Of a stretch of DNA of 64,000 nt, positions 1 through 64,000 are shown piece by piece. The DNA is from Streptomyces sp. NBC_01571 (GTDB taxonomy: Bacteria > Actinomycetota > Actinomycetes > Streptomycetales > Streptomycetaceae). Each line of letters begins with the position of its first letter. Position 1 is the stretch's first letter. The position numbers and the translations under genes are program-made. The notes below the pieces were generated by a model. That model was given only the letters and a program-made list of their open reading frames with translations, was not told where the DNA came from and searched no databases. The stretch is taken from assembly GCF_026339875.1 (NCBI RefSeq), contig NZ_JAPEPZ010000001.1:8990001-9054000 (forward strand). The letters are read 5' to 3'.

Positions 1-118
1 CGCCGGCAGTCGCACCCGCGACCGCGCCCTCAAGACCGTCGCCAACGTCCTCGCGCTGGTGCTGACCGCGGGCTTCGTCGCCGTACCCGTGGCCGTGATG
101 ACCGGAGTGGTGAGCTGA
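1..118 (+). CDS. sdhC: Succinate dehydrogenase cytochrome b subunit, C-terminal end (partial)
   Basis: Only the last 38 codons are in the window; the gene begins to the left. The visible residues end in a hydrophobic helix ([20 protein letters not shown]) typical of the last membrane span of the cytochrome b subunit that anchors succinate dehydrogenase and passes electrons to quinone. The stop codon lies two bases before the sdhA start, so the three genes form one sdhCAB unit. The identity rests on this position more than on the short fragment itself. Confidence 0.75.
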
Positions 119-120
119 AC

Positions 121-2075
<1,955 letters not shown>

Positions 2076-2079
<4 letters not shown>

Positions 2080-2825
2080 AGCTCACCCTGCGCGTCTGGC
2101 GCCAGAAGAACGCCGACGCCGACGGAGCGATGTCCACGTACGAGGTGGACGACATCTCGGCCGACATGTCCTTCCTGGAGATGCTCGACACCCTCAACGA
2201 GGAGCTCATCCTCAAGGGCGAGGACCCCGTCGCCTTCGACCACGACTGCCGCGAGGGCATCTGCGGCGCGTGCTCGCTCGTCATCAACGGCGACGCCCAC
2301 GGCCCCGAGCGCACGACGTCCTGCCAACTGCACATGCGGTCCTTCCAGGACGGCGACACGATCGACGTCGAGCCCTGGCGCGCCGCCGCCTTCCCCGTCG
2401 TGAAGGATCTCGTGGTCGACCGGTCGGCCTTCGACCGGATCATCCAGGCCGGCGGCTACGTCACCGCCCCGACCGGCGCCGCGCCCGAGGCCCACGCCAC
2501 ACCCGTGCCGAAACCGGACGCCGACTTCGCCTTCGAGCACGCCGAGTGCATCGGCTGCGGGGCGTGCGTGGCGGCCTGCCCGAACGGCGCGGCGATGCTG
2601 TTCACCTCCGCGAAGATCAACCACCTGAACGTGCTGCCGCAGGGGGCACCCGAACGCGAGACACGGGTGCTCGACATGGTGGCGCAGATGGACGAGGAGG
2701 GATTCGGCGGCTGCACCCTCGCCGGGGAGTGCGCCACCGCCTGCCCCAAGGGCATCCCGCTGGTCTCCATCACCAGCATGAACAAGGAGTGGCTGCGCGC
2801 CACCCGCAAGGCCGGACGGCGCTGA
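2076..2825 (+). CDS. sdhB: Succinate dehydrogenase iron-sulfur subunit
   Basis: 249 residues. It carries the three Fe-S centres that wire the flavoprotein to the membrane quinone site. Cysteines for the 2Fe-2S centre are visible at 58, 63, 66 and 83 (CREGICGAC...C). A ferredoxin-type [12 protein letters not shown] block near residues 158-168 serves the 4Fe-4S centre, and a late CATACPKG block the 3Fe-4S centre. The start overlaps the sdhA stop by four bases. A hairpin 50 bases after the stop probably ends the operon. Confidence 0.95.
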
Positions 2826-2875
2826 CGCCGAGGCCACTTGTTCACGGAGCGTTCGCCGGACCGGTGCGGACGGGC

Positions 2876-2906
2876 GGGGCCGGGAGTGGTGCTCATCCCC
2901 GGCCCC
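2876..2906 (+). terminator. Hairpin after sdhB
   Basis: A perfect 9-bp GC stem (GGGGCCGGG at 2876-2884 with CCCGGCCCC at 2898-2906) lies about 50 bases after the sdhB stop. There is no T-run, as is usual in Streptomyces. A likely end point for sdhCAB transcripts before the acyltransferase pair. Confidence 0.5.
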
Positions 2907-3070
2907 GTCTCGCACACGGGGGCAGCCCCTGGCATTCAACATCCCCACATCCCGGCTCCTGGCACAGGTCACGCGCACGCCAACCGGTATCGGAAGAACA
3001 GGAGCGCGCGGACCGCACCGAAACGGCCCGCCGCCTCACCGCCGAACCGGCCCGTGACCAGGAGAGTGCC

Positions 3071-3841
3071 ATGACCGGCGTTTCCACCCTCGACAGCCCC
3101 CCGCAGCCGCTGGCCCCCACCCGCTACACCGTCTCCCTCGCTCGCTCCGAGGAGGACGTCCGGGCCGCCCAGCGGCTGCGCCACGACGTCTTCGCGGGGG
3201 AGATGGGCGCCCTGCTGACCACTCCGCAGCCGGGCCTCGACATCGACTCCTTCGACGCCTACTGCGACCACCTGCTGGTCCGCGACACGCAGACGGACCA
3301 GGTCGTCGGAACCTACCGGCTGCTGCCGCCGGACCGGGCCGCGGTCGCCGGCCGGCTCTACTCGGAGAGCGAGTTCGAACTCGGCCCGCTCGACGCGATC
3401 CGCCCCGGACTCGTCGAGGTCGGCCGCTCCTGCGTGCACCCCGACCACCGCGACGGCGCGGTCATCGGCCTCATCTGGGCCGGCATAGCCCGGTACATGG
3501 TCGACGGCGGGCACGAGTGGCTCGCGGGCTGCTGCTCGATCCCGCTCGCCGACGGCGGCGCGCTCGCGGCGGGCACCTGGGACCGGGTGCAGGCCAAGTA
3601 CCTCGCGCCCGAGGAGTACCGGGTACGGCCCCGGCTGCCCTGGTCCGCCGAGGGCGTCGCCCGCCCGTCCCGCACCGAGCTGCCCCCGCTGCTGCGCGGC
3701 TACCTCCGGCTCGGCGCCTGGGTCTGCGCCGAACCCGCGCACGACCCGGACTTCGGCGTCGCCGACCTGTACGTGCTGCTGTCGATGCGGCGGGTCGACC
3801 CGCGCTATCTGCGGCACTTCCTCTCGCTCGTACCGGCCTGA
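3071..3841 (+). CDS. GNAT-fold N-acyltransferase, OlsB-like
   Basis: 256 residues of the 'putative hemolysin'/OlsB type of GNAT acyltransferases (COG3176). Family members such as OlsB attach a hydroxyacyl chain to ornithine as the first step of ornithine-lipid synthesis. Visible: RLRHDVFAGEMGA near residue 34, D-x-D-x-x-D-x-Y-C-DHL, and EVGRSCVHPDHR, which align with the family core. ATG is chosen because AGGAG lies about seven bases upstream; the open frame runs much further left but antisense-like. The next gene, an OlsA-like acyltransferase, overlaps its stop by one base. The pair therefore suggests phosphorus-free membrane lipid synthesis. The acyl acceptor is inferred from the family. 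Confidence 0.75.
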   Translation: MTGVSTLDSPPQPLAPTRYTVSLARSEEDVRAAQRLRHDVFAGEMGALLTTPQPGLDIDSFDAYCDHLLVRDTQTDQVVGTYRLLPPDRAAVAGRLYSESEFELGPLDAIRPGLVEVGRSCVHPDHRDGAVIGLIWAGIARYMVDGGHEWLAGCCSIPLADGGALAAGTWDRVQAKYLAPEEYRVRPRLPWSAEGVARPSRTELPPLLRGYLRLGAWVCAEPAHDPDFGVADLYVLLSMRRVDPRYLRHFLSLVPA

Positions 3842-4674
3842 TGACGCTCACCGACGCCGGGGTACGGAGCGTCTGGCTGCCCAGCGCGCCCTGCACCCCG
3901 GGGGTCTGCGTGGAACGCACGGGATCCGTCGCGGCCGTACCGCGGGCCGTGCTGCGGCTCACCGCGGTCGTCGTCCTGCTCGTCGTCGGCGTCGTGCTCT
4001 GCCCGGTCGGCGGACGGATCCCGTCCCGGGTGGTGCGGACCTGGGCCCGCGGCGTCGCCCGGGCGGCGGGCGTCCAGGTCCGGATCGACGGCGCCGCCGC
4101 ACCCAGCGGCGGTCTCCTGATGGTCGCCAACCACATCTCGTGGCTGGACATCCCGCTGCTCGCCGCCGTCCGGCCGGCCAGGATGCTCGCCAAGTCCGAG
4201 ATCCGGCAGTGGCCGGTCGCGGGTCCACTGGCCGCGCGCGGCGGTGTCCTGTTCATCGAGCGTGACCGGCTGCGCGCCCTGCCGGGCACGGTCGCGCACA
4301 TCGCCGGGCTGCTGCGTGACGGTGCCGCCGTCGTGGCCTTCCCCGAGGGCAGCACCTGGTGCGGCAGGGCGCAGGGGCACTTCCGACGGGCCGTCTTCCA
4401 AGCCGCGCTGGACGCCGGGGTGCCGGTCCAGCCGGTGCGTCTGCACTACCGGCTCGCCCGGGGGGCGGCGAGCACCACGCCCGCCTTCGTCGGGGACGAC
4501 TCCCTGCTCGCCTCGCTGTGGCGGGTGGTCTCGGCGCGCGGGCTGGTCGCCGAGGTGGAGGTGCGGCCCGCGCTCATGCCGGGCAGCCACGCCGACCGCC
4601 GGGACCTGGCCCGCGCGGCGCAGGGAGACCCGCATCCCCGGGAGGCCCTCGCGCGGACACCCCTCCACCTCTGA
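3841..4674 (+). CDS. 1-acylglycerol-3-phosphate-type acyltransferase, PlsC/OlsA-like
   Basis: 277 residues. A membrane-associated acyltransferase that would add the second acyl chain to a lyso-lipid. Visible: an N-terminal hydrophobic span (VVVLLVVGVVLC), the catalytic HX4D motif NHISWLD (His98, Asp103) and the substrate motif FPEGST near residue 167. It starts on the A of the preceding TGA, so the two acyltransferases are translationally coupled. Next to an OlsB-like gene it most likely acts as OlsA, converting lyso-ornithine lipid to ornithine lipid; phosphatidic acid synthesis remains possible. Confidence 0.8.
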   Translation: MTLTDAGVRSVWLPSAPCTPGVCVERTGSVAAVPRAVLRLTAVVVLLVVGVVLCPVGGRIPSRVVRTWARGVARAAGVQVRIDGAAAPSGGLLMVANHISWLDIPLLAAVRPARMLAKSEIRQWPVAGPLAARGGVLFIERDRLRALPGTVAHIAGLLRDGAAVVAFPEGSTWCGRAQGHFRRAVFQAALDAGVPVQPVRLHYRLARGAASTTPAFVGDDSLLASLWRVVSARGLVAEVEVRPALMPGSHADRRDLARAAQGDPHPREALARTPLHL

Positions 4675-4694
4675 CGTGGCGTCACGGACCGGGG

Positions 4695-4727
4695 CGTACG
4701 CTCCGGACAGGTACCCGGGAGCGTACG
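4695..4727. terminator. Bidirectional hairpin between acyltransferase and GH95 genes
   Basis: A perfect 10-bp inverted repeat, CGTACGCTCC (4695-4704) and GGAGCGTACG (4718-4727), sits just after the plus-strand acyltransferase and before the 3' end of the minus-strand GH95 gene. It probably serves both convergent units. Confidence 0.55.
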
Positions 4728-4882
4728 GTCCCGCCGGACGGCCGCCGCCACCGCGCCGGGCGGAGTGGAGACGAGGCCCGGCTGAGCGTGGTGCAGGACC
4801 GTGCTCGGCCGGGCGCGGTCACCGCCCTCCGCGGCGGGCTTCGGCCGACGGCCGCAAACCTTCGCTTCGGTGCCCCGAGTGT

Positions 4883-7249
4883 TCAGGGGATGCGTATGGT
4901 CACCGACTTCCCGGGTTCGAGGGCGATCTGCCGACGGAACCCGCCGGCCCGCAGTTCGGTGCGTGTGCCGCCGACGCTGCGGATCGTGACCGTGGTCGCC
5001 TTGCCGTTCCGCCAGGAGAAGTCCACCTCGAAGCCGCCCCGGGCGCCGATTCCGGTGACGGAGCCCTTCGTCGACCAGGCCTGCGGCAACGCGGGCAGCA
5101 GTTCGACGACTCCTGGGCGTGAGTAGAGGACCATCTCCAGGGCCGCGGTGGGGCCGCCGAGGTTGGCGTCGATCTGGAAGATCGTGTAGCTGCCCTGGCT
5201 GTACATGTCGAACCAGTTGGCCGAGGTGCCGTTGCCGTTGTTCATCGACGGCCGCAGGACGGTGAGGTAGAGCTGGTACGCCTTCTCCGCGTCCTTCAGC
5301 CGTGACCAGCACAGCGATCGCCAGGCGCAGGCCCAGCCGAAGCTGTCCATGCCTCTCGCGGTGAGCAGTTTGCGTACGCCGTCGATGAGTTCGGGAGGGC
5401 TGGTGTCGGCGGCGATCCGGTCGCCGGGGTAGAACCCGATGAGGGGCGACAGATGGCGGTGTGTGGTCTCACCGAGGTTGTCCGGGCTCATCCACTCCTC
5501 GAGCCAGCCGCTCTTCGGGCTGACCCGGGGGAGGTAGAGATTGTCCCGCATCCCGTCGAGTTCTGAGGCGAGTTGTCCGTCGCGGTTCAGGACACGGGCC
5601 GCGGTCGTGAACTCGCCGAAGAGTTCCCAGGCCAGTTCCTGCGCGTACGTGTTGCCCTTGCCGTCCGGTCCGTGCTCCGGCGACCAGGCGGTGTCGTCGA
5701 CCAGGACCTCGCGCGAGGAACCGTCCGGGTCGGTGACCGTGGTCGTGAGGAGCCGTGCCCTCCAGAACTCCGCGGCTCCCTTGAGGACGGGGTAGATGGT
5801 CTCCAGGTACGCGCGGTCCTGGGTGTACTCGTAGTGGCGCCACAGCGAATTGCAGAGCCAGGCGTTGCCCGAGGGATGCCAGGCCCAGCCGCTGCCGCCG
5901 TGGATGTTGGTCGAGAAGGCGATGGCCCAGCCCGCGATCTTCCCGGTGCTGTTGCGGAAGCGGTTGTCGGGGTTGTTGTAGAGCCGGTGGGTGACGTCCG
6001 TCCAGACGGGCAGCTGGGACCGGCAGTACCGGGCGAGGGCCTCGGCGTTCTCGCCCAGCCCGGCCGGATCGGCCAGCCAGTAGTTCATCTGGACGTTGAT
6101 GTCCGTGTGGTAATCGGCGTACCAGTCCGGGTTGTTGTTGTGGATCCACAGGCCCTGGAGGTTCATGGGCAGCCAGTCCCTGGAACCGGTGATGGTCAGG
6201 TAGCGGCCGTACTGGACGTAGGCCGCCTCCAGTTCCGGGTCCGGGGTGGAGGCGTCGGTGTGTCTGACGGCGATGCGCGACCAGGAGTCCAGCGACCGTT
6301 GCACCGCGGAGGACGCGCCCAGGTCGAGGGAGAAGCGGTCGTAGAGGCGCCGGTAGTCGGCCACGTGCGTGGCGAGCAGCGTGGTGCCGGGGACCTTCGC
6401 CGCGGCGGAGACCTTGCCGCGGGCCACGGCGAGCGGGTCGGTGGCCGGTTCGCGGAAGTCCTTGCCGGCGTCCGCCGAGTAGTCGGTGCCCGCGCACACG
6501 ACGATGAGCAGTTCGCGGCACCCGGAGAAGGACAGCTTGTCGCCGTCCGCGCGGATGGTGCCCGTGCTGCTGACCGCTCTCACCGAAGCCGCGTACCGCA
6601 GGCCGTTCTTGAAGGTGCCGGCGAACGAGAGTTGGCGGTCGCCGTACGAGGTGGACTCGCCGTGGGTGCCTTCCAGCGAGACGGTGCCGGTGTGGCTCCC
6701 GTCTCCGGTGAGTCTGATGACCACGACGTCGTCCGGATGGCTGGCGTAGACCTCCCGGCGGAAGCGGACTCCCTGGTGTCGGTAGGCCGCGGACACGACG
6801 CCGTTGCTCAGGTCGAGGCTGCGTCTGTAGTCGCTGATCGTGTGGGCCGTGTGGTCCGGCAGCGTGACGCGGAGCTTGGCCAGCAGGCCGAAGCTGCCGA
6901 AATCATCGGGCCCGTAGGGGAGTTGGCCGTCATCGGTGGGGGTGTCGTTGCGTCCGCCGGTCCAGAACGAGCCGTCGGTGAGGTAGAGGAAGTCGTCCGC
7001 CGGGTCGCAGCCGACCAGGGCGCCGAGCCGGCCGTTGCCCAGCGGCAGTGCCTCCTGAATGGCGTGTGACTCGGCGGCGGGCGTGCGATACCAGAGGGTG
7101 GTCGCCTCGGCTTCCGGGACGAGGGTCACGTGGGCCGGGCGCTCGGGAGCGGCGTGGGCGGCGAACGGCGGCAGGCCGGCGAAGACCGCGAGACCGCCAC
7201 CGGCGGCCCCGGTGAGGCGAAGGAAGTCACGACGGGAGGAAGAGGGCAC
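4883..7249 (-). CDS. Secreted GH95-family alpha-L-fucosidase-like glycoside hydrolase
   Basis: 788 residues, the usual length for GH95, an inverting family acting on alpha-1,2-fucosyl (or alpha-L-galactosyl) ends. The N-terminus SSRRDFLRLTGAAGGG followed by a hydrophobic stretch and AHA is a twin-arginine signal, so the enzyme is exported folded. Mature-protein landmarks: LWYRTPA...EALPLGNGRLGA at the start, HTDINVQMNYW near residue 381, a likely general-acid SPEHGP, and QIDANLGG with the late catalytic Asp. GTG start with a GAAGGGA ribosome site upstream. The first Asn of the paired Asn seen in the Bifidobacterium AfcA enzyme appears to be Asp383 here. It may therefore prefer a different sugar. 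It stands alone, with no transporter beside it. Confidence 0.85.
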   Translation of the reverse strand: MPSSSRRDFLRLTGAAGGGLAVFAGLPPFAAHAAPERPAHVTLVPEAEATTLWYRTPAAESHAIQEALPLGNGRLGALVGCDPADDFLYLTDGSFWTGGRNDTPTDDGQLPYGPDDFGSFGLLAKLRVTLPDHTAHTISDYRRSLDLSNGVVSAAYRHQGVRFRREVYASHPDDVVVIRLTGDGSHTGTVSLEGTHGESTSYGDRQLSFAGTFKNGLRYAASVRAVSSTGTIRADGDKLSFSGCRELLIVVCAGTDYSADAGKDFREPATDPLAVARGKVSAAAKVPGTTLLATHVADYRRLYDRFSLDLGASSAVQRSLDSWSRIAVRHTDASTPDPELEAAYVQYGRYLTITGSRDWLPMNLQGLWIHNNNPDWYADYHTDINVQMNYWLADPAGLGENAEALARYCRSQLPVWTDVTHRLYNNPDNRFRNSTGKIAGWAIAFSTNIHGGSGWAWHPSGNAWLCNSLWRHYEYTQDRAYLETIYPVLKGAAEFWRARLLTTTVTDPDGSSREVLVDDTAWSPEHGPDGKGNTYAQELAWELFGEFTTAARVLNRDGQLASELDGMRDNLYLPRVSPKSGWLEEWMSPDNLGETTHRHLSPLIGFYPGDRIAADTSPPELIDGVRKLLTARGMDSFGWACAWRSLCWSRLKDAEKAYQLYLTVLRPSMNNGNGTSANWFDMYSQGSYTIFQIDANLGGPTAALEMVLYSRPGVVELLPALPQAWSTKGSVTGIGARGGFEVDFSWRNGKATTVTIRSVGGTRTELRAGGFRRQIALEPGKSVTIRIP

Positions 7250-7431
7250 GGCACAGGGTCCCTTCAGCGGGAGGCACGCAAGATTAATTCATAAAATATG
7301 AGCCACGTCTTTGCCGCGTCAACGGGCGCGTGCGCCATTGCTCCTATCTATCGGGGGAGGCAATCGCTCCAGAAGGGATTTTTGCGGGTAAAGCGCGACC
7401 ACTCATCCGATGAAAGTGGCCGGCCGAAGCC

Positions 7432-9822
7432 CTATCGGCCCTGCCCGGGACGGCCCTGGTGGTGGCCCTCCCGCCCCGACGGGACGGCCAGTGCGCGGGC
7501 GAGATAGGGGGCTGTCGTGCTCCCCTCCGCCCTCGCGACCTCGACGGGCGGCCCCACCGCCACGATCCGGCCGCCGGCCTCCCCGCCGCCCGGCCCCAGG
7601 TCGATCACCCAGTCCGCGCCCGCGACCACCGCCATGGTGTGTTCGACGACCACGACGGTGTGTCCCGCGTCCACCAGCCCGTGCAACTGGCGCGTCAGCA
7701 CCTCGGCATCGGCCGGATGCAGCCCGGCCGTCGGTTCGTCGAGGAGGTAGAGCGTGTGCCCCCGGCGGACCCGCTGCAACTCGCCGGCCAGCTTGATGCG
7801 CTGGGCCTCGCCGCCGGACAACTCCGTGGCGGGCTGGCCGAGCCGAAGGTAGCCGAGGCCCACGTCGAGGAGCGTGGTGAGACTCCGGACGGCGGCGGGG
7901 GTGTCGCCGAAGAACTCCGCGGCGGTCTCCACCGTCATGTCCAGCACCTGCGCGATGTTCCGTCCGCGGTGGGTCACTTCGAGGGTCTCGGGGTTGTAGC
8001 GGGCCCCGCCGCAGTCCGGGCACGGCGCGTACGTGCTCGGCAGGAAGAGCAGCTCGACACTCACGAACCCCTCGCCCTGGCAGGTCTCGCAACGACCGCC
8101 GGCGACGTTGAAGGAGAAACGCCCGACCCCGTACTTCCGCTCGCGTGCTTCCTCGGTCCCGGCGAACACCTTGCGTACGACGTCGAAGAGTCCCGTGTAC
8201 GTGGCCAGATTGGAGCGCGGGGTCCGCCCGATGGGCCGTTGGTCGACCGAGACGAGCCGTCCGACCCCTTCCAGCTCCTCGGTCACCTCACCGATGAGTG
8301 TGGACTTGCCGGAACCGGACACGCCCGTCACGGCGGTGAACACGCCGAGCGGGATCTCGGCCGTCACCCCCCGCAGGTTGTGCCGGTGCACCGGCCCGAC
8401 CTTCAACTGTCCGTGCGGGGAGCGGACTTCACGCACCGGCGCGGGCGAGTGGCCGAAGAGGAAGCGGGCCGTGGCCGACTCCTCGACCCCGGCGAGCTCC
8501 GCCACCGGACCGCTGTGCAGCACCCGGCCGCCGTGCTCGCCCGCCCGCGGACCGACGTCGACGAGCCAGTCCGCGGCGCGCACGACGTCGAGGTGGTGCT
8601 CCACCACGAACACCGAATTGCCCGCCGACTTCAGCCGGTCCAGGACCGTGAGCAGGGCCTCCGTGTCGGCCGGGTGCAGACCGGCGGACGGCTCGTCGAG
8701 GACGTAGACCACTCCGAACAGACCGGATCGCAACTGCGTGGCCAGCCGCAGCCGTTGCAGCTCTCCCGTGGAGAGGGTGGGGGTGGCGCGGTCGAGGCTG
8801 AGATATCCGAGGCCGAGCTCGACGACGGGGGCGATACGCGCCCTGAGGTCGTCCGTGAGCACCCGGGCCGTCTCCCCCTCGGGGCGCAGCGTCCCCGCCA
8901 GCTCGGTCAGCGGCAGCGCGGCCAGCTCGGCGATCGTCCGCCCGGCGAAGGTCACCGCCAGCGCCTCGGGGCGCAGCCGGCTGCCGCCGCACACCGGGCA
9001 CGGGGCGCTGCTGAGGAACCGCTCGGCCCTGGCCCGCAGGGTCGTGCTCTTCGAGTCCGAGAAGGTCTTCATGACATAGCGCCGGGCGCTCATGTAGGTG
9101 CCCTGGTAAGGGCGTTGGATGCGCTCCGCGTCCCGCACCGGATGTACGGTGACGACCGGCTGCTCGTCGGTGAACAGGATCCACTCCCGCTCCCCGGATG
9201 GCAGTTCGCGCCACGGACGGTCCACGTCGTGGCCCAGCGCGTCCAGCACGTCGCGGAGGTTCTTGCCCTGCCAGGCGCCGGGCCACGCGGCGATCGCGCC
9301 CGCGCGGATCGACAGCGAGGGATCCGGCACCAGCAACTCCTCGCTCGTACCGTGGACCCGGCCGAGCCCGTGGCACTCCGGGCAGGCTCCGACCGCCGTG
9401 TTCGGCGAGAAGGCGTCCGAGTCGAGGCGTTCGGCGCCGGCCGGATAGTCACCGGCGCGGGAGAACAGCATCCGCAGGGAGTTCGAGAGGTGGGTGACCG
9501 TGCCGACGGACGAGCGCGAGGTGGGCGCCGAACGGCGCTGCTGGAGCGAGACGGCGGGCGGCAGCCCGGTGATGTCCCCGACCTTCGGGGCGCCGACCTG
9601 GTGGATCAGTCGCCGCGCGTACGGCGCGACCGACTCGAAGTAGCGCCGCTGGGCCTCCGCGTAGATCGTCCCGAACGCCAGCGAGGACTTGCCCGAGCCC
9701 GAGACACCCGTGAAGACGGCGAGGACGTCCCGCGGGATGTCGACGTCCACACCGCGCAGGTTGTGCTCACGGGCGTTCCGCACACGGACGTACGGGTCGT
9801 GGGGGCCGTGCGGATCGGGCAT
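7432..9822 (-). CDS. Short UvrA-like excinuclease ABC ATPase (UvrB-binding domain absent)
   Basis: About 796 residues from the ATG at 9822, against roughly 950-1000 for true UvrA. It has two ABC ATPase halves: Walker A GVSGSGKSS near residue 40 and a second GVSGSGKST, signatures LSTGELQRL and LSGGEAQRI, and zinc-type pairs CPECHG, CPVCGG, CETCQG and CPDCGG. It lacks the long insert used by UvrA to bind UvrB. Such short paralogues (UvrA2/DrrC type) are linked to DNA-adduct or drug tolerance in actinomycetes. The frame is open to 9885, but AGGAG lies eight bases before 9822, which decides the start. It reads away from no obvious operon partner; the LLM oxidoreductase gene lies just upstream on the same strand. 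Confidence 0.88.
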   Translation of the reverse strand: MPDPHGPHDPYVRVRNAREHNLRGVDVDIPRDVLAVFTGVSGSGKSSLAFGTIYAEAQRRYFESVAPYARRLIHQVGAPKVGDITGLPPAVSLQQRRSAPTSRSSVGTVTHLSNSLRMLFSRAGDYPAGAERLDSDAFSPNTAVGACPECHGLGRVHGTSEELLVPDPSLSIRAGAIAAWPGAWQGKNLRDVLDALGHDVDRPWRELPSGEREWILFTDEQPVVTVHPVRDAERIQRPYQGTYMSARRYVMKTFSDSKSTTLRARAERFLSSAPCPVCGGSRLRPEALAVTFAGRTIAELAALPLTELAGTLRPEGETARVLTDDLRARIAPVVELGLGYLSLDRATPTLSTGELQRLRLATQLRSGLFGVVYVLDEPSAGLHPADTEALLTVLDRLKSAGNSVFVVEHHLDVVRAADWLVDVGPRAGEHGGRVLHSGPVAELAGVEESATARFLFGHSPAPVREVRSPHGQLKVGPVHRHNLRGVTAEIPLGVFTAVTGVSGSGKSTLIGEVTEELEGVGRLVSVDQRPIGRTPRSNLATYTGLFDVVRKVFAGTEEARERKYGVGRFSFNVAGGRCETCQGEGFVSVELLFLPSTYAPCPDCGGARYNPETLEVTHRGRNIAQVLDMTVETAAEFFGDTPAAVRSLTTLLDVGLGYLRLGQPATELSGGEAQRIKLAGELQRVRRGHTLYLLDEPTAGLHPADAEVLTRQLHGLVDAGHTVVVVEHTMAVVAGADWVIDLGPGGGEAGGRIVAVGPPVEVARAEGSTTAPYLARALAVPSGREGHHQGRPGQGR

Positions 9823-9886
9823 CGACGGGACTCCTGAGGCGGTCTGCGACCTGGGGGTGGACGGGGAGGGGGCAAACCACACCATT

Positions 9887-10996
9887 CTAGGCCGGGAGGA
9901 GTCCCGCGATCCGGGCGAGCCCGCGGAAGGAGTCCAACAGGGCCTCCCGGTCGTAGGTGCTGGTCGTGACGAGCACCTCCTGCGCGCCGGTCTCCTTGAT
10001 CACCGCCGCCAGCTCCTCGGCGACCTGCTCCTCGGTCCCCGCGAGCCCGCCGGTGAGCCCGGACTCGTAGAGGTCCCGCTCCTTGCCGGTCATCACCAGG
10101 CCCTCGACGCGCTCGGCGGGCGGCAGCGGCGGGAAGGTGCCGTGCGTGCGGGAGTACGCCGTCGACCAGGCCTCCGGGATCAGGATCCGGTGCGCGTCCC
10201 GTGACGTCGCCGCGACCACCACCGTGCCGGAGACCACGACGTACGGCTCGCGCGCCCACGCGGACGGACGGAACGCCGCGCGGTAGCGATCGATCCCGCG
10301 CCGCATCCTCTCCCGGTTCTTGAGGTCACCGATGACCAGCGGGAGGCCCGCCCGTGCCGCGATGTCCGCGCCCTCGCCCAGGGCGAGCACGAAGGGCGGC
10401 ACCGTCAGGCCCTCCGGGGGACGCGCGTGCACCCCGGTCGGGGACGTGCCGCGGAACCAGCCCAGCAACTCGTCGAGCTGGGCCGCGAAGTCGGCGGACT
10501 CGGCCGCGTCCTTGTCCCGTCCCAGCGCCCTGCGCACCCCGGGCGTGAACCCGACGGAGCGGCCCAGGCCCATGTCGATCCGGCCGGGGAAGAGGGCCTC
10601 CAGCACACCGAACTGCTCGGCCACGACCAAGGGTTGGTGGTTCGGCAGCATCACTCCTCCGGTGCCGACCCGGATGGTCCGGGTGGCGGCGGCCACCGCG
10701 GCGGCCAGCACCGTCGGGGCGGACCCGGCGACGCCGGGCACGCCGTGATGCTCCGAGACCCAGAACCGGTGGTAGCCGAGCCGCTCGAGCTCCTGGGCCA
10801 GGCGGACGGTGTCGCGCAGCGCCTCGGCGGCGTCGTGCCCCTCGCGGGTACGGGAGCGGTCGAGGACGGAGAAGCGCACGCCCGCCCCGGCCGGACCCTC
10901 CTCCCGCGAGACGCCCGGCCGCTCCTGGCCGTGCGCCACCGCCCCGGAGGGGACGGCTCCTGCCCCGGTGCCGGTCTCGCTCTTCTCGGTCGTCAC
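9887..10996 (-). CDS. Luciferase-like (LLM class) flavin-dependent monooxygenase
   Basis: About 369 residues. An FMN/F420-dependent oxidoreductase of the bacterial luciferase fold; substrate unknown. Visible core: RFSVLDRS, HRFWVSEHHG, IRVGTGGVMLPNH, EQFGVLEALFPGRIDMGLGRS and GTEEQVAEEL, the standard LLM order. The proposed GTG at 10996 has GGAG about ten bases upstream; 11005 or 11113 are possible longer starts but would add a low-complexity leader. The short UvrA paralogue follows on the same strand after about 65 bases, so the two may share a transcript. A 200-base gap separates it from the divergent FAD dehydrogenase gene. Confidence 0.85.
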   Translation of the reverse strand: MTTEKSETGTGAGAVPSGAVAHGQERPGVSREEGPAGAGVRFSVLDRSRTREGHDAAEALRDTVRLAQELERLGYHRFWVSEHHGVPGVAGSAPTVLAAAVAAATRTIRVGTGGVMLPNHQPLVVAEQFGVLEALFPGRIDMGLGRSVGFTPGVRRALGRDKDAAESADFAAQLDELLGWFRGTSPTGVHARPPEGLTVPPFVLALGEGADIAARAGLPLVIGDLKNRERMRRGIDRYRAAFRPSAWAREPYVVVSGTVVVAATSRDAHRILIPEAWSTAYSRTHGTFPPLPPAERVEGLVMTGKERDLYESGLTGGLAGTEEQVAEELAAVIKETGAQEVLVTTSTYDREALLDSFRGLARIAGLLPA

Positions 10997-11222
10997 TGTG
11001 CTCACTCTCCACTGCGGTTTCCATGATCCGCCCGCTCTCCTGGACGGGCAAGGCAAGGCTGATCTCCGCGGTGTGCGTCGGTTCGTGAACCACCACGGCT
11101 TCTGGTCCAACACCGATGCCGCCGCAGTGTTTCCGGGGTGCTACCGACGGTAACAACACGGGTGTCGCAGCCACACCAGCGGCGTCTCCCGCACCTCACG
11201 TACCCCCTACGGAAGGCAGCCC

Positions 11223-13004
11223 ATGGAGAATTCTGTGTCCCCCACCGTGATCAGCAGACGCCGGGCCCTGACGGCGGCGGGCGGAGTGCTGGCCGGTGCC
11301 GCCCTCGCGGCGCACGCGGTACCCGCCTTCGCGGCCGGGTCGTCGGACGCGGACGCGATCGTCGTCGGCGGCGGGCTCGCCGGGCTGGTCGCGACGGCCG
11401 AACTGGCCGCCGCGGGCCGCAAGGTACTGCTTCTGGACCAGGAACCCGAGACCAACCTGGGCGGACAGGCCTTCTGGTCCTTCGGCGGTCTCTTCCTGGT
11501 CGACTCCGACGAGCAGCGTCTGATGGGCATCAAGGACTCCCAGGAACTGGCGTGGCAGGACTGGCTCGGGGCGGCCGGATTCGACCGCGGCGTCGCAGAC
11601 CCGACCGGCCAGGACCACTGGGGCCGCAAGTGGGCCGAGGCGTACGTGGACTTCGCCTCGGGGGAGAAGCGGTCCTGGCTCTACGGGCTGGGCGTGCGGT
11701 GGTTCCCGATCGTGGGCTGGGCGGAGCGCGGCGGCGGGCTCGCGGACGGGCACGGGAACTCGGTACCCCGCTTCCATGTCACCTGGGGAACCGGTCCCGC
11801 CGTGGTCGAGCCGTTCGAGAAGCGGGTACGGGCCGCGGTCGCGGACGGGAAGGTGACCTTCAGGTTCCGGCACCGCGTCGACGAGATCGTGCGCACCGGC
11901 GGCACCGTGACGGGGGTCCGGGGCGCGGTCCTCGAACCGAGCACCGCGGCGCGCGGCAAGGCCAGTTCGCGCACGGTGGTCGGAGACTTCGAACTCCGCG
12001 CTCCGGTCGTGATCGTCACCTCGGGAGGCATCGGCGCCAACCACGACCTCGTGCGGCAGAACTGGCCGGCCCGGCTCGGCACCCCACCCAAGTTCATGGT
12101 CACCGGTGTGCCGGCCCACGTGGACGGCCGGATGCTCGGGATCACCGAGGCGGCGGGCGGGCGCATCGTCAACCCCGACCGCATGTGGCACTACACGGAG
12201 GGTCTCAGGAACTACGACCCGATCTGGGCCAACCACGGCATCCGTATCCTGCCGGGACCGTCGTCGATGTGGTTCGACGCCACCGGCAAACGCTTCTCCG
12301 CCCCCGACCTCCCCGGCTACGACACCCTCCACACGCTCAAGTCGATCACCGACACGGGCTATGACTACTCCTGGTTCGTGACCACGCAGAAGATCATCGC
12401 GAAGGAGTTCGCGCTCTCCGGCTCGGAGCAGAACCCGGACCTCACCAACAAGGACGTCTGGATGCTGCTCTCGCGCATCTGGCAGACCCCCGAGCCGATC
12501 GAGAAGTTCAAGAAGAACGGGGTCGACTTCGTCGTCGCCGCCACGCTGTCCGAACTGGTCACCGGCATGAACAAGCTGACCGGTGACGGACTGATCGATC
12601 TCACCGACCTCAAGCGGCAGATCGACGCGCGGGACCGGGAGATCGACAACCCCTACACCAAGGACGTCCAGGTGATGGGGATCCGCAACGCGCTCGCCTA
12701 CACCGGGGACTCGCTCAGCCGCACCGCGCCGATCCACAAGATCCTGGACGCCGGCGCCGGCCCGCTGATCGCCGTACGGCTCAACATCCTCACCCGCAAG
12801 ACCCTGGGCGGTCTGCAGACGGATCTCTCCGGCCGCGTCCTGGACGCCGGCGGCACCGCGATTCCCGGTCTGTACGCGGCCGGTGAGGTCGCGGGATTCG
12901 GCGGCGGGGGAGTGCACGGATACCGCTCGCTGGAAGGCACCTTCCTGGGTGGCTGCCTGTTCTCCGGACGACAGGCGGGACGGGCGGCGGCCGCCGCGAT
13001 CTGA
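11223..13004 (+). CDS. Secreted FAD-binding dehydrogenase (fumarate reductase/KstD-like fold)
   Basis: 593 residues. The N-terminus has a twin-arginine signal (SRRRALTAAGG, residues 11-21, then an Ala-rich core ending AFAA). It is followed by an FAD Rossmann motif GGGLAGL at 49-55 and a later GGGGVHGYRSLEGTFLGG block that completes FAD binding. The fold is that of fumarate reductase-type flavoproteins and 3-ketosteroid dehydrogenases, but no substrate can be named. GGAAGG lies six bases before the ATG. It would act outside the membrane or in the wall space, where an electron partner is needed; none is encoded alongside. Confidence 0.82.
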   Translation: MENSVSPTVISRRRALTAAGGVLAGAALAAHAVPAFAAGSSDADAIVVGGGLAGLVATAELAAAGRKVLLLDQEPETNLGGQAFWSFGGLFLVDSDEQRLMGIKDSQELAWQDWLGAAGFDRGVADPTGQDHWGRKWAEAYVDFASGEKRSWLYGLGVRWFPIVGWAERGGGLADGHGNSVPRFHVTWGTGPAVVEPFEKRVRAAVADGKVTFRFRHRVDEIVRTGGTVTGVRGAVLEPSTAARGKASSRTVVGDFELRAPVVIVTSGGIGANHDLVRQNWPARLGTPPKFMVTGVPAHVDGRMLGITEAAGGRIVNPDRMWHYTEGLRNYDPIWANHGIRILPGPSSMWFDATGKRFSAPDLPGYDTLHTLKSITDTGYDYSWFVTTQKIIAKEFALSGSEQNPDLTNKDVWMLLSRIWQTPEPIEKFKKNGVDFVVAATLSELVTGMNKLTGDGLIDLTDLKRQIDARDREIDNPYTKDVQVMGIRNALAYTGDSLSRTAPIHKILDAGAGPLIAVRLNILTRKTLGGLQTDLSGRVLDAGGTAIPGLYAAGEVAGFGGGGVHGYRSLEGTFLGGCLFSGRQAGRAAAAAI

Positions 13005-13699
13005 AACCCGGCTTACGGATCGCCGGAGGCGACCTACCGGCGGTCCGTACGCCGGCCCGCCGCCGGTCCACCGGCGATCCCTACGTCGGCCCGCCGCCGG
13101 TCCCGTGCCCGCCGTCGACCTGCCGGCGGCCAGTATGGAGCTCCGCCGCCTGTCCGTACGCCAGCCTGCAGCCGGTCCCGTGCCCGCTGTCGACCTGTCG
13201 GCGGCCGGTATGGCGGTCCACCGCCTGTCCGCCGCCTGTCCGCCGCCGGTCCGCGACCGACTCGCCGCCGGTCCGTCCGGCGGTCTGGACGTCGAGGGCG
13301 GGTCGGCCGCGGGTCGGCGTACAAAACGCCACACGCACCGCCGCAGGACCGGTCCGCGAGGCGTTCTGTGCGCCGGTCCGTCCGGCAGTCCGCGCGGCGG
13401 TCTGGACGTGGTGTCTCCGGCGTCCCGTGCGCGGGCCCGTCCGGCGGTCCGCGCGGCGGTGTCTCCCACAGTTCCTACACGGTCGGTCCGGTCCGGCGTG
13501 TTCCGGAGGCGGATCTCGTGGACCGGGGGCGCGCGCGGGTGCGCGGAGCGCGGGGCGCCACGTCCATGCGGCCGATCGGCGGTGGCTGTGCGACTAAGGG
13601 AACCGCGATCGGGAAATGGCATTCCCGGAGCCCTTGCCGCCGGCTCGCACGGACGCGGCGGCAGGAACGGCTCCACCCCCACGAAACGCAGGAGTGCCC
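13005..13699. repeat. Gene-free 695-bp region with degenerate 75-bp-period repeat
   Basis: No credible gene on either strand. Two 60-base blocks, 13097-13156 and 13172-13231, match at all but about seven positions with a 75-base period. The rest, to about 13475, is made of variants of the words CCGCCGGTCC and GGCGGTCTGGACGT. Long open frames exist here only because of the GC-rich words. The last 15 bases hold the AGGAG site of the aldo/keto reductase gene. Confidence 0.7.
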
Positions 13700-14668
13700 A
13701 TGCAGTACGTGAAGCTCGGTTCGACGGGACTGGACGTGTCCCGGATCTGCCTCGGCTGCATGAGTTTCGGGGTGCCCGGCCGGGGGACCCACGAGTGGAC
13801 CCTCGACGACGAGGCGTCCCGCCCGCTGATCCGCCGGGCACTGGAGGCCGGCATCACCTTCTTCGACACGGCGAACGTCTACTCCGACGGCACCAGCGAG
13901 GAGATCGTCGGCCGCGCGCTCGCGGAGTTCGCCCGCCGCGACGAGATCGTCATCGCCACCAAGGTCAACGGCGCGATGCACGAGGGCCCCAACGCGCGCG
14001 GTCTGTCCCGCAAGGCCGTCATGACAGAGATCGACAACAGTCTGCGCAGGCTGGGCACCGACTACGTGGACCTCTACCAGATCCACCGCTTCGATCCCGC
14101 CACGCCCGTCGAGGAGACGATGGAGGCCCTGCACGACGTCGTGAAGGCGGGCAAGGCCCGTTACATCGGGGCGAGTTCGATGTACGCCTGGGAGTTCTCC
14201 AAGGCGCAGTACACGGCCCTGCTGCACGGCTGGACGCGGTTCGTGTCGATGCAGAACCACTACAACCTCCTCTACCGCGAGGAGGAGCGCGAGATGCTGC
14301 CGCTCTGCGCGGACCAGGGCGTCGGCGTGCTGCCCTGGAGCCCGCTCGCGCGAGGCCGTCTCACCCGCGCCTGGGACGTCACCACCGAGCGCAGCAGGAC
14401 CGACGAGTTCGGCAGGAAGCTCTACCAGGAGGGTGACCGGGACATCGTCGACGCGGTCGGCCGGATCGCCGCCGAGCGTGACGTCCCGCGCGCCCGGATC
14501 GCCCTCGCCTGGCTGCTGCGCGGCAGCACCGTGACCGCTCCCATCATCGGCGCCACGAGGGCGGGGCACGTCGACGACGCGGTGGCCGCCCTCGACGTGG
14601 AACTCACCGAGAAGGAGGTAGAGGAACTGGAACGGCCGTACACGCCCCGGGCGATCAGCGGTCACTGA
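13700..14668 (+). CDS. Aldo/keto reductase
   Basis: 322 residues. An NADPH-dependent TIM-barrel oxidoreductase of the aldo/keto reductase superfamily. The catalytic tetrad is visible in order: Asp in FFDTANVY, Tyr of the same block, Lys in VIATKVN and His in LYQIHRFD. A late IIGATRAGHVDDAV segment matches the cofactor phosphate-binding region. ATG with AGGAG seven bases upstream; the frame is open further left without a better start. It is a lone gene; the physiological carbonyl substrate is not predictable. Confidence 0.88.
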   Translation: MQYVKLGSTGLDVSRICLGCMSFGVPGRGTHEWTLDDEASRPLIRRALEAGITFFDTANVYSDGTSEEIVGRALAEFARRDEIVIATKVNGAMHEGPNARGLSRKAVMTEIDNSLRRLGTDYVDLYQIHRFDPATPVEETMEALHDVVKAGKARYIGASSMYAWEFSKAQYTALLHGWTRFVSMQNHYNLLYREEEREMLPLCADQGVGVLPWSPLARGRLTRAWDVTTERSRTDEFGRKLYQEGDRDIVDAVGRIAAERDVPRARIALAWLLRGSTVTAPIIGATRAGHVDDAVAALDVELTEKEVEELERPYTPRAISGH

Positions 14669-14787
14669 TCCACGGGCCCGATCCGTTCGCCACGCAAATC
14701 TCTCATCGGGCAAAAGTAATGCGCACATGAGCGGCTCCGGGTGGCTGGTGAATCCGGTGCCGCCGTCGCAAACAGGCGGACGACGGA

Positions 14788-14807
14788 TATTGGGAGCGCT
14801 CCCAATA
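14788..14807. promoter_or_regulatory. CebR-type operator palindrome
   Basis: A perfect 20-bp palindrome centred on TGGGAGCGCTCCCA (14791-14804). This core is the established CebR box, bound by the LacI-family cellobiose/cellotriose repressor CebR in Streptomyces. No cellobiose transporter or beta-glucosidase gene is nearby. The next plus-strand gene starts 430 bases downstream and encodes a membrane protein with a ricin-type lectin domain. Confidence 0.6.
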
Positions 14808-14948
14808 GAGGGCGGCCTATGCGCGGCCAACACCGCCGGTCGACCGGGTGAAGGTCCTTCCCGCCTGGGGGCCTCGCGAGGCTGGTGCCGCGCACGGCGC
14901 CCCAGGGGAAGGCCGGGGGATTTCTGTTTTTCTTTTGCGGACGCTTCT

Positions 14949-14965
14949 ATTGACGTTTCGTCAAT
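14949..14965. promoter_or_regulatory. Inverted repeat ATTGACG-TTT-CGTCAAT
   Basis: A perfect 7-bp inverted repeat with a 3-base spacer, in an A/T-rich patch about 270 bases before the ricin-domain gene. The spacing fits a homodimeric regulator site; the protein is unknown. Confidence 0.4.
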
Positions 14966-15235
14966 CCCGGTCGCGCCAGGTGGAATGCGGAAAACGAGAG
15001 GATCGCTTGTTTCGGCAAGGTCCGCTGTGCAAAGGTGTGCCTTGTTGGCGTGCAGACAATATTTACTTCCTTCTGTGCGTGCACGGTGTGGCCGCCCGCC
15101 TGCTTCCTGAGAGCCTTCGAAGTGGGTGTTTGCGGCGACACGGTCCCCCCATGGGCAGCCCCTCGCCTGACCCGGCGAGCCGCCTGCCTATTGGTATGGA
15201 CTAATTCATGCGTTGCCTTTGGGAGGAAAGCGGAC

Positions 15236-17146
15236 GTGAATGACCCCGCCCTGTCTCAGTCCCCGGAATCCGCTCGCTTGTTCGAGATATCGGATGAGCG
15301 ACTGGCGGCCGAACTGAAGATGAGCTCGGGGAACACGCCCGCGCACCACCCCGTCGGCGAACTCCTCGACCGCCACTGGGAAGCGGTCTTCGGCTACGCG
15401 CGGCTGTGCACCAACGGCGTGCGTCCCGCCGGAATCCTCACCACGGGGGCATTCACCCGACTGTTCGGCGAATCCCTGCGGCAGACCGGACCGACGGCGG
15501 CCTGGCGGCCGCAGCTGCTCGTCACCGTGCGCCGCATGACCGCCGAATGGCTCGCGGACCAGCGGCGGGAATCGCTCCACCCCGAGCTGCTGGCCGGTCC
15601 GGACGGCGAGGAGCGCGTCGTGGCGCGGCTCCTTCCGCCGGAGGGCAGGCGACTGCTGTCCCGCGCGTTCCAGCGACTTCCGGAGGCAGGTCGTTGCCTG
15701 CTCTGGCACGCCGAGGTCGAGTCCGAACAACTGGCCCTGCCCGCAGCGCTGTTGGGCATCCGCGAGGACGCCGCCCTCGTCGAGCTGGCACGGGCCCGTG
15801 AACGCCTGCGTGAGGGCTGCCTGGAGATCCATCGCGAACTGGCCCCCGAGGAGGAGTGCCGCCAGTACCACCGCATGCTGGACGTGTCGCTGCGGCGCGG
15901 CGGTGACGACCTCGACCCCGATCTGCGCCGGCACATGGGCCGCTGCCGCCACTGCCGTTACACCGCCGACCAGTTGAACCATTTCAACGGCGAACTCGCC
16001 CTGCCACTGGCCGAGTCCGTACTCGGCTGGGGTGCCGAGGCCTATCTCGCCTCCCGTCCCGGACGCGCCGTCGCGATCGTGGAGGTGACGGGCGACGCGC
16101 CCGGCGACTCCGGCGTTCACGCCGCCCCTCATTTCCCCGGCGACGCTCCGCTCCCGCCGAGCCGGCCGCCGCGAGTGGCGCCGCGCGGCCAGTCGGCCAC
16201 CGACTCGCGCCGGGCGACGCACAAGGCACCCCGGCGTTCGCCCGGCCGCCGCAACATCGCGCTGGCCGCACTGACCGCGAGCGGCCTGATCCTGGTCCCG
16301 CTGGCCCTGTGGGCGGCCCAGGGCTCGGACGGCACCGCCGAGAACGCCGGGCCTACTGGCAGGCCGAGTTCGGGCCCCGTCAAGGCACCCGGTGCGAAGC
16401 CGTCCTGGATAGGCGACACGTCGAACGGCACCGTGCGTGGCCGGTTGCGCAACCTCAAGACCGGGCTGTGTGTCGGCATCGTCGGCGAGAGGCTCGTGAA
16501 GGGGGCCGAGACGGCACTCACCTCGTGCTCCTCCGCCGCTGCGCAGGAATGGTCGTACGAGGCGGACGGGGTGCTGCGCGACGTCGCCGACCCGGGCCTG
16601 TGTCTCGACTCCCACCTCGGCTACTCGATCCAACTGGCGCCCTGCACCGGAGAGTCCGGCTCGACCGGCAAGAACGTGCGCTACGACTTCACCCTTCAGG
16701 GGGAGCTGGTGCCCCGAGGCAACCAGGACCTGGCCCTCACCCCCGCCGCCACCAACGGCACGGGAGCCCTGGTCCTCAAGCTCCGCAAGGACCAGGCCGT
16801 CCAGCACTGGACCCTGGACACCTCGTCGCCCTCGCTCCAGATGGCGGCGGTGAACTGGGACGCCGACGGATCGGCCACCGCGCCCGTGACCCGGGAACCC
16901 ACCGGGGCCTCGCGGTCGGGTACGCCGAACGGCGCGCCCGGCCCCTCGGCCGGGCCGTCGACGTCCGCGGGCGACCCCTCCGCCCCGAGTCCCACGTCGT
17001 CCTGCTCCCCGTACGACTGCCCGCCGGCGAACAGCCAGTACGACAACCCGGGATACGGCGACGGCGACTCCTGGGGGAACGGCGGCTACGGATACGGCGG
17101 TTACGGCGGCTACGGGTCCGGAGGCGGCTGGGGCGGCCGTCACTGA
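15236..17146 (+). CDS. Sigma-like / zinc-finger / transmembrane / ricin-lectin fusion protein
   Basis: 636 residues. The first ~230 resemble ECF sigma regions 2 and 4 (LLDRHWEAVFGYARLCTNG; later a LPEAGR...LLGIREDAALVELARARERLREGC helix pair). A putative zinc motif HMGRCRHC (HxxxCxxC), as in zinc-binding anti-sigma domains, follows near residue 230. A basic stretch and one membrane helix (NIALAALTASGLILVPLALWA, about 337-361) come next, then a beta-trefoil RICIN domain (about 395-530, with GKxxCLD-type repeats LCVGI, LCLDS and QHWTLD). The tail is Gly/Tyr rich. GTG start chosen for GGAGGAAA ten bases upstream. Inference: a lectin outside, a transcription-like domain inside. Whether the sigma-like part still binds polymerase is unknown. 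Confidence 0.7.
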   Translation: MNDPALSQSPESARLFEISDERLAAELKMSSGNTPAHHPVGELLDRHWEAVFGYARLCTNGVRPAGILTTGAFTRLFGESLRQTGPTAAWRPQLLVTVRRMTAEWLADQRRESLHPELLAGPDGEERVVARLLPPEGRRLLSRAFQRLPEAGRCLLWHAEVESEQLALPAALLGIREDAALVELARARERLREGCLEIHRELAPEEECRQYHRMLDVSLRRGGDDLDPDLRRHMGRCRHCRYTADQLNHFNGELALPLAESVLGWGAEAYLASRPGRAVAIVEVTGDAPGDSGVHAAPHFPGDAPLPPSRPPRVAPRGQSATDSRRATHKAPRRSPGRRNIALAALTASGLILVPLALWAAQGSDGTAENAGPTGRPSSGPVKAPGAKPSWIGDTSNGTVRGRLRNLKTGLCVGIVGERLVKGAETALTSCSSAAAQEWSYEADGVLRDVADPGLCLDSHLGYSIQLAPCTGESGSTGKNVRYDFTLQGELVPRGNQDLALTPAATNGTGALVLKLRKDQAVQHWTLDTSSPSLQMAAVNWDADGSATAPVTREPTGASRSGTPNGAPGPSAGPSTSAGDPSAPSPTSSCSPYDCPPANSQYDNPGYGDGDSWGNGGYGYGGYGGYGSGGGWGGRH

Positions 17147-17228
17147 CGCCGTTCCCCGCGGTCCCGCCCCCGGGGCTCGCACCGGCCGGGGCCGACCCCC
17201 GGGCCCGGACCGCCTTCGCCACGAGACG

Positions 17229-18488
17229 TCACGACGCCGCGGTGGCCGACCCCGCGGTGGCCGAAGCGGAGGCGGCCGTGCCCAGGAACTCCGCCCAGCC
17301 GCCGAGGGGGGACCGTCCGGGATCGAGCGTGCGCAGCTTGCGCAGCACCGCGGGGTCCTGGACCTCCAGCCACTCCACGAGTTGGCGGAACGAGACCAGG
17401 CGTACCTCGTCGTGCCCGGCTATCCGCTCGATGGCCTCTTCCACGGCGTCCATGTATATGCCCCCGTTCCACCGTTCGAAGTGGTTGCCGACGAAGAAGG
17501 GGGCCCGGTTGCTCTCGTAGGCCCGGCGGAAGCCGGCGAGATAGCTGTCGCGGGCCTGCGCGCGCCAGGCGTCGTACTGGGCACGGTCACCGAGCGGGTT
17601 GGCGTTCGACTGGTTGGCCATCAGGTTGTAGTCCATGGACAGGACCTGGAAAGTGTGGCCGGGGAACGGGATGGACTGCAGCGGGAAGTCCCAGACACGG
17701 CCGTTCTGGACTTTGCCGGGCCACATCTGGAGGCCGCCGGGGCAACTGGCGTCGTACTTCCATCCGAGGGCGGCGGCCGTCGGCAGCAGGTTGGACTGCC
17801 CCTCAAGACACGGGGTGCGGCCGCCGATCAGCTCCTTGTCGTAGTCGAAGGGGAGCGGTTCGAGATCGGTGAAGCCGGTGTTGGTCTTCCACCCGGTGAC
17901 GAACTTCTTCGCCTGGTCGATCTCGCTGCGCCACTCGGCGGGGGACCAGCGGCGCACCCCGTCCGCGCCGCAGAAGTGACCGTTGAAGTGGGTGCCGATC
18001 TCGTGCCCCTCCAGCCAGGCGCCCCGGATCTGCTGAAGTGTCGCGTGGATGTGCCGGTCGGAGAGGTAGCCGATCGCGGAGGCGCCCACCGGGTGCTGCG
18101 GCGGGCTGTACAGGTGCTTCTTCGACTCGGGCAGCGTGTAGATGCCGCTGAGGAAGAACGTCATCGACGCGCCGTGGTCGGCGGCGACTTTGCGGAACCG
18201 TGAGAACAGCTTGTTGCTGAGCTCGCCCGCACCGTCCCAGGAGAACACCACGAACTGCGGCGGACGCTCGCCGGGCTTCAGCCGCTCGGCCTTCGGCTGC
18301 TTGGGCTGGGCCCCCGTGTCGGCGGTGGAACCGTCGCCGATGAGCCGGGGCCGCGGGGTCGCGTCCTTCACCCGCCCCTTGCCGTCGCTGCCCACCGACC
18401 AGTCGTGCGCCGAGCAGGCGGAGAGCGCCCCGAGCGCTCCCGCCGCGGCCGTCGTGGTCAGCAGACGCCTGCGTGAGATGCCGGTCAT
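17229..18488 (-). CDS. Polysaccharide-deacetylase-like lipoprotein
   Basis: 419 residues. The N-terminus SRRRLLTTTAAAGALGALSAC combines a twin-arginine signal with a lipobox, so the mature protein is anchored outside the membrane by a lipidated Cys. The body shows polysaccharide-deacetylase landmarks: FVVFSWDGAGE in place of the usual TFDDG, and HEIGTHFNGH, whose spaced histidines suit a metal site. The family removes acetyl groups from cell-wall or chitin-type glycans; the altered first motif makes activity uncertain. The tail is low complexity Ala/Ser/Thr. The DUF4232 lipoprotein gene lies 230 bases upstream on the same strand. Confidence 0.72.
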   Translation of the reverse strand: MTGISRRRLLTTTAAAGALGALSACSAHDWSVGSDGKGRVKDATPRPRLIGDGSTADTGAQPKQPKAERLKPGERPPQFVVFSWDGAGELSNKLFSRFRKVAADHGASMTFFLSGIYTLPESKKHLYSPPQHPVGASAIGYLSDRHIHATLQQIRGAWLEGHEIGTHFNGHFCGADGVRRWSPAEWRSEIDQAKKFVTGWKTNTGFTDLEPLPFDYDKELIGGRTPCLEGQSNLLPTAAALGWKYDASCPGGLQMWPGKVQNGRVWDFPLQSIPFPGHTFQVLSMDYNLMANQSNANPLGDRAQYDAWRAQARDSYLAGFRRAYESNRAPFFVGNHFERWNGGIYMDAVEEAIERIAGHDEVRLVSFRQLVEWLEVQDPAVLRKLRTLDPGRSPLGGWAEFLGTAASASATAGSATAAS

Positions 18489-18719
18489 GATGAACCCCCG
18501 ATGTCCTCGATACCGCTCCCGCGCCGGGCCGGAGCTTCCGTTCCCGCGACGCGCCGCCCTGCCGGCAGGTGCGTCAAACGGTGTGATGCGCGGATGTCCG
18601 GGAAAGGTCGCCGGCGGGGGGACGTGTTGCCGTTCCGTGACAAACCCCGCCGGTCCGCGGACGGACGGCGGGGCGGACAGCGGCGGGGTGGACAGCCGGG
18701 AGCGGCGAGGCGGGAGGGG

Positions 18720-19436
18720 TCAGGCGCCGGTACCGGCCCGGACGACCGCCAGGGAGACCGAGGAGGAGTTCCCGGACACCGGGACCTTGCCGCCCTTCCA
18801 GACCGCCTTGAGCGGGTCGCGCTCGTCGGGCGGTGTGACGACCAGCGACGCCGGCGTGGCCGTGTGCGCCCCGCTGATCTCCGGGTTGGAGAACGTCAGG
18901 CCGGCCCACGCGCTCTGCCCGGGGGCCAGCGTGACCGTGGTCGGCGACCCGGGGGAGCGCTTCGGGTCGGGCCCGAGCTGCTTGCCCGACGCGTCCACGA
19001 AGGCCGCCCCGGGGTAGCCGCGCAGGGTGCAGGTGCGGTGGGAGGTGTTGGTGAGGACGACGGGGAAGTTCTCCTGGCCCGCGCCCGGGTCGTTGGCGCC
19101 GACCGAGGCGCGCAGTTCGGAGGTGTGGCAACGGGTGCTCGCCGCACCGCTTCCCGCCGACGCCGTGGTTGACGCCGTGGCCGAGCCCGGCACCGGTGCC
19201 GATGTCCTGCCGCCGCCGGCCGACGCCGTACTGGTGGCGGAGCCGTCCGGGGTCGTGTCACCGGAGGCCGGCTGCGCCGTGCCGGGGAGTTTCTGCGGCG
19301 TGCCGCCCGTGCCGCTGTCGGTCCCGCAGGCCGAGAGCGTGCCCAGCAGCGCGATACCCGCGACCACCGCCGCCCAGTGTGCGGGGGAGGACGTACGGCG
19401 TACCGGAACCTCGTCGCCGTGCCGGAAGGTCGCCAT
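18720..19436 (-). CDS. DUF4232 lipoprotein
   Basis: 238 residues. The signal peptide ends in the lipobox LSAC, then a long Thr/Ser/Ala/Gly linker (about 40-95) leads to a C-terminal DUF4232 domain. That domain starts at CHTSELRASV and contains VVLTNTSHRTCTLRGYPGAAF, the conserved core with two Cys. DUF4232 proteins are common secreted actinobacterial lipoproteins of unknown role. The gene lies between the deacetylase-like lipoprotein and the Ser/Thr kinase on the same strand, with gaps over 100 bases on both sides. Separate transcription is therefore likely. Confidence 0.85.
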   Translation of the reverse strand: MATFRHGDEVPVRRTSSPAHWAAVVAGIALLGTLSACGTDSGTGGTPQKLPGTAQPASGDTTPDGSATSTASAGGGRTSAPVPGSATASTTASAGSGAASTRCHTSELRASVGANDPGAGQENFPVVLTNTSHRTCTLRGYPGAAFVDASGKQLGPDPKRSPGSPTTVTLAPGQSAWAGLTFSNPEISGAHTATPASLVVTPPDERDPLKAVWKGGKVPVSGNSSSVSLAVVRAGTGA

Positions 19437-19556
19437 GTCAACACTCCTTCGAATTCAGCGCACGCCGTGACGCGTGCGTACGGCGCTCCGTGCTCCGTCA
19501 CCACTGTCCGATGCGCACCGGCCGGAAAAAGTTCGCCAGTCCGGCACGTCTTCTCG

Positions 19557-20939
19557 TCAGGTGCCTACCCGTACGGAGCCGAGCACACGGTCGGTGGCGT
19601 CGCTGTCGCTCTTCTGGCGGATCTGTACATACAGCTGTGGCTGTGCGGCGCCGCCCACGGGGGTGAGCCCGGCCTCCGTGAGCGAGCCGTGACCCCCCGG
19701 GCAGTCGCTCCAGGTCCTCACCAGCCCGTGCCAGCGCGCGCCGGTGTAGGTGCGGCCGCCGTCGTAGTGGCACCCGGTGTGGGCGAGGGAGGCGACCCGG
19801 GCCCGGACGTCCCCGCGCTCGCTCAGGCCGACGAACACCCCGTCGACAGCAGAGCCCAGGTCCTGCCACGTCGCCAGGTCGTCGGCGACCGCCAGCCCCG
19901 GTTCGTGGGTGTCCGACAGGCCCACGGTCCGCGGGTTCCAGCCGGAGTCACGCAGCTGACGGCCCCAGGCGTGCGGCACCTCGACCGTGAGCCGTCCCGA
20001 GGCGTCCGAGACCCGCACGGACCCGCCGGAGGACTGCCGGCTCACGAGGGCGGCGGTGATGCCGCCGGCGGCGACCACGACCGCGACGGCCACCGCGGCG
20101 ACGACGGTCCTCCGACGGCGCCGGGGCGTGCCGGCGGCCGGAGCCGGCGTCACTTCGGCCAGCCGCTCCAGCTCCTCGGCCAGGCCCAGCGCCGTGGGCC
20201 AGCGCCGCTCGCGGTCGGGTTCCATGGCGCGCAGCAGCGCCCGCTGGACTCCCGGCGCGAGGCCGGTACGGAGCCGGTCGGGGCGTACGACCTTGCCGGG
20301 CGGCCCGGGCACCGTGCCCGTGACCAGGTGGTAGCCGAGTGCTCCCAGGCTGTACACGTCGGCCCGCGCGTCGATCCCCGACCCGGGCTGGGCCTGCTCC
20401 GGCGGGGTGTAGCCCGCGGAACCCGCGGCCATCGTCAGCCCGGAGGCCTGCGCCAGGCTCTTGGCGAGACCGAGGTCCGCCAGCAGGACCCGCTCGCCCG
20501 CGCCGGGTGCCGTGCGCAGCAGCACGTTGGACGGCTTGATGTCGCGGTGCACGATCCCGGCCTGGTGCAGCGCGGCCGCGCCGCGGGCCGCCAGGGCGGT
20601 CAGCCGCAGGGCCTCGGACACCGGGAGCGGTCCACCGCCGACCCGGTCCGCGAGGGTGCCCCCGTCCGCGTACTCCATGACGAAGTAGGGCCTGCCGTCC
20701 GGGAGTTCACCGATGTCGTAGACCTGGACGACCCGGCTCGAGTCGGCCTTGCGCAGCAGCCGGGCCTCGGAGAGGAAGCGCTCCCGCACGTCCAGGTGGT
20801 CGACCCAGTTGTCGGACAGCACCTTCACGGCGACGACCGCGTCCAGCACCTCGTCGTGGGCGAGCCAGACCACGCCGAAGCCGCCGGCGCCCAGGCGCCG
20901 GTCCAGACGGTAGCGGCCGATCCGCTGCGGAGGGTGCAT
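19557..20939 (-). CDS. Membrane serine/threonine protein kinase
   Basis: 460 residues. The N-terminal kinase domain has the Gly loop LGAGGFGVVW (16-25), VAVKVL (Lys), HRDIKPSNVLL (catalytic loop), DLGLAK (DFG equivalent) and GSAGYTPPEQ (activation segment). One membrane helix (about 277-299) and a 160-residue external domain without PASTA repeats follow. It is a Hanks-type receptor kinase with unknown ligand. The ATG at 20939 begins MHPPQRIGRYRL, directly before the kinase fold; the frame stays open upstream but overlaps the divergent sigma gene. Only 46 bases separate the two starts, so one control region may set both. Confidence 0.9.
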   Translation of the reverse strand: MHPPQRIGRYRLDRRLGAGGFGVVWLAHDEVLDAVVAVKVLSDNWVDHLDVRERFLSEARLLRKADSSRVVQVYDIGELPDGRPYFVMEYADGGTLADRVGGGPLPVSEALRLTALAARGAAALHQAGIVHRDIKPSNVLLRTAPGAGERVLLADLGLAKSLAQASGLTMAAGSAGYTPPEQAQPGSGIDARADVYSLGALGYHLVTGTVPGPPGKVVRPDRLRTGLAPGVQRALLRAMEPDRERRWPTALGLAEELERLAEVTPAPAAGTPRRRRRTVVAAVAVAVVVAAGGITAALVSRQSSGGSVRVSDASGRLTVEVPHAWGRQLRDSGWNPRTVGLSDTHEPGLAVADDLATWQDLGSAVDGVFVGLSERGDVRARVASLAHTGCHYDGGRTYTGARWHGLVRTWSDCPGGHGSLTEAGLTPVGGAAQPQLYVQIRQKSDSDATDRVLGSVRVGT

Positions 20940-20985
20940 GCGACTATCATGCCTGGCCTCTGATCGACACCGAGGGGAGCACCCA
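20940..20985. promoter_or_regulatory. 46-base divergent control region, kinase / ECF sigma
   Basis: The kinase and sigma genes start back to back with 46 bases between their first codons. GAGGGGAG serves the sigma gene. Promoters of each gene must lie inside or overlap the other's transcribed region. Confidence 0.45.
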
Positions 20986-21537
20986 GTGCAGGACGCGGCG
21001 GGAACCGAAGAGCTCGCGCTGCGCGCCGCCGCGGGCGATCCGGACGCCCTGGATCTGCTCCTCCAGCGGCTGGGGCCGGAGGTCATGCGGCGCTGCGGAC
21101 GCTTCCTGCCGTGCCGCGAGGACGCCGAGGAGGCGGCACAGGACGTCCTCCTCCAGGTGGCGCGGAAGATCACCGCCTTCGAGGGCCGCAGCCGGTTCAG
21201 CACCTGGCTCTACACGGTCGTCGCCAACTGCTCCCGACAGAAGTACCGCGAGCTGAAGCGGCGGGCCGCCGAGCAGCCGGACGTCATCGACGCCTCGCAG
21301 CACGTCGACCCCCGCACCACGAGCGTCATCGCCGGTTCCCGCATCGACCTCCTGGAGGCGCTGGAGCGGCTGGAGCGCGAGCATCCGCACCTGGTGGCGC
21401 CGCTGGTCTACCGGGACATCTGCCAGCTGGAGTACGCCGAGGTCGCCGAGCGGGTCGGCATTCCGCTCGGCACCCTCAAGTCCCGTCTGCACGAGGCCCG
21501 TAAGCAGGTCAGGCCCTGGCTGGCCGACGCCTCGTGA
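20986..21537 (+). CDS. ECF-family RNA polymerase sigma factor
   Basis: 183 residues. Sigma region 2 is visible (FLPCREDAEEAAQDVLLQVARKITAFEGRS... WLYTVVANC) and region 4 with its helix-turn-helix (LEYAEVAERVGIPLGTLKSRLHEARK). No extra C-terminal domain and no anti-sigma gene alongside. The GTG at 20986 is preferred because GAGGGGAG precedes it by six bases; an upstream ATG at 20938 would overlap the kinase start. The divergent Ser/Thr kinase is the obvious candidate for a functional partner, for example by phosphorylating the sigma factor or its regulator. That is inference. Confidence 0.88.
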   Translation: MQDAAGTEELALRAAAGDPDALDLLLQRLGPEVMRRCGRFLPCREDAEEAAQDVLLQVARKITAFEGRSRFSTWLYTVVANCSRQKYRELKRRAAEQPDVIDASQHVDPRTTSVIAGSRIDLLEALERLEREHPHLVAPLVYRDICQLEYAEVAERVGIPLGTLKSRLHEARKQVRPWLADAS

Positions 21538-21713
21538 CGTCGTGGCACTCCTGACGGGTCGTCAACTCCTCTTTCCTCGTGAGGAGTTCGACCATGGCGC
21601 GAGCTCGTCACAGGTCGGGACGCGGGCGTGCCCGTCGGTCCCTCCGCCGGCGGGTCCACGGGGTGCCGCGTGCCCTGACGCGCCGGGTGTCGCGGGCCCT
21701 TAGGGTGGTCGGC

Positions 21714-22205
21714 GTGACCCAGAAGAACAGCAGACCGCTCGCCGTGTTCGACCTCGACGGCACGCTCGCGGACAGCGCGCACCGGCAGCGGTTCCTGGAG
21801 CGCAGCCCGCGCGACTGGGACGCGTTCTTCGCGGCCGCTCCGCAGGACCCGCCGCTGGCCGAGGGCGTGGCCCTGGCGATGGAGAGCGCGCGGGAGTGCG
21901 ATGTGGTCTACCTGACCGGACGTCCCGAGCGCTGCCGCCGTGACACCGTCGCGTGGCTGGCCGCCCATGGCTTGCCCGAGGGGCCGGTCCGGATGCGGCG
22001 CAACGACGACCGCAGGCCCGCCCGCCGGACCAAGTCGGAGATCCTCCGCCGACTCGCTCGCGACCGTGAGATCCGTGTCCTCGTGGACGACGACGAACTC
22101 GTCTGCGACGACGCCGAGCGGGCCGGGTTCACGGTCGTACGGGCACGCTGGGCGACCGCGTCGGCGGCTCTGAAGAACGCGCAGGAGCGCGAGGGACGGA
22201 CCTGA
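21714..22205 (+). CDS. HAD-superfamily phosphatase (polynucleotide 3'-phosphatase-like)
   Basis: 163 residues. Haloacid-dehalogenase fold with the nucleophile motif VFDLDGTLAD (Asp13, Asp15), a Thr in VVYLTGRPE, and a late VLVDDDELVCDDAERAG acidic motif. The YLTGRPE and DDD arrangement resembles the phosphatase half of polynucleotide kinases, but no kinase domain is present. GTG at 21714 is chosen; TTAGGGTGG a few bases upstream looks like a -10 box, so the message is probably leaderless. An Arg-rich open extension upstream is unlikely to be translated. Substrate unknown. Confidence 0.75.
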   Translation: MTQKNSRPLAVFDLDGTLADSAHRQRFLERSPRDWDAFFAAAPQDPPLAEGVALAMESARECDVVYLTGRPERCRRDTVAWLAAHGLPEGPVRMRRNDDRRPARRTKSEILRRLARDREIRVLVDDDELVCDDAERAGFTVVRARWATASAALKNAQEREGRT

Positions 22206-22947
22206 CCGGGATGACGTGAACGGCGCGGCCTGGCGTGACGGGCACCCCGGGCGTGATCGGGCTGATGTGACCGGCCCGGTCTGGCGTGATCGGGCTGATG
22301 TGACCGGCCCGGTCTGGCGTGATCGGGCTGATGTGACCGGCCCGGTCTGGCGTGATCGGCCTGGCGTGACCGGCGCGGCCTGACGTGATCGGCCCGCCTG
22401 GCTCGGCCTGCCCGTCCTGACGAGGTCGGCCCGGTCAGGATGGGGGTGGCCCGAGAGGCCGGGCCGGCGGCCGGATGGTGTCCAACCTGCGGTACGTCAC
22501 TGGGCCGGAGCGTGACCGGCCGGATCGACGGCAACGGGCTTGCGGTCGGCCATGGCCCGCCGTGCGATCGGCGGGGCCGGTCCCGCCTGATGCCCGACCG
22601 TCGGCGCACGACCGGACGGCGTGGACGGGTGGACGGGTGGACGGAGTGGAGGGTGCGGGCGGCGCGGGCGCCCGCTCGGGTGACGCGAAGGCCACCGGTC
22701 GGCCGTTCGGGGGTTCGCCCGCGATCCCGCTCCCCGGTCAGGGTGCGAGCGGGGGGCGCGGTCACGGGTCCGGGCGCGGGGTCGTGCGGGGCCCGGACGA
22801 TCCCGTCCGCGCGTGCCGGCGTGCGGCGCCGCGACGGATCGGACCTGCGCGCGGCCCCGCGGTGGATCGGCGTACGGCTCGGCGGGGGGAAGCGGCATGT
22901 GGCCCCGGGGCGGGGCCACATGCCGGGAAACGTGGCGCCCGGTCGCG
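22206..22947. other. Gene-free 742-bp region
   Basis: No credible gene on either strand. The first 180 bases contain the 33-bp minisatellite listed separately. The remainder is GC-rich with only antisense-like open frames. It separates the plus-strand HAD gene from the 3' end of the minus-strand dodecin gene. Confidence 0.6.
22253..22351. repeat. 33-bp minisatellite, three exact copies
   Basis: Units 22253-22285, 22286-22318 and 22319-22351 are identical, each starting GTGATCGGGCTGATGTGACC. Diverged copies flank them (about 22220-22252 and 22352-22384). Having no spacers, it is not a CRISPR array. Confidence 0.9.
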
Positions 22948-23163
22948 TCAGGCGCCGTCCTCCAGGCGGAAGCCGACCTTCAGACCTACCTGGTAGTGCT
23001 CGACCTCCCCGTCCACGATCTGCCCCCTGACCTGGGTGATCTCGAACCAGTCCAGGTTGCGCAGGGTCTGCGAGGCGCGGGCGATCCCATTGCGGACGGC
23101 CTGGTCGACCCCCTCGGTGGAGGTGCCGACGATCTCGGTGACCCGGTACGTGTGGTCGGTCAT
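22948..23163 (-). CDS. Dodecin family flavin-binding protein
   Basis: 71 residues, the full usual length. Dodecins form hollow 12-mers that store or buffer flavin (or CoA) in the cytoplasm. The sequence begins MTDHTYRVTEIVGTS and has the family blocks GVDQAVRNGIARASQTLRNL, DWFEI and QVGLKVGFRLE. The frame is open upstream, but the dodecin fold starts exactly at this ATG. Single gene between the repeat region and the sugar-binding lipoprotein. Confidence 0.93.
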   Translation of the reverse strand: MTDHTYRVTEIVGTSTEGVDQAVRNGIARASQTLRNLDWFEITQVRGQIVDGEVEHYQVGLKVGFRLEDGA

Positions 23164-23278
23164 GCGGGTGCTCCTCTCCGCCGTGGCGGGTGTGCCACGC
23201 GTCATTCCACGGTGCCTCACGGCGCCGCGGTACGCGAGATGTCGGTGGTGTCTCGACGGTCGCCCTTGACGGTTTTGA

Positions 23279-23292
23279 TTGGTCCATACCAA
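23279..23292. promoter_or_regulatory. DasR/GntR-like operator TTGGTCCATACCAA
   Basis: An imperfect dyad with arms TTGGT and ACCAA around CCAT, inside a longer A/T-rich inverted pair (TTTTGATTGGT / ACCAAAATCAG). It resembles the DasR responsive element consensus (TGGTCTAGACCA). It lies about 90 bases before the sugar-binding lipoprotein start, a normal operator position. Confidence 0.45.
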
Positions 23293-23378
23293 AATCAGAA
23301 CACCCGTACGAGCGCTGAGCTCGACCCCCACGCCGGGCTCCCTTTCCGCTGTCCGCAAGACAGAACAGGATCCCCTTC

Positions 23379-24638
23379 GTGACGCGTCGTCTGCTCGCCC
23401 TCGCCTGTGTGACCGCCTCCCTGCTGACCGCCTGCGGAGCCCTGCCGGAGGGAGGCGGCGGACGTCACACCGTGACGGTGTGGCTGATGAAGGACAGCGC
23501 GTCCGAGGAGTTCCTCAAGCGGTTCACCGAGGACTTCGAACGGACCCACCGGGGCATCGCCCTGGACATCCGCATCCAGCAGTGGACCGGGATCGTGCAG
23601 AAGGTCCAGGGAGCGCTGGAGGGCGAGCGGGGCAACGGGCCGGACGTCATCGAGGTGGGCAACACCCAGGTGGCCCAGTACGTGGACCGGGGCGGCCTGA
23701 GCGACCTGACGCTCGAGTCGGTGCGCGACTGGGGCATGGACGACTGGCTCCCGGGCCTCGCTCAGCCGGGCCGGTTCAGCACCCGCCAGTACGGCATCCC
23801 GTGGTACGCGGCGAACCGTGTCGTCATCTACCGCAAGGACCTCTTCGACCGGGCCGGCATCAAGAAGTCGCCGAAGACCCGCGAACAGTGGATCGAGGAC
23901 ACGGGACGGCTCAACTCGGCCGGTAACCAGGGGATTTACCTGGCCGGGCAGGACTGGTACACCCTCGCCGGGTTCGTCTGGGACGAGGGCGGTGAACTCG
24001 CGACGGAGTCCGCCGGAACCTGGCAGGGCTCCCTGCGGACGCCCGCGGCCCTGCGCGGCATGGACTTCTACCGGCGGCTCCAGGCGCTCGGCTCCGGGCC
24101 CGTCGGCGCCGACGAGGAACACCCGCCGCAGGCCCGGGTGTTCGCCGGTGGCCATGTGGCACAGATCGTGGCCGTACCCGGGCTCGCCCAGGCGATCGTC
24201 GAGCAGAATCCGGCGCTGCGGAAGAAACTCGGGTTCTTCCCCGTCCCCGGCAGGACGGCCGCCGAGCCCGGCGCCGTCTTCACCGGCGGTTCCGACCTCG
24301 TGGTGCCCAAGAACACCGACGACCGGCGGGCGGCCACGGCCGTCGTGTCGGCCCTCGTCGGCGCCAAGTGGCAGACCGAGCTGGCCCGGACGATGAACTA
24401 CGTGCCCAACAAGACCACCCTCGCGGGCGCGGTGGCCGGCGAGGAGGGCGCCGCGGCCATGGCGGTGGGCGCCGCGCAGGGCCGGGCGACACCCGCCTCG
24501 CCCCGGTGGGCCGCCGTCGAGGCCGACAACCCGATCAAGTCGTACATGACCAAGGTCCTGACCGGGGCCGACCCCGCGACCGAGGCAGGGCGCGCCTCCC
24601 GGCTGATCACGGAACGGCTGGCGGAGACCGGGGGATGA
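23379..24638 (+). CDS. ABC-transporter sugar-binding lipoprotein (family 1)
   Basis: 419 residues. The signal peptide ends in LTAC (Cys19), giving a lipid-anchored extracellular protein. The mature part has the family 1 fold: VTVWLMKDSASEEFLKRFTEDFE, PDVIEVGNTQVAQYVDRGGLSDL, YGIPWYAANRVVIYRKDLFDRAG. It resembles the chitobiose-binding DasA group, so an oligosaccharide ligand is likely. No permease or ATPase gene is adjacent; the neighbour on the right is a convergent secY paralogue. It must use permeases encoded elsewhere. GTG start with AGGA upstream. The DasR-like dyad before it supports amino-sugar control. Confidence 0.88.
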   Translation: MTRRLLALACVTASLLTACGALPEGGGGRHTVTVWLMKDSASEEFLKRFTEDFERTHRGIALDIRIQQWTGIVQKVQGALEGERGNGPDVIEVGNTQVAQYVDRGGLSDLTLESVRDWGMDDWLPGLAQPGRFSTRQYGIPWYAANRVVIYRKDLFDRAGIKKSPKTREQWIEDTGRLNSAGNQGIYLAGQDWYTLAGFVWDEGGELATESAGTWQGSLRTPAALRGMDFYRRLQALGSGPVGADEEHPPQARVFAGGHVAQIVAVPGLAQAIVEQNPALRKKLGFFPVPGRTAAEPGAVFTGGSDLVVPKNTDDRRAATAVVSALVGAKWQTELARTMNYVPNKTTLAGAVAGEEGAAAMAVGAAQGRATPASPRWAAVEADNPIKSYMTKVLTGADPATEAGRASRLITERLAETGG

Positions 24639-24665
24639 GTCACGGGCCGCCGTCCCCAGGGGGTG

Positions 24666-25973
24666 TCACCGGAGGAAGCCCGTGTAGTTGTGCTGCTCGA
24701 TCTGGCTGCTGATCTGTTTCACGGTCTCCAGGCCCACGCTCACGATGATCAGGATGCTCGTGCCGGTGAGCTGGTTGGCGCCGCCGAAGCTCGCGAACGC
24801 CACGGTGGGGACCAGGGCGATCAGGCCCAGATAGAGGGCACCCGGCCAGGTGAGTCTGTTCAGGACGTAGCCCAGGTACTCGGCGGTGGGCCGGCCCGCC
24901 CGCAGGCCCGGGATGAAGCCGCCGCTCTGTTTGATGTTCCCCGCCACCTCCTCCGGATTGAACGTGATGGCCACATAGAAGAAGGCGAAGAACACGATCA
25001 GCAGGAAGTACGCGAGGACGTAATAGGGATGGTTTCCCCGGACGAAGTTCTGTGTGACCCAGGTGGCCCAGCCCGCGTGCGAGTTGGAGAACTGTGCGAT
25101 GAGCGCGGGAATATAGAGGAGCGAGGAGGCGAAGATGACCGGAACCACACCGGCCTGGTTGACCTTCAGCGGGATGTAGGTCGCCGTTCCGCCGTACGAC
25201 TTACGGCCGATCATCCGTTTCGCGTACTGCACCGGAATGCGGCGCTGCGCCTGTTCCACGAAGACGACCAGGGCCACCATCGCGAACCCGACCAGAATGA
25301 CGACGCCGAAGCCGAGCCACCCGTCGGCGATCTGCCCCTCCTGTTTGACGGTCCACAGCGCGCCGGGAAACGTGGAGGCGATCGAGATGAAGATGAGCAT
25401 CGACATTCCGTTGCCGATACCGCGTTCGGTGATGAGCTCGCCGAGCCACATCACGGCGGCCGTCCCCGCGGTGATCGTGAGCACCATCACCAGCGTGGTG
25501 AGGATCGAGTGGTCCGGGACGATGCCCGCGGCGGTCGGGCAGCTGGGGAACAGCGCGCCACTGCGGGCGGTCGCCACCAGGCCCGTGCCCTGCAGGATGG
25601 CGAGAGCCACCGTCAGATAGCGGGTGTACTGGGTGATCTTCCCCTGCCCGGCGGCGCCCTCCTTCTTCAGCGCCTCCAGTTTCGGGATGACCACCGTCAG
25701 CAGTTGCAGAATGATGCTCGACGTGATGTACGGCAGAATTCCCAACGCGAACACGGTGATCTGGAGCAGCGCCCCGCCACTGAACAGATTGACCAGACCC
25801 AGCAGACCGCCGTTGGCCGTCGCCGCGTCCACGCACGCCTGGACGTTCCGATAGTTCACGCCGGGCAGCGGCACATGCGACCCCACGCGGTACAGCACGA
25901 TGATGCCGAGCGTGAACAGCAGCTTCTTGCGCAGGTCCGGGGTTCCGAAGACCTTGGCGAATGCGCTCAGCAA
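24666..25973 (-). CDS. Preprotein translocase SecY paralogue
   Basis: 435 residues, full-length SecY: the channel-forming membrane protein of the Sec translocon with ten membrane helices. Visible: the N-terminal LRKKLLFTLGIIVLYRVG, the plug-region VNLFSGGALLQITVFALGI, QLLTVVIPKLEALKKEG, the cytosolic VFVEQAQRRIPVQYAKR, GGFIPGLRAGRPTAEYL and the C-terminal ETVKQISSQIEQHNYTGFLR. The start is TTG at 25973 with an excellent AAGGAGGA seven bases upstream. No ribosomal-protein, adk or map genes flank it, so this is an extra copy rather than the housekeeping gene. It is a single-gene unit, isolated from the egt operon by a strong hairpin. Confidence 0.92.
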   Translation of the reverse strand: MLSAFAKVFGTPDLRKKLLFTLGIIVLYRVGSHVPLPGVNYRNVQACVDAATANGGLLGLVNLFSGGALLQITVFALGILPYITSSIILQLLTVVIPKLEALKKEGAAGQGKITQYTRYLTVALAILQGTGLVATARSGALFPSCPTAAGIVPDHSILTTLVMVLTITAGTAAVMWLGELITERGIGNGMSMLIFISIASTFPGALWTVKQEGQIADGWLGFGVVILVGFAMVALVVFVEQAQRRIPVQYAKRMIGRKSYGGTATYIPLKVNQAGVVPVIFASSLLYIPALIAQFSNSHAGWATWVTQNFVRGNHPYYVLAYFLLIVFFAFFYVAITFNPEEVAGNIKQSGGFIPGLRAGRPTAEYLGYVLNRLTWPGALYLGLIALVPTVAFASFGGANQLTGTSILIIVSVGLETVKQISSQIEQHNYTGFLR

Positions 25974-26324
25974 GGGTTCCTCCTTCGCCCCTGCGTCAGC
26001 ACGTCAGAGGTGCACAGAAGCAGATTTTCCGAGCTCGGGAACATGCTCCGGAAACGCAACGCGAAGTAATGCTTCGCGAACGTAGGGAAATTCAAGCACC
26101 ATCATCGAATGGGACATCCGGGTCGGCAACCGGAAAGGCCCCGGCGGGGGAGCACGGGACAGCCCTGGGGCACTCTTCGGCGGGCGGAGACGCCACGCCG
26201 GGCGCCGGTACCGGACTCCGGAGGGGACATGGACAACGGGCGCCGGCGGTGTACATCGCCGGCGCCCGTTGCCCGATGGTGCCCGGGTTCACCACCCGGG
26301 CGGTCTCTCACACTGCTTGTGACG
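25974..26324. other. 351-bp region between secY paralogue and egtD
   Basis: No gene. It contains the promoter side of the secY paralogue (A/T-rich around 26060-26100) and the strong hairpin after egtD. Confidence 0.6.
26234..26271 (-). terminator. Terminator of the egt operon
   Basis: A perfect 15-bp stem, CAACGGGCGCCGGCG at 26234-26248 with its complement at 26257-26271 and an 8-base loop. It lies about 55 bases beyond the egtD stop and before the secY paralogue. Confidence 0.8.
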
Positions 26325-27287
26325 TCACCTGACCACGCTCAACGACAGCGCGAAACGGCCTTCGCGGTCCGTCCACCAATGGGCCAGGTCGAGCCCCGCG
26401 GCGGCGAGTTCGCGCCGTACCCCCTCCTCGCGGAACTTCGCCGAGATCTCGGTGCGCAGATCCTCACCGGCGGCGAAGTCGACGGCGAGGTCGAGGGCGG
26501 GGATCTTCACGGTCTGCTCGGTCCGCGAACGCAGCCGCATCTCGATCCACTCGTGCTCGGCGTCCCAGAGGGCGACATGGGTGAACGCGTCCGGATCGAA
26601 GTCGGCGCCGAGCTCGCGGTTGACGACCGTCAGCACGTTCTTGTTGAACTCGGCCGTCACTCCGGCCGCGTCGTCGTACGCGGCGACGAGCACCGACTCG
26701 TCCTTGACCAGGTCCGTGCCCAGCAGCAACGTGTCGCCGGGGGTGAGCAGTGCCCGTACGGAGGCCAGGAACGCGCCGCGTTCGGCGGGCAGCAGGTTGC
26801 CGATGGTCCCACCGAGGAACGCCACGAGCCGCGGTCCGGGCGTGCCCGGAAGCGCGAGACCACCCGTGAAGTCGGCGATCAGCGCGTGCACACCGAGCTC
26901 CGGGCGTTCGGCGATCAGCGCGTGCCCGGCCTGGGTCAGGGCGCTCTCGCTGACGTCGACCGGTACGTAGGTGTGCAGCCCGGGCAGCGCGTCGAGCAGA
27001 TGACGGGTCTTCTCGGACGAGCCCGAGCCCAGTTCGACGAGGGTGCGCGCACCGGTCGCCGCGGCGATCTCGGTGGCCCGGGCGGCCAGGATCTCGCGCT
27101 CCGCCCGGGTGGGGTAGTACTCGGGCAGTTCGGTGATCTTGTCGAAGAGCTCGCTGCCGTGTGCGTCGTAGAACCACTTCGGCGGCAGCGTCTTGGGTGT
27201 GTGGGACAGGCCGTGCAGGACGTCGGCGCGCAGCGCGGCGTCCGTGGCGTCTTCGGGCAGGGTGCGGGTGAGAAGGAACGGACTCAC
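26325..27287 (-). CDS. egtD: L-histidine N-alpha-methyltransferase EgtD
   Basis: 320 residues, the usual length. It trimethylates histidine to hercynine with SAM, the scaffold for ergothioneine. Visible: the SAM site TLVELGSGSSEKTRHLLDAL, the ELFDKITELPEYYPTRAE segment unique to this DUF2260 family, FLGGTIGNLLPAE, and NKNVLTVVNRELGADFDPDAF, all canonical. GTG at 27287 overlaps the egtC stop (GTGA), and AGGAG lies eight bases upstream. Last gene of the egtABCD unit. Confidence 0.96.
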   Translation of the reverse strand: MSPFLLTRTLPEDATDAALRADVLHGLSHTPKTLPPKWFYDAHGSELFDKITELPEYYPTRAEREILAARATEIAAATGARTLVELGSGSSEKTRHLLDALPGLHTYVPVDVSESALTQAGHALIAERPELGVHALIADFTGGLALPGTPGPRLVAFLGGTIGNLLPAERGAFLASVRALLTPGDTLLLGTDLVKDESVLVAAYDDAAGVTAEFNKNVLTVVNRELGADFDPDAFTHVALWDAEHEWIEMRLRSRTEQTVKIPALDLAVDFAAGEDLRTEISAKFREEGVRRELAAAGLDLAHWWTDREGRFALSLSVVR

Positions 27288-28111
27288 GTGCTGGGCTCCT
27301 TCGGACGTGCGGATGCCATGGGGTGGTGGGGGTCCTCGTGGTCGGGCACGCCTTGGCGGTCGTGCGGGTCCTTGAGCGGGGTGAGCAGGACGTCGGTGCC
27401 GGTCGCCACGAGCAGCGTGCGGTCCGGCACCTCCTGCCACCGTGGGTCGTCGTCGTACGGCTCTGAGGCCACGACGGTGCCGTGGCCGGGTTCGGCGAGG
27501 TACCACAGGGTGTCGCCCCAGGCCGTCGCGGTGATCGTGTCGCCGTCGGTGAGCAGCAGGTTGAGCCGGGAGCCCGGGGCGGCCTCGGCGACCTCCAGGA
27601 CCGTGTCGGCCAGCGCCCGGCTTCCGTCGTCCCCGGTACGCAGCCGGTGCAGGACCAGCGCCCAGACGAGCGCCGAGTCGCAGCGGGCCTCCAGCGACAG
27701 CAGTTCCACGGCGGGCAGAGCGCGGGTCAGCGGGGCGAGGGAGTGCGGCCAGCCGAGGACGGCGCCGTTGTGGCTGAACAGCCAGGTGCCCGCGGCGAAC
27801 GGCGCCGCCGCGGCCTCCCCGTCCGCTCCCGCCCGGGTGGCGTCCCGTACCGCGCCGAGCAGCGCACCGGTCCGTACGACACGGGCCAGGTCCGCGAAGG
27901 ACTGGTCGCCCCAGATGGGCCCGGCGCGCCGGTACCGCGCGGGCACCGGATCGCCTTCGGCATACCAGCCGACCCCGAAACCATCGGCGTTGACCGTCCC
28001 GTACCGCTGCCGCCGGGGTGCCCACGACTGCCGGAACAGACTGTGCGGCGGTTCCGACAGCAGGCGGCCGATCGGTGTCTCGGGGCCCAGGTAGGCCAGA
28101 TGACGGCACAT
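27284..28111 (-). CDS. egtC: Gamma-glutamyl hercynylcysteine sulfoxide hydrolase EgtC
   Basis: 275 residues. A class II (Ntn) glutamine-amidotransferase-fold enzyme that removes the gamma-glutamyl group from the EgtB product. After Met removal the nucleophile is Cys2 (MCRHLAYLGP). Other landmarks are NADGFGVGWY, the substrate-site SHNGAVLGW, and CDSALVWALVLHRL. The ATG begins on the A of the egtB stop (one-base overlap), and its own stop overlaps egtD by four bases. Synthesis is therefore tightly coupled in the operon. Confidence 0.95.
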   Translation of the reverse strand: MCRHLAYLGPETPIGRLLSEPPHSLFRQSWAPRRQRYGTVNADGFGVGWYAEGDPVPARYRRAGPIWGDQSFADLARVVRTGALLGAVRDATRAGADGEAAAAPFAAGTWLFSHNGAVLGWPHSLAPLTRALPAVELLSLEARCDSALVWALVLHRLRTGDDGSRALADTVLEVAEAAPGSRLNLLLTDGDTITATAWGDTLWYLAEPGHGTVVASEPYDDDPRWQEVPDRTLLVATGTDVLLTPLKDPHDRQGVPDHEDPHHPMASARPKEPST

Positions 28112-29433
28112 CAGGCTTGCTCGTCGCGGGCCGTGCGGAACCCGGAGAAGATCTGCCGCCGGATCGGGTAGTCCCAGTTGCGGAAGGTGCCCCGGCAGGC
28201 GACCTTGTCCACGGCGAACGAGCCGCCGCGCAGAATCTTGTGCTCCGGCCCGAAGAAGACCTCCGAGTACTCCTTGTACGGGAAGGCCGCGAACCCCGGG
28301 TAGGGCTGCAGGTCGCTCGACGTCCACTCCCACACGTCGCCGATCAACTGCCGTACGCCGAGCGGGGACTCGCCCGCCGGATAGCTGCCGGCCGGGGCCG
28401 GGCGCAGATGGCGCTGGCCGAGGTTGGCGTGCTCGGGGGTGGGGTCGCCGTCGCCCCAGGGGTAGCGGGTGGAGCGGCCGGAGGCCGGGTCGTGGCGGGC
28501 CGCCTTCTCCCACTCGGCCTCGGTGGGCAGCCGGCGCCCCGCCCAGCGGGCGTAGGCGTCGGCCTCGTACCAGCACACGTGCAGCACGGGCTCGTCGAGC
28601 GGTACCGGCTCGGTGACGCCGAAGCGGCGGCGCAGCCACTGCCCGCCCTCGCGGCGCCAGAACAGCGGCGCCTCGATGCCGTGGGTCCGGATGTGTGTCC
28701 AGCCCTCGGGGCTCCACCAGCGTTCGGTGTCGTAGCCGCCGTCCTCGATGAAGGCCTGGTACGCGGCGTTGGTCACCGGAGTGGTGTCGATGAAGAACGC
28801 CGGGACCTCCCGCCGGTGCGCGGGCCGCTCGTTGTCCAGCGCCCAGGGTTCGGTGGACGTGCCCATCGTGAACGGGCCGCCGGGGACGAGGACTTCGGCC
28901 GGTCCCGTGAACGGCGGGGCGGGATCGGGGTCCGGCGCGGTGAGGGCCGCCGGTCCCCTGCGGAGCTGATGCGTGATCAGCATCGTCTCGTCGTGCTGCT
29001 GTTCGTGCTGCGCGATCATGCCGAAGGCGAAGCCCGCCTCGGTCAGCGGGGTGCCCCGGAAGGCGGTGCCCTCCAGGACGTCCAGTGCGCGGCCGCGAAC
29101 CTCGGCGGCGTACTGCCGGGCCGCCGCGGGAGCCAGCAGCGGCAGTGAGGGCCGCTCGGCGCGCGGATGCTCGAACGCGTCGTACAGCCCGTCTATCTCG
29201 GGCCGCATGGCGTCACGTCCGGCGACCGCGCGCAGCAGCCACAGCTCCTCCTGGTTGCCGATGTGCGCGAGGTCCCAGACCAGGGGGGACATCAACGGCG
29301 AGTGCTGCGCGGTCAGTTCGGGCTCCTCCACGCAGGACGTGAGGAGCGCGGTGCGGTCGCGGGCCGTGGTCAGTGCGTCGAGCGCGCGCTCCCTGAGCGA
29401 CTCGGGGTCCGTGGGTGAGGTGGGGGCGGTCAT
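28111..29433 (-). CDS. egtB: Ergothioneine sulfoxide synthase EgtB
   Basis: 440 residues. A non-heme iron enzyme that joins hercynine to gamma-glutamylcysteine with oxygen. The N-terminal DinB-like domain supplies the iron ligands, with His in WDLAHIGNQEELW and two in AQHEQQHDE (HxxxH). The C-terminal formylglycine-generating-enzyme domain has VPGGPFTMGT, PAFFIDTTPVTNAAYQAFI, RLPTEAEWEKAAR and VWEWTSSD...GGSFAVD. ATG at 29433 overlaps the egtA stop as ATGA; its stop shares one base with egtC. Confidence 0.96.
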   Translation of the reverse strand: MTAPTSPTDPESLRERALDALTTARDRTALLTSCVEEPELTAQHSPLMSPLVWDLAHIGNQEELWLLRAVAGRDAMRPEIDGLYDAFEHPRAERPSLPLLAPAAARQYAAEVRGRALDVLEGTAFRGTPLTEAGFAFGMIAQHEQQHDETMLITHQLRRGPAALTAPDPDPAPPFTGPAEVLVPGGPFTMGTSTEPWALDNERPAHRREVPAFFIDTTPVTNAAYQAFIEDGGYDTERWWSPEGWTHIRTHGIEAPLFWRREGGQWLRRRFGVTEPVPLDEPVLHVCWYEADAYARWAGRRLPTEAEWEKAARHDPASGRSTRYPWGDGDPTPEHANLGQRHLRPAPAGSYPAGESPLGVRQLIGDVWEWTSSDLQPYPGFAAFPYKEYSEVFFGPEHKILRGGSFAVDKVACRGTFRNWDYPIRRQIFSGFRTARDEQA

Positions 29434-30764
29434 GTGCGGATGTCCTTCCCGTGGGAACGGTCCTGGGACCGGTCGTGGGACCGGTCGTCGAGCCGACCGT
29501 GGAATTGACTGTGGAACCGGCTCAGCAGATCGTCGGCGGGGCAGCGCCCCCGGGCCACATAGCGCTCCGTGAACTCCGCGACGGCCTCCCGCACCTCGGC
29601 GGTGGCACCGAGGCGGGGCAGCGCCTCGGCGGCGGCCGCGAAGCAGATGACGGCGGCCTCGCGCAGCTCGGGGTCGGTCAGGCCGTGCCGGGCGGCGCCG
29701 ATCCACAGCGGATTGCACGGAGCCGGCAGACCTTCCGCCCGCTCCGCGAGGGGCTTGACGGTCCGGTAGGCGATCTCCGCCGCCTCCGGGTCGTCGAACA
29801 GCGCCGCCGTCACCGCCAGTGGCACGATCCACCCGTCCTCGCCCGGCTGCGCGTCGATCATGCGCAGTTCCAGGTGCCCGCGGGGGCGGACCGGCGGGAA
29901 CAGGGTCGTGAGGTGGTAGTCCAGGTCCGCCCGGTTCGGCGGTGTGCCGGACCGGGTCCACTCCCGGAAGGTCAGGCCCTCGGGCACCTCCCAGGGGCCT
30001 TCCGGCGCCCGGACGCACATCACCGGCGCGTCCAGGACGTGCCGGGCCCAGGCGGCGCGTGGATCGCCGCGCAGCGAAGGCGCGGCGGACCGGCCCGGGT
30101 CCATGGCCGTCCACAGGGACTGCCGCGTGGAGCGCCAGCCCGTGTAGCGGCCCCGGGCGAGCGGGGAGTGCGCGAACGCGGCCACCAGGACCGCGCCCAA
30201 CTGGTTCGCCAGCCACCAGCGGCGCCCGTGGCCGAGCGGGCCGGGCTCCTCGTACCCGGCGTCCAGGCACACCTGGACCGAGGCTGAGGAGCACATCATC
30301 GCCCGGCCCTCGGGGCCCGTGCGGTCCAGGTAGCGCTCCATGGCGTCGTAGCGCGGCTCACGGAGGTAGCGGCTCGGGGGGTTCCAGGGTTCGTGGCCGT
30401 GGCCGCTGAGGCCGAGATCCCTCTCGCGCAGTACCGCGCGCACCGCGTCGAGATCGGCCGACACGGACCCGATGCACTCCATCAGGGAGCCGGCGGGTGC
30501 GGAGCTGAGCTCCAGCTGGCCGCCCGGTTCGACGGTGAGCGCCGAACGCAGGGGCAGGGTCCGCAGAGCGGCGTACGCCGCTTCGAGCTGTTCAGGTGTT
30601 GCGGGGAGCTGCGGCCGCCGCAGCTCGTGGACGAGCCATTCCACTTCGACACCGAGGGTGCGGGGCGGCCCGGTCTTGAAGCATATGCCTCGGACCAGCG
30701 CTTCCACCTCGGCCTCGGTGACGGCGGAGCGCTGCTCCGTACAGTCACTCACCGAATCGGACAT
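29430..30764 (-). CDS. egtA: Glutamate-cysteine ligase EgtA
   Basis: 444 residues. It makes gamma-glutamylcysteine, the sulfur donor for EgtB, from Glu, Cys and ATP. GCS2-type landmarks: GVEVEWLVHEL, VEPGGQLELSSAP, MMCSSASVQVCLDAG, and RGHLELRMIDAQP. ATG at 30764 has AGGAGG nine bases upstream, the only strong ribosome site in the operon, which fits it being the first gene. The last ~20 residues are a short Asp-Arg-Ser repeat (DDRSHDRSQDRSHGKD) that is not part of the enzyme fold. No egtE gene follows; its role must be filled elsewhere. Confidence 0.94.
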   Translation of the reverse strand: MSDSVSDCTEQRSAVTEAEVEALVRGICFKTGPPRTLGVEVEWLVHELRRPQLPATPEQLEAAYAALRTLPLRSALTVEPGGQLELSSAPAGSLMECIGSVSADLDAVRAVLRERDLGLSGHGHEPWNPPSRYLREPRYDAMERYLDRTGPEGRAMMCSSASVQVCLDAGYEEPGPLGHGRRWWLANQLGAVLVAAFAHSPLARGRYTGWRSTRQSLWTAMDPGRSAAPSLRGDPRAAWARHVLDAPVMCVRAPEGPWEVPEGLTFREWTRSGTPPNRADLDYHLTTLFPPVRPRGHLELRMIDAQPGEDGWIVPLAVTAALFDDPEAAEIAYRTVKPLAERAEGLPAPCNPLWIGAARHGLTDPELREAAVICFAAAAEALPRLGATAEVREAVAEFTERYVARGRCPADDLLSRFHSQFHGRLDDRSHDRSQDRSHGKDIRT

Positions 30765-31043
30765 GTAGGGATCCTCCTGAGATTCCACCATGCCGCCGGC
30801 CCGGCGTCTGTGGTGCCGGACCGGCATTGCTCGTCCCACCCAAGACCCTCTCGGCGGTTCGCACAAGGGTGCAAATCATCATGCCCAGGGTTCGGGGGCA
30901 CCGCGGGGGCGGCCCGCGCGCCACTGCGCGCGGGGCCGCGAAAATCTGTTGCGCCGCACGACCAGCATCGCTCACGATGCGTCCGTGGGCACGACGGGGG
31001 AGATCGCGCGGGGCGTTCGCATGGCGTGTACGGGGGTGGCGCC

Positions 31044-31936
31044 ATGAGCGCGCGCCTGCGCGCGATCGCGCGGCAGACCGAGGAGGCGTGGCGGCGGGTT
31101 CATACCGCGGGTCGCACGGACGGGTGGTGTCGATCGCCGCGGCGGTCGAGGCCGCGCGAGCCGGGACGCGGATGTACGGGCCGGGTCCGATCGGGGTCCC
31201 GGCCGGGGGCCGTGCGGCCTCCGCCGCGGGCTTCGCGGGCGCGTCGTTCGAGGTCACGGGCGAGAGCAGCACGCAGGCCGCGAGACGGCTGACGGATGAG
31301 TACGCCCAGGGTCCCAACGGCCGCGTCGCCGTGCTGAACTTCGCCTCGGCGCGCAATCCCGGCGGTGGCTATCTGAACGGCGCGCAGGCCCAGGAGGAGG
31401 ACCTGTGCCGGGCGTCGGCGCTCTACGCCTGTCTGCTGCGGGCCCGCGAGTTCTACGACCACCACCGCGCCCACCGGGACCCGTTCTACACGGACCGGGT
31501 GATTCATTCGCCCGCCGTGCCCGTCTTCCGTGACGGCCGCGGCGAGCTGCTCGACGAGCCGTACACCGCCGGTTTCCTGACGGCCGCGGCCCCGAACGCC
31601 TCAGTCGTGCTGCGCACGGCCCCCGAGCGCGCGGACGAACTGCCGCGCGCCCTGGCCGTCCGGGCCGAGCGCGTCCTGGAGACCGCCGCGGCCCAGGGGT
31701 ACCGACGCCTGGTCCTGGGCGCCTGGGGCTGCGGCGTCTTCCGCAACGACCCGGCACAGGTCGCCGCGGCCTTCCGTGACCTGCTGGTCGGGGGCCGCTT
31801 CGAGGGGTACTTCGACCAGGTGGTGTTCGGAGTCCTGGACCGTACTCCGGGTGCGGCGACACGATCCGCATTCGAACGTGCATTCGCATCCGTGTCGCAC
31901 GGACATCCGGACACGGACACCCCGCCGATCGGGTGA
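31044..31936 (+). CDS. Microbial-type poly(ADP-ribose) glycohydrolase-like protein (TIGR02452), N-terminal frameshift
   Basis: The main frame (31088-31936, 282 residues from a GTG) holds a macrodomain-like fold with the PARG signature GGGYLNGAQAQEED (GGG...QEE) near 31362-31400, plus LGAWGCGVFRNDP. Family members hydrolyse ADP-ribose polymers. The typical family start, MSARLRAIARQTEEA, is present in another frame from ATG 31044. It would join the main frame at about 31087 if one base were restored after GAGGAGGC. Either a one-base deletion trimmed the N-terminus and translation begins at GTG 31088 (GAGGAGG just upstream), or there is a sequencing error. The catalytic part is intact. Confidence 0.72.
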
Positions 31937-31954
31937 GGGAGACGTCCCCGGCGC

Positions 31955-32410
31955 TCAGCGCCAGCCGTAGCGCTCCCGCAGACGGTGCACCACCAGGTTG
32001 AACCGCATCCGGTCCAGCGCGCACGCCTCGCGCCGCATGCCGTCCTCGTGCAGCCGCAGCACCCGGTCCACGGCGACCCACGAGTCCCGGCCCGTCCGGT
32101 CCCACGGACCGCTGCCTATCGGCACCCACTCCCGGTCGCCGTCGTGCCGTTTGCTCGACAACTGGACGGCGAGCAGAGTGCCCCCGTCCTCGCGTGCGAC
32201 GACGAGCACCGGGCGGTCCTTGCCCCGTCCGTCGTTCTCCTCGAAGGGCACCCAGGTCCAGACGATCTCGCCGGGGTCGGGGTCGCCGTCGTGCGCGGGC
32301 GAGTACTCCGTGCGCACCCGGCCCACCACGCGGGGCTCGGCCTCCGTGGTGGCCGAAGGGCCGTAGCGGCCGGGGACATGCTCGTCGGTTTCATCGGTAA
32401 AGGCATTCAC
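31955..32410 (-). CDS. PemK/MazF-like growth-inhibitor fold protein
   Basis: 151 residues. The central segment DPGEIVWTWVPFEEN...GKDRPVLVVARE is the beta-barrel start of PemK/MazF RNases. AVQLSSK and the C-terminal ALDRMRFNLVVHRLRERYG complete a recognisable but diverged fold, with an extra ~45-residue acidic N-terminus. GTG at 32410 is chosen; a TAACGT hexamer just upstream suggests a leaderless message. No antitoxin gene is adjacent (the neighbours are a convergent PARG-like gene and flotillin). A solitary regulatory or inactive member is therefore as likely as a toxin. Confidence 0.7.
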   Translation of the reverse strand: MNAFTDETDEHVPGRYGPSATTEAEPRVVGRVRTEYSPAHDGDPDPGEIVWTWVPFEENDGRGKDRPVLVVAREDGGTLLAVQLSSKRHDGDREWVPIGSGPWDRTGRDSWVAVDRVLRLHEDGMRREACALDRMRFNLVVHRLRERYGWR

Positions 32411-32527
32411 GCGCGCCACGTTAGAACCCGCACCTCGGCGGCTCGTCGACGGGGGCCCACGGCACGGCCCCGGGACGGGACACACGCGGCCCCCGCACGG
32501 AACCCGCGCGGCCCCGCACGGAACACA

Positions 32528-32565
32528 CCTCGGGCGTACGGGAGCCAACTCCCGTACGCCCGAGG
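32528..32565 (-). terminator. Terminator after the flotillin gene
   Basis: A perfect 17-bp stem with a CCAA loop (CCTCGGGCGTACGGGAG at 32528-32544, complement at 32549-32565) only 11 bases beyond the flotillin stop. The strongest hairpin in the window. Confidence 0.85.
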
Positions 32566-32575
32566 CCTCAGCGGG

Positions 32576-34063
32576 TCACTTGCCGTCCCCCTCCACCGGC
32601 ACCTTCTCCGCACGCGGCGGCACGAATCCGTTGACGACGGCGCCGTTGCCCGCGCCGGCCCCGTCCTGATTCATCGACGAGAGCAACTGCCGGGCCAGAC
32701 CCAGGCCCGTGCCGCCCATGGTGAGCGCCTTGGCGAACATGTCCGACATGCCGTCGGCGCCGTTGAGCAGCACCATGTGGTCGACGTTGCCGAACGCGCT
32801 CGCGCCCGCCTGGACGATCTCCGGCCAGTTCTCGGCGAGTTGCTGGGCGACCACGGCCTCCTGGTTCTCGGCGAGGGCCGCGGCCCGCGCCTTGATGGTC
32901 TCCGCCTCAGCGAGACCCTGCGCACGGGTCGCCTCGGCGGCCGCGAGGCCCTTGGCCTGGGCGGCGGCGGCCTCGGCCTCACCGGTGGCCTTGGTCGCCA
33001 TGGCGGCCGCGGCACCCCGCGCCTTCGTCGCCTCGGCCTCGGCGTTGGCGGCGGTCTTCACCCGGTTCGCCTCGGCCGCCGCCGCGAGTTCGGTCTCCTT
33101 GGCCTTGGCCTGCGCGGCGGAGATCCGCGCGTCGCGCTCCGCCTCGGCCCGCGCACGGGTCTCGTACGCCTGGGCGTCCGCCGGCTTGCGGACGTCGGCC
33201 TGGAGCTGCTGTTCCCGCCGCTGCGCCTCGAGTTCGGCGATCCGGGTCTCCTGCACGACGACGTCCTGCCGGGCCGCGGCCTCGGCGAGCGGACCGGCCT
33301 GCCGCGACTTCGCCGCCGCCTTGTCACGCTCGGCCTGGTAACCGGCCTGCAGGATCTCGCTGTCCCGGGTCGCCTCCGACATCCGGGCCGCCGCCTTCTG
33401 CTCGGCCTCGGTGGCGAGACGATTCGCCTCCGCCTGCGCGATGCGCGCGTCGCGCTGTACGGCGGCGGCGTGCGGCATCGCGAGGTTCTTGATGTAACCG
33501 GTCGGGTCCTCGATCTCGTGGATCTGCAGCGAGTCGACGATCAGACCCAGCTTCTCCATCTCGGTACCGCACGCGGCCCGCGTCTGACCGGTCAGTTTCT
33601 CCCGGTCGCGGATCATGTCCTCGACGGTCAACCCGCCGACGATGGACCGCAGATGACCGGCGAACACGTTGTGCACCCGCTCCGACATCATCTTCTGCTG
33701 GTCGAGGAACCGCCGCCCCGCGTTGGCGATCGACACGAAGTCGTCGCCCACCTTGAAGATGACCACGCCCCGCACCTTCAGCGGAATGCCCTGCGTGGTC
33801 ACGCAGTCCACGTGCAACTCGGTCTCGTTGAGGTCCAGCGAGATCTTCCGCACCGCCTGCACACCCGGCATCACCAGCGTGCCGCGCCCCGTCACGATAC
33901 GGAAACCCATGCCCTCTTCGAGGCCTTCGGTCCGATGCTTCGAACCGGAGATGATCAGTGCCTCGTTGGGCTCCGCCACCCGCCACATGAGCTTGAAGAC
34001 CACGATCACGAAGATCAGTGCGAGGACAACCGTCCCCGCCACGACGCCGACAACCATCGGCAT
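32576..34063 (-). CDS. Flotillin-like SPFH-domain membrane protein
   Basis: 495 residues. It organises membrane microdomains. An N-terminal membrane helix (VVGVVAGTVVLALIFVIVVF, about 4-23) is followed by the SPFH/band 7 domain (EALIISG...VMPGVQAVRKISLDLNETELHV... IVGGLTVEDMIRDREKL). A long Ala/Glu-rich coiled coil with AEAEA-type heptads (about 205-410) and a Gly-rich tail complete it. Order and length match bacterial flotillin FloT. The small upstream gene on the same strand looks like an NfeD-type partner, the usual companion of flotillins. Confidence 0.92.
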   Translation of the reverse strand: MPMVVGVVAGTVVLALIFVIVVFKLMWRVAEPNEALIISGSKHRTEGLEEGMGFRIVTGRGTLVMPGVQAVRKISLDLNETELHVDCVTTQGIPLKVRGVVIFKVGDDFVSIANAGRRFLDQQKMMSERVHNVFAGHLRSIVGGLTVEDMIRDREKLTGQTRAACGTEMEKLGLIVDSLQIHEIEDPTGYIKNLAMPHAAAVQRDARIAQAEANRLATEAEQKAAARMSEATRDSEILQAGYQAERDKAAAKSRQAGPLAEAAARQDVVVQETRIAELEAQRREQQLQADVRKPADAQAYETRARAEAERDARISAAQAKAKETELAAAAEANRVKTAANAEAEATKARGAAAAMATKATGEAEAAAAQAKGLAAAEATRAQGLAEAETIKARAAALAENQEAVVAQQLAENWPEIVQAGASAFGNVDHMVLLNGADGMSDMFAKALTMGGTGLGLARQLLSSMNQDGAGAGNGAVVNGFVPPRAEKVPVEGDGK

Positions 34064-34208
34064 ACGCCCCCTTTTGATGGTGCCCTATCGGCACCGAACG
34101 AAGGGAGTGTGCTCCTGTGCGGGACCGGGGTGAAGACGCTGACGATTCCTTGTTGCAATCTTGACGCACACCGCTCTCACCTGGGGCGGAGCGTGCACAG
34201 ACGAGCTG

Positions 34209-34427
34209 TCAACTGTCGTACGCGGCCGATACGTACACCGTGCGCGGCGCCAGGTACTCGACGACCATCACCACCGTGCCGCGCTCGATGCGCTCCTTGG
34301 CGGTGGCGGGGTAGGCAAGGAAGTGCTCGGCGCCCCCGCGTACGCGGACGATCACCTCACCGACGAGCCCGGGTCCGACCGTCCCGGTCACCCGCCCCAT
34401 CAAACCGACCATCGACGCATCGTCCAT
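34209..34427 (-). CDS. Small NfeD-like OB-fold protein
   Basis: 72 residues (MDDASMVGLMGRVTGTVGPG...). The Gly/Val pattern GRVTGTVGPGLVGEVIVRV and VVMVVEYLAPRTVYVSA resembles the C-terminal OB-fold of NfeD proteins, without their membrane helices. It lies 145 bases upstream of flotillin on the same strand; NfeD and flotillin genes are commonly paired. The assignment rests on this context and weak pattern similarity. Confidence 0.6.
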   Translation of the reverse strand: MDDASMVGLMGRVTGTVGPGLVGEVIVRVRGGAEHFLAYPATAKERIERGTVVMVVEYLAPRTVYVSAAYDS

Positions 34428-34453
34428 GGCCCCAGGGTACGGCGCGAAGTGGG

Positions 34454-35878
34454 CTACACCGCAGGGGAATCCGCCGCCGCCTCACGCGGCGGCCACCGCT
34501 CGTGCCAGCGCTGGTCGTCCTCCAGCTGGGAGGCGAGCGAGACCAGCAACGGCTCGCTGTGCGCCGGGCCGAGGAGCTGGGCGCCGACCGGCAGCCCGTC
34601 GCCGACGAAACCGGCGGGTACGTTCACACCCGGCCACCCCAGGACGTTCCACGGCCAGGCGTACGGACAGGCGGCGATCATGGCCCGGTCGGTGTCCAGC
34701 CCGCTCAGGTTCGCCATCGAGCCGACGCGGGGCGGGGGAGCGGCCGTGGTGGGCGCGAGCAGTACGTCGTAGCTGTCGAAGAGCGCGCCGATCCGGCGGT
34801 GCAGGGTCGCCTCGGCGCGCCGGGCCACCCGCAGGGGCGCGCCGCCGAGCAGCCGGCCGAGGCGGGCGGCTCCCTGGGTGCGCGGGTCCAGGAGGTGCGG
34901 GTGGGGCGCGTCGCGCACCCGTTCGGCGATACCCGCCGTCGCGCGCGGGACGAACGTGAGTCCGATCCGTCCGTAGCGCGGTTCGGCCTCCTCCACCGTG
35001 TGGCCGAGCGCCGCGATCCGCTCCGCGAGTGCCACCACCTTCGCCCGTACGGCCGGGTCGAGCCGCGCGGGCACCGCCGTGAACGGCGGCTTGAGCGACA
35101 GCGCGATCCGCAGCCGGCCCGGCTCGCGGCCCACCGCGTCGGACACCCGCAGCACGGGCGGGCGGTGCAGATCGCCCTGGTGGTTGCCGCTCGCCGCGTC
35201 CAGGAGCAGCGCCGCGTCCGCCACCGAGCGGGCGAGGGTGCCGTTGACCGTGATGCCCTGGAAGGACTCCGGGCGCGGCCAGGTGGAGATCCGGCCGCGC
35301 TGCGGCTTGATCCCGATCAGATGGGTCCAGGAGGCCGGGATACGGACGGAGCCGGCGCCGTCCGAGCCCAGCGCCGCCGGGACCAGGCCCGCCGCGACCG
35401 CCGCCGCGGAGCCGCCGGAGGAGCCCCCGGGGGTGTGGTCGGCGTGCCAGGGATTGCGGGTGGCGCCGAAGGCCGGGCCCTCCGTGAACGGCCACTGGCC
35501 GAGTTCGCAGGTGTTGGTCTTGCCGATGACGATCGCCCCGGCCGCGCGCAGCCGGCGTACCGCCTCCCCGTCCCGGGCCTCGGGCGGGAAGACCCCCCGG
35601 CAGCCGAACGCGGTCGGCTCCCCGGCCACGTCCATGTCGTCCTTCACCGCCACCGGCACTCCCAGCAGGGGCCGGCGGTGTCCCGCCGCGAGTTCCCTGT
35701 CCGCCGCGTCCGCCTCGTCGAGCGCGGCCTCGGCGCGCACCAGACGGAAGGCGTTCAGGGACGGCTGGGTGGTCTCGATCCGGGCCAGCGCCCGTTCGAC
35801 CAGTTCACGCGAGCTCACCTCGCCCGCGGCGAGGGCGCGGGCACACTCCGCCAGACCTGCGGCACGGTCGTCAGCCAT
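34454..35878 (-). CDS. Amidase (amidase-signature family)
   Basis: 474 residues. Hydrolyses carboxylic amides using a Ser-cisSer-Lys triad. Visible: Lys in GVPVAVKDDMDV, the signature block GGSSGGSAAAVAAGLVPAALGSDGAGSVRIPAS with both serines, and GIKPQRGRIS. Substrate unknown; not part of a gatCAB set. ATG at 35878 is selected because GGAGG lies eight bases upstream; the frame extends to 35941 without a ribosome site. It is divergent from a LacI-type regulator about 170 bases away. Confidence 0.9.
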   Translation of the reverse strand: MADDRAAGLAECARALAAGEVSSRELVERALARIETTQPSLNAFRLVRAEAALDEADAADRELAAGHRRPLLGVPVAVKDDMDVAGEPTAFGCRGVFPPEARDGEAVRRLRAAGAIVIGKTNTCELGQWPFTEGPAFGATRNPWHADHTPGGSSGGSAAAVAAGLVPAALGSDGAGSVRIPASWTHLIGIKPQRGRISTWPRPESFQGITVNGTLARSVADAALLLDAASGNHQGDLHRPPVLRVSDAVGREPGRLRIALSLKPPFTAVPARLDPAVRAKVVALAERIAALGHTVEEAEPRYGRIGLTFVPRATAGIAERVRDAPHPHLLDPRTQGAARLGRLLGGAPLRVARRAEATLHRRIGALFDSYDVLLAPTTAAPPPRVGSMANLSGLDTDRAMIAACPYAWPWNVLGWPGVNVPAGFVGDGLPVGAQLLGPAHSEPLLVSLASQLEDDQRWHERWPPREAAADSPAV

Positions 35879-36049
35879 ACGGGACACCTCCGAAGGCACA
35901 TCGTCCACCGCACGGTAACCGCCTGGGGAGGTATCCCGCACGAGGGGCGGAAGTTACTTCGTGCAAGCGGGTGTTCCCGGGGCGCGCGGGCCGCGGGGTT
36001 CCCCCGGCGCCGAGCGGTGCCCGGGCCTTCTGCAAGGATGCGGGGCGTC

Positions 36050-37084
36050 ATGGTGCAGATACCGAATCAGCCCGTCCCGCCGTCGCCCGCACAACGACCC
36101 GTGCCGACGAGCGCCGATGTGGCCCGCCTGGCGGGCGTCTCCCGGGCCACCGTCTCGTACGTTCTGAACAACACCAGCGCCGTCCGGATCAGCGAGCCCA
36201 CCCGCCGCCGCGTCCACGAGGCGGCCAAGGATCTCGGGTACGTTCCGCACGCGGCGGCCCGCAGCCTGCGCGCCGGACACAGCCGGATGGTCCTGATGCC
36301 CGCCCCGAGCGTCCCCGTGGGCCCGCTCTACAGCCAGTTCTTCAACGAGCTGCAGTGGGCGCTGGGCCGTTTGGACTACACCGTCGTCCAGTACGGCAGT
36401 GTCGGTCTGCACGGGGACGAGGCCGCCCGTGCCTGGGCGGAGCTGCGGCCGGTCGCCGTGCTGGTGCCCGGCAGCGGTCTCGGCCCGCAGGGCGTGGCCG
36501 TCCTCAAGCGCTCCGGGGCCCGGGCCGTGGTCACCCTGGGCCCCGAGCGGGTCGAGGGCGCGCACGCGCTCCTCATGGACCACGACCGGGTCGGCCACAG
36601 CGCGGGGGCCCATCTGGTGGCCCGCGGCCGGCACCGCGTCGGCGTCGTGGTGCCGGAGGAACCCGGCCTGGAGATCTTCTCCAGGCCGCGCCTCGAAGGC
36701 GTACGCCGTGCGCTGCGCGGCACCGGCGCCACGGCGACCGAGTTGCCGCTCGCCTACGAGGAGGAGGCCGCCGCCCGGCTCGCGGCCCGCTGGCGCGCGC
36801 TCGGCCTGGACGGGGTGTTCGCCTACAACGACGAGTACGCCATGCTGCTGATGAGGGCGCTCCAGGACGCGGGAATCGTGGTCCCGGACGAGACGGCCGT
36901 CATCGGCGCGGACGACCTGATGCTCGGGCGGCTGCTGCGGCCCCGGCTCAGTACCGTCCACATCGAACTGCCGTCCGGTCGGGACCTCGCGGAGCTGGTC
37001 GACCGCGCGGTGCGCGAACCCGGCGCGACGCCCGAGACCCACGAGGTACTGGGAGCACGGATCGTGCACCGCGACTCGAGCTGA
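36050..37084 (+). CDS. LacI-family transcriptional regulator
   Basis: 344 residues. N-terminal LacI helix-turn-helix TSADVARLAGVSRATVSYVLNN (about 20-41) with the hinge helix RSLRAGHS, then a periplasmic-binding-protein-like effector domain (VLMPAPSVPVGPLYSQFFNELQ ... GLDGVFAYNDEYAMLLMRALQDAGIVVPDE ... IGADDLMLGRLLRPRLSTV). ATG 36050 or 36038 are both possible; a CAAGGAT hexamer just upstream suggests a leaderless message. pobA follows after 63 bases and an aldehyde dehydrogenase after that. It probably controls this aromatic-acid unit. Effector unknown. Confidence 0.88.
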   Translation: MVQIPNQPVPPSPAQRPVPTSADVARLAGVSRATVSYVLNNTSAVRISEPTRRRVHEAAKDLGYVPHAAARSLRAGHSRMVLMPAPSVPVGPLYSQFFNELQWALGRLDYTVVQYGSVGLHGDEAARAWAELRPVAVLVPGSGLGPQGVAVLKRSGARAVVTLGPERVEGAHALLMDHDRVGHSAGAHLVARGRHRVGVVVPEEPGLEIFSRPRLEGVRRALRGTGATATELPLAYEEEAAARLAARWRALGLDGVFAYNDEYAMLLMRALQDAGIVVPDETAVIGADDLMLGRLLRPRLSTVHIELPSGRDLAELVDRAVREPGATPETHEVLGARIVHRDSS

Positions 37085-37147
37085 GAGAGGCTGTAGCTGG
37101 TCGCCGCCCGAAGCGAAGCGGACCGGACCGGAGACGGGAGGCGCGTC

Positions 37148-38326
37148 ATGCGGACCACGGTCGGCATCGTGGGCGGCGGCCCCGCCGGGCTCCTGCTGGC
37201 CCGGCTGCTGCACCGCGCGGGCGTCGGCTCCGTCGTCCTGGAAGGCAGGTCGCGCGCCTACGTCGAACGCCGCCAGCGCGCCGGGATGCTGGAGCAGGGC
37301 ACGGTCGACGCGCTGCGGGAATGCGGCGCCGGCGACCGTCTCGACGTCGAGGGCCTGCCCCACAGCGGCATCGAGCTGCGCTTCGAGCGCGAGCGCCACC
37401 ACATCGACTTCCCCGCCCTGACCGGCGGCCGCGGCGTCATGATCTACCCGCAGACGGAGATCGTGAAGGACCTGATCGCCCTCCAACTGGCGGACGGGCC
37501 ACCGCTGTTGTTCGAGGCCCAGGTGCTCGCCGTCGAGAGTCCGCTGAGCGACTCACCGGTCGTGCGTTTCGTGCACGAGGGCCGCGAACAGACCCTGGAC
37601 TGCGCCTACGTGGTGGGCTGCGACGGCGGTCACAGCGTCGCCCGCGAGGCCTTCCCCGCCGGGACGCTCCGCACCTACGCCCGCGACTACCCGTACTCCT
37701 GGCTCGGGATCCTCGCCGATGTGCCGCCCGCCGGCCAGGAGTTGGTCTACGCGCGCGGGGCGACCGGTTTCGCCCTGCAGAGCATGCGCTCGCCCACGGT
37801 CTCGCGGCTCTACTTACAGGTCCCGAACGGCACCGACCCCGACGACTGGTCCGACGAGCGCATCTGGGACGAGCTCGCCGCGCGCTTCGCGGTCGACGGC
37901 GACTGGCGGCTGAACCGTGGCCCCATCACGGCCAAGTCCGTGACGCCGCTGCGCAGTCGCGTCCACGAGCCGCTGCGCCACGGCCGGCTCCTCCTCGCCG
38001 GGGACGCCGCCCACACCGTGCCGCCGACCGGCGCCAAGGGACTCAACCTCGCCGTCTCCGACGTGCGGGTCCTGGCCCACGGCCTCATCGAGCTGCACCG
38101 CACGGGTTCCGCCCAACTCCTCGATCGTTACTCGCAGTTGTGTCTCGACCGGGTCTGGCAGGCCACACGGTTCTCGTACGACATGACTAGGATGTTGCAT
38201 GCTCAACCAGATGGGGATGTCTTCGACCACCGGATCCAGCTCGCCCGGCTCCGTCGGATCACGACCTCCCGCCCGGCGGCCGCGGAACTGGCCGCGAACT
38301 ACACGGGACTGCCGTTGGGACGGTGA
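37148..38326 (+). CDS. pobA: 4-hydroxybenzoate 3-monooxygenase
   Basis: 392 residues, the PobA length. A flavin hydroxylase turning 4-hydroxybenzoate into protocatechuate with NAD(P)H and oxygen. Visible: GGGPAGLL (8-15), RQRAGMLEQGTVDAL (typical PobA loop), the second FAD motif CDGGHSVARE and GDAAHTVPPTGAKGLNLAVSD. Substrate-site residues are consistent with SMRS...RLYLQV. It sits between a LacI regulator and an aromatic aldehyde dehydrogenase. No protocatechuate ring-cleavage genes are in the window. Confidence 0.93.
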   Translation: MRTTVGIVGGGPAGLLLARLLHRAGVGSVVLEGRSRAYVERRQRAGMLEQGTVDALRECGAGDRLDVEGLPHSGIELRFERERHHIDFPALTGGRGVMIYPQTEIVKDLIALQLADGPPLLFEAQVLAVESPLSDSPVVRFVHEGREQTLDCAYVVGCDGGHSVAREAFPAGTLRTYARDYPYSWLGILADVPPAGQELVYARGATGFALQSMRSPTVSRLYLQVPNGTDPDDWSDERIWDELAARFAVDGDWRLNRGPITAKSVTPLRSRVHEPLRHGRLLLAGDAAHTVPPTGAKGLNLAVSDVRVLAHGLIELHRTGSAQLLDRYSQLCLDRVWQATRFSYDMTRMLHAQPDGDVFDHRIQLARLRRITTSRPAAAELAANYTGLPLGR

Positions 38327-38364
38327 GCCCCGCGTGCTGATCAGCGAACGATCGGAGCCCCGAC

Positions 38365-39801
38365 ATGCCGCTGCTCGACCCCAGGACCTGGCAGTCCCGC
38401 ACTCCGGCGGGCGGTGAGTACGCCGTCACCGAGCCCGCCACCGGCGAGACACTCGCCACCGTCACCCTCGCCGCCGCCGAGGACGTCACGGCGGCCGCGC
38501 GGGAGGCCCATACGGCCCGGTCCGCCTGGGCCGGTACACCGCACTTCGTCCGCGCCGCGGTCCTGCGCAGGGCCGGCGACCTCTTCGCCACGCACGCCGA
38601 CGAACTGCGCGAGTGGATCGTGCGCGAGTCCGGCTCCGTTCCCGGCAAGGCCGACTTCGAGCTGCACGTCGCCGCCCAGGAGTGCTACGAGGCCGCCGCC
38701 CTCGCCTCCCGCCCCACGGGCCAGATCCTGCCCTCGGAGGCGCCGCGGCTGTCGTACACCCGGCGCGTCCCGGTCGGCGTCGTGGGCGTGATCGCCCCCT
38801 TCAACGCCCCGCTCATCCTGTCCATCCGCTCGGTGGCCCCGGCACTCGCGCTCGGCAACGCCGTGGTGCTGAAGCCGGATCCGCGCACCGCGGTCTGCGG
38901 AGGCCTCGCGCTCGCGGCCGTCTTCGCCGAGGCGGGCCTCCCGGAAGGGCTGCTCCACGTCCTGCCCGGCGGCGTCGAGGCGGGCCGGGCGCTGGTGGCC
39001 GACCCGCTGGTCCCGGTGATCTCCTTCACCGGCTCGACGGCCGCCGGACGCGCGGTGGGTGAGGCGGCCGGCCGGCACCTCAAGCGCGCCCACCTGGAAC
39101 TGGGCGGCAACTCGGCCCTCGTCGTACTGGAGGACGCCGACATCGACGCGGTCATCTCGACGGCGGCCTGGGGCTCGTTCTTCCACCAGGGCCAGATCTG
39201 CATGACGACGGGCCGCCACCTCGTCCACGCGTCGCTGTACGAGGAGTACGTCGAGCGGCTCGCCGCCAAGGCCGACTCGCTCGCCGTGGGCGACCCGCAC
39301 CGGGAGCAGGTACACCTGGGGCCCGTCATCGACGGCGCCCAACTCGCCAAGATCCAGGGCCTGGTGGAAGCCAGTACGGCGCGCGGGGCGAAGCTGGCGG
39401 CGGGCGGCACGCACGAGAGGCTGTTCTACCGGCCGACCGTGCTCGCCGGGGTCGACGACGCGAGCCCCGCGTACGCCGAGGAGGTCTTCGGCCCGGTCGC
39501 GCCGGTACGGTCCTTCGCGGACGCCGACGAGGCCGTGGCCCTCGCCTCGGCGGGACCCTACGGCCTCTCGCTCGGCATCGTCACCCGGGACACCGCGCGC
39601 GGCCTCGACCTGGCCGAGCGCATCCCGACCGGGATCGCCCACATCAACGACCAGACCGTCAACGACGAGGCGGTCGCCCCGTTCGGCGGCACGGGCGCCT
39701 CCGGAACCGGCGCCCGCTTCGGCGGCGAGGCCAACCTGGAGGCCTTCACCGAGGTGCGCTGGACGACCGTGCGCGGGGACGTGGCACCGTACCCGTTCTG
39801 A
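38365..39801 (+). CDS. Benzaldehyde/vanillin-type NAD-dependent aldehyde dehydrogenase
   Basis: 478 residues. Aldehyde dehydrogenase superfamily: NAD site GVIAPFNAPLILSIRSVAPALALGNAVVLKPD, ISFTGSTAAGR, catalytic Glu in LELGGNSALVV and catalytic Cys279 in QGQICMTTGR. Sequence style matches the benzaldehyde/vanillin dehydrogenase subgroup. Directly after pobA (38 bases), it would oxidise 4-hydroxybenzaldehyde or a related aldehyde to the acid that PobA hydroxylates. A GC hairpin follows. Confidence 0.88.
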   Translation: MPLLDPRTWQSRTPAGGEYAVTEPATGETLATVTLAAAEDVTAAAREAHTARSAWAGTPHFVRAAVLRRAGDLFATHADELREWIVRESGSVPGKADFELHVAAQECYEAAALASRPTGQILPSEAPRLSYTRRVPVGVVGVIAPFNAPLILSIRSVAPALALGNAVVLKPDPRTAVCGGLALAAVFAEAGLPEGLLHVLPGGVEAGRALVADPLVPVISFTGSTAAGRAVGEAAGRHLKRAHLELGGNSALVVLEDADIDAVISTAAWGSFFHQGQICMTTGRHLVHASLYEEYVERLAAKADSLAVGDPHREQVHLGPVIDGAQLAKIQGLVEASTARGAKLAAGGTHERLFYRPTVLAGVDDASPAYAEEVFGPVAPVRSFADADEAVALASAGPYGLSLGIVTRDTARGLDLAERIPTGIAHINDQTVNDEAVAPFGGTGASGTGARFGGEANLEAFTEVRWTTVRGDVAPYPF

Positions 39802-39810
39802 TCCGTACGA

Positions 39811-39858
39811 GGGCCCCGGCCGGAACCGTACCGACCGTAACCGTACCGACCGGGGCCC
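39811..39858. terminator. Bidirectional terminator between aldehyde dehydrogenase and thioredoxin
   Basis: GGGCCCCGG (39811-39819) pairs with CCGGGGCCC (39850-39858). The loop contains two direct copies of AACCGTACCGACCG. It lies between convergent genes. Confidence 0.6.
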
Positions 39859-39876
39859 ACGGGGCTTCCCCCGAGC

Positions 39877-40275
39877 TCACTCGCCCTGCTGGGCCTGCTG
39901 TCCCTGCTGGGCCTGCTGCTGGTCCGCGATGGACTTGCGGACCTCGTCCATGTCCAGCTTCCGGGCCTGTCCGATGACGTCCTCCAGAGCGGCCTCGGGC
40001 AGCGATCCGGGCTGGGAGAAGATCGCGACCTGGTCGCGGACGATCATCAGGGTCGGGATGGACTGGATCTCGAAGGCCGCGGCCAGCTCCGGCTGCGCCT
40101 CCGTGTCCACCTTGGCGAAGACCAGGTCGGGGTTGGCCTCGGCGGCCTTCTCGTAGACCGGGGCGAACTGACGGCACGGCCCGCACCACGAGGCCCAGAA
40201 GTCGATCAGGACGAACTCGTTGTCCGTGACCGTCTGGTCGAAGTTCTCCTTGGTCAGCTCCATCGTCCTGCTCAT
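39877..40275 (-). CDS. Thioredoxin
   Basis: 132 residues. Cytoplasmic dithiol reductant with the active site WASWCGPCRQF (Cys31, Cys34), then VFAKVDTEAQPELAAAFEIQSIPTLMIV with the cis-Pro. The C-terminal ~20 residues are Gln-rich (QQQAQQGQQAQQG), an extension beyond the usual ~108 residues. ATG at 40275, GGGAGAGG upstream. It is divergent, after 128 bases, from a flavin disulfide-reductase-like gene, a possible redox neighbour. Confidence 0.92.
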   Translation of the reverse strand: MSRTMELTKENFDQTVTDNEFVLIDFWASWCGPCRQFAPVYEKAAEANPDLVFAKVDTEAQPELAAAFEIQSIPTLMIVRDQVAIFSQPGSLPEAALEDVIGQARKLDMDEVRKSIADQQQAQQGQQAQQGE

Positions 40276-40403
40276 GGCGTGACTACCTCTCCCTGCTCTC
40301 GGGCCTCGGGGCGAAGCCGGTGTCCACAACACCGTCCCCCACCCGCGTATTCCGCGCACGTACCCCTGTGGCCACGGCGCACACCAACAACCAGACTGGG
40401 CGC

Positions 40404-41837
40404 ATGACGGAAACGGAATCCATCGCCTACGACGTTGTGGTGCTCGGCGCCGGTCCCGTGGGGGAGAACGTCGCCGACCGCGCCCGCGCGGCCGGCCTCT
40501 CCGCCGCGATCGTGGAGAACGAGCTGGTCGGAGGCGAGTGCTCGTACTGGGCCTGCATGCCCAGCAAGGCCCTCCTGCGCCCGGCCATCGCCCGCGCCGA
40601 CGCCCGCCGCGTGCCCGGCCTGAGCGGGGCCGTGCAGGGCCCGCTCGACGCCCCCGCGGTGCTCGCCCACCGTGACTACTACACCTCCAACTGGAAGGAC
40701 GACGGACAGGTCGCCTGGCTCGACGGCATCGGAGCCGATCTCTACCGCGGACACGGACGTCTCGCCGGGCCGCGCCGGGTGAGCGTCGAGGGCCCGGACG
40801 GTGAGCTGCGGTTCCTCACCGCGCGGCACGCGGTAGCCGTGTGCACCGGCACCCGCGCGCTGCTGCCCGGCCTGCCCGGACTCGCCGAGGTCAAGCCCTG
40901 GACCAGCCGCGAGGCCACCAGCGCCCACGAGGTGCCGGACCGGCTCATCGTGGTCGGCGGCGGTGTGGTCGCCGTCGAGATGGCCACGGCCTGGCAGGCC
41001 CTCGGTTCCCGGGTCACCGTCCTCGTCCGCGGCCACGCCCTGCTGCCCAGGATGGAGCCCTTCGCCGGTGAGCTGGTCGCCGACGCGCTCAAGGAGGCGG
41101 GCGCCGAGGTCCGCACCGGTACCTCGGTGACCGGGGTGACGCGCGAGGGTTCGACCGTGGTGGCCCTGACGGACACCGGCGACCGCATCGAGGCGGACGA
41201 GATCCTCTTCGCCACCGGGCGGGTGCCCCACACCGAGGACATCGGCCTCGACACGGTCGGCCTGGAGCCGGGCTCGTGGCTCGACGTCGACGACAGCCTG
41301 CGGGTGACCGGCAGCGAGTGGCTGTACGCCGTCGGAGACGTCAACCACCGCGCGCTCCTCACCCACCAGGGCAAGTACCAGGCGAGGATCGCGGGCGCCG
41401 CCATCGCCGCCCGCGCCGCCGGCGTCCCGCTCCTGGAGAGCGACCCCTGGGGCGCGCACGCCGCGACCGCCGACCATGCGGCCGTCCCTCAGGTCGTCTT
41501 CACCGACCCGGAGGCCGCGGCCGTGGGGCTCTCCCTCGCCGAGGCCGAGAGCGCGGGCCTGCGGGTCCGCGCCGTCGACGTCGACATGTCCTCCGTGGCG
41601 GGCGCGGGCCTGTACGCCGACGGCTACCGCGGCAAGGCCCGCATGGTCGTCGACATCAACCGCGAGATCGTGGTCGGGCTCACGCTCGTCGGACCCGGGG
41701 TGGGCGAACTCATCCACTCGGCCACGGTCGCGGTCGCCGGCGAGGTGCCGGTCAGCCGCCTGTGGCACGCCGTGCCCTCCTATCCGACGGTGAGCGAGGT
41801 GTGGCTGCGGCTGCTGGAGGCGTACCGGGACGCGTAG
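40404..41837 (+). CDS. Pyridine nucleotide-disulfide oxidoreductase, dihydrolipoamide-dehydrogenase-like
   Basis: 477 residues. FAD site VVVLGAGPVGENVA (11-24), redox disulfide GECSYWACMPSK (Cys46, Cys51), NAD site VVGGGVVAVEMA, second FAD motif YAVGDVN and a dimerisation domain. The C-terminal catalytic segment of lipoamide dehydrogenase (HPTxSE) reads YPTVSE here, so the acid-base His is replaced by Tyr. It is therefore probably not a normal lipoamide dehydrogenase; substrate unknown. ATG at 40404 has no clear ribosome site, but CAGACT lies at a leaderless -10 distance. Confidence 0.86.
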   Translation: MTETESIAYDVVVLGAGPVGENVADRARAAGLSAAIVENELVGGECSYWACMPSKALLRPAIARADARRVPGLSGAVQGPLDAPAVLAHRDYYTSNWKDDGQVAWLDGIGADLYRGHGRLAGPRRVSVEGPDGELRFLTARHAVAVCTGTRALLPGLPGLAEVKPWTSREATSAHEVPDRLIVVGGGVVAVEMATAWQALGSRVTVLVRGHALLPRMEPFAGELVADALKEAGAEVRTGTSVTGVTREGSTVVALTDTGDRIEADEILFATGRVPHTEDIGLDTVGLEPGSWLDVDDSLRVTGSEWLYAVGDVNHRALLTHQGKYQARIAGAAIAARAAGVPLLESDPWGAHAATADHAAVPQVVFTDPEAAAVGLSLAEAESAGLRVRAVDVDMSSVAGAGLYADGYRGKARMVVDINREIVVGLTLVGPGVGELIHSATVAVAGEVPVSRLWHAVPSYPTVSEVWLRLLEAYRDA

Positions 41838-41913
41838 GACCTGTCCTCCGGATCAGGGGGGACGGGACAGGGCGCGCGCATCTGCGTCGTCGTCCGTTGC
41901 CGCCCCCCGCTCG

Positions 41914-41947
41914 CTCCCCCCGCTCGACTTCGCTCGAGCGGGGGGAG
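41914..41947. terminator. Bidirectional terminator hairpin
   Basis: A perfect 14-bp stem (CTCCCCCCGCTCGA / TCGAGCGGGGGGAG) with a 6-base loop, in the 295-base gap between the convergent flavin reductase and ABC-F genes. Nothing else is seen in this gap. Confidence 0.75.
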
Positions 41948-42132
41948 GGACCCTCATAGCGTCGTCGCCCTCCGCCGCCTCGCCGCCCTACGCACCCTGC
42001 CCCGCCCGGCGGCCGGCAAAGCACCCCACGCACCCTGCCCTGCTCGGCCCGGCCGACAGGGCAGCGTGTGCCGGCGCCATCCGATCCGGACGACAGACCC
42101 CGGCCCCGTCCGCCACGCCGGTGGCACCGGCA

Positions 42133-43719
42133 TCACGCCAGTGCCACCAGCCCCAGGTACTCCTCGCTCCACAGGTCCTCGTCCGCGTCCGGGAGCAGCA
42201 GCACCCGGTCCGGGCGCAGGGCCCGGAGCGCGCCCTCGTCGTGGGTGACCATGACGATCGCGCCCGGATACGCGCCCACCGCGGTCAGCACCTCGGCGCG
42301 GGAGGCCGGGTCCAGGTTGTTGGTGGGCTCGTCGAGCAGCAGGACGTTGGCGCCGGAGTGGACCAGCCCCGCCAGGGCGAGGCGGGTCTTCTCGCCGCCG
42401 GACAGGACGTCGACGCGTTTGCCGGCGTCGTCCCCGGTGAACAGGAACGCGCCGAGCACGCGCCGCACCTCCCCGTCGGTGAGGTGCGGGGCGGCTGCGG
42501 CCAGGTGACCGCGGACCGTGTCCGTCGGGTCGAGCGTGTCGTGTTCCTGCGCGAAGTAGCCGATCCGCAGCCCGTGACCGTGGACCACGCGGCCGTCGTC
42601 CGGGGTCTCCCGGCCGGCGAGCAGCCGCAGCAGCGTCGTCTTGCCCGCGCCGTTCGGCCCGAGGACCACCAGGCGGCTGCCGCGGTCCACGGCCAGGTCG
42701 ACGCCGCGCAGGACGCGGTGCTCGCCGTACGACTTCGAGAGGGCGGCCGTGCCGAGCGGCATCCGCCCGCAGGGGGCGGGCTCCGGCAGCCGAATCCGGG
42801 CGACCTTGTCCCGCCGCCTGACCGGTTCGAGCCCGGCCAGCAGGCGGTCGGCGCGCCGGGCCATGTTCTTCGCCGCCACGGCGGTCGCGACGTTCGCGCG
42901 CATCCGGTCCGCCTGGGCGTGCAGGGCGGAGGCCTTGCGCTCGGCGCCGGCCCGCTCCCGCGCCCGGCGCCGCTCCGCGGCGTCCCGCTGGGCGAGGTAG
43001 GTGTGCCAGTCCGTGTTGTGGACGTCGAGCGTGGCGCGGCGCGGGTCCAGGTGGAAGACGCGGTTGACCACGGCGGCCAGCAGCGAGGTGTCGTGGCTGA
43101 TCAGGACGAGACCTCCCTGATGGTTCGTCAGGAAGCCGCGCAGCCAGCCGATCGAGTCGGCGTCCAGGTGGTTCGTCGGCTCGTCCAGGAGCAGTGTGCC
43201 GTGGTCCGCGAAGAGGATGCGGGCCAGTTCGACCCGGCGGCGCTGCCCACCCGACAGGGCACCGAGCGGCTGGTCCATCACCCGCGTCGGCAGCCCGAGG
43301 CCCGCGGCGACCCGGGCCGCCTCCGCCTCGGCCGCGTAGCCTCCGCGTGCCTGGAACTCCGCCTCGGCGCGCACATAGGCGTTCATCGCGCGCTCGGTCC
43401 CGTCGGCCATCGCGGTCTCCGCCGTGCGCAGTGCGCGGACGGCACGGTCGAGGCCGCGCGCCGACAGGATCCGGTCGGTGACCGTGACCTGCGGGTCGGC
43501 GGCGCGGGAGTCCTGGGCGAGGTGGCCGAGCTGCCCGGTGACGGCGACGGACCCGGCCGCGGGGCGTACCCGTCCCGCGAGGGCGTTCAGCAGGGTGGTC
43601 TTGCCCGCGCCGTTGCGGCCGACCAGGCCGATGCGGTCGCCGGGGGAGATGTGGAAGGAGATGTCGGACAGCAGCAGTCGTGCGCCGACGCGCACGTCGA
43701 CACCGCGCACGGTGATCAT
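42133..43719 (-). CDS. ABC-F family ATP-binding protein
   Basis: 528 residues. Two ABC ATPase domains without membrane helices: Walker A GRNGAGKTTLL and GPNGAGKTTLL, signatures LSGGQRRRVELAR and LSGGEKTRLALA, Walker B LLLDEPTNHLD and LLLDEPTNNLD. An Arg/Ala-rich inter-domain linker (RDAAERRRARERAGAERKA...) contacts tRNA/ribosome in this family. ABC-F proteins act on ribosomes in translation or antibiotic protection; class cannot be fixed here. ATG at 43719 begins MITVRGVDV, with GGAGCG upstream; the longer open frame is repeat-derived. Confidence 0.92.
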   Translation of the reverse strand: MITVRGVDVRVGARLLLSDISFHISPGDRIGLVGRNGAGKTTLLNALAGRVRPAAGSVAVTGQLGHLAQDSRAADPQVTVTDRILSARGLDRAVRALRTAETAMADGTERAMNAYVRAEAEFQARGGYAAEAEAARVAAGLGLPTRVMDQPLGALSGGQRRRVELARILFADHGTLLLDEPTNHLDADSIGWLRGFLTNHQGGLVLISHDTSLLAAVVNRVFHLDPRRATLDVHNTDWHTYLAQRDAAERRRARERAGAERKASALHAQADRMRANVATAVAAKNMARRADRLLAGLEPVRRRDKVARIRLPEPAPCGRMPLGTAALSKSYGEHRVLRGVDLAVDRGSRLVVLGPNGAGKTTLLRLLAGRETPDDGRVVHGHGLRIGYFAQEHDTLDPTDTVRGHLAAAAPHLTDGEVRRVLGAFLFTGDDAGKRVDVLSGGEKTRLALAGLVHSGANVLLLDEPTNNLDPASRAEVLTAVGAYPGAIVMVTHDEGALRALRPDRVLLLPDADEDLWSEEYLGLVALA

Positions 43720-44047
43720 GGGAGACGCTCCGGGAATCAATCGGCAGAAGGACACACGTGTGGCGTGGAAGCGGGTCCTGGAGCTAAGAGATTCGGGGCG
43801 TGGACATGCGGTCAGGGTAGCGGGGCGTTCGGGGTCGGCGCCTTTGCAATTCGGGGCGGAGGACGGGCTTTCGGACGGCGTCGGGGGTGGGCCCGCCGGG
43901 AGGTCGGGCCCGCCGGGAGGTCGGGCTCGACGGGAGGTGAATTCCGGGCGGTATGGACGCCGGCGCGCCCGGGCCCCGTAGGACCCGCCTCGGAGCTTCG
44001 GAGTCCCGGAGTCCCGGAGTCCCGGAGTCCCCGGAGTCCCCGGAGTC
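43720..44047. repeat. 328-bp leader region of ABC-F gene with 17-bp and 8-bp tandem repeats
   Basis: No gene. Three 17-bp units lie at 43889-43905, 43906-43922 and 43923-43939 (GGGCCCGCCGGGAGGTC, the third diverged). Six units of CGGAGTCC, two with one extra C, run 43999-44047 and abut the peptide deformylase stop. Promoter and leader of the ABC-F gene must lie here. Confidence 0.75.
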
Positions 44048-44701
44048 TCAGTCCGGCAGTGTGAAACCCAAGGCCGCCGCCGCCTCCGCCGGGGTCGGCT
44101 GTGTCCAGCGTTCCGCCATCGCCTGGTTCGAGGACAGTGAGCGCACCTCCGCGCGGTCCAGGTACAGCACACCGTCCAGATGGTCCGTCTCGTGCTGCAC
44201 GATCCGTGCCGGCCAGCCCGTGAACACCTCGTCGACCGTACGGCCCAGCTCGTCGAGCGCCGTCAGCCGCACCTCGGCGTGCCGGGCCACCACGGCCTGC
44301 CACCCCGGCACGCTCAGGCACCCCTCGAAGAACACCGCCCGAGCCGCGCCGACCCCCTCGTACACCGGATTCACCAGCACCCGGAACGGCTGCGGGACCC
44401 GTCCGCGTACCACCCGCACCTCCTCGGACACCGGCGCCGGATCCTCGATGACCGCGAGCCGCAGCGGGACGCCGACCTGGGGCGCCGCGAGGCCCACCCC
44501 CGGCGCCGCGTGCATGGTCGCGCGCAACGCGGCGACGAACCGGCTCAGCAGCCCCGGGTCCAGCTGACCGTCGAACGGCTCGGCGGGGCGGCGCAGCACC
44601 GGGTTCCCGGCGGCCACGATCGGCAACGGGCCTTCCCGGTCCAGCAGTTGCTCGACCAGGTCGTTCAGCGGGCGGGGGGCGAGGTCACGTTCGGATGCCA
44701 T
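44048..44701 (-). CDS. def: Peptide deformylase
   Basis: 217 residues. Removes the formyl group from nascent proteins. All three metal-site motifs are present: GVGLAAPQVG, EGCLSVPG (Cys ligand) and QHETDHLDG (two His ligands and catalytic Glu). ATG at 44701 begins MASERDLA; no ribosome site, but GGCATGCT a few bases before suggests a leaderless message. Streptomyces often carry several def genes, so this may be an additional copy. A tandem repeat begins right at its stop codon. Confidence 0.93.
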   Translation of the reverse strand: MASERDLAPRPLNDLVEQLLDREGPLPIVAAGNPVLRRPAEPFDGQLDPGLLSRFVAALRATMHAAPGVGLAAPQVGVPLRLAVIEDPAPVSEEVRVVRGRVPQPFRVLVNPVYEGVGAARAVFFEGCLSVPGWQAVVARHAEVRLTALDELGRTVDEVFTGWPARIVQHETDHLDGVLYLDRAEVRSLSSNQAMAERWTQPTPAEAAAALGFTLPD

Positions 44702-44903
44702 CGCGCCAGCATGCCAAGAGGGAGCGCGCCGTGCGAGGCGGCGCAAGCCGTACCCCGCGGATCCTCGCCTGTGACCCACACCACATCATCGCCCGGGAAC
44801 TCGGCGTGCCCCTGTCCCGACTTCTGGACCACCACCGGCCGGGAGCCCAACTCCCCGGTCCACGGCCCGAGTCCGCCCCAACCCCCACCGGAGAAGCCCG
44901 CCG

Positions 44904-46295
44904 ATGCCCACCGCTCCCACGATCACGACGGACGACACTCCGCGCCCTGTCGCCCCGGTCCCCGCCCGAAAAGCCGCCCTGCGCCCCCTGATACTGCGCC
45001 TGCACTTCTACGCGGGAGTGCTCGTCGCCCCGTTCCTCCTGGTCGCCGCCGTGACCGGACTGCTCTACGCCGCCTCGTTCCAGGCCGAGAAGATCGTGTA
45101 CGCGCACGAGCTGACCGCCCCGGTGGGCGACCGTGAACTGCCGCTCTCCGAGCAGGTGGCCGCCGCCCGCAAGGCCCACCCGCAGGGCACGGTCTCCGCC
45201 GTACGCCCCTCGCCCGCCGTGGACGCGACGACGAGGGTGCTGCTCTCCGGCGTACCGGGCGTCGACCCGGACCACACCCTCGCGGTGTTCGTCGACCCGT
45301 ACACCGCCCAGGTGCGTGGAGCCCTCGAACAGTACGGCTCCACCGGCGCGCTCCCGCTGCGCACCTGGATCGACGGGCTCCACGCCAACCTCCTGCTCGG
45401 CGAGACCGGACGTCTGTACAGCGAACTCGCGGCCAGCTGGCTGTGGGTGATCTCGGGCGGCGGCCTCGTGCTGTGGTTCGGGCGCAGGCGCGCCCGGCGC
45501 AAGGTGCGGGGCACATCGGGGCGCCGTCGCACGCTGGGCCTGCACGGCACGGTCGGCGTCTGGGCGGCCGCCGGGTTCTTCTTCCTCTCCGCGACCGGGC
45601 TCACCTGGTCGACGTACGCCGGCGCCAACATCGACGAGCTGAGGACCTCCCTCGGGCAGGCGACGCCCTCCGTGTCGGCGACGGGCGCCGGTGAGCACGC
45701 GGGCCACGGTGGCACGGAGGCCGACGGGAGCGTCACGCCCCGGCCCGCCGACATCGACAGAATCCTCGGGGCCGCCCGTTCCCAGGGCCTCGGCGACCCC
45801 GTCGAGATCGTCCCGCCCGCCGACGCCTCCTCCGCGTACGTGGTGCGGCAGATCCAGCGCAGCTGGCCCGAGAAGCAGGACGCGGTCGCGGTGGACCCGG
45901 CCACCGGCGAGGTCACCGACGTGCTGCGGTTCGCCGACCACCCGGTGCTCGCCAAGCTGACCCGCTGGGGCATCGACGCCCACACCGGTGTCCTCTTCGG
46001 CCTCGCCAACCAGATCGCCCTGATGGCGCTCGCGCTCTGCCTGATCCTGCTCATCGTGTGGGGCTACCGCATGTGGTGGCAGCGCGGTCGCGCCGCCGCG
46101 TTCGGCCGGCCCGTCCCGCGCGGTGCCTGGCAGCAGGTGCCGCCCACGGTCCTGGTCCCGCTGATGGCGGCCGTCGCCGTTCTCGGCTACTTCGTTCCGC
46201 TGCTCGGCATCCCGCTCGTGGCGTTCGTCGCCGTCGACGTCCTGCTCGGCGAGATCGCCCACCGGCGGGGCCGGGGCGCGCCCGTCGCCAGGTAG
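44904..46295 (+). CDS. PepSY-domain membrane protein (PiuB-like)
   Basis: 463 residues. The family is linked to iron/siderophore reduction or metal homeostasis. Four membrane helices are visible: LHFYAGVLVAPFLLVAAVTGLLYA (33-56), LAASWLWVISGGGLVLWF, GTVGVWAAAGFFFLSATGL and NQIALMALALCLILLIVWGY, with further spans at the C-terminus. PepSY segments lie outside (KIVYAHELTA... and an AVDPATGEVTDVLRF-type strand), and a His/Gly-rich loop GEHAGHGG may bind metal. ATG has GGAGAAG upstream. A BlaI/M56 pair follows after 36 bases, suggesting shared regulation. Confidence 0.85.
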   Translation: MPTAPTITTDDTPRPVAPVPARKAALRPLILRLHFYAGVLVAPFLLVAAVTGLLYAASFQAEKIVYAHELTAPVGDRELPLSEQVAAARKAHPQGTVSAVRPSPAVDATTRVLLSGVPGVDPDHTLAVFVDPYTAQVRGALEQYGSTGALPLRTWIDGLHANLLLGETGRLYSELAASWLWVISGGGLVLWFGRRRARRKVRGTSGRRRTLGLHGTVGVWAAAGFFFLSATGLTWSTYAGANIDELRTSLGQATPSVSATGAGEHAGHGGTEADGSVTPRPADIDRILGAARSQGLGDPVEIVPPADASSAYVVRQIQRSWPEKQDAVAVDPATGEVTDVLRFADHPVLAKLTRWGIDAHTGVLFGLANQIALMALALCLILLIVWGYRMWWQRGRAAAFGRPVPRGAWQQVPPTVLVPLMAAVAVLGYFVPLLGIPLVAFVAVDVLLGEIAHRRGRGAPVAR

Positions 46296-46331
46296 CGTGA
46301 TCGTGGACGCGAACGCCGGAGGGAGACGGAC

Positions 46332-46760
46332 ATGGCGCAGCGCAACCGCGAGGTCCCGGACCGGCCTTCCAGACGCCGCGGGCAGGGCGAGCTGGAGGGC
46401 CAGGTCCTCGGCGCGCTGCGCGAGGCGGACGCCCCGGTGACCGCCGCCTGGGTGCAGGAGAGCCTCGGCGGCGACCTCGCCTACACGACCGTCGTCACCA
46501 TCCTGACCCGGTTGCTCGCCAAGGACGCGGTGGCCCGTGAACGCCGAGGACGCTCCTTCGTATGGCGTCCCACCGCCGACGTCGCGAGTCTGGCCGCGCT
46601 CAAGATGCGCCGGCTCCTCGACGGCGAGAGCGACCGCGAGGCCGTCCTCGCCAGCTTCGTCACCGCGCTGCCGCCGGACGACGAACAGGTGCTGCGCGCG
46701 CTCCTGGAGTCGGCGCACGCGACCGACGCGACAGGAGCGGCCGGCGGTACGGAAGACTGA
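46332..46760 (+). CDS. BlaI/MecI/CopY-family transcriptional repressor
   Basis: 142 residues. Winged helix: LEGQVLGALREADAPVTAAWVQESLGGDLAYTTVVTILTRLLAKDAVARERRGRSFVWRP, then a short dimerisation tail. Such repressors are inactivated by proteolysis through an M56 membrane peptidase, and the next gene, six bases downstream, encodes one. The usual targets are beta-lactam or copper genes; here the preceding PepSY membrane-protein gene is a candidate. GGAGGGAGA precedes the ATG. Confidence 0.9.
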   Translation: MAQRNREVPDRPSRRRGQGELEGQVLGALREADAPVTAAWVQESLGGDLAYTTVVTILTRLLAKDAVARERRGRSFVWRPTADVASLAALKMRRLLDGESDREAVLASFVTALPPDDEQVLRALLESAHATDATGAAGGTED

Positions 46761-46766
46761 CGTCTC

Positions 46767-47783
46767 ATGGGGGTCTTCGTCTTTCTGCCGCTGGTCCTGC
46801 CGCTCACCGCCTGGCCGGTCGCACGCCTCGCCGAACTGCATCTGCACCCGCGCACGGCCACCCGCCTGCTGACGGCCTTCGCCACCGTCATGGCCGTGTG
46901 CAGCACATTCTGCCTGGCGTTGCTGATGGTCGTCGGCACCGCGCAACTGCCCGGCAACCCGCTGCCGGACCGCTGGTCGGATCCCGAGGTCCGCGCGGCC
47001 GTGCCGTACGACGAGATCGCGGGCAAGGCGGCGGTCCCGGCCCTGGTGCTCGTCCTGGCGGTCTGTGCGCGGACCCTGTGGCGTCACCACCGGATCGCCC
47101 GCCGGGCCCGCCGGGCACTCGCCGGACTGCCCGCCTCGTCCGTGGTCGTGCTCCCGGAGGAGAAGTCCTACGCCTACGCCCTGCCCGGCAGGCCCCGCGG
47201 GCGGGTCGTGGTCACCACGGCCCTGCTGCGGGGCCTGATCCCGCCCGAGCGCCGCGCCCTCTTCGCGCACGAGCGGGCCCACCTGACCGCCCGTCACCAC
47301 CGGTATCTGCTCGCCGTACGACTCGCGGCACGCGCCAACCCCTTCCTGCGCCCGCTGCGTACGGCCGTCGCCTTCACCACGGAGCGATGGGCGGACGAGG
47401 ACGCGGCACGGTCGGTGGGAAGCCGCAGGGTGGTGGCGCGGGCGATCGGCAAGGCCGCCCTGCTGTCGGGTGCGGCGCCGGCGTTCGCCGGGATCTCGGG
47501 GTTCTCCGCATTCACGGATTTCTCGGGTTTCCCGGGTTTCCCGGGTTTCCCGGGTTTCCCGGGTTTCCCGGGTTTCCCGGGGTTCGCGTCCGCGGGTCCC
47601 GTGCCGCGGAGGGTCGCCGCGCTGCTGGAGCCCGCGCCCGTGGCCCGCAGCTGGCCGTCGGTGTTCACCTCGGTGGGGCTGGCCGCCTGGGGTGCCGCGG
47701 TCGGCACGCTGGTCTCCGCGATGTCCTCCGCGAACTCGGCCGTGACGATGTTCCTGATCCTGCACGCGGCCACGCCGCTCTAG
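46767..47783 (+). CDS. M56-family (BlaR1-like) membrane metallopeptidase with Gly-Phe-Pro repeat
   Basis: 338 residues. Zinc peptidase motif HERAH (168-172; Glu catalytic) with downstream ERWADEDAA as third ligand region, flanked by membrane helices at the N-terminus (about 1-20, 32-58, 85-102) and C-terminus. No sensor penicillin-binding domain. Residues about 254-271 are a Gly-Phe-Pro repeat encoded by six exact 9-bp units (GGGTTTCCC, 47525-47578) between the peptidase part and the last helix, in a loop. It is paired with the BlaI-type repressor upstream. The likely role is to cleave that repressor on a membrane signal. Confidence 0.85.
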   Translation: MGVFVFLPLVLPLTAWPVARLAELHLHPRTATRLLTAFATVMAVCSTFCLALLMVVGTAQLPGNPLPDRWSDPEVRAAVPYDEIAGKAAVPALVLVLAVCARTLWRHHRIARRARRALAGLPASSVVVLPEEKSYAYALPGRPRGRVVVTTALLRGLIPPERRALFAHERAHLTARHHRYLLAVRLAARANPFLRPLRTAVAFTTERWADEDAARSVGSRRVVARAIGKAALLSGAAPAFAGISGFSAFTDFSGFPGFPGFPGFPGFPGFPGFASAGPVPRRVAALLEPAPVARSWPSVFTSVGLAAWGAAVGTLVSAMSSANSAVTMFLILHAATPL

Positions 47784-48161
47784 GCGTCCTGCCCGGGGCG
47801 TGGGGCCGCGGACCTGGCTCATGGCCGCGGCCGCAGGGCCGTATGGCCACCGGGCGGCGAGGCCACCGGGCGGCGAGGCCGCCGGGCGGGGGGCCGCCGG
47901 GTGGGGGGCCGCCGGGCCGTCCTGGATCCTGCATCCGTGCGGAGACAAGGAGCCGGCCAGGGAACTCGTCCACGAGTGCGACAACGGGACGTACACCGCG
48001 GGACAGGGGCCGGACACCGCGACGCGGGCCGGACACCACGGTGTCCGGCCCGCGCGCTTCGGGCATCGGTCCCTTCCGTCCGCGCCGGGCGGAGGGCGAT
48101 GCCCGCGAGGAACTCCCGAGGTGTCCCGGACCCCGAGGTGTTCCGGTCCTTCAGACGGCGA
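47784..48161. repeat. 378-bp gene-free region with 15-16-bp GC repeat
   Basis: No gene. About five units of the GGCCACCGGGCGGCGA / GGCCGCCGGGCGGGG type run 47845-47918. The rest holds the terminator hairpin at 48023-48054. Confidence 0.7.
48023..48054. terminator. Hairpin between M56 and TPR genes
   Basis: Perfect 15-bp inverted repeat CGCGGGCCGGACACC / GGTGTCCGGCCCGCG with two bases between the arms, between convergent genes. Confidence 0.65.
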
Positions 48162-48509
48162 TCACACCTGCTCGAAGTCACCCGCGAGCGCCGAGGCGAT
48201 CCGCAGGTGCGACTCGGCCTCGTCCTGGCGCCCCTGGCGCTGGAGCGTGCGTCCCAGCATCAGCCGGGCGTAGTGCTCCACCGGGTCGAGCTCCACGAGC
48301 GTGCGCAACTCCGTCTCGGCGCGGCGCAGTTGGGCGGAGTGGTAGTACGAACGTGCCAGCAGCAGCCGGGGTCCCACCTGCTCCGGCACCTCCTCCACCA
48401 GCCCGGCCAGGACCCGCGCGGCCCCGGCGTAGTCCTTGGCGTCGAAGAACAACCGCGCCCGCTCCCAGCGCTCCGCGGCTGTCCCGTGGTCGTAGTACTC
48501 CATGTCCAC
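48162..48509 (-). CDS. Small tetratricopeptide-repeat protein
   Basis: 115 residues made of about two and a half TPR units: AAERWERARLFFDAKDYAGAARVLAGLVEE, VGPRLLLARSYYHSAQLRRAETELRTLVELDP, HYARLMLGRTLQRQGRQDEAESHL. TPRs are protein-binding helices; no partner is visible. The GTG at 48509 has AAGGAGG six bases upstream, better placed than for the ATG at 48503. Single gene between two hairpins. Confidence 0.8.
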   Translation of the reverse strand: MDMEYYDHGTAAERWERARLFFDAKDYAGAARVLAGLVEEVPEQVGPRLLLARSYYHSAQLRRAETELRTLVELDPVEHYARLMLGRTLQRQGRQDEAESHLRIASALAGDFEQV

Positions 48510-48600
48510 TGCTGACCTCCTTCGAGCGCCTCAACCGAGGGGATTGGTTGAATATTCCACGAACGTGGGAGCGGTCGGGCCTCGGGGTGCCCGAGTCCCG

Positions 48601-48630
48601 TGTCCGTGTCCGTGTCCGTGTCCGTGTCCG
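48601..48630. repeat. TGTCCG hexamer repeat, five copies
   Basis: Five exact copies of TGTCCG run directly into the palindromic hairpin at 48623-48648, whose left arm uses the last copies. It lies between the MarR-like and TPR genes. Confidence 0.85.
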
Positions 48631-48648
48631 GGCCCGGGCCCGGACACG
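48623..48648 (-). terminator. 26-bp perfect palindrome after the MarR-like gene
   Basis: CGTGTCCGGGCCC and its exact complement abut with no spacer, six bases beyond the stop of the MarR-like gene. A likely terminator of the two-gene MarR unit. Confidence 0.6.
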
Positions 48649-48653
48649 CGGCC

Positions 48654-49094
48654 CTACGCGCCCGCGAGCTCCGCGTCGGCCCGTTCCGTGACCAGGGCCA
48701 GCACCCGGCCCGCGGTCGCCAGATCCTCGGCCGGGATGCCGGCGTAGATCCGGGCCGCGATCTCGTTCCCGCCGGTGCGGATCCGCTCGAACAGCTCGCC
48801 GCCGTGCTCGGTCAGTGACACCTGACCTGTGGTCGGCTCCGCCAGCAGGCCGAGAGCCGTCATCTCGTCGACGGTCCGGCGGGCCGTCGCCTCCTCGATC
48901 TTCAGCGCCCCGGTCAGGCGGGCCACCAGCAAGGTCCGCTCGACGGCTCCGTCCTGCTCGGAGACGACCCGCAGGGCCACTGACTGGTTGAAGGTGGTCC
49001 CGGTGCGGGCGAGCAGGGTCTCCAGGACCGCGCGGCTCGCGTAGTGGGCCAGGCCTATGACCTGGCCGTTGACCGGGGGAGTGGTGGTGGTCAT
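48654..49094 (-). CDS. MarR-type winged-helix protein (second gene of pair)
   Basis: 146 residues. The pattern FNQSVALRVVSEQD... LVARLTGALKIEEATARRTVDEMTALGLLAEPTTGQVSLTEHGGELFERI is a MarR-like recognition helix and wing, though diverged; a DNA-binding role is inferred. It starts on the last bases of the upstream MarR gene (ATGA overlap), so both are translated together and may form a heterodimer. A 26-bp palindrome follows the stop. Confidence 0.72.
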   Translation of the reverse strand: MTTTTPPVNGQVIGLAHYASRAVLETLLARTGTTFNQSVALRVVSEQDGAVERTLLVARLTGALKIEEATARRTVDEMTALGLLAEPTTGQVSLTEHGGELFERIRTGGNEIAARIYAGIPAEDLATAGRVLALVTERADAELAGA

Positions 49095-49702
49095 GAGTAC
49101 TCCTCATCAGAACGTCGCTGATCGGAATGCTGCTGAGTGGCATCCGCCGGAGCGGAAGGCGCGTGGTCGGAAGGCGCCTGACCGGGCGCTGCCGGTGCGT
49201 GGCCGGAACGCGTCCGGTCGGCGTCGGGGTCGGTGGACTGATCGACGCGGGGATCGAGCGATACGCCGAGCAGGGTCGCCAGCTCGCCGCTGAACGCTCG
49301 CGTGCGCTCGCCGTCGAACCCGCCGAGGGGCTCGAGGAGCTGGTCGAGCAGTCCGTGGACCACCCTGATCGCGCGGCGGGCGACCGCCTGCCCGTCCTGC
49401 GTGAGCGACAGCCGGACGGCCCGGGGATCGGCCGGATCCCGCGTGCGGTCGACGATGCCCGCCGCCTCCAGGGAGCGGGCCAGCTTCGAGACGTAGAGCG
49501 GTTCGAGTCCGGTGTGGTCGGCGAGCTGCCGCTGGCTGGGCCGCTGCCCGGTGTGGTGCATCCCGTACAGCGACGCGACCAGCGAGTACTGGGCGTGGGT
49601 CAGACCCAGTGGCGCGACCGCCCGGTCGACGGCCACCCGCCACTTCATCGACAGGCGCCAGACGAGGAAACCGGGGGTCGCGTGCTCGAATACGGAACTC
49701 AT
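49091..49702 (-). CDS. MarR-family transcriptional regulator (first gene of pair)
   Basis: 203 residues. Canonical MarR core: LTHAQYSLVASLYGMHHTGQRPSQRQLADHTGLEPLYVSKLARSLEAAGIVDRTRDPADPRAVRLSLTQDG. It is followed by a C-terminal ~55-residue Asp/Ser/Pro/His-rich disordered tail not found in typical ~150-residue MarR proteins. ATG at 49702. Just upstream lie an inverted repeat and a direct repeat of ATGGCTACTAT that probably form its own operator. A small-molecule sensor autoregulating this two-gene unit. Confidence 0.88.
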   Translation of the reverse strand: MSSVFEHATPGFLVWRLSMKWRVAVDRAVAPLGLTHAQYSLVASLYGMHHTGQRPSQRQLADHTGLEPLYVSKLARSLEAAGIVDRTRDPADPRAVRLSLTQDGQAVARRAIRVVHGLLDQLLEPLGGFDGERTRAFSGELATLLGVSLDPRVDQSTDPDADRTRSGHAPAAPGQAPSDHAPSAPADATQQHSDQRRSDEEYS

Positions 49703-49716
49703 GCAAAAAACAGTAC

Positions 49717-49742
49717 ATGGCTACTATAGCCATGGCTACTAT
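49717..49742. promoter_or_regulatory. Putative MarR autoregulatory operator
   Basis: ATGGCTA-CTA-TAGCCAT (49717-49733) is a perfect 7-bp dyad. The word ATGGCTACTAT also recurs as a direct repeat (49717-49727 and 49732-49742). It is an A/T-rich island 15 bases upstream of the MarR gene start, an ideal place for autorepression. Confidence 0.55.
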
Positions 49743-49889
49743 TTTCCGGACGGTCGGACCAATGGCGTAGTTCCCTCCGACCGCGGCCCTAGGACCGCCC
49801 GGCGCCGCATAGGTTCTGAGCCATGCGCCGGTCCCGCCGGAGGGACGGTGACCTGACGGACGGTCCTCGACGGGGCTAGGTTGTGCGCC

Positions 49890-50855
49890 ATGAGCAATCT
49901 CGATCGCGACGCAGTTCCCGCCCTGTGCGGTGGCCGCGGGTTCGTGGTGGCCGAGCCGGTGCGTGAACTCCTCAGTCCCCGCCGGGTCAAGCTCGGCGAG
50001 TCCACCGAAGTCCGGCGCCTGCTGCCCAACCTGGGCCGACGCATGATCGGCGCGTGGTGCTTCGTCGATCATTACGGTCCCGACGACATCGCCGACGAGC
50101 CGGGCATGCAGGTCCCGCCGCACCCGCACATGGGACTGCAGACCGTCAGCTGGCTGCACGAGGGCGAGGTGCTGCACCGCGACTCCACGGGCAGCCTGCA
50201 GACGATCCGCCCGCGCGAACTGGGCCTCATGACCTCCGGCCGCGCCATCAGCCACTCCGAGGAGAGCCCCAAGTCACACGCCCGCCTCCTGCACGGAGCG
50301 CAGCTGTGGGTGGCCCTTCCCGACGGCCACCGGCACACGGACCCGCACTTCGAGCACCACGCCGAGCTGCCCCTCGTCACGGCGCCCGGTGTCAAGGCCA
50401 CGCTCATCCTGGGCACCGTCGACGGCACGACCTCGCCCGGCACGACGTACAGCCCGATCGTCGGTGCCGACCTGGCCCTGGCGAACGGCGCCGACGTACG
50501 TCTGCCGCTGGAGCCCGACTTCGAGTACGCCGTGCTGTCCATGTCGGGCGAGACCCACGTCGACGGCGTACCGGTCCTCCCGGGCTCGATGCTCTACCTC
50601 GGTTGCGGTCGCACCGAACTGCCCCTGCGCGCCGCGTCGGACGCGTCCCTCATGCTCCTCGGCGGCGAGCCGTTCGAGGAGGAGCTGGTCATGTGGTGGA
50701 ACTTCATCGGGCGGTCCAACGAGGACATCGCACAGGCCCGTTCGGACTGGATGAAGGGCTCCCGGTTCGGTGAGGTGGTGGGGTACGACGGGGCACCACT
50801 GACCGCTCCCGAACTCCCGCCCGTCCCGCTGAAACCGCGCGGGAGGGTGCGCTGA
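49890..50855 (+). CDS. Pirin family protein
   Basis: 321 residues. Bicupin pirins bind iron and act as quercetinases or redox-linked regulators. The metal ligands match human pirin in spacing: His78 and His80 in PPHPHMGLQTVSW, His122 and Glu124 in SHSEES. ATG at 49890; CTAGGTT about ten bases before resembles a leaderless -10. It is divergent from the MarR pair across about 190 bases, where the putative MarR operator lies. The pirin gene is therefore a plausible MarR target. Confidence 0.9.
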   Translation: MSNLDRDAVPALCGGRGFVVAEPVRELLSPRRVKLGESTEVRRLLPNLGRRMIGAWCFVDHYGPDDIADEPGMQVPPHPHMGLQTVSWLHEGEVLHRDSTGSLQTIRPRELGLMTSGRAISHSEESPKSHARLLHGAQLWVALPDGHRHTDPHFEHHAELPLVTAPGVKATLILGTVDGTTSPGTTYSPIVGADLALANGADVRLPLEPDFEYAVLSMSGETHVDGVPVLPGSMLYLGCGRTELPLRAASDASLMLLGGEPFEEELVMWWNFIGRSNEDIAQARSDWMKGSRFGEVVGYDGAPLTAPELPPVPLKPRGRVR

Positions 50856-51320
50856 CCTGGGGTTCCAGCTCTAGTGCACGCCTCTCGCGGGACGCGGTCG
50901 TCTGCGCTCGACACCCGGTTTCCCCGAGGGGCGATCGCTCCTCGGGAAAACCTCGACGTGCAAAGCCGCGTTGTCATGTCCGGCCATCTGCAGACGGGTT
51001 TAGTCAGCCTAATACTGACCCAGTGCTGACTGTCCTGACGGATCCCTGACGGCACTGATCCCCGTTTCGTCAACCAGAGGCTGCGGCACGAGCCCTGCGA
51101 CACTCGTACAGCGCTGAGCAGCACCAGCGAGCGATGTCAGAGTTCCACGTCGGCAGGCCACCAAAGTCGGAGTTTCACCACGCCGATGCCGTCACTGCGG
51201 CCGACGCGTCCCGCCATTGGTGCGGCCGGCCTCCCGTTGCAGGCCTTCGTCGCGCGCCGGGGCTCCGGTCCCCCTGCCTCGGAGCCATTCCATGCGGGTC
51301 CGTCCCGGACGGAATGCCGA
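50856..51320. other. 465-bp gene-free region with CTGAC repeats
   Basis: No credible gene. GTCAG...CTGAC (51003-51019) forms a small dyad, and CTGAC recurs at 51026, 51035 and 51045. Otherwise it is GC-rich and unremarkable. It lies between the convergent pirin and methyltransferase genes. Confidence 0.5.
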
Positions 51321-52133
51321 TCAGCGGCGGTTCGCTGCGAAGAGCCCGAATGTGGTGGCAGGAGCAAATCGTTCCCCCAGCGCCTGCAGCACTCCTGACT
51401 GCGTCGACCAGTAACGTTGCAGCTCCACATCGTGAAACACCGGCGCCAGGAGTCCCTCGAGGGACAGTTCGTCCACTCCCTGCCGGACCACGTGGTACTC
51501 CGCCATATCCGCCTCGTTCGTCTCGTCGTAGTGGCCGCGCAGCCGACGCACCCTGGTAGCCAGGCCACGGCCCAGTTCGCCCTGACCGAGCCTCCAAAGA
51601 AGATAAGCGCCGTGATCCAGATTCATGGAAAGCCCCGACCTGCGCGGGTACCACAAGGGGTCCTGAATGCTGTAAAAAACGCCGCCGGGAGCAATACGCT
51701 GAATGAGATGTTCGACGGCACCCAGGTAGTCCGGGATGTGGTGAAGTACAGAGATGCACACCACGGCGTCGAGCGGCTCTGCGCGAAAGATTGCCTTTCC
51801 TTCAGGGTCATGGGTGACGGTGACGTACGGATTATTACGGAAACGGTGCCGAAGGACCGCCGCGCTGGGAGCGCTCATCTCCGTCACCTCGACCGTTGCC
51901 CCGGCCGCCACCAGATGGTCGGTGAAGGTTCCATGTCCGGCGCCGACCTCGAGGACCCGACATTGGCCGTTCCGCTCGATAACCTTACCCACAAGGGCGT
52001 GTACGCCCGAGATCACCCGCTCACGGATGCGGTGATGCCGAATATGTGGAGAGCCTTTCGCATAATCATGACCATCGCCGTGGGCGCGTGCTTGAAGGTG
52101 CCCAATTGTGGGCCTGCTCAAGGTTTCCGTCAT
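51321..52133 (-). CDS. Class I SAM-dependent methyltransferase
   Basis: 270 residues. SAM-binding motif I CRVLEVGAGHGTFTDHL, an acidic post-motif VEVTEMSAPSA, LDAVVCISVLHHIPDY (motif II) and APGGVFYSIQDPLW. The fold is that of small-molecule or sugar methyltransferases; no substrate is evident. The body uses more A/T-ending codons than the genes to its left, hinting at a different origin. It lies between the pirin gene and a transposase remnant, on the edge of the polysaccharide locus, and might modify the glycan; that link is only positional. Confidence 0.82.
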   Translation of the reverse strand: MTETLSRPTIGHLQARAHGDGHDYAKGSPHIRHHRIRERVISGVHALVGKVIERNGQCRVLEVGAGHGTFTDHLVAAGATVEVTEMSAPSAAVLRHRFRNNPYVTVTHDPEGKAIFRAEPLDAVVCISVLHHIPDYLGAVEHLIQRIAPGGVFYSIQDPLWYPRRSGLSMNLDHGAYLLWRLGQGELGRGLATRVRRLRGHYDETNEADMAEYHVVRQGVDELSLEGLLAPVFHDVELQRYWSTQSGVLQALGERFAPATTFGLFAANRR

Positions 52134-52249
52134 GCGAGGACACTATTCCGGGGGCTGTCTCCACGGCAGGATCCGCGGAGATCAGGAAAGATAGTTCACG
52201 CATCTGGCCGCAGGAATTACGCACCGTCCTGGGCTCAGGGGGATGCGTT

Positions 52250-52823
52250 CTCAGCCTGTGAGTAGGAGCATGGCGGTGCTGAGATCGTGACCCGTAGTGA
52301 TTGGCTGCCTCGGCGATGTTGGTCCAGCCCGCCTGGCGCATGAGCCCGATGGCGTTTGATCTCCACCGGTTGGACGGCGATGGGGGAAGAGCAGGCCGGA
52401 CCGGACGATGCAGACCTCAGGGCGGCGCACCTCACGTAGGCCGTGCCCTGGCCCGGCGGTTCGAGCCTGCAGCAGGATCTACTTCCGGGGCAGCGGCCGC
52501 AGCCGCTTGCACAGTTTCTAGGCCAGTCCGAGTTGTTGGCGCAGGCCGGAGTCGGTATCGGCAGCGAAGCCCGCGATGGCCGCCAGGGACGTGGCTCCGC
52601 CGAGGACGGCGACGCTGCACAGCGCGAGCAGGGAGCCCGGGCAGCAGCGGCGGCCTCGGACCCGGCGGGGATCGGGTATCCGGCCCAGCACATCCGCAAA
52701 GCCGGTGAGGTGGAACGACTCCGGACAGGTGGAATCGGCGTCCGCGTAGTCCCGCTGCAGGACACCGATCAGGGAGGATGGCACCCGAATGTGACGCCTG
52801 TTCGTGATCAAAGGCTTCGGCAA
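52250..52823 (-). pseudogene. Decayed ISAs1-family transposase
   Basis: The N-terminal ~100 residues are readable from 52823 (ESFHLTGFADVLGRIPDPR, then LLALCSVAVLGGATSLAAIAGFAADTDS), matching the DDE-transposase-associated N-terminus of ISAs1 elements, and end at a stop at 52518. A C-terminal-like scrap, MRQAGWTNIAEAANHY, appears in another frame near 52290-52341. The catalytic middle is missing or scrambled. No terminal inverted repeats were recognised. It marks past insertion beside the polysaccharide genes. Confidence 0.7.
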
Positions 52824-53232
52824 CCTTGATCACCCGGAGTCGCGTTGATGGTTTCCAGTTGGGCCGTCAACCGCAGCCGGCACCGTCGGGGCGAACCGCT
52901 CGTCTCGTCACTTGAGAACGCATTCGCCCTGACTGCTCGGACGGTGTGGTCGACTCAGCGACCCGCCCCTCTCGCGTCGTGCCGCCCTGTTTCGGAGAAA
53001 TCTCCCGCAGCGGGAGAAATCTCCCACAGCCTTTCCGGGATCTACGCGCTCGCCGCCTCGCCACCGGGTTCGTCACACACGTGTCCGAGACGCTGCGACC
53101 GCCCACGCCAGGCCACGCATGTTGCCGTGCGCACGCGTCCGGCTGTGGCGGCGGTGCGGCAACCAAGTCGCGCACCGTGGTCCAACTGGCCTGCACGACA
53201 CGGCCGGCCGATGCCAGTGCTTGCGGTCGGCC
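52824..53232. other. 409-bp gene-free region with paired GGAGAAATCTCC dyads
   Basis: No gene seen. Two copies of GGAGAAATCTCCC (52994-53006 and 53013-53025) are each palindromic (GGAG-AAAT-CTCC-like), and between them TCTCCCG-CAG-CGGGAGA forms a hairpin. It lies 3' of the WecG/TagA-type gene, so it may be that unit's terminator or a protein site. Confidence 0.5.
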
Positions 53233-54060
53233 CTACGCGTCGCTCCCGCGGCCGATCAACAGCCGCGCGCGGAACGCGGCGGTGAGGGCTACGAATCGGG
53301 TGTTGCCCACCGCGTAGCGCAGGAACATTCGCCGCGGCTCCTGGACCAACCGGTGGAACCATTCAAGGCCGGCGCGCTGCATCCACCGCGGTGCCCTGCT
53401 GCGGAGTCCCGCCACCACGTCGAAGGATCCGCCGACACCGACCATCAGGGCACAACCCAGGTCCTTCTGCCGGCGAGCGAGGAAGTACTCCTTGCGTGGA
53501 CTCGGCACGGCGAGGAACAGGATGTCCGGCCGGGTCTCACGGACGGCTGCCACGACCAGCGCCTCCTCGCTCTCCTCCCAGTAGCCGCTCCGGTATCCGA
53601 CGACCTCGACGCCCTGCCCGGCGGCGATGCGCGCGGTCTCCTCGACCACCTTCGCCTCGGCGCCCAAGAGGTACACGCGGTAGCCGTTGCGCGCGGCACT
53701 GCGCCACAGCGCCAGCATGAAGTCGATGCCCGCCACGCGCTCGGGCAGGGGGCTTCCGAGGAGGCGGCCGGCCCACACGACCGACTGCCCGTCCGCGCTG
53801 ACGAGCGAGCACGAGCGGATGATGCGCGCCAGTTCCGGGTCGTCGTGCGCCTGGACGATCTTGGCGGCGTTCAGCACGACGTGCTGGTGGGGGCCACCGT
53901 CCTCGATCAGCGCCTCGGCGGCAGCCACCGACTCCTCCAGCGTGAGCGGGTGGACGGGGAGTCCGCACACCGTGACCGGCCGACCCGGCCCTACCCGTCC
54001 GGTCCGCGCGTTCCCGTTCCGCGACGAGGTCGTCCGCACGTCGCACCTCCGTTCCGTCAT
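53233..54060 (-). CDS. WecG/TagA/CpsF-family glycosyltransferase
   Basis: 275 residues. Members transfer ManNAc or ManNAc-uronic acid to lipid-linked GlcNAc at the start of wall polymers or enterobacterial antigen. Family landmarks: VTVCGLPVHPLTLEESV, VVLNAAKIVQAHDDPELARII, SADGQSVVWAGRLLG with the conserved Asp, ERVAGIDFM, YLLGAEAKVVEETA, and GSFDVVAGLRSRAPRWMQRAGLEWFHRLVQEPRR. ATG at 54060 overlaps the stop of the upstream glycosyltransferase gene (ATGA). With a WecC-like dehydrogenase at the far end of the locus, ManNAc-uronate is a plausible donor sugar. Confidence 0.9.
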   Translation of the reverse strand: MTERRCDVRTTSSRNGNARTGRVGPGRPVTVCGLPVHPLTLEESVAAAEALIEDGGPHQHVVLNAAKIVQAHDDPELARIIRSCSLVSADGQSVVWAGRLLGSPLPERVAGIDFMLALWRSAARNGYRVYLLGAEAKVVEETARIAAGQGVEVVGYRSGYWEESEEALVVAAVRETRPDILFLAVPSPRKEYFLARRQKDLGCALMVGVGGSFDVVAGLRSRAPRWMQRAGLEWFHRLVQEPRRMFLRYAVGNTRFVALTAAFRARLLIGRGSDA

Positions 54061-55154
54061 TGCTTCTGTTCCAGACCCAAGTTCCGCCAGAACCGCACGA
54101 ACTCCTCCTCGATGCGGTCGAATTCGTACTGCGGGCGCAGTGCGTTCCAGGCCTCCTGCTGGCGCCGCCGGATCCCCTCCAGGTCGTCTCCGCACGCCTC
54201 GAGGAACCCGGCCACCGAGGCGACCGAGGCCTCGACAGGCTCCACGCACCCCTTGAAGAGCTCGGCGCTCCCCGGTGAGGGCGTCGCCGCCACAGCGCAG
54301 CCCTCCTGGAGCCCTTCCAGGAGCACAAAAGGGAGCCCCTCGACCCAGCGGGCCGGAAGGACGAACACGTCGACCCCTGACCAGAACGCCCGGACGTCCG
54401 ACAGATCGAGGACCCCGAGGTCCTCGTCCACGCACGTCATCCGGGTGAGCGGTACGTCGTGGCGCATCCCGGCGACCCGAAACTCGACACCGACGCCCTG
54501 TCGCTTCAGCCTCTCGACCGCATCGCAGACGAGGTCGAATCCCTTGACCCGGCTCATGGTGCCGATCCAGCCGACCCGCAGCACGCGGGAGGAGACGGGC
54601 TCCTTCGAAGACGGAACTGCTCGGGGCGCCGGATTCCTGAGCACGGTGACCGACGCCGCACGGCAGCCACTGACGCGCAGATCGCGCGCGACCGCCTCGC
54701 TCAGCACGATCCAGTGGGCTCCGCCCAGCAAGGTTCGCAGCGCGCGGTTCCTGGCGAGTCGGGCGGGCAACTGCGCCCCATGCAGATGCAGTACCACGGT
54801 GGAGTTGACGATTTTGGCGAGGACGATCAGGAAGACATCACGGAGCAGGGGCAGTCCCCACTGCGAAACCGGCAGGTAGACGGCCCTCGGAGCCGTCCCG
54901 ATCAGCAGATACGCGCCTTTGCTCAGGGCCGCGAGGGTGGCCCAGGCCTTGGCGGGCCAGGACGCCGCGAACCGGTCGGATCCGACCCGGCTCGCGGAGA
55001 GGGAGATGACCGCTGGCACGTGGCAGCGACGCGTCAGCAGAGGAGTGAAGAACTCGGCTGCGCGGCCCATTCCGCCCAGACGCGGACTGTGCCTGAAAAC
55101 AAGGACGGCCGACGGGGCCGCCTGCCATGGAAAACGTGGGCGATTGGGAGGCAT
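54057..55154 (-). CDS. Family 4 glycosyltransferase
   Basis: 365 residues. GT-B fold retaining transferase. The acceptor side includes RHSPRLGGMGRAAEFF. The donor domain has VGWIGTMSRVKGFDLVCDAVERL, SDVRAFWSGVDVFVLPARWVEGLPFVLLEGLQEGCAVAAT (the E-x7-E region) and a C-terminal helix. ATG at 55154 has GGAGG eight bases upstream; a longer start at 55217/55220 has no ribosome site. Coupled to the WecG/TagA-type gene by a four-base overlap, the two form a minus-strand unit of the polysaccharide locus. Confidence 0.88.
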   Translation of the reverse strand: MPPNRPRFPWQAAPSAVLVFRHSPRLGGMGRAAEFFTPLLTRRCHVPAVISLSASRVGSDRFAASWPAKAWATLAALSKGAYLLIGTAPRAVYLPVSQWGLPLLRDVFLIVLAKIVNSTVVLHLHGAQLPARLARNRALRTLLGGAHWIVLSEAVARDLRVSGCRAASVTVLRNPAPRAVPSSKEPVSSRVLRVGWIGTMSRVKGFDLVCDAVERLKRQGVGVEFRVAGMRHDVPLTRMTCVDEDLGVLDLSDVRAFWSGVDVFVLPARWVEGLPFVLLEGLQEGCAVAATPSPGSAELFKGCVEPVEASVASVAGFLEACGDDLEGIRRRQQEAWNALRPQYEFDRIEEEFVRFWRNLGLEQKQ

Positions 55155-55372
55155 TCCCCATTCCTCCAACTGTGGGACGCGGAACTTGAGATCCGGGAGG
55201 AAATTATGTGGAGTCATCACAGCACTTGGTTGGCAGGGAGAACCAATACAACACTTCTGGCTGCTCTCTTCACACGATATGCATAGCCAACCATTGCGCG
55301 CGTGCGGCGCCGAGAGATCGGTCGATCGAGTACGCGTGATATGAATCGAGTAAAGACGGCGAAAGGAAAAGT

Positions 55373-56758
55373 GTGAGCGTTTTCCGCGATGCTCCGCAGA
55401 TTTATTCCGTCTTCGCCGCGGTATGTGCCGCAGCGGTTCTCCTGCTGGCTTTCTGCCTGCGAGGGGCGGGCTGGCTGCTCTGGGGAACCTGCCTCGTGCC
55501 GCTGTTCCTGCTGAGCAGGGGCTTCGCGACGGTGGGCGTCTCTCCCTTCTACGTCATGGACGTCGTCGCGGTCGTCGCGCTGCTCGCGACCCTGCGTATG
55601 TGGGGGCCCCGGGTGCTCTCGGAGAGGCGGTTGCGCTGGTTCCGCGCCATCGCGGTGGGCCTGGCGGTCATGACGGCGCAGGCGGTGTACCGGGGGGTGG
55701 CCGCGGGCTACTCAGAGGCATTGAAGGGCGTGATCCTCGGGTTCTACCCGCTCCTCGCATGGTTCGCCGCGACCTGGATCCTCACGAGGCCCGTCGAGGA
55801 AGCCGTTCGCCTGAGATGGGTTCTGTATATGCCAACCGCCGGGGTCTTCGTGGAACTGATCCTGGGCAGCCCACTGCCGGCTGCCGCCAGGGGGCTCTAT
55901 CTGGCGATCGCCGGCGCGTTCAGTGTGCAGATGAGGCATCTGGGAAAGAGCCGACTGCTCCTGTGGACGCTGGTCGGAGCCGCCGTGATGACCGCCATCG
56001 CGAGCAAGCGGGGTCCACTCCTTGCGGTTGTCGCGGCCATGGCCGCGACCGCCCTCGCCAGTCGGTCGAGCCGCCGGCGTACCGTCCGCTGGCCGGTGGT
56101 GTCCTGGAGCTTGGCCACCCTAGGGGTGATCGCTGTGCTGGGTTTTTCCCTCTCCGGCGAATCCGTCTCCGACATGCCCGTGGTCGGCGGCCTCGCGGCA
56201 CGAGTGTCACGTTCCCACGACCCGAACAGCGAAGCCGGCGCGAACGTCGAACTTCGGATGGAAATGTGGCAGGAGGCCCTGAGGGTCGTGCGGGAAGACC
56301 CACTCCTGGGTGCGGGGGCGGGGCACCCCATCGACGTGATCGGACACGGAGAACACCTGAACGCACCCCGGGCGGGCCCGCACAACTCGTTCATCGGATA
56401 CATCTACTACCTGGGCTGGCCCGCGGGCATCGCCATGGCACTGCTGGTCGTCGCCACGCTGCGCCGGACCTGGCGTGCCCGGCATCATCTGGTAGCCGCT
56501 TCCTGGTTCGGGGCGACGGTGGGTGTCGCCGTCACCGCTTGCACGAACGTCGCCTTCGAGACCACCTACATCGGACTGCCGTCATGGCTGGTGCTGGCCT
56601 GTGCCTACGCGTTGGTCGGCGTCCCGGAGACACGGACGGCCGCCGACGAATCCCCGCCCATCGCCACCACCAGTCGGCGTGCCCCTGCAACAAGCCGCTC
56701 CGTTGCCGGAATCGGGCGACCGCAGCACACATCTCCGGGAGTGCCAGCCCGTTCCTGA
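55373..56758 (+). CDS. O-antigen ligase/polymerase-like membrane protein (Wzy candidate)
   Basis: 461 residues with about ten hydrophobic spans (for example AAAVLLLAFCLRGAGWLLWGTCLVPLFLL, VVAVVALLATL, AIAVGLAVM, LVGAAVMTAIA, GIAMALLVVATL). The large loop typical of the Wzy_C family carries MEMWQEALRVVREDPLLGAGAGHPID followed by GPHNSFIGYIYYLGWPAG. In Wzx/Wzy pathways it polymerises flipped repeat units outside the membrane. GTG at 55373 with AAAGGAAAA upstream. Divergent from the glycosyltransferase unit across an A/T-rich gap of about 220 bases that holds both promoters. Confidence 0.85.
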   Translation: MSVFRDAPQIYSVFAAVCAAAVLLLAFCLRGAGWLLWGTCLVPLFLLSRGFATVGVSPFYVMDVVAVVALLATLRMWGPRVLSERRLRWFRAIAVGLAVMTAQAVYRGVAAGYSEALKGVILGFYPLLAWFAATWILTRPVEEAVRLRWVLYMPTAGVFVELILGSPLPAAARGLYLAIAGAFSVQMRHLGKSRLLLWTLVGAAVMTAIASKRGPLLAVVAAMAATALASRSSRRRTVRWPVVSWSLATLGVIAVLGFSLSGESVSDMPVVGGLAARVSRSHDPNSEAGANVELRMEMWQEALRVVREDPLLGAGAGHPIDVIGHGEHLNAPRAGPHNSFIGYIYYLGWPAGIAMALLVVATLRRTWRARHHLVAASWFGATVGVAVTACTNVAFETTYIGLPSWLVLACAYALVGVPETRTAADESPPIATTSRRAPATSRSVAGIGRPQHTSPGVPARS

Positions 56759-56986
56759 TCGGCGAACACCCCTCGGGCCGCCGCTCGAAATTGTTCACAA
56801 AAATTCGGTGCCCTCCCGCTGTCGAACACCGTGAGTAATGCAGCCGCATGGGGGACATGCGGCCGCGACCGTGGGTAATCAAAGGAATTTTTCCTACGCT
56901 GTACTCAGGGGAGACGTAAACCGGCGGTGCGGAAAAGGCGAACGCGGCAAGTCGTCAAATCACCCGCGTTACTACAAGGAGTGCAT

Positions 56987-58033
56987 GTGACAGCCAGAAC
57001 GGCTCTCATCACCGGAATCACTGGCCAGGACGGCTCCTATCTTGCCGAGTTGCTCCTGAACAAGGGGTACACCGTCCACGGAATCGTCCGGCGTGCCTCC
57101 ACGTTCACCACCAGCCGTATCGAGCACCTCTACCAGGATCCGCATGACCCGGAAGCCCGGCTGTTCCTGCACTACGGCGATCTGACGGACGGCAGCAGGG
57201 TCACAGGTCTCCTCGAACGCGTACAGCCTCACGAGGTGTACCACCTGGCCGCCCAGTCGCACGTGCGGGTCTCCTTCGACGAGCCCCTGTACACCGCGGA
57301 CACGACGGCGCTGGGCACCACCCGACTGCTGGAGGCCATCCGGACCACCGGCCTGTCCTGCCGCTTCTACCAGGCGTCCAGTTCGGAGATGTTCGGTGCG
57401 TCACCCCCACCGCAGCATGAGGGAACCCCGTTCCACCCGCGCTCCCCATACGGGGTGGCGAAGGTGTACGCGTACTGGATCACCCGCAACTACCGTGAGG
57501 CGTACGGGCTCTACGCGGTCAACGGCATTCTCTTCAACCACGAGTCGCCGCGCCGCGGTCCCACGTTCGTCACCCGCAAGGTCGCCATGGCCGCCGCGCG
57601 CATCAAGGCCGGCCTGCAGGACACACTGCACCTCGGAAACCTCGACGCGCGTCGTGACTGGGGCTATGCCGCGGAGTACGTCGAGGCGATGTGGCTGATG
57701 CTGCAACAGAAGGAGCCCGTCGACTATGTGATCGCCACGGGCAGCAGCTACAGCGTGCGCGACTTCGTCGAGTACTCCTTCGCCCACGTCGGACTCAACT
57801 GGCAGGAGCACGTGCGCTTCGACGAGAGGTATCTGCGTCCCTCCGAGGTCGACGACCTGGTCGGCGACGCGTCGAAGGCTGCGCATGACCTCGGCTGGCG
57901 GCCCACTGTCCGGGCACCCGAACTGGCACGGCTGATGACGGACGCGGAACTCGACGTGCTGCTACGCGGCGACGGTGCCGTAGCGGCGACGGTGCCCGCG
58001 CCGGCCCAGGCCCTGACCGTTCACGGGCGCTAG
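56987..58033 (+). CDS. gmd: GDP-mannose 4,6-dehydratase
   Basis: 348 residues, typical length. Converts GDP-D-mannose to GDP-4-keto-6-deoxymannose, the entry to fucose, rhamnose, perosamine and colitose. Visible: NADP Rossmann motif [14 protein letters not shown] (10-23) with the Arg pair of NADP-dependent Gmd (VRRASTF), [18 protein letters not shown] (catalytic YxxxK), the substrate loop [16 protein letters not shown] and [20 protein letters not shown] at 56987 with AAGGAG five bases upstream. First gene of the co-directional unit gmd, flippase, ColD-like, ColC-like. Confidence 0.95.
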
Positions 58034-58045
58034 GCGGGACGGACG

Positions 58046-59437
58046 GTGGGAGTACCGCACCCCTCGAACGACCTGAGCACCGGCGGACAGCCGTCCCCAG
58101 TTGCGGCGACGGTTCCCCCAGCGCGCGCTCCCAGCAGGACGGGAGGCGGACCGCAGCCGCGCATCCTCGGTACCGTCACCCGGTCGGTCGGCGCGCGGGT
58201 GGTGACACTGCCCGTCTCCGCTGTGACCAACCTGGCCCTGGCCCACACCGTGGTCGGCGCGGTGGGGGTGCCCGGCTATGCACAGTTCACCCTGGTGGCC
58301 ACCTTGCCGGCAGTGCTGCCTCTCACGGATCTGGGCGCGGGAGCCGCCATCACGGAAGCCGTGGCCCGCGACACCTCGCACGACCAGCGGCTGGTGCGCG
58401 GGACGGTCCTGTCGTCGGCTCGCAACCTGATGTGCGCGGGAGCGGTCATCGCCGTCACGGGTGTGACCCTGGCCCTGTTCGGGACGTGGGAGGCGTTGTT
58501 GGGGGAGGCTGCGCAGCCGAGCTCCGACCTCACCCTGGCGGTCGCATCGGTGCTGTTCGGATGCAGCATGCCGCTCGGGCTGAGCAGGTCCGTGCTGTTG
58601 GCCGTGAACCGCAACGACATCGCGTTCCTGCTACAAGGTGCGGGCAGCGTCCTGTTGTTCGCACTCGTGCTGCTCGCCGCAAGCCTGGGCGCCCCCACGG
58701 GCGCGTTCGTCTCCGCCGTTTTCCTCTCGCAGTGCCTCGTGAACGCCGCTGGCGGGGTGCTCGCCGGCCGCATCCTCGGTATGCCGCTGCTGCGCACGAC
58801 GCTGGGCAGCGTCCGCGCGTCGGCGTGGAAGGACCGGGCGTCCATCGCGCACCTCGCACTCCCCATGACCGTCGTCACCGCGGCCACGGCCGTCGCCTAC
58901 GCCACCGACCGGCTGGTCCTCAGTCACACGGCCGACGCCGCTGCGGTGGCCGGATATTCGGCCGGTGCCCAGTTCTTCGCGCCGGCGAGCAGCCTGCTGG
59001 GCGCGGCCGGGCTTCCGTTGTGGGCCATGTTCGCCCGGCAGCAACGCTCGCCCGGCGCACCCAAGCGCGAACTCGCTTGGTTCACCGGCTGCTTCGCGGC
59101 AGGCGGCGTCGTCGTGGGCGTCGGCATCGTGCTGCTCGGACCCGTCGCCGGTACCTGGATGATGCACGGGCAGATCCGGGTGGGGACCGGTCTCATGGCC
59201 GCGTTCGCCGCACTGCTGTTCGTGCAGGCGGTCGCCTGCCCGGCCACCATGTGGTCGATGGACGCGGCGGGACTGCGCTTCCAGGCGATCACCTTCAGTC
59301 TCATGGCCACGGTGAACCTCGCCGTGTCCATCCCCCTGGCGCGGCTGGGAGCCGAAGGGCCCGTCATCGGCTCGGTCGCCTGCTACACCGCGTTCGTGCT
59401 CGTCCCCACTCTGTTCAGAGCCTTCCGCCGGACATGA
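58046..59437 (+). CDS. Polysaccharide flippase (Wzx/MATE-like)
   Basis: 463 residues, about twelve membrane spans with few charged breaks (LVRGTVLSSARNLMCAGAVIAVTGVTLALFGTW; LLFALVLLAASLGAPTGAFVSAVFL; CFAAGGVVVGVGIVLLG and others). The pattern AQFTLVATLPAVLPLTDLGAGAAITEAVAR and the Asp-Arg DRLVLSH segment suit polysaccharide exporters that flip undecaprenyl-linked repeat units. GTG start 12 bases after gmd; its stop overlaps the next gene (ATGA). The context with a Wzy-like polymerase supports Wzx. Confidence 0.85.
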   Translation: MGVPHPSNDLSTGGQPSPVAATVPPARAPSRTGGGPQPRILGTVTRSVGARVVTLPVSAVTNLALAHTVVGAVGVPGYAQFTLVATLPAVLPLTDLGAGAAITEAVARDTSHDQRLVRGTVLSSARNLMCAGAVIAVTGVTLALFGTWEALLGEAAQPSSDLTLAVASVLFGCSMPLGLSRSVLLAVNRNDIAFLLQGAGSVLLFALVLLAASLGAPTGAFVSAVFLSQCLVNAAGGVLAGRILGMPLLRTTLGSVRASAWKDRASIAHLALPMTVVTAATAVAYATDRLVLSHTADAAAVAGYSAGAQFFAPASSLLGAAGLPLWAMFARQQRSPGAPKRELAWFTGCFAAGGVVVGVGIVLLGPVAGTWMMHGQIRVGTGLMAAFAALLFVQAVACPATMWSMDAAGLRFQAITFSLMATVNLAVSIPLARLGAEGPVIGSVACYTAFVLVPTLFRAFRRT

Positions 59438-60654
59438 CGGCGACGCCGTCGGTGAGAAGGCACTACCGCGCGTCGTCGCAGAGGTTTCCCGTGATCAAAC
59501 TGATCAAGTCCGCCTTCCACCACGAGGCGGAGACCAGGCGTGCCCTGGCCGACTTCATCCTCCAACAGGACCTGCTGAGCATGAACGGGCAGTGTCGCAA
59601 GTTCGAGGAGGCCTTCGCGGCCAGACAAGGGCGCCGCCACGCTGTGTTCGTGTGCAACGGCAGTGTGGCCAACCTCTTGCTGATCCAGGTGTTGGTGAAC
59701 CAGGGCCTGCTCCGGCGGGGAGACCGGGTCGGCGTCTCGGCCCTGACCTGGCCGACCAATGTCATGCCGCTGATCCAGCTCGGTCTGAAACCCGTCGCGA
59801 TCGACTGCGCCCTCGGCACCCTCAATGTCTCGCCGGAGAACCTGGAAAGGCACGTGTCCGGTCTGCGGGCAATGTTCCTGACGAACGTCCTAGGGTTCTG
59901 CGACGATCTGCCCGCGGTGCGGGACCTGTGCGATGACCACGGCGTTCTGCTGCTCGAGGACAACTGCGAGGCTCTGGGTTCCAGAGTCGCGGGTGCCCTG
60001 CTCGGCAACTTCTCCCTCGCCTCGACGTTCTCGTTCTTCGTCGGCCACCACCTGTCCACCATCGAGGGCGGGATGGTCTGCACCGACGACGACGACCTGT
60101 ACGAGCGGCTGGTGATCTCCCGGGCGCACGGCTGGGACCGTAACCTGGCACCGGACAGGCAGCACAGGCTGCGTGCCGAAGCCGACGTGGACGACTTCCA
60201 CGCCAGGTACACCTTCTACGACCTGGCGTCGAACTTCCGGCCCACTGAGATCAACGGATTCATCGGCAACCGGCAGATCCGGTCCTGGGACGAGATCGTG
60301 GACGCCCGCGCGGCTCACTTTGCACGCTTCCAGCAGGCCATGGCGAGCAACGGGGACTTCCACCAGTTCGGCCTGAACCACATGGACGTCGTGTCCAACT
60401 TCGCCATGCCCGTGGTCTGCCGGACGCCCGAGATGGCTGAGAAGTACCGCGCCGAGTTCGAGGCAGCCGGGGTGGAAATCCGTCCGGTCATCGCCGGCGA
60501 CATCACGCGGCAGCCGTTCTACCGCCGGTACGTCCCCGAAAGCGTGGAACGCCCGGTGGCCCGTCTCGTCCACACGAACGGTTTCTACTTCGGGAACAAC
60601 CCGGACCTCACCGAGGACGAACTGACCACGCTGTGCGACCTGCTGGGCGGGTGA
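59434..60654 (+). CDS. ColD-like GDP-4-keto-6-deoxymannose 3-dehydratase
   Basis: 406 residues, DegT/DnrJ/EryC1/StrS fold (PLP-dependent). Aminotransferases of this family bind PLP through a Lys before GEGG. Here the block reads FSFFVGHHLSTIEGG, with His205 at that position. This exchange defines the 3-deoxygenating dehydratases ColD and E1 (DdhC/AscC). The Cys motif of the Fe-S enzyme E1 is absent after the active site, favouring ColD, which uses glutamate and PMP to remove the C3 hydroxyl. Gmd two genes upstream makes its substrate, and the next gene resembles ColC. ATG overlaps the flippase stop by four bases. Product predicted: GDP-4-keto-3,6-dideoxymannose. Confidence 0.85.
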   Translation: MTATPSVRRHYRASSQRFPVIKLIKSAFHHEAETRRALADFILQQDLLSMNGQCRKFEEAFAARQGRRHAVFVCNGSVANLLLIQVLVNQGLLRRGDRVGVSALTWPTNVMPLIQLGLKPVAIDCALGTLNVSPENLERHVSGLRAMFLTNVLGFCDDLPAVRDLCDDHGVLLLEDNCEALGSRVAGALLGNFSLASTFSFFVGHHLSTIEGGMVCTDDDDLYERLVISRAHGWDRNLAPDRQHRLRAEADVDDFHARYTFYDLASNFRPTEINGFIGNRQIRSWDEIVDARAAHFARFQQAMASNGDFHQFGLNHMDVVSNFAMPVVCRTPEMAEKYRAEFEAAGVEIRPVIAGDITRQPFYRRYVPESVERPVARLVHTNGFYFGNNPDLTEDELTTLCDLLGG

Positions 60655-60662
60655 GGGGTGTG

Positions 60663-61610
60663 ATGGACCAGCGAGCCAGGATCTACGTGGCCGGTCACAC
60701 CGGCATGGTGGGTGCCGCAGTGGTCCGGCGGCTGCGGAGCGCGGGGTACGACAATCTGGCGCTGCGGACCCGTGCTGAACTCGACCTCACCGATCAGGTG
60801 GCCGTACGGGAGTTCATGGCAGAGGAGCGGCCCGCGTACGTCGTCGACTGCGCGGCCAGGGTCGGCGGCATCAAGGCCAACATGACCTTCCCCGCGGAGT
60901 TCCTGTACGAGAATCTCCAGATCCAGAACAACCTCATCTGGTCGGCCAAGGAAGCGGGAGTGGGCACGTTCCTCTTCCTCGGCAGCTCGTGCATCTACCC
61001 GCGGGGGTGCCCGCAGCCGATGCGTGAGGAGTACTTCATGACGGGCCGTCCAGAACCCACCAACGAGGCGTATGCCTACGCGAAAATCGCCGGGATGAAG
61101 CTGTGCGAGTACATCCACGCCGAGTTCGGGAGGAACTTCGTCTCGTGCATGCCGACCAACATCTACGGAGAGGGTGACAACTTCGACCTGGGCACCTCCC
61201 ATGTCATCCCGGCGCTGGTAAGGCGCATGCATGAGGCCCGCGAGGCCGGTGCGTCCGAGGTGGTGATCTGGGGGACCGGGAACAGTCGCCGGGAGTTCCT
61301 GCATGTCGACGACCTGGCGGACGCGGTCCTCTGGCTGCTCCGCCACCACCGCGGGAGACGGTTCCTCAACGTCGGGACCGGCCAGGACATCTCCATCCGG
61401 GAACTGGCCGAGCGGATCCGGCACATGGTCGGCTTCGAGGGCTCCCTCGCCTTCGATGCCTCGAAGCCCGACGGCATGCCGAGAAAGCTGCTGGACGTAT
61501 CGGCGCTGCACGAGTCCGGTTGGCGTCACCGCATCGAAGTCGACGAGGGTCTGAGACGGACCTGCGACTGGTACCTCACCCACATCACCAGCATCCCGGC
61601 CACAGCGTAG
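60663..61610 (+). CDS. GDP-L-fucose synthase/ColC-like epimerase-reductase
   Basis: 315 residues, extended SDR. Rossmann motif YVAGHTGMVGAAVVRRL (9-25, GxTGxxG), LGSSCIYPRGCPQPMREEYF, the catalytic YxxxK in NEAYAYAKIAGMKLCEYI, and PTNIYGEGDNFDLGTSHVIPALVRR are all typical of WcaG/Fcl enzymes that invert C3/C5 and reduce C4 of GDP-4-keto-6-deoxymannose. ColC is the close relative that acts at C5 and C4 on the ColD product to give GDP-L-colitose. Eight bases after the ColD-like gene, ColC is the better reading; Fcl remains possible if the ColD-like protein is bypassed. ATG with GAGGGGTG upstream. Confidence 0.85.
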   Translation: MDQRARIYVAGHTGMVGAAVVRRLRSAGYDNLALRTRAELDLTDQVAVREFMAEERPAYVVDCAARVGGIKANMTFPAEFLYENLQIQNNLIWSAKEAGVGTFLFLGSSCIYPRGCPQPMREEYFMTGRPEPTNEAYAYAKIAGMKLCEYIHAEFGRNFVSCMPTNIYGEGDNFDLGTSHVIPALVRRMHEAREAGASEVVIWGTGNSRREFLHVDDLADAVLWLLRHHRGRRFLNVGTGQDISIRELAERIRHMVGFEGSLAFDASKPDGMPRKLLDVSALHESGWRHRIEVDEGLRRTCDWYLTHITSIPATA

Positions 61611-61644
61611 GAGGCGTCCGGTTTGCCGGTGAGGCCCTGGGGCG

Positions 61645-62478
61645 TCAGCAGCCCTGTGTGGGGCGTGGCCTGGCCCGCAGCGCGGTGGAGTCGCGGGGCG
61701 TCGTCCTGATCAGGCCCGACTTCGTGGTCGCGCCCCAGGCCTTGCTGACGCCCTGGGCGAGTGGCCACCAGTACGGCTCCAGGCGCAGCGTGGTGCGGCC
61801 CAGGTAGCGGCGCATGACGCGGCGTCCTTCGTCGTCGGGGCACGGATTGGTCACCGTGAGGGAGGAGGGATGGACCCGGAAGCGCCCGAGGACCCGCGGC
61901 AGGTACACCATGCCCCCGTCCTGCCTCAGTCGCAGATGCAGGTCGAAGTCCATGGCGTACCGCAACGCCGGATCGAGCATGCCCACCCGCTGGACGGCAC
62001 TGCGGCGATAGAGGGAACCAGGCTGGCCCACGAAGTTCTGGCCGTACCGGAAGAACCAGGACGCGAAGGTTCCCGGACTCAGGGTGTAGAGGGTCCGGTC
62101 GTCGGCGTCGATGATCGTCAGCCGTCCGTAGGCCATGGCGGCCCCGGGAACCCTGTCCAGTGCCTCGCAGGTCGCGCTCAGGCTGTCCTCGGTGAGCAGA
62201 TCGTCGTCGCCGAGCCAGGTCAGGTACTCCGTGGCGGCCCCCCGCCACCCCTGGTTGACCGCGTTGCTCAGCCCCCGTTCGTTCTCCACGAGGAATCCGC
62301 ACCCGTGGCGCTCCGCCGCCGCGCGCAGTGCGTCGGCCGCCCGGGCGGGGCCGACGACGACGGCCTCGACGGATTCACGCTGGCGCCTGACGGACGCCAG
62401 GCACTGCTCCAGGTATTCCGGACGCTCCCCGTTCGACGGCACCACCAGCCGAACACTCGGAAAGGTGCGAGAACTCAT
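61645..62478 (-). CDS. Family 2 glycosyltransferase
   Basis: 277 residues. GT-A fold inverting transferase: VRLVVPSNGERPEYLEQCLASVRRQ, ENERGLSNAVNQGW, YLTWLGDDDLLTEDSL (the DxD metal motif region), GQPGSLYRRSAVQRVGMLDPALRYAMDFDLHLRL and a cationic tail. It would add one sugar of the repeat unit. It faces the ColC-like gene (34 bases between stops) and is divergent from the WecC-like gene, so it is a single-gene unit inside the polysaccharide locus. Confidence 0.88.
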   Translation of the reverse strand: MSSRTFPSVRLVVPSNGERPEYLEQCLASVRRQRESVEAVVVGPARAADALRAAAERHGCGFLVENERGLSNAVNQGWRGAATEYLTWLGDDDLLTEDSLSATCEALDRVPGAAMAYGRLTIIDADDRTLYTLSPGTFASWFFRYGQNFVGQPGSLYRRSAVQRVGMLDPALRYAMDFDLHLRLRQDGGMVYLPRVLGRFRVHPSSLTVTNPCPDDEGRRVMRRYLGRTTLRLEPYWWPLAQGVSKAWGATTKSGLIRTTPRDSTALRARPRPTQGC

Positions 62479-62727
62479 TGCCTGTGCCCCTTCTGCTCGA
62501 CCTTCTGCCGATGCGCATATGTAGAGCTACACCGAATCGGGTGTCTGGCGCCCCCGACACGGCTGATGCCCGGCAAAAACGTCTTCGGTCGGAACAGCAG
62601 CGGCGTGCTTGCGCCGGAAAGGTGTTACGTCGGTCCATCCTGGCTGGTGCCTTTTCGTTTCCCGTGAAAAACCCTCGGCCACCCTCACCTGCGGCATGCC
62701 CAGGACCTACGGAGAGGATTCTTCATC

Positions 62728-63969
62728 GTGTTCTCCACTGTCTGCGTCGTCGGCCTCGGCTACATCGGCCTCCCCACCGCCGCCGCCCTCGCCACCCACG
62801 GGGTCGACGTCGTCGGTGTCGATGTCAACCCCGTCACCGTCGAACTCATCAACGCCGGCCACGCCCCCTTCGTCGAACCGGATCTGGCGGTGGCCGTCAG
62901 CGGGGCTGTGGCCATGGGCCGGCTGCGGGCGACCGGCGCGCCGGAGCCCGCCGACGCCTTCATCATCGCCGTCCCCACCCCGCTCCAGGAGGACCGCACG
63001 GCGGACCTGTCGTACGTGCGCAGCGCCGCAGCCTCGGTGGCCGAGGTGCTCAAGCCCGGTGACCTCGTCATCCTCGAGTCGACCTCGCCACCCGGCACCA
63101 CCGTCGAGCTGTCCCGGTGGCTGGGCAAACACCGGCCCGATCTGACCTTCCCCCACGATGTGGGCGACGCGCCCGACGTGCGGGTCGCCCACTGCCCCGA
63201 ACGCGTCCTGCCAGGCCGGACGATGATCGAGATCGTGACGAACGACCGTGTCGTCGGCGGCGTGGGCGAAGGCTGCGCCGACCGAGCACGCGTACTCTAC
63301 GAGGTGTTCGCCAAGGGGGAGTGCCTGCTCACCGACGCCACCACGGCGGAGATGGCGAAGCTCAGCGAGAACGCGTTCCGGGACGTCAACATCGCCTTCG
63401 CGAACGAACTGTCCATGGTCTGCGACCACCTCGGCATCGACGCGGGCGACGTCATCGCCCTGGCCAACCGTCACCCGCGGGTGGACATCCTCCGCCCGGG
63501 GCCGGGCGTCGGCGGACACTGCATCGCCATTGATCCCTGGTTCATCGTCGGCATCGCACCCCAGCAGTCGCGTCTCATCCGGCTCGCCCGCGAGGTGAAC
63601 GACGAGCGGCCGGACTATGTGCTCGGCGAGGTCGCCCGGACGGCCGGCCGCTTCAAGGACCCGGTGATCGCCTGCCTCGGTCTGGCCTTCAAGGCGAACA
63701 TCGACGATCTGCGGGAAAGCCCCGCCCTGCACATCGTCACCCAGCTGGCCGAGCGTCAGCTCGGCCAGCTGCTGGTCGCGGAACCGCACATCAGGGAACT
63801 GCCGGACTCACTGCGGCAGACGGGCGTGGCCGAACTCGTCGACTTCACCACCGCGGTGCGGGACGCCGATGTCGTCGTACTGCTCGTGGACCACGATGCC
63901 TTCCGCGGCGTCAAACGGACCGCTCTGCGCGGCAAGGCCGTTTTCGACACCCGCGGCATCTGGAGCTGA
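62728..63969 (+). CDS. wecC: UDP-N-acetyl-D-mannosamine dehydrogenase-like nucleotide-sugar dehydrogenase
   Basis: 413 residues. UDP-sugar 6-dehydrogenase family: NAD motif VCVVGLGYIGLPTAA (5-19), STSPPGTT, AHCPERVLPG, KLSENAFRDVNIAFANELS and the catalytic Cys265 in PGVGGHCIAIDPWF. The PERVLPGRTM and HCIAIDPWF variants match the WecC/ManNAc dehydrogenase branch more than UDP-glucose dehydrogenase. It would make UDP-ManNAc-uronate, a donor suited to the WecG/TagA-type transferase of the locus. GTG at 62728, GGAGAGG upstream. The UDP-GlcNAc 2-epimerase it needs is not in the window. Confidence 0.85.
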   Translation: MFSTVCVVGLGYIGLPTAAALATHGVDVVGVDVNPVTVELINAGHAPFVEPDLAVAVSGAVAMGRLRATGAPEPADAFIIAVPTPLQEDRTADLSYVRSAAASVAEVLKPGDLVILESTSPPGTTVELSRWLGKHRPDLTFPHDVGDAPDVRVAHCPERVLPGRTMIEIVTNDRVVGGVGEGCADRARVLYEVFAKGECLLTDATTAEMAKLSENAFRDVNIAFANELSMVCDHLGIDAGDVIALANRHPRVDILRPGPGVGGHCIAIDPWFIVGIAPQQSRLIRLAREVNDERPDYVLGEVARTAGRFKDPVIACLGLAFKANIDDLRESPALHIVTQLAERQLGQLLVAEPHIRELPDSLRQTGVAELVDFTTAVRDADVVVLLVDHDAFRGVKRTALRGKAVFDTRGIWS

Positions 63970-64000
63970 CGCCGAGTCGCCTGCGGAGGCCGACGCGTCG

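Follow-up and report, generated by a model that had tools for sequence, protein, structure and literature searches.

Colitose, a rare surface sugar of certain Gram-negative bacteria, is described as a constituent of Gram-negative lipopolysaccharide (PMC8987622). Its pathway in E. coli O111 uses Gmd, ColD (WbdK), and ColC (WbdJ), encoded in one locus with Wzx and Wzy genes adjoining. Gmd is shared with the GDP-L-fucose pathway (Gmd, Fcl/WcaG); its product is GDP-4-keto-6-deoxy-D-mannose, and the E. coli GDP-fucose synthase both inverts and reduces. ColD in turn resembles E1 (RfbH), the CDP-4-keto-6-deoxyglucose 3-dehydratase of the paratose, tyvelose, and abequose pathways, in having the DegT fold with histidine at the position of the PLP-binding lysine. 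In this work we analyzed a 64-kb stretch (the window) of an 11.5-Mb Streptomyces genome, in which a four-gene unit at 56987–61610 has members of all three enzyme families of the O111 pathway within a single locus and, as there, shows the histidine at the lysine position and adjoining Wzx and Wzy genes. In contrast to O111, the host is Gram-positive, the gene order is different, identity is only 31.5% to ColD and 39% to ColC, and the short-chain dehydrogenase/reductase (SDR) comes from another branch of the fucose-synthase family. The likeness to the GDP-L-fucose pathway of E. coli K-12 is closer in identity (54% for Gmd and 52% for the SDR), but the Streptomyces unit adds a ColD-type 3-dehydratase, and a gmd/fcl pair distinct from this unit is present in the host. 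We propose, with a probability of about 0.8, that the unit makes GDP-L-colitose, the best-supported product, and that colitose is then built into a polysaccharide for export.

Organization of the Gene Unit and the Surrounding Locus

The first gene, gmd (56987–58033, + strand), encodes a GDP-mannose 4,6-dehydratase (TIGR01472, 506.7 bits, cut-off 415; 54% identity to E. coli Gmd). It is followed after a 12-bp gap by a membrane-protein ORF (58046–59437, +), a DegT-fold ORF (59434–60654, +) overlapping the latter by 4 bp as called, and the SDR ORF (60633–61610, +), which overlaps the DegT ORF by 22 bp. The tightly packed unit in the initial annotation (gmd, a flippase, a DegT-fold protein with His, and an SDR) is therefore borne out: the four ORFs are real, adjoining, and on the same strand. 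In Streptomyces sp. HUAS 15-9 and in most relatives, the counterparts of the DegT and SDR proteins start at residues 20 and 11 of these ORFs, respectively, so that the true starts may be the GTG at 59491 and the ATG at 60663; with these later starts the gaps would be 53 bp between the flippase and DegT genes and 8 bp between the DegT and SDR genes, and the DegT histidine described below would be residue 186.

A close counterpart is the polysaccharide locus on the linear plasmid NZ_CP106799 of strain HUAS 15-9, where gmd, colD, and colC homologues are found at 88, 73, and 73% identity together with homologues of wecB, wecC, asnB, and a bi-domain oxidoreductase gene. The plasmid differs in its gene order, and its colD and colC homologues carry the labels aminotransferase and GDP-L-fucose synthase, respectively. 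The 463-aa membrane protein has 21 overlapping 19-residue windows above the hydrophobicity threshold, falling into approximately nine blocks. Because it has no match in Pfam (tried to E 5) or NCBIfam, its proposed flippase role leans on hydrophobicity, position, and the resemblance (47% identity) to a protein encoded in the HUAS 15-9 locus. What stood of the initial call is a membrane protein in flippase-like placement, probably a Wzx-type flippase, with no family match behind the name.

Further genes for polysaccharide assembly flank the unit. Upstream are a GT4-type glycosyltransferase gene (54057–55220, - strand; PF13692, 51.4 bits) and a gene for a Wzy-type O-antigen polymerase/ligase family protein (55373–56758, +; PF04932, 50.3 bits, cut-off 31.7). 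Downstream, a family 2 glycosyltransferase (61645–62478, -; PF00535, 48.1 bits) is a candidate colitosyltransferase; its homologues (31–39%) are encoded directly upstream of gmd in four relative loci (L009, L011, L012, and L014), and the HUAS 15-9 locus has one homologue. A WecC-like nucleotide-sugar 6-dehydrogenase (62728–63969, +; PF03721/PF00984/PF03720), 76% identical to the product of the HUAS 15-9 gene annotated wecC, is probably a UDP-ManNAc dehydrogenase. At the edge lies the 3' end of a gene for a WecB-like UDP-GlcNAc 2-epimerase (63808–64000, -; PF02350, 373.7 bits for the whole gene), which runs past the window to window coordinate 65136. Between window coordinates 54057 and 78097 we found PF02397, PF13692, PF00535, PF04932, and PF02706, the last together with an AAA domain, as well as a low-molecular-weight phosphatase. 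Judged by its gene content, the locus is of the Wzx/Wzy-dependent polysaccharide type, with an initiating transferase, glycosyltransferases, a polymerase, a chain-length/kinase component, and a flippase assigned by hydrophobicity and position; this assembly locus supports the earlier suggestion that the sugar would be exported in a polysaccharide.

The DegT-Fold Protein Groups With ColD

The protein encoded at 59434–60654 passes PF01041. Its residue 205 is His (codon CAC at 60046–60048) and aligns with ColD His188, the position of the PLP-binding lysine; the solved ColD sequences 3b8x and 2r0t have Asn and Lys at this place, respectively. The histidine was invariant in all 30 aligned relatives, so that a sequencing error is improbable, and the initial observation of His at the lysine position is thereby confirmed. 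Across a 42-row alignment the 34 ColD- or E1-type rows have His at this place and the aminotransferase-type rows have Lys (8/8). A PDB search gave ColD (2gms) as the best match (E 2e-51), with perosamine synthetase at 1.7e-23. In the tree the ColD-like rows and the E. coli and Phaeobacter ColD formed one clade of 33 rows (support 99/97) with E1 and the lysine-type rows outside, under a long-branch warning that includes E1 among the long branches. Alignment with ColD and perosamine synthases had been suggested as a check; the tree places the protein with ColD, apart from both E1 and the lysine types. When 20 positions of E. coli ColD were compared in 28 close relatives, ten were kept in 28/28 (Trp88, Asp159, Glu162, Ser183, His188, Arg219, Asn248, Arg250, Glu329, and Arg331), and S. 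exfoliatus E1 departs at five of these ten. Counting against the assignment are the other ten positions, including Tyr186, Ser187, and Phe240, which are incompletely kept, and the low overall identity to E. coli ColD. From the 2gms match, the clade, and the invariant His we assign the protein as a probable ColD-type GDP-4-keto-6-deoxy-D-mannose 3-dehydratase.

An E1-type dehydratase was ruled out by the tree, the missing Cys motif, and the linkage to gmd. E1 has a Cys-rich stretch that is absent from the DegT protein sequence, the score against the E1/RfbH family (NF011936) is 175.3 bits, below the cut-off of 423, and gmd is the second gene upstream; the E1 gene of S. exfoliatus is located among dTDP-sugar genes. 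Among 26 close-relative loci, a Gmd match of at least 50% was found on 22 and an Fcl/ColC-like match of at least 35% on 17. The other nine had no Fcl/ColC-like match at that level, and because five of them carry a distant SDR (22–28% identical to the SDR here), the ColD-like family may serve pathways to different end products.

The Epimerase-Reductase and Alternative Products

The SDR belongs to the fucose-synthase family (NCBIfam NF047922), scoring 440.9 bits against a cut-off of 500; E. coli K-12 Fcl scores 552.6, E. coli ColC 310.6, and the ordinary Fcl of the same genome 455.6 (300-aa matched part only). As this ordinary Fcl is also below 500 bits, the SDR types cannot be told apart by the cut-off, which was dropped as a ColC/Fcl discriminator. 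Identity is 51.8% to E. coli Fcl and 39.4% to E. coli ColC, which counts against colitose. Residues S118, C120, Y147, K151, and H190 correspond to S107, C109, Y136, K140, and H179 of E. coli Fcl, which we take to be catalytic; the Cys109 equivalent is missing in 2 of 11 members of the SDR clade compared. That clade has 15 rows (support 100/99), and its members adjoin colD or, in L020, lie one gene off, a linkage that is partly built in since the rows were gathered via colD. The ordinary Fcl of the same genome clusters with Fcl proteins of other actinobacteria, and no colD was found on the short loci of ordinary Fcl searched (29/29). ColC of E. coli, of Phaeobacter, and of one actinobacterium formed a separate clade (100/100), and by this tree the SDR and E. 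coli ColC are not orthologous, the SDR stemming from a different branch of the family. The initial description as a WcaG/ColC-like SDR holds for the family, the colD-linked lineage, and the active-site set, with the qualification that the protein is nearer to Fcl than to ColC. We annotate it as a ColC/Fcl-type epimerase-reductase, a probable GDP-L-colitose synthase.

From the observed genes, families, active-site residue, phylogeny, and linkage we infer the reactions, the sugar, the polymer, and the role of the flippase. Gmd would convert GDP-D-mannose to GDP-4-keto-6-deoxy-D-mannose; the ColD-type enzyme, using PMP/PLP and having His205 where a Schiff-base lysine would otherwise stand, would take off the C3 hydroxyl to give GDP-4-keto-3,6-dideoxy-D-mannose; and C5 inversion and C4 reduction by the SDR would yield GDP-L-colitose. 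Colitose would then be attached by one of the glycosyltransferases encoded here, for which 61645–62478 is the candidate, to a lipid-linked repeat unit, probably also holding ManNAcA (WecB/WecC), and the flippase and Wzy would export and polymerize the units. The initial proposal of a 3,6-dideoxyhexose, most simply colitose, is supported by the His site, the ColD clade, the adjoining gmd, and the colD-linked SDR lineage, and stays at the level of a prediction from sequence.

It is unlikely that the unit makes a GDP-3,6-dideoxyhexose other than colitose, with the SDR reducing C4 without C5 inversion (a tyvelose-type D sugar) or giving another C4 configuration. In some relatives (L017, L021, L030, L032, and L036) gmd and colD are accompanied by a distant SDR, which makes it plausible that this keto intermediate also leads to other end products, and the SDR here is not orthologous to E. 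coli ColC; against this, it keeps the Ser/Cys/Tyr/Lys/His set and half of its residues in common with E. coli GDP-fucose synthase (52%). Quite improbable is the production of two sugars, GDP-L-fucose from Gmd and the SDR and a separate product from part of the keto intermediate diverted by the DegT-fold enzyme. Fucose synthases are indeed the top scores of the SDR, but the second gmd/fcl pair means that the unit is not needed for fucose, and the SDR lineage lies beside or one gene away from colD in the rows so gathered. In addition, at position 207 in the numbering of E. coli Fcl, Pro is present in 30 of 31 ordinary Fcl vs. Ser, Ala, Thr, or Gly in all 15 SDR-clade rows, a post hoc observation; E. 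coli and Phaeobacter ColC have Ser or Ala there, and four other rows from colD-bearing loci have Pro. A perosamine synthase-type aminotransferase making a 4-amino sugar, to which the shared superfamily and the public annotation of the HUAS 15-9 homologue would point, is very improbable and was rejected on the far weaker PDB score of perosamine synthetase and a catalytic position that holds His, in place of lysine, in every aligned relative.

Distribution and Significance of the Putative Colitose Genes

Close versions of the putative GDP-L-colitose genes were found on the HUAS 15-9 plasmid and in S. diastatochromogenes, where colD and colC are on a contig that begins inside the flippase gene; the same trio is present on the HUAS 15-9 plasmid and in uncultured actinobacteria. 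Further relatives occur in uncultured actinobacteria, Saccharibacteria, Patescibacteria, and Bacteroidota. With E. coli ColD as the query, 396 sampled Actinomycetota genomes gave three matches at E 1e-60. A classical-type ColD with the ColD-like His motif is present in two of the 396 (G450 and G592; 50%), and in G592 the ColC-like, ColD, and gmd genes are side by side; G741 (35%) was not counted, its motif being E1-like. Uniqueness of the colD set within Actinomycetota was rejected on account of the other Streptomyces, the uncultured actinobacteria, and these two genomes; the gene set is rare, not unique. Our literature search found no description of actinobacterial colitose, and among the matches listed no title or abstract dealt with Gram-positive or saccharibacterial colitose. 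The initial remark that no actinobacterial case is known agrees with this as regards published descriptions but not as regards the genes.

The chemistry is known, the enzyme lineage is divergent, and the host setting is new. The Streptomyces set, with its relatives in Saccharibacteria, Patescibacteria, and Bacteroidota, would widen the range of colitose. This suggests that genes annotated as aminotransferase or GDP-L-fucose synthase in such loci are possibly misnamed, in which case fucose would be over-predicted and colitose under-predicted. A divergent ColD/ColC pair is now to hand for enzyme work. On a further, improbable reading, a shared surface sugar could matter for attachment or recognition.

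Results

Gene set and ColD-like enzyme

The four open reading frames on which the initial annotation built a 3,6-dideoxysugar pathway are all present on the forward strand of the window (C1:8990001-9054000 of an 11.54 Mb, 15-contig genome), and the family given was borne out for three of them: gmd (56987..58033), a ColD-like DegT-fold gene (59434..60654) and a short-chain dehydrogenase/reductase (SDR) gene of the ColC/Fcl type (60633..61610). The putative flippase (58046..59437) owes its role to hydrophobicity and position only, without a family match. True starts may be GTG 59491 for the ColD-like protein and ATG 60663 for the SDR, because the HUAS 15-9 plasmid proteins and those of most relatives begin there, downstream of the called starts; unlike HUAS 15-9, Streptomyces diastatochromogenes matches starting with residue 1. 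The G+C content is 67.5% for 54057-64000 versus 72.1% for 1-50000, which fits acquisition of the locus, without proving it.

In a PDB search the nearest solved structures to the ColD-like protein are ColD (2gms, E 2e-51) and ColD variants, followed by the CDP-4-keto-6-deoxyglucose 3-dehydratase E1 (4.5e-35), one other putative 3-dehydratase and perosamine synthetase (1.7e-23). Of the two comparisons that the initial annotation suggested, with ColD and with perosamine synthases, ColD is the closer, with His205 aligned on ColD His188. At this lysine position a 42-row alignment has His in 34 rows and Lys in eight; these eight comprise ArnB, a DegT protein from S. exfoliatus, five paralogues that lie on the fetched loci, and distant L037. 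We inspected 20 ColD positions, chosen partly on the basis of the ColD structure papers: 10 are invariant in 28/28 close relatives and the other 10 are not, among them Tyr186 (Val/Ile/Ala), Ser187 (Gly/Ala) and Phe240 (Tyr/Ile). In the careful tree ColD forms a single clade (support 99/97), which unites the E. coli and Phaeobacter enzymes with three Lachnospiraceae/Planctomycetes rows and the 28-row group to which the window protein belongs. Since it shares only 31.5% identity with E. coli ColD, the window protein is, by its sequence, a deep sister lineage of ColD.

SDR partner and linkage

Identity of the window SDR to E. coli K-12 Fcl is 51.8%, and to E. coli O111 ColC 39.4%. Both the quick and the careful tree place it in a clade of colD-linked proteins; eight distant SDR rows of the quick tree were left out of the careful one because of their long branches. 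In the careful tree the clade (15 rows, 100/99) draws on Streptomyces, uncultured actinobacteria, Saccharibacteria and Patescibacteria; the L009/L084 and L019/L087 proteins are identical, each pair probably from one genome. The SDR gene adjoins colD in 14/15 rows, and in L020 gmd stands between. The Cys109 equivalent is missing in two of 11 clade members (L009 and L012). A pattern at position 207 was spotted post hoc: 15/15 clade rows have Ser/Ala/Thr/Gly, the ColC of E. coli and that of Phaeobacter have Ser and Ala, and 30/31 ordinary Fcl have Pro. The rest vary, with Pro in L027, L033, L034 and one L092 row out of two, and Ala or Val in the other nine. The host's own Fcl groups with Fcl rows of other Actinomycetota. 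It belongs to a second, divergently oriented gmd/fcl pair (C1:7837583-7839615; L082 9087-11113), which has a homologue of an initiating sugar transferase beside it and probably marks a fucose-type polysaccharide locus of its own.

For linkage we counted 26 loci of close relatives in the genome collection (L008-L032 and L036), leaving out the more distant L033-L035 and L037. A Gmd match of at least 50% identity lies on 22 of the 26; those falling short are L008, whose sequence starts within the flippase gene, L032 (37%), and L019 and L024, both without a match. SDR matches are Fcl/ColC-like (at least 35%) in 17 and distant (22-28%) in five, and four loci have none. Loci L017, L021, L030, L032 and L036 (about 6180-13499 each) combine gmd and a ColD-like gene with an SDR just 22-28% identical to the window's, which reached no NCBIfam cut-off among the matches listed; they may make another GDP-3,6-dideoxyhexose. 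The patescibacterial ColD-like gene of L020 (2392-3546) has one in-frame stop (table 11), as does a second gene of that locus, and these could be recoded stops or broken genes.

Distribution

At E 1e-60 the window ColD-like query matched 2/392 sampled Streptomyces (its own genome and HUAS 15-9) and 1/396 sampled Actinomycetota (its own); among 294 genomes of the same class as a Saccharimonas genome it matched nine, this one included. E. coli ColD at E 1e-60 found 3/396 Actinomycetota, with a ColD-like motif in two and an E1-like motif in one. No colD was found on 29 ordinary Fcl loci, which are the best-matching of the 67 genomes (of 246) that gave a match; lower in that list, genomes G450 and G592 carry a ColD of the classical type close to an Fcl-like gene. 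In G592 the ColC-like, ColD and gmd genes stand side by side, by gene content a classical-type actinobacterial case. Two more actinobacterial DegT-fold genes (L093 15441-16526 and L094 6158-7339) carry an E1-like motif and have His in place of the lysine.

Surrounding polysaccharide locus

The trio is flanked by GT4, Wzy, GT2 and WecC-like genes. Past the window end follow WecB-like, bi-domain oxidoreductase and asparagine-synthase-like genes, a 490-aa ORF, an initiating sugar transferase, DUF4012, a Wzz-AAA protein and a low-molecular-weight phosphatase. The 490-aa ORF (69578-71050 in window coordinates, -; L005:6579-8051) finds nothing in Pfam up to E 5; it has counterparts in S. diastatochromogenes (89%, where the contig end truncates it) and in HUAS 15-9 (60%). 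S. diastatochromogenes keeps this gene order from flippase to 490-aa ORF at 89-95%, on a contig whose two ends each cut a gene. The HUAS 15-9 plasmid shares homologues of gmd, colD, colC, flippase, GT2, wecC, wecB, oxidoreductase, asnB and the 490-aa ORF, arranged differently. The annotation of that plasmid (NZ_CP106799) names the ColD homologue an aminotransferase and the SDR a GDP-L-fucose synthase, and both names are probably wrong. Homologues of GT2 (61645..62478, -) lie immediately upstream of gmd in L009, L011, L012 and L014 (31-39%) and one lies 5 kb past colC in the HUAS 15-9 plasmid locus; the match is 92% in L008 and weak (23-29%) in four other loci. By position alone, GT2 is the best candidate colitosyltransferase.

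Discussion

The observation in the initial annotation is confirmed, and its interpretation, a 3,6-dideoxyhexose and most simply colitose, is supported at the gene level. Judged from the genes, we put the probability that the trio's product is colitose at about 0.8. Passages of PMC7725333, PMC8987622, PMC12409901 and PMC8204192 contain no report of colitose in an actinobacterium; this is open-access literature, and older cell-wall chemistry falls mostly outside it. PMC7725333 predicts sugars by phylum in a figure and names TACK archaea as without L-colitose, and may therefore already predict it in Actinobacteria. The chemistry is already known; the host setting is new and the enzyme lineage divergent. 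A probable colitose gene set in Streptomyces is of interest to glycobiology, and not revolutionary.
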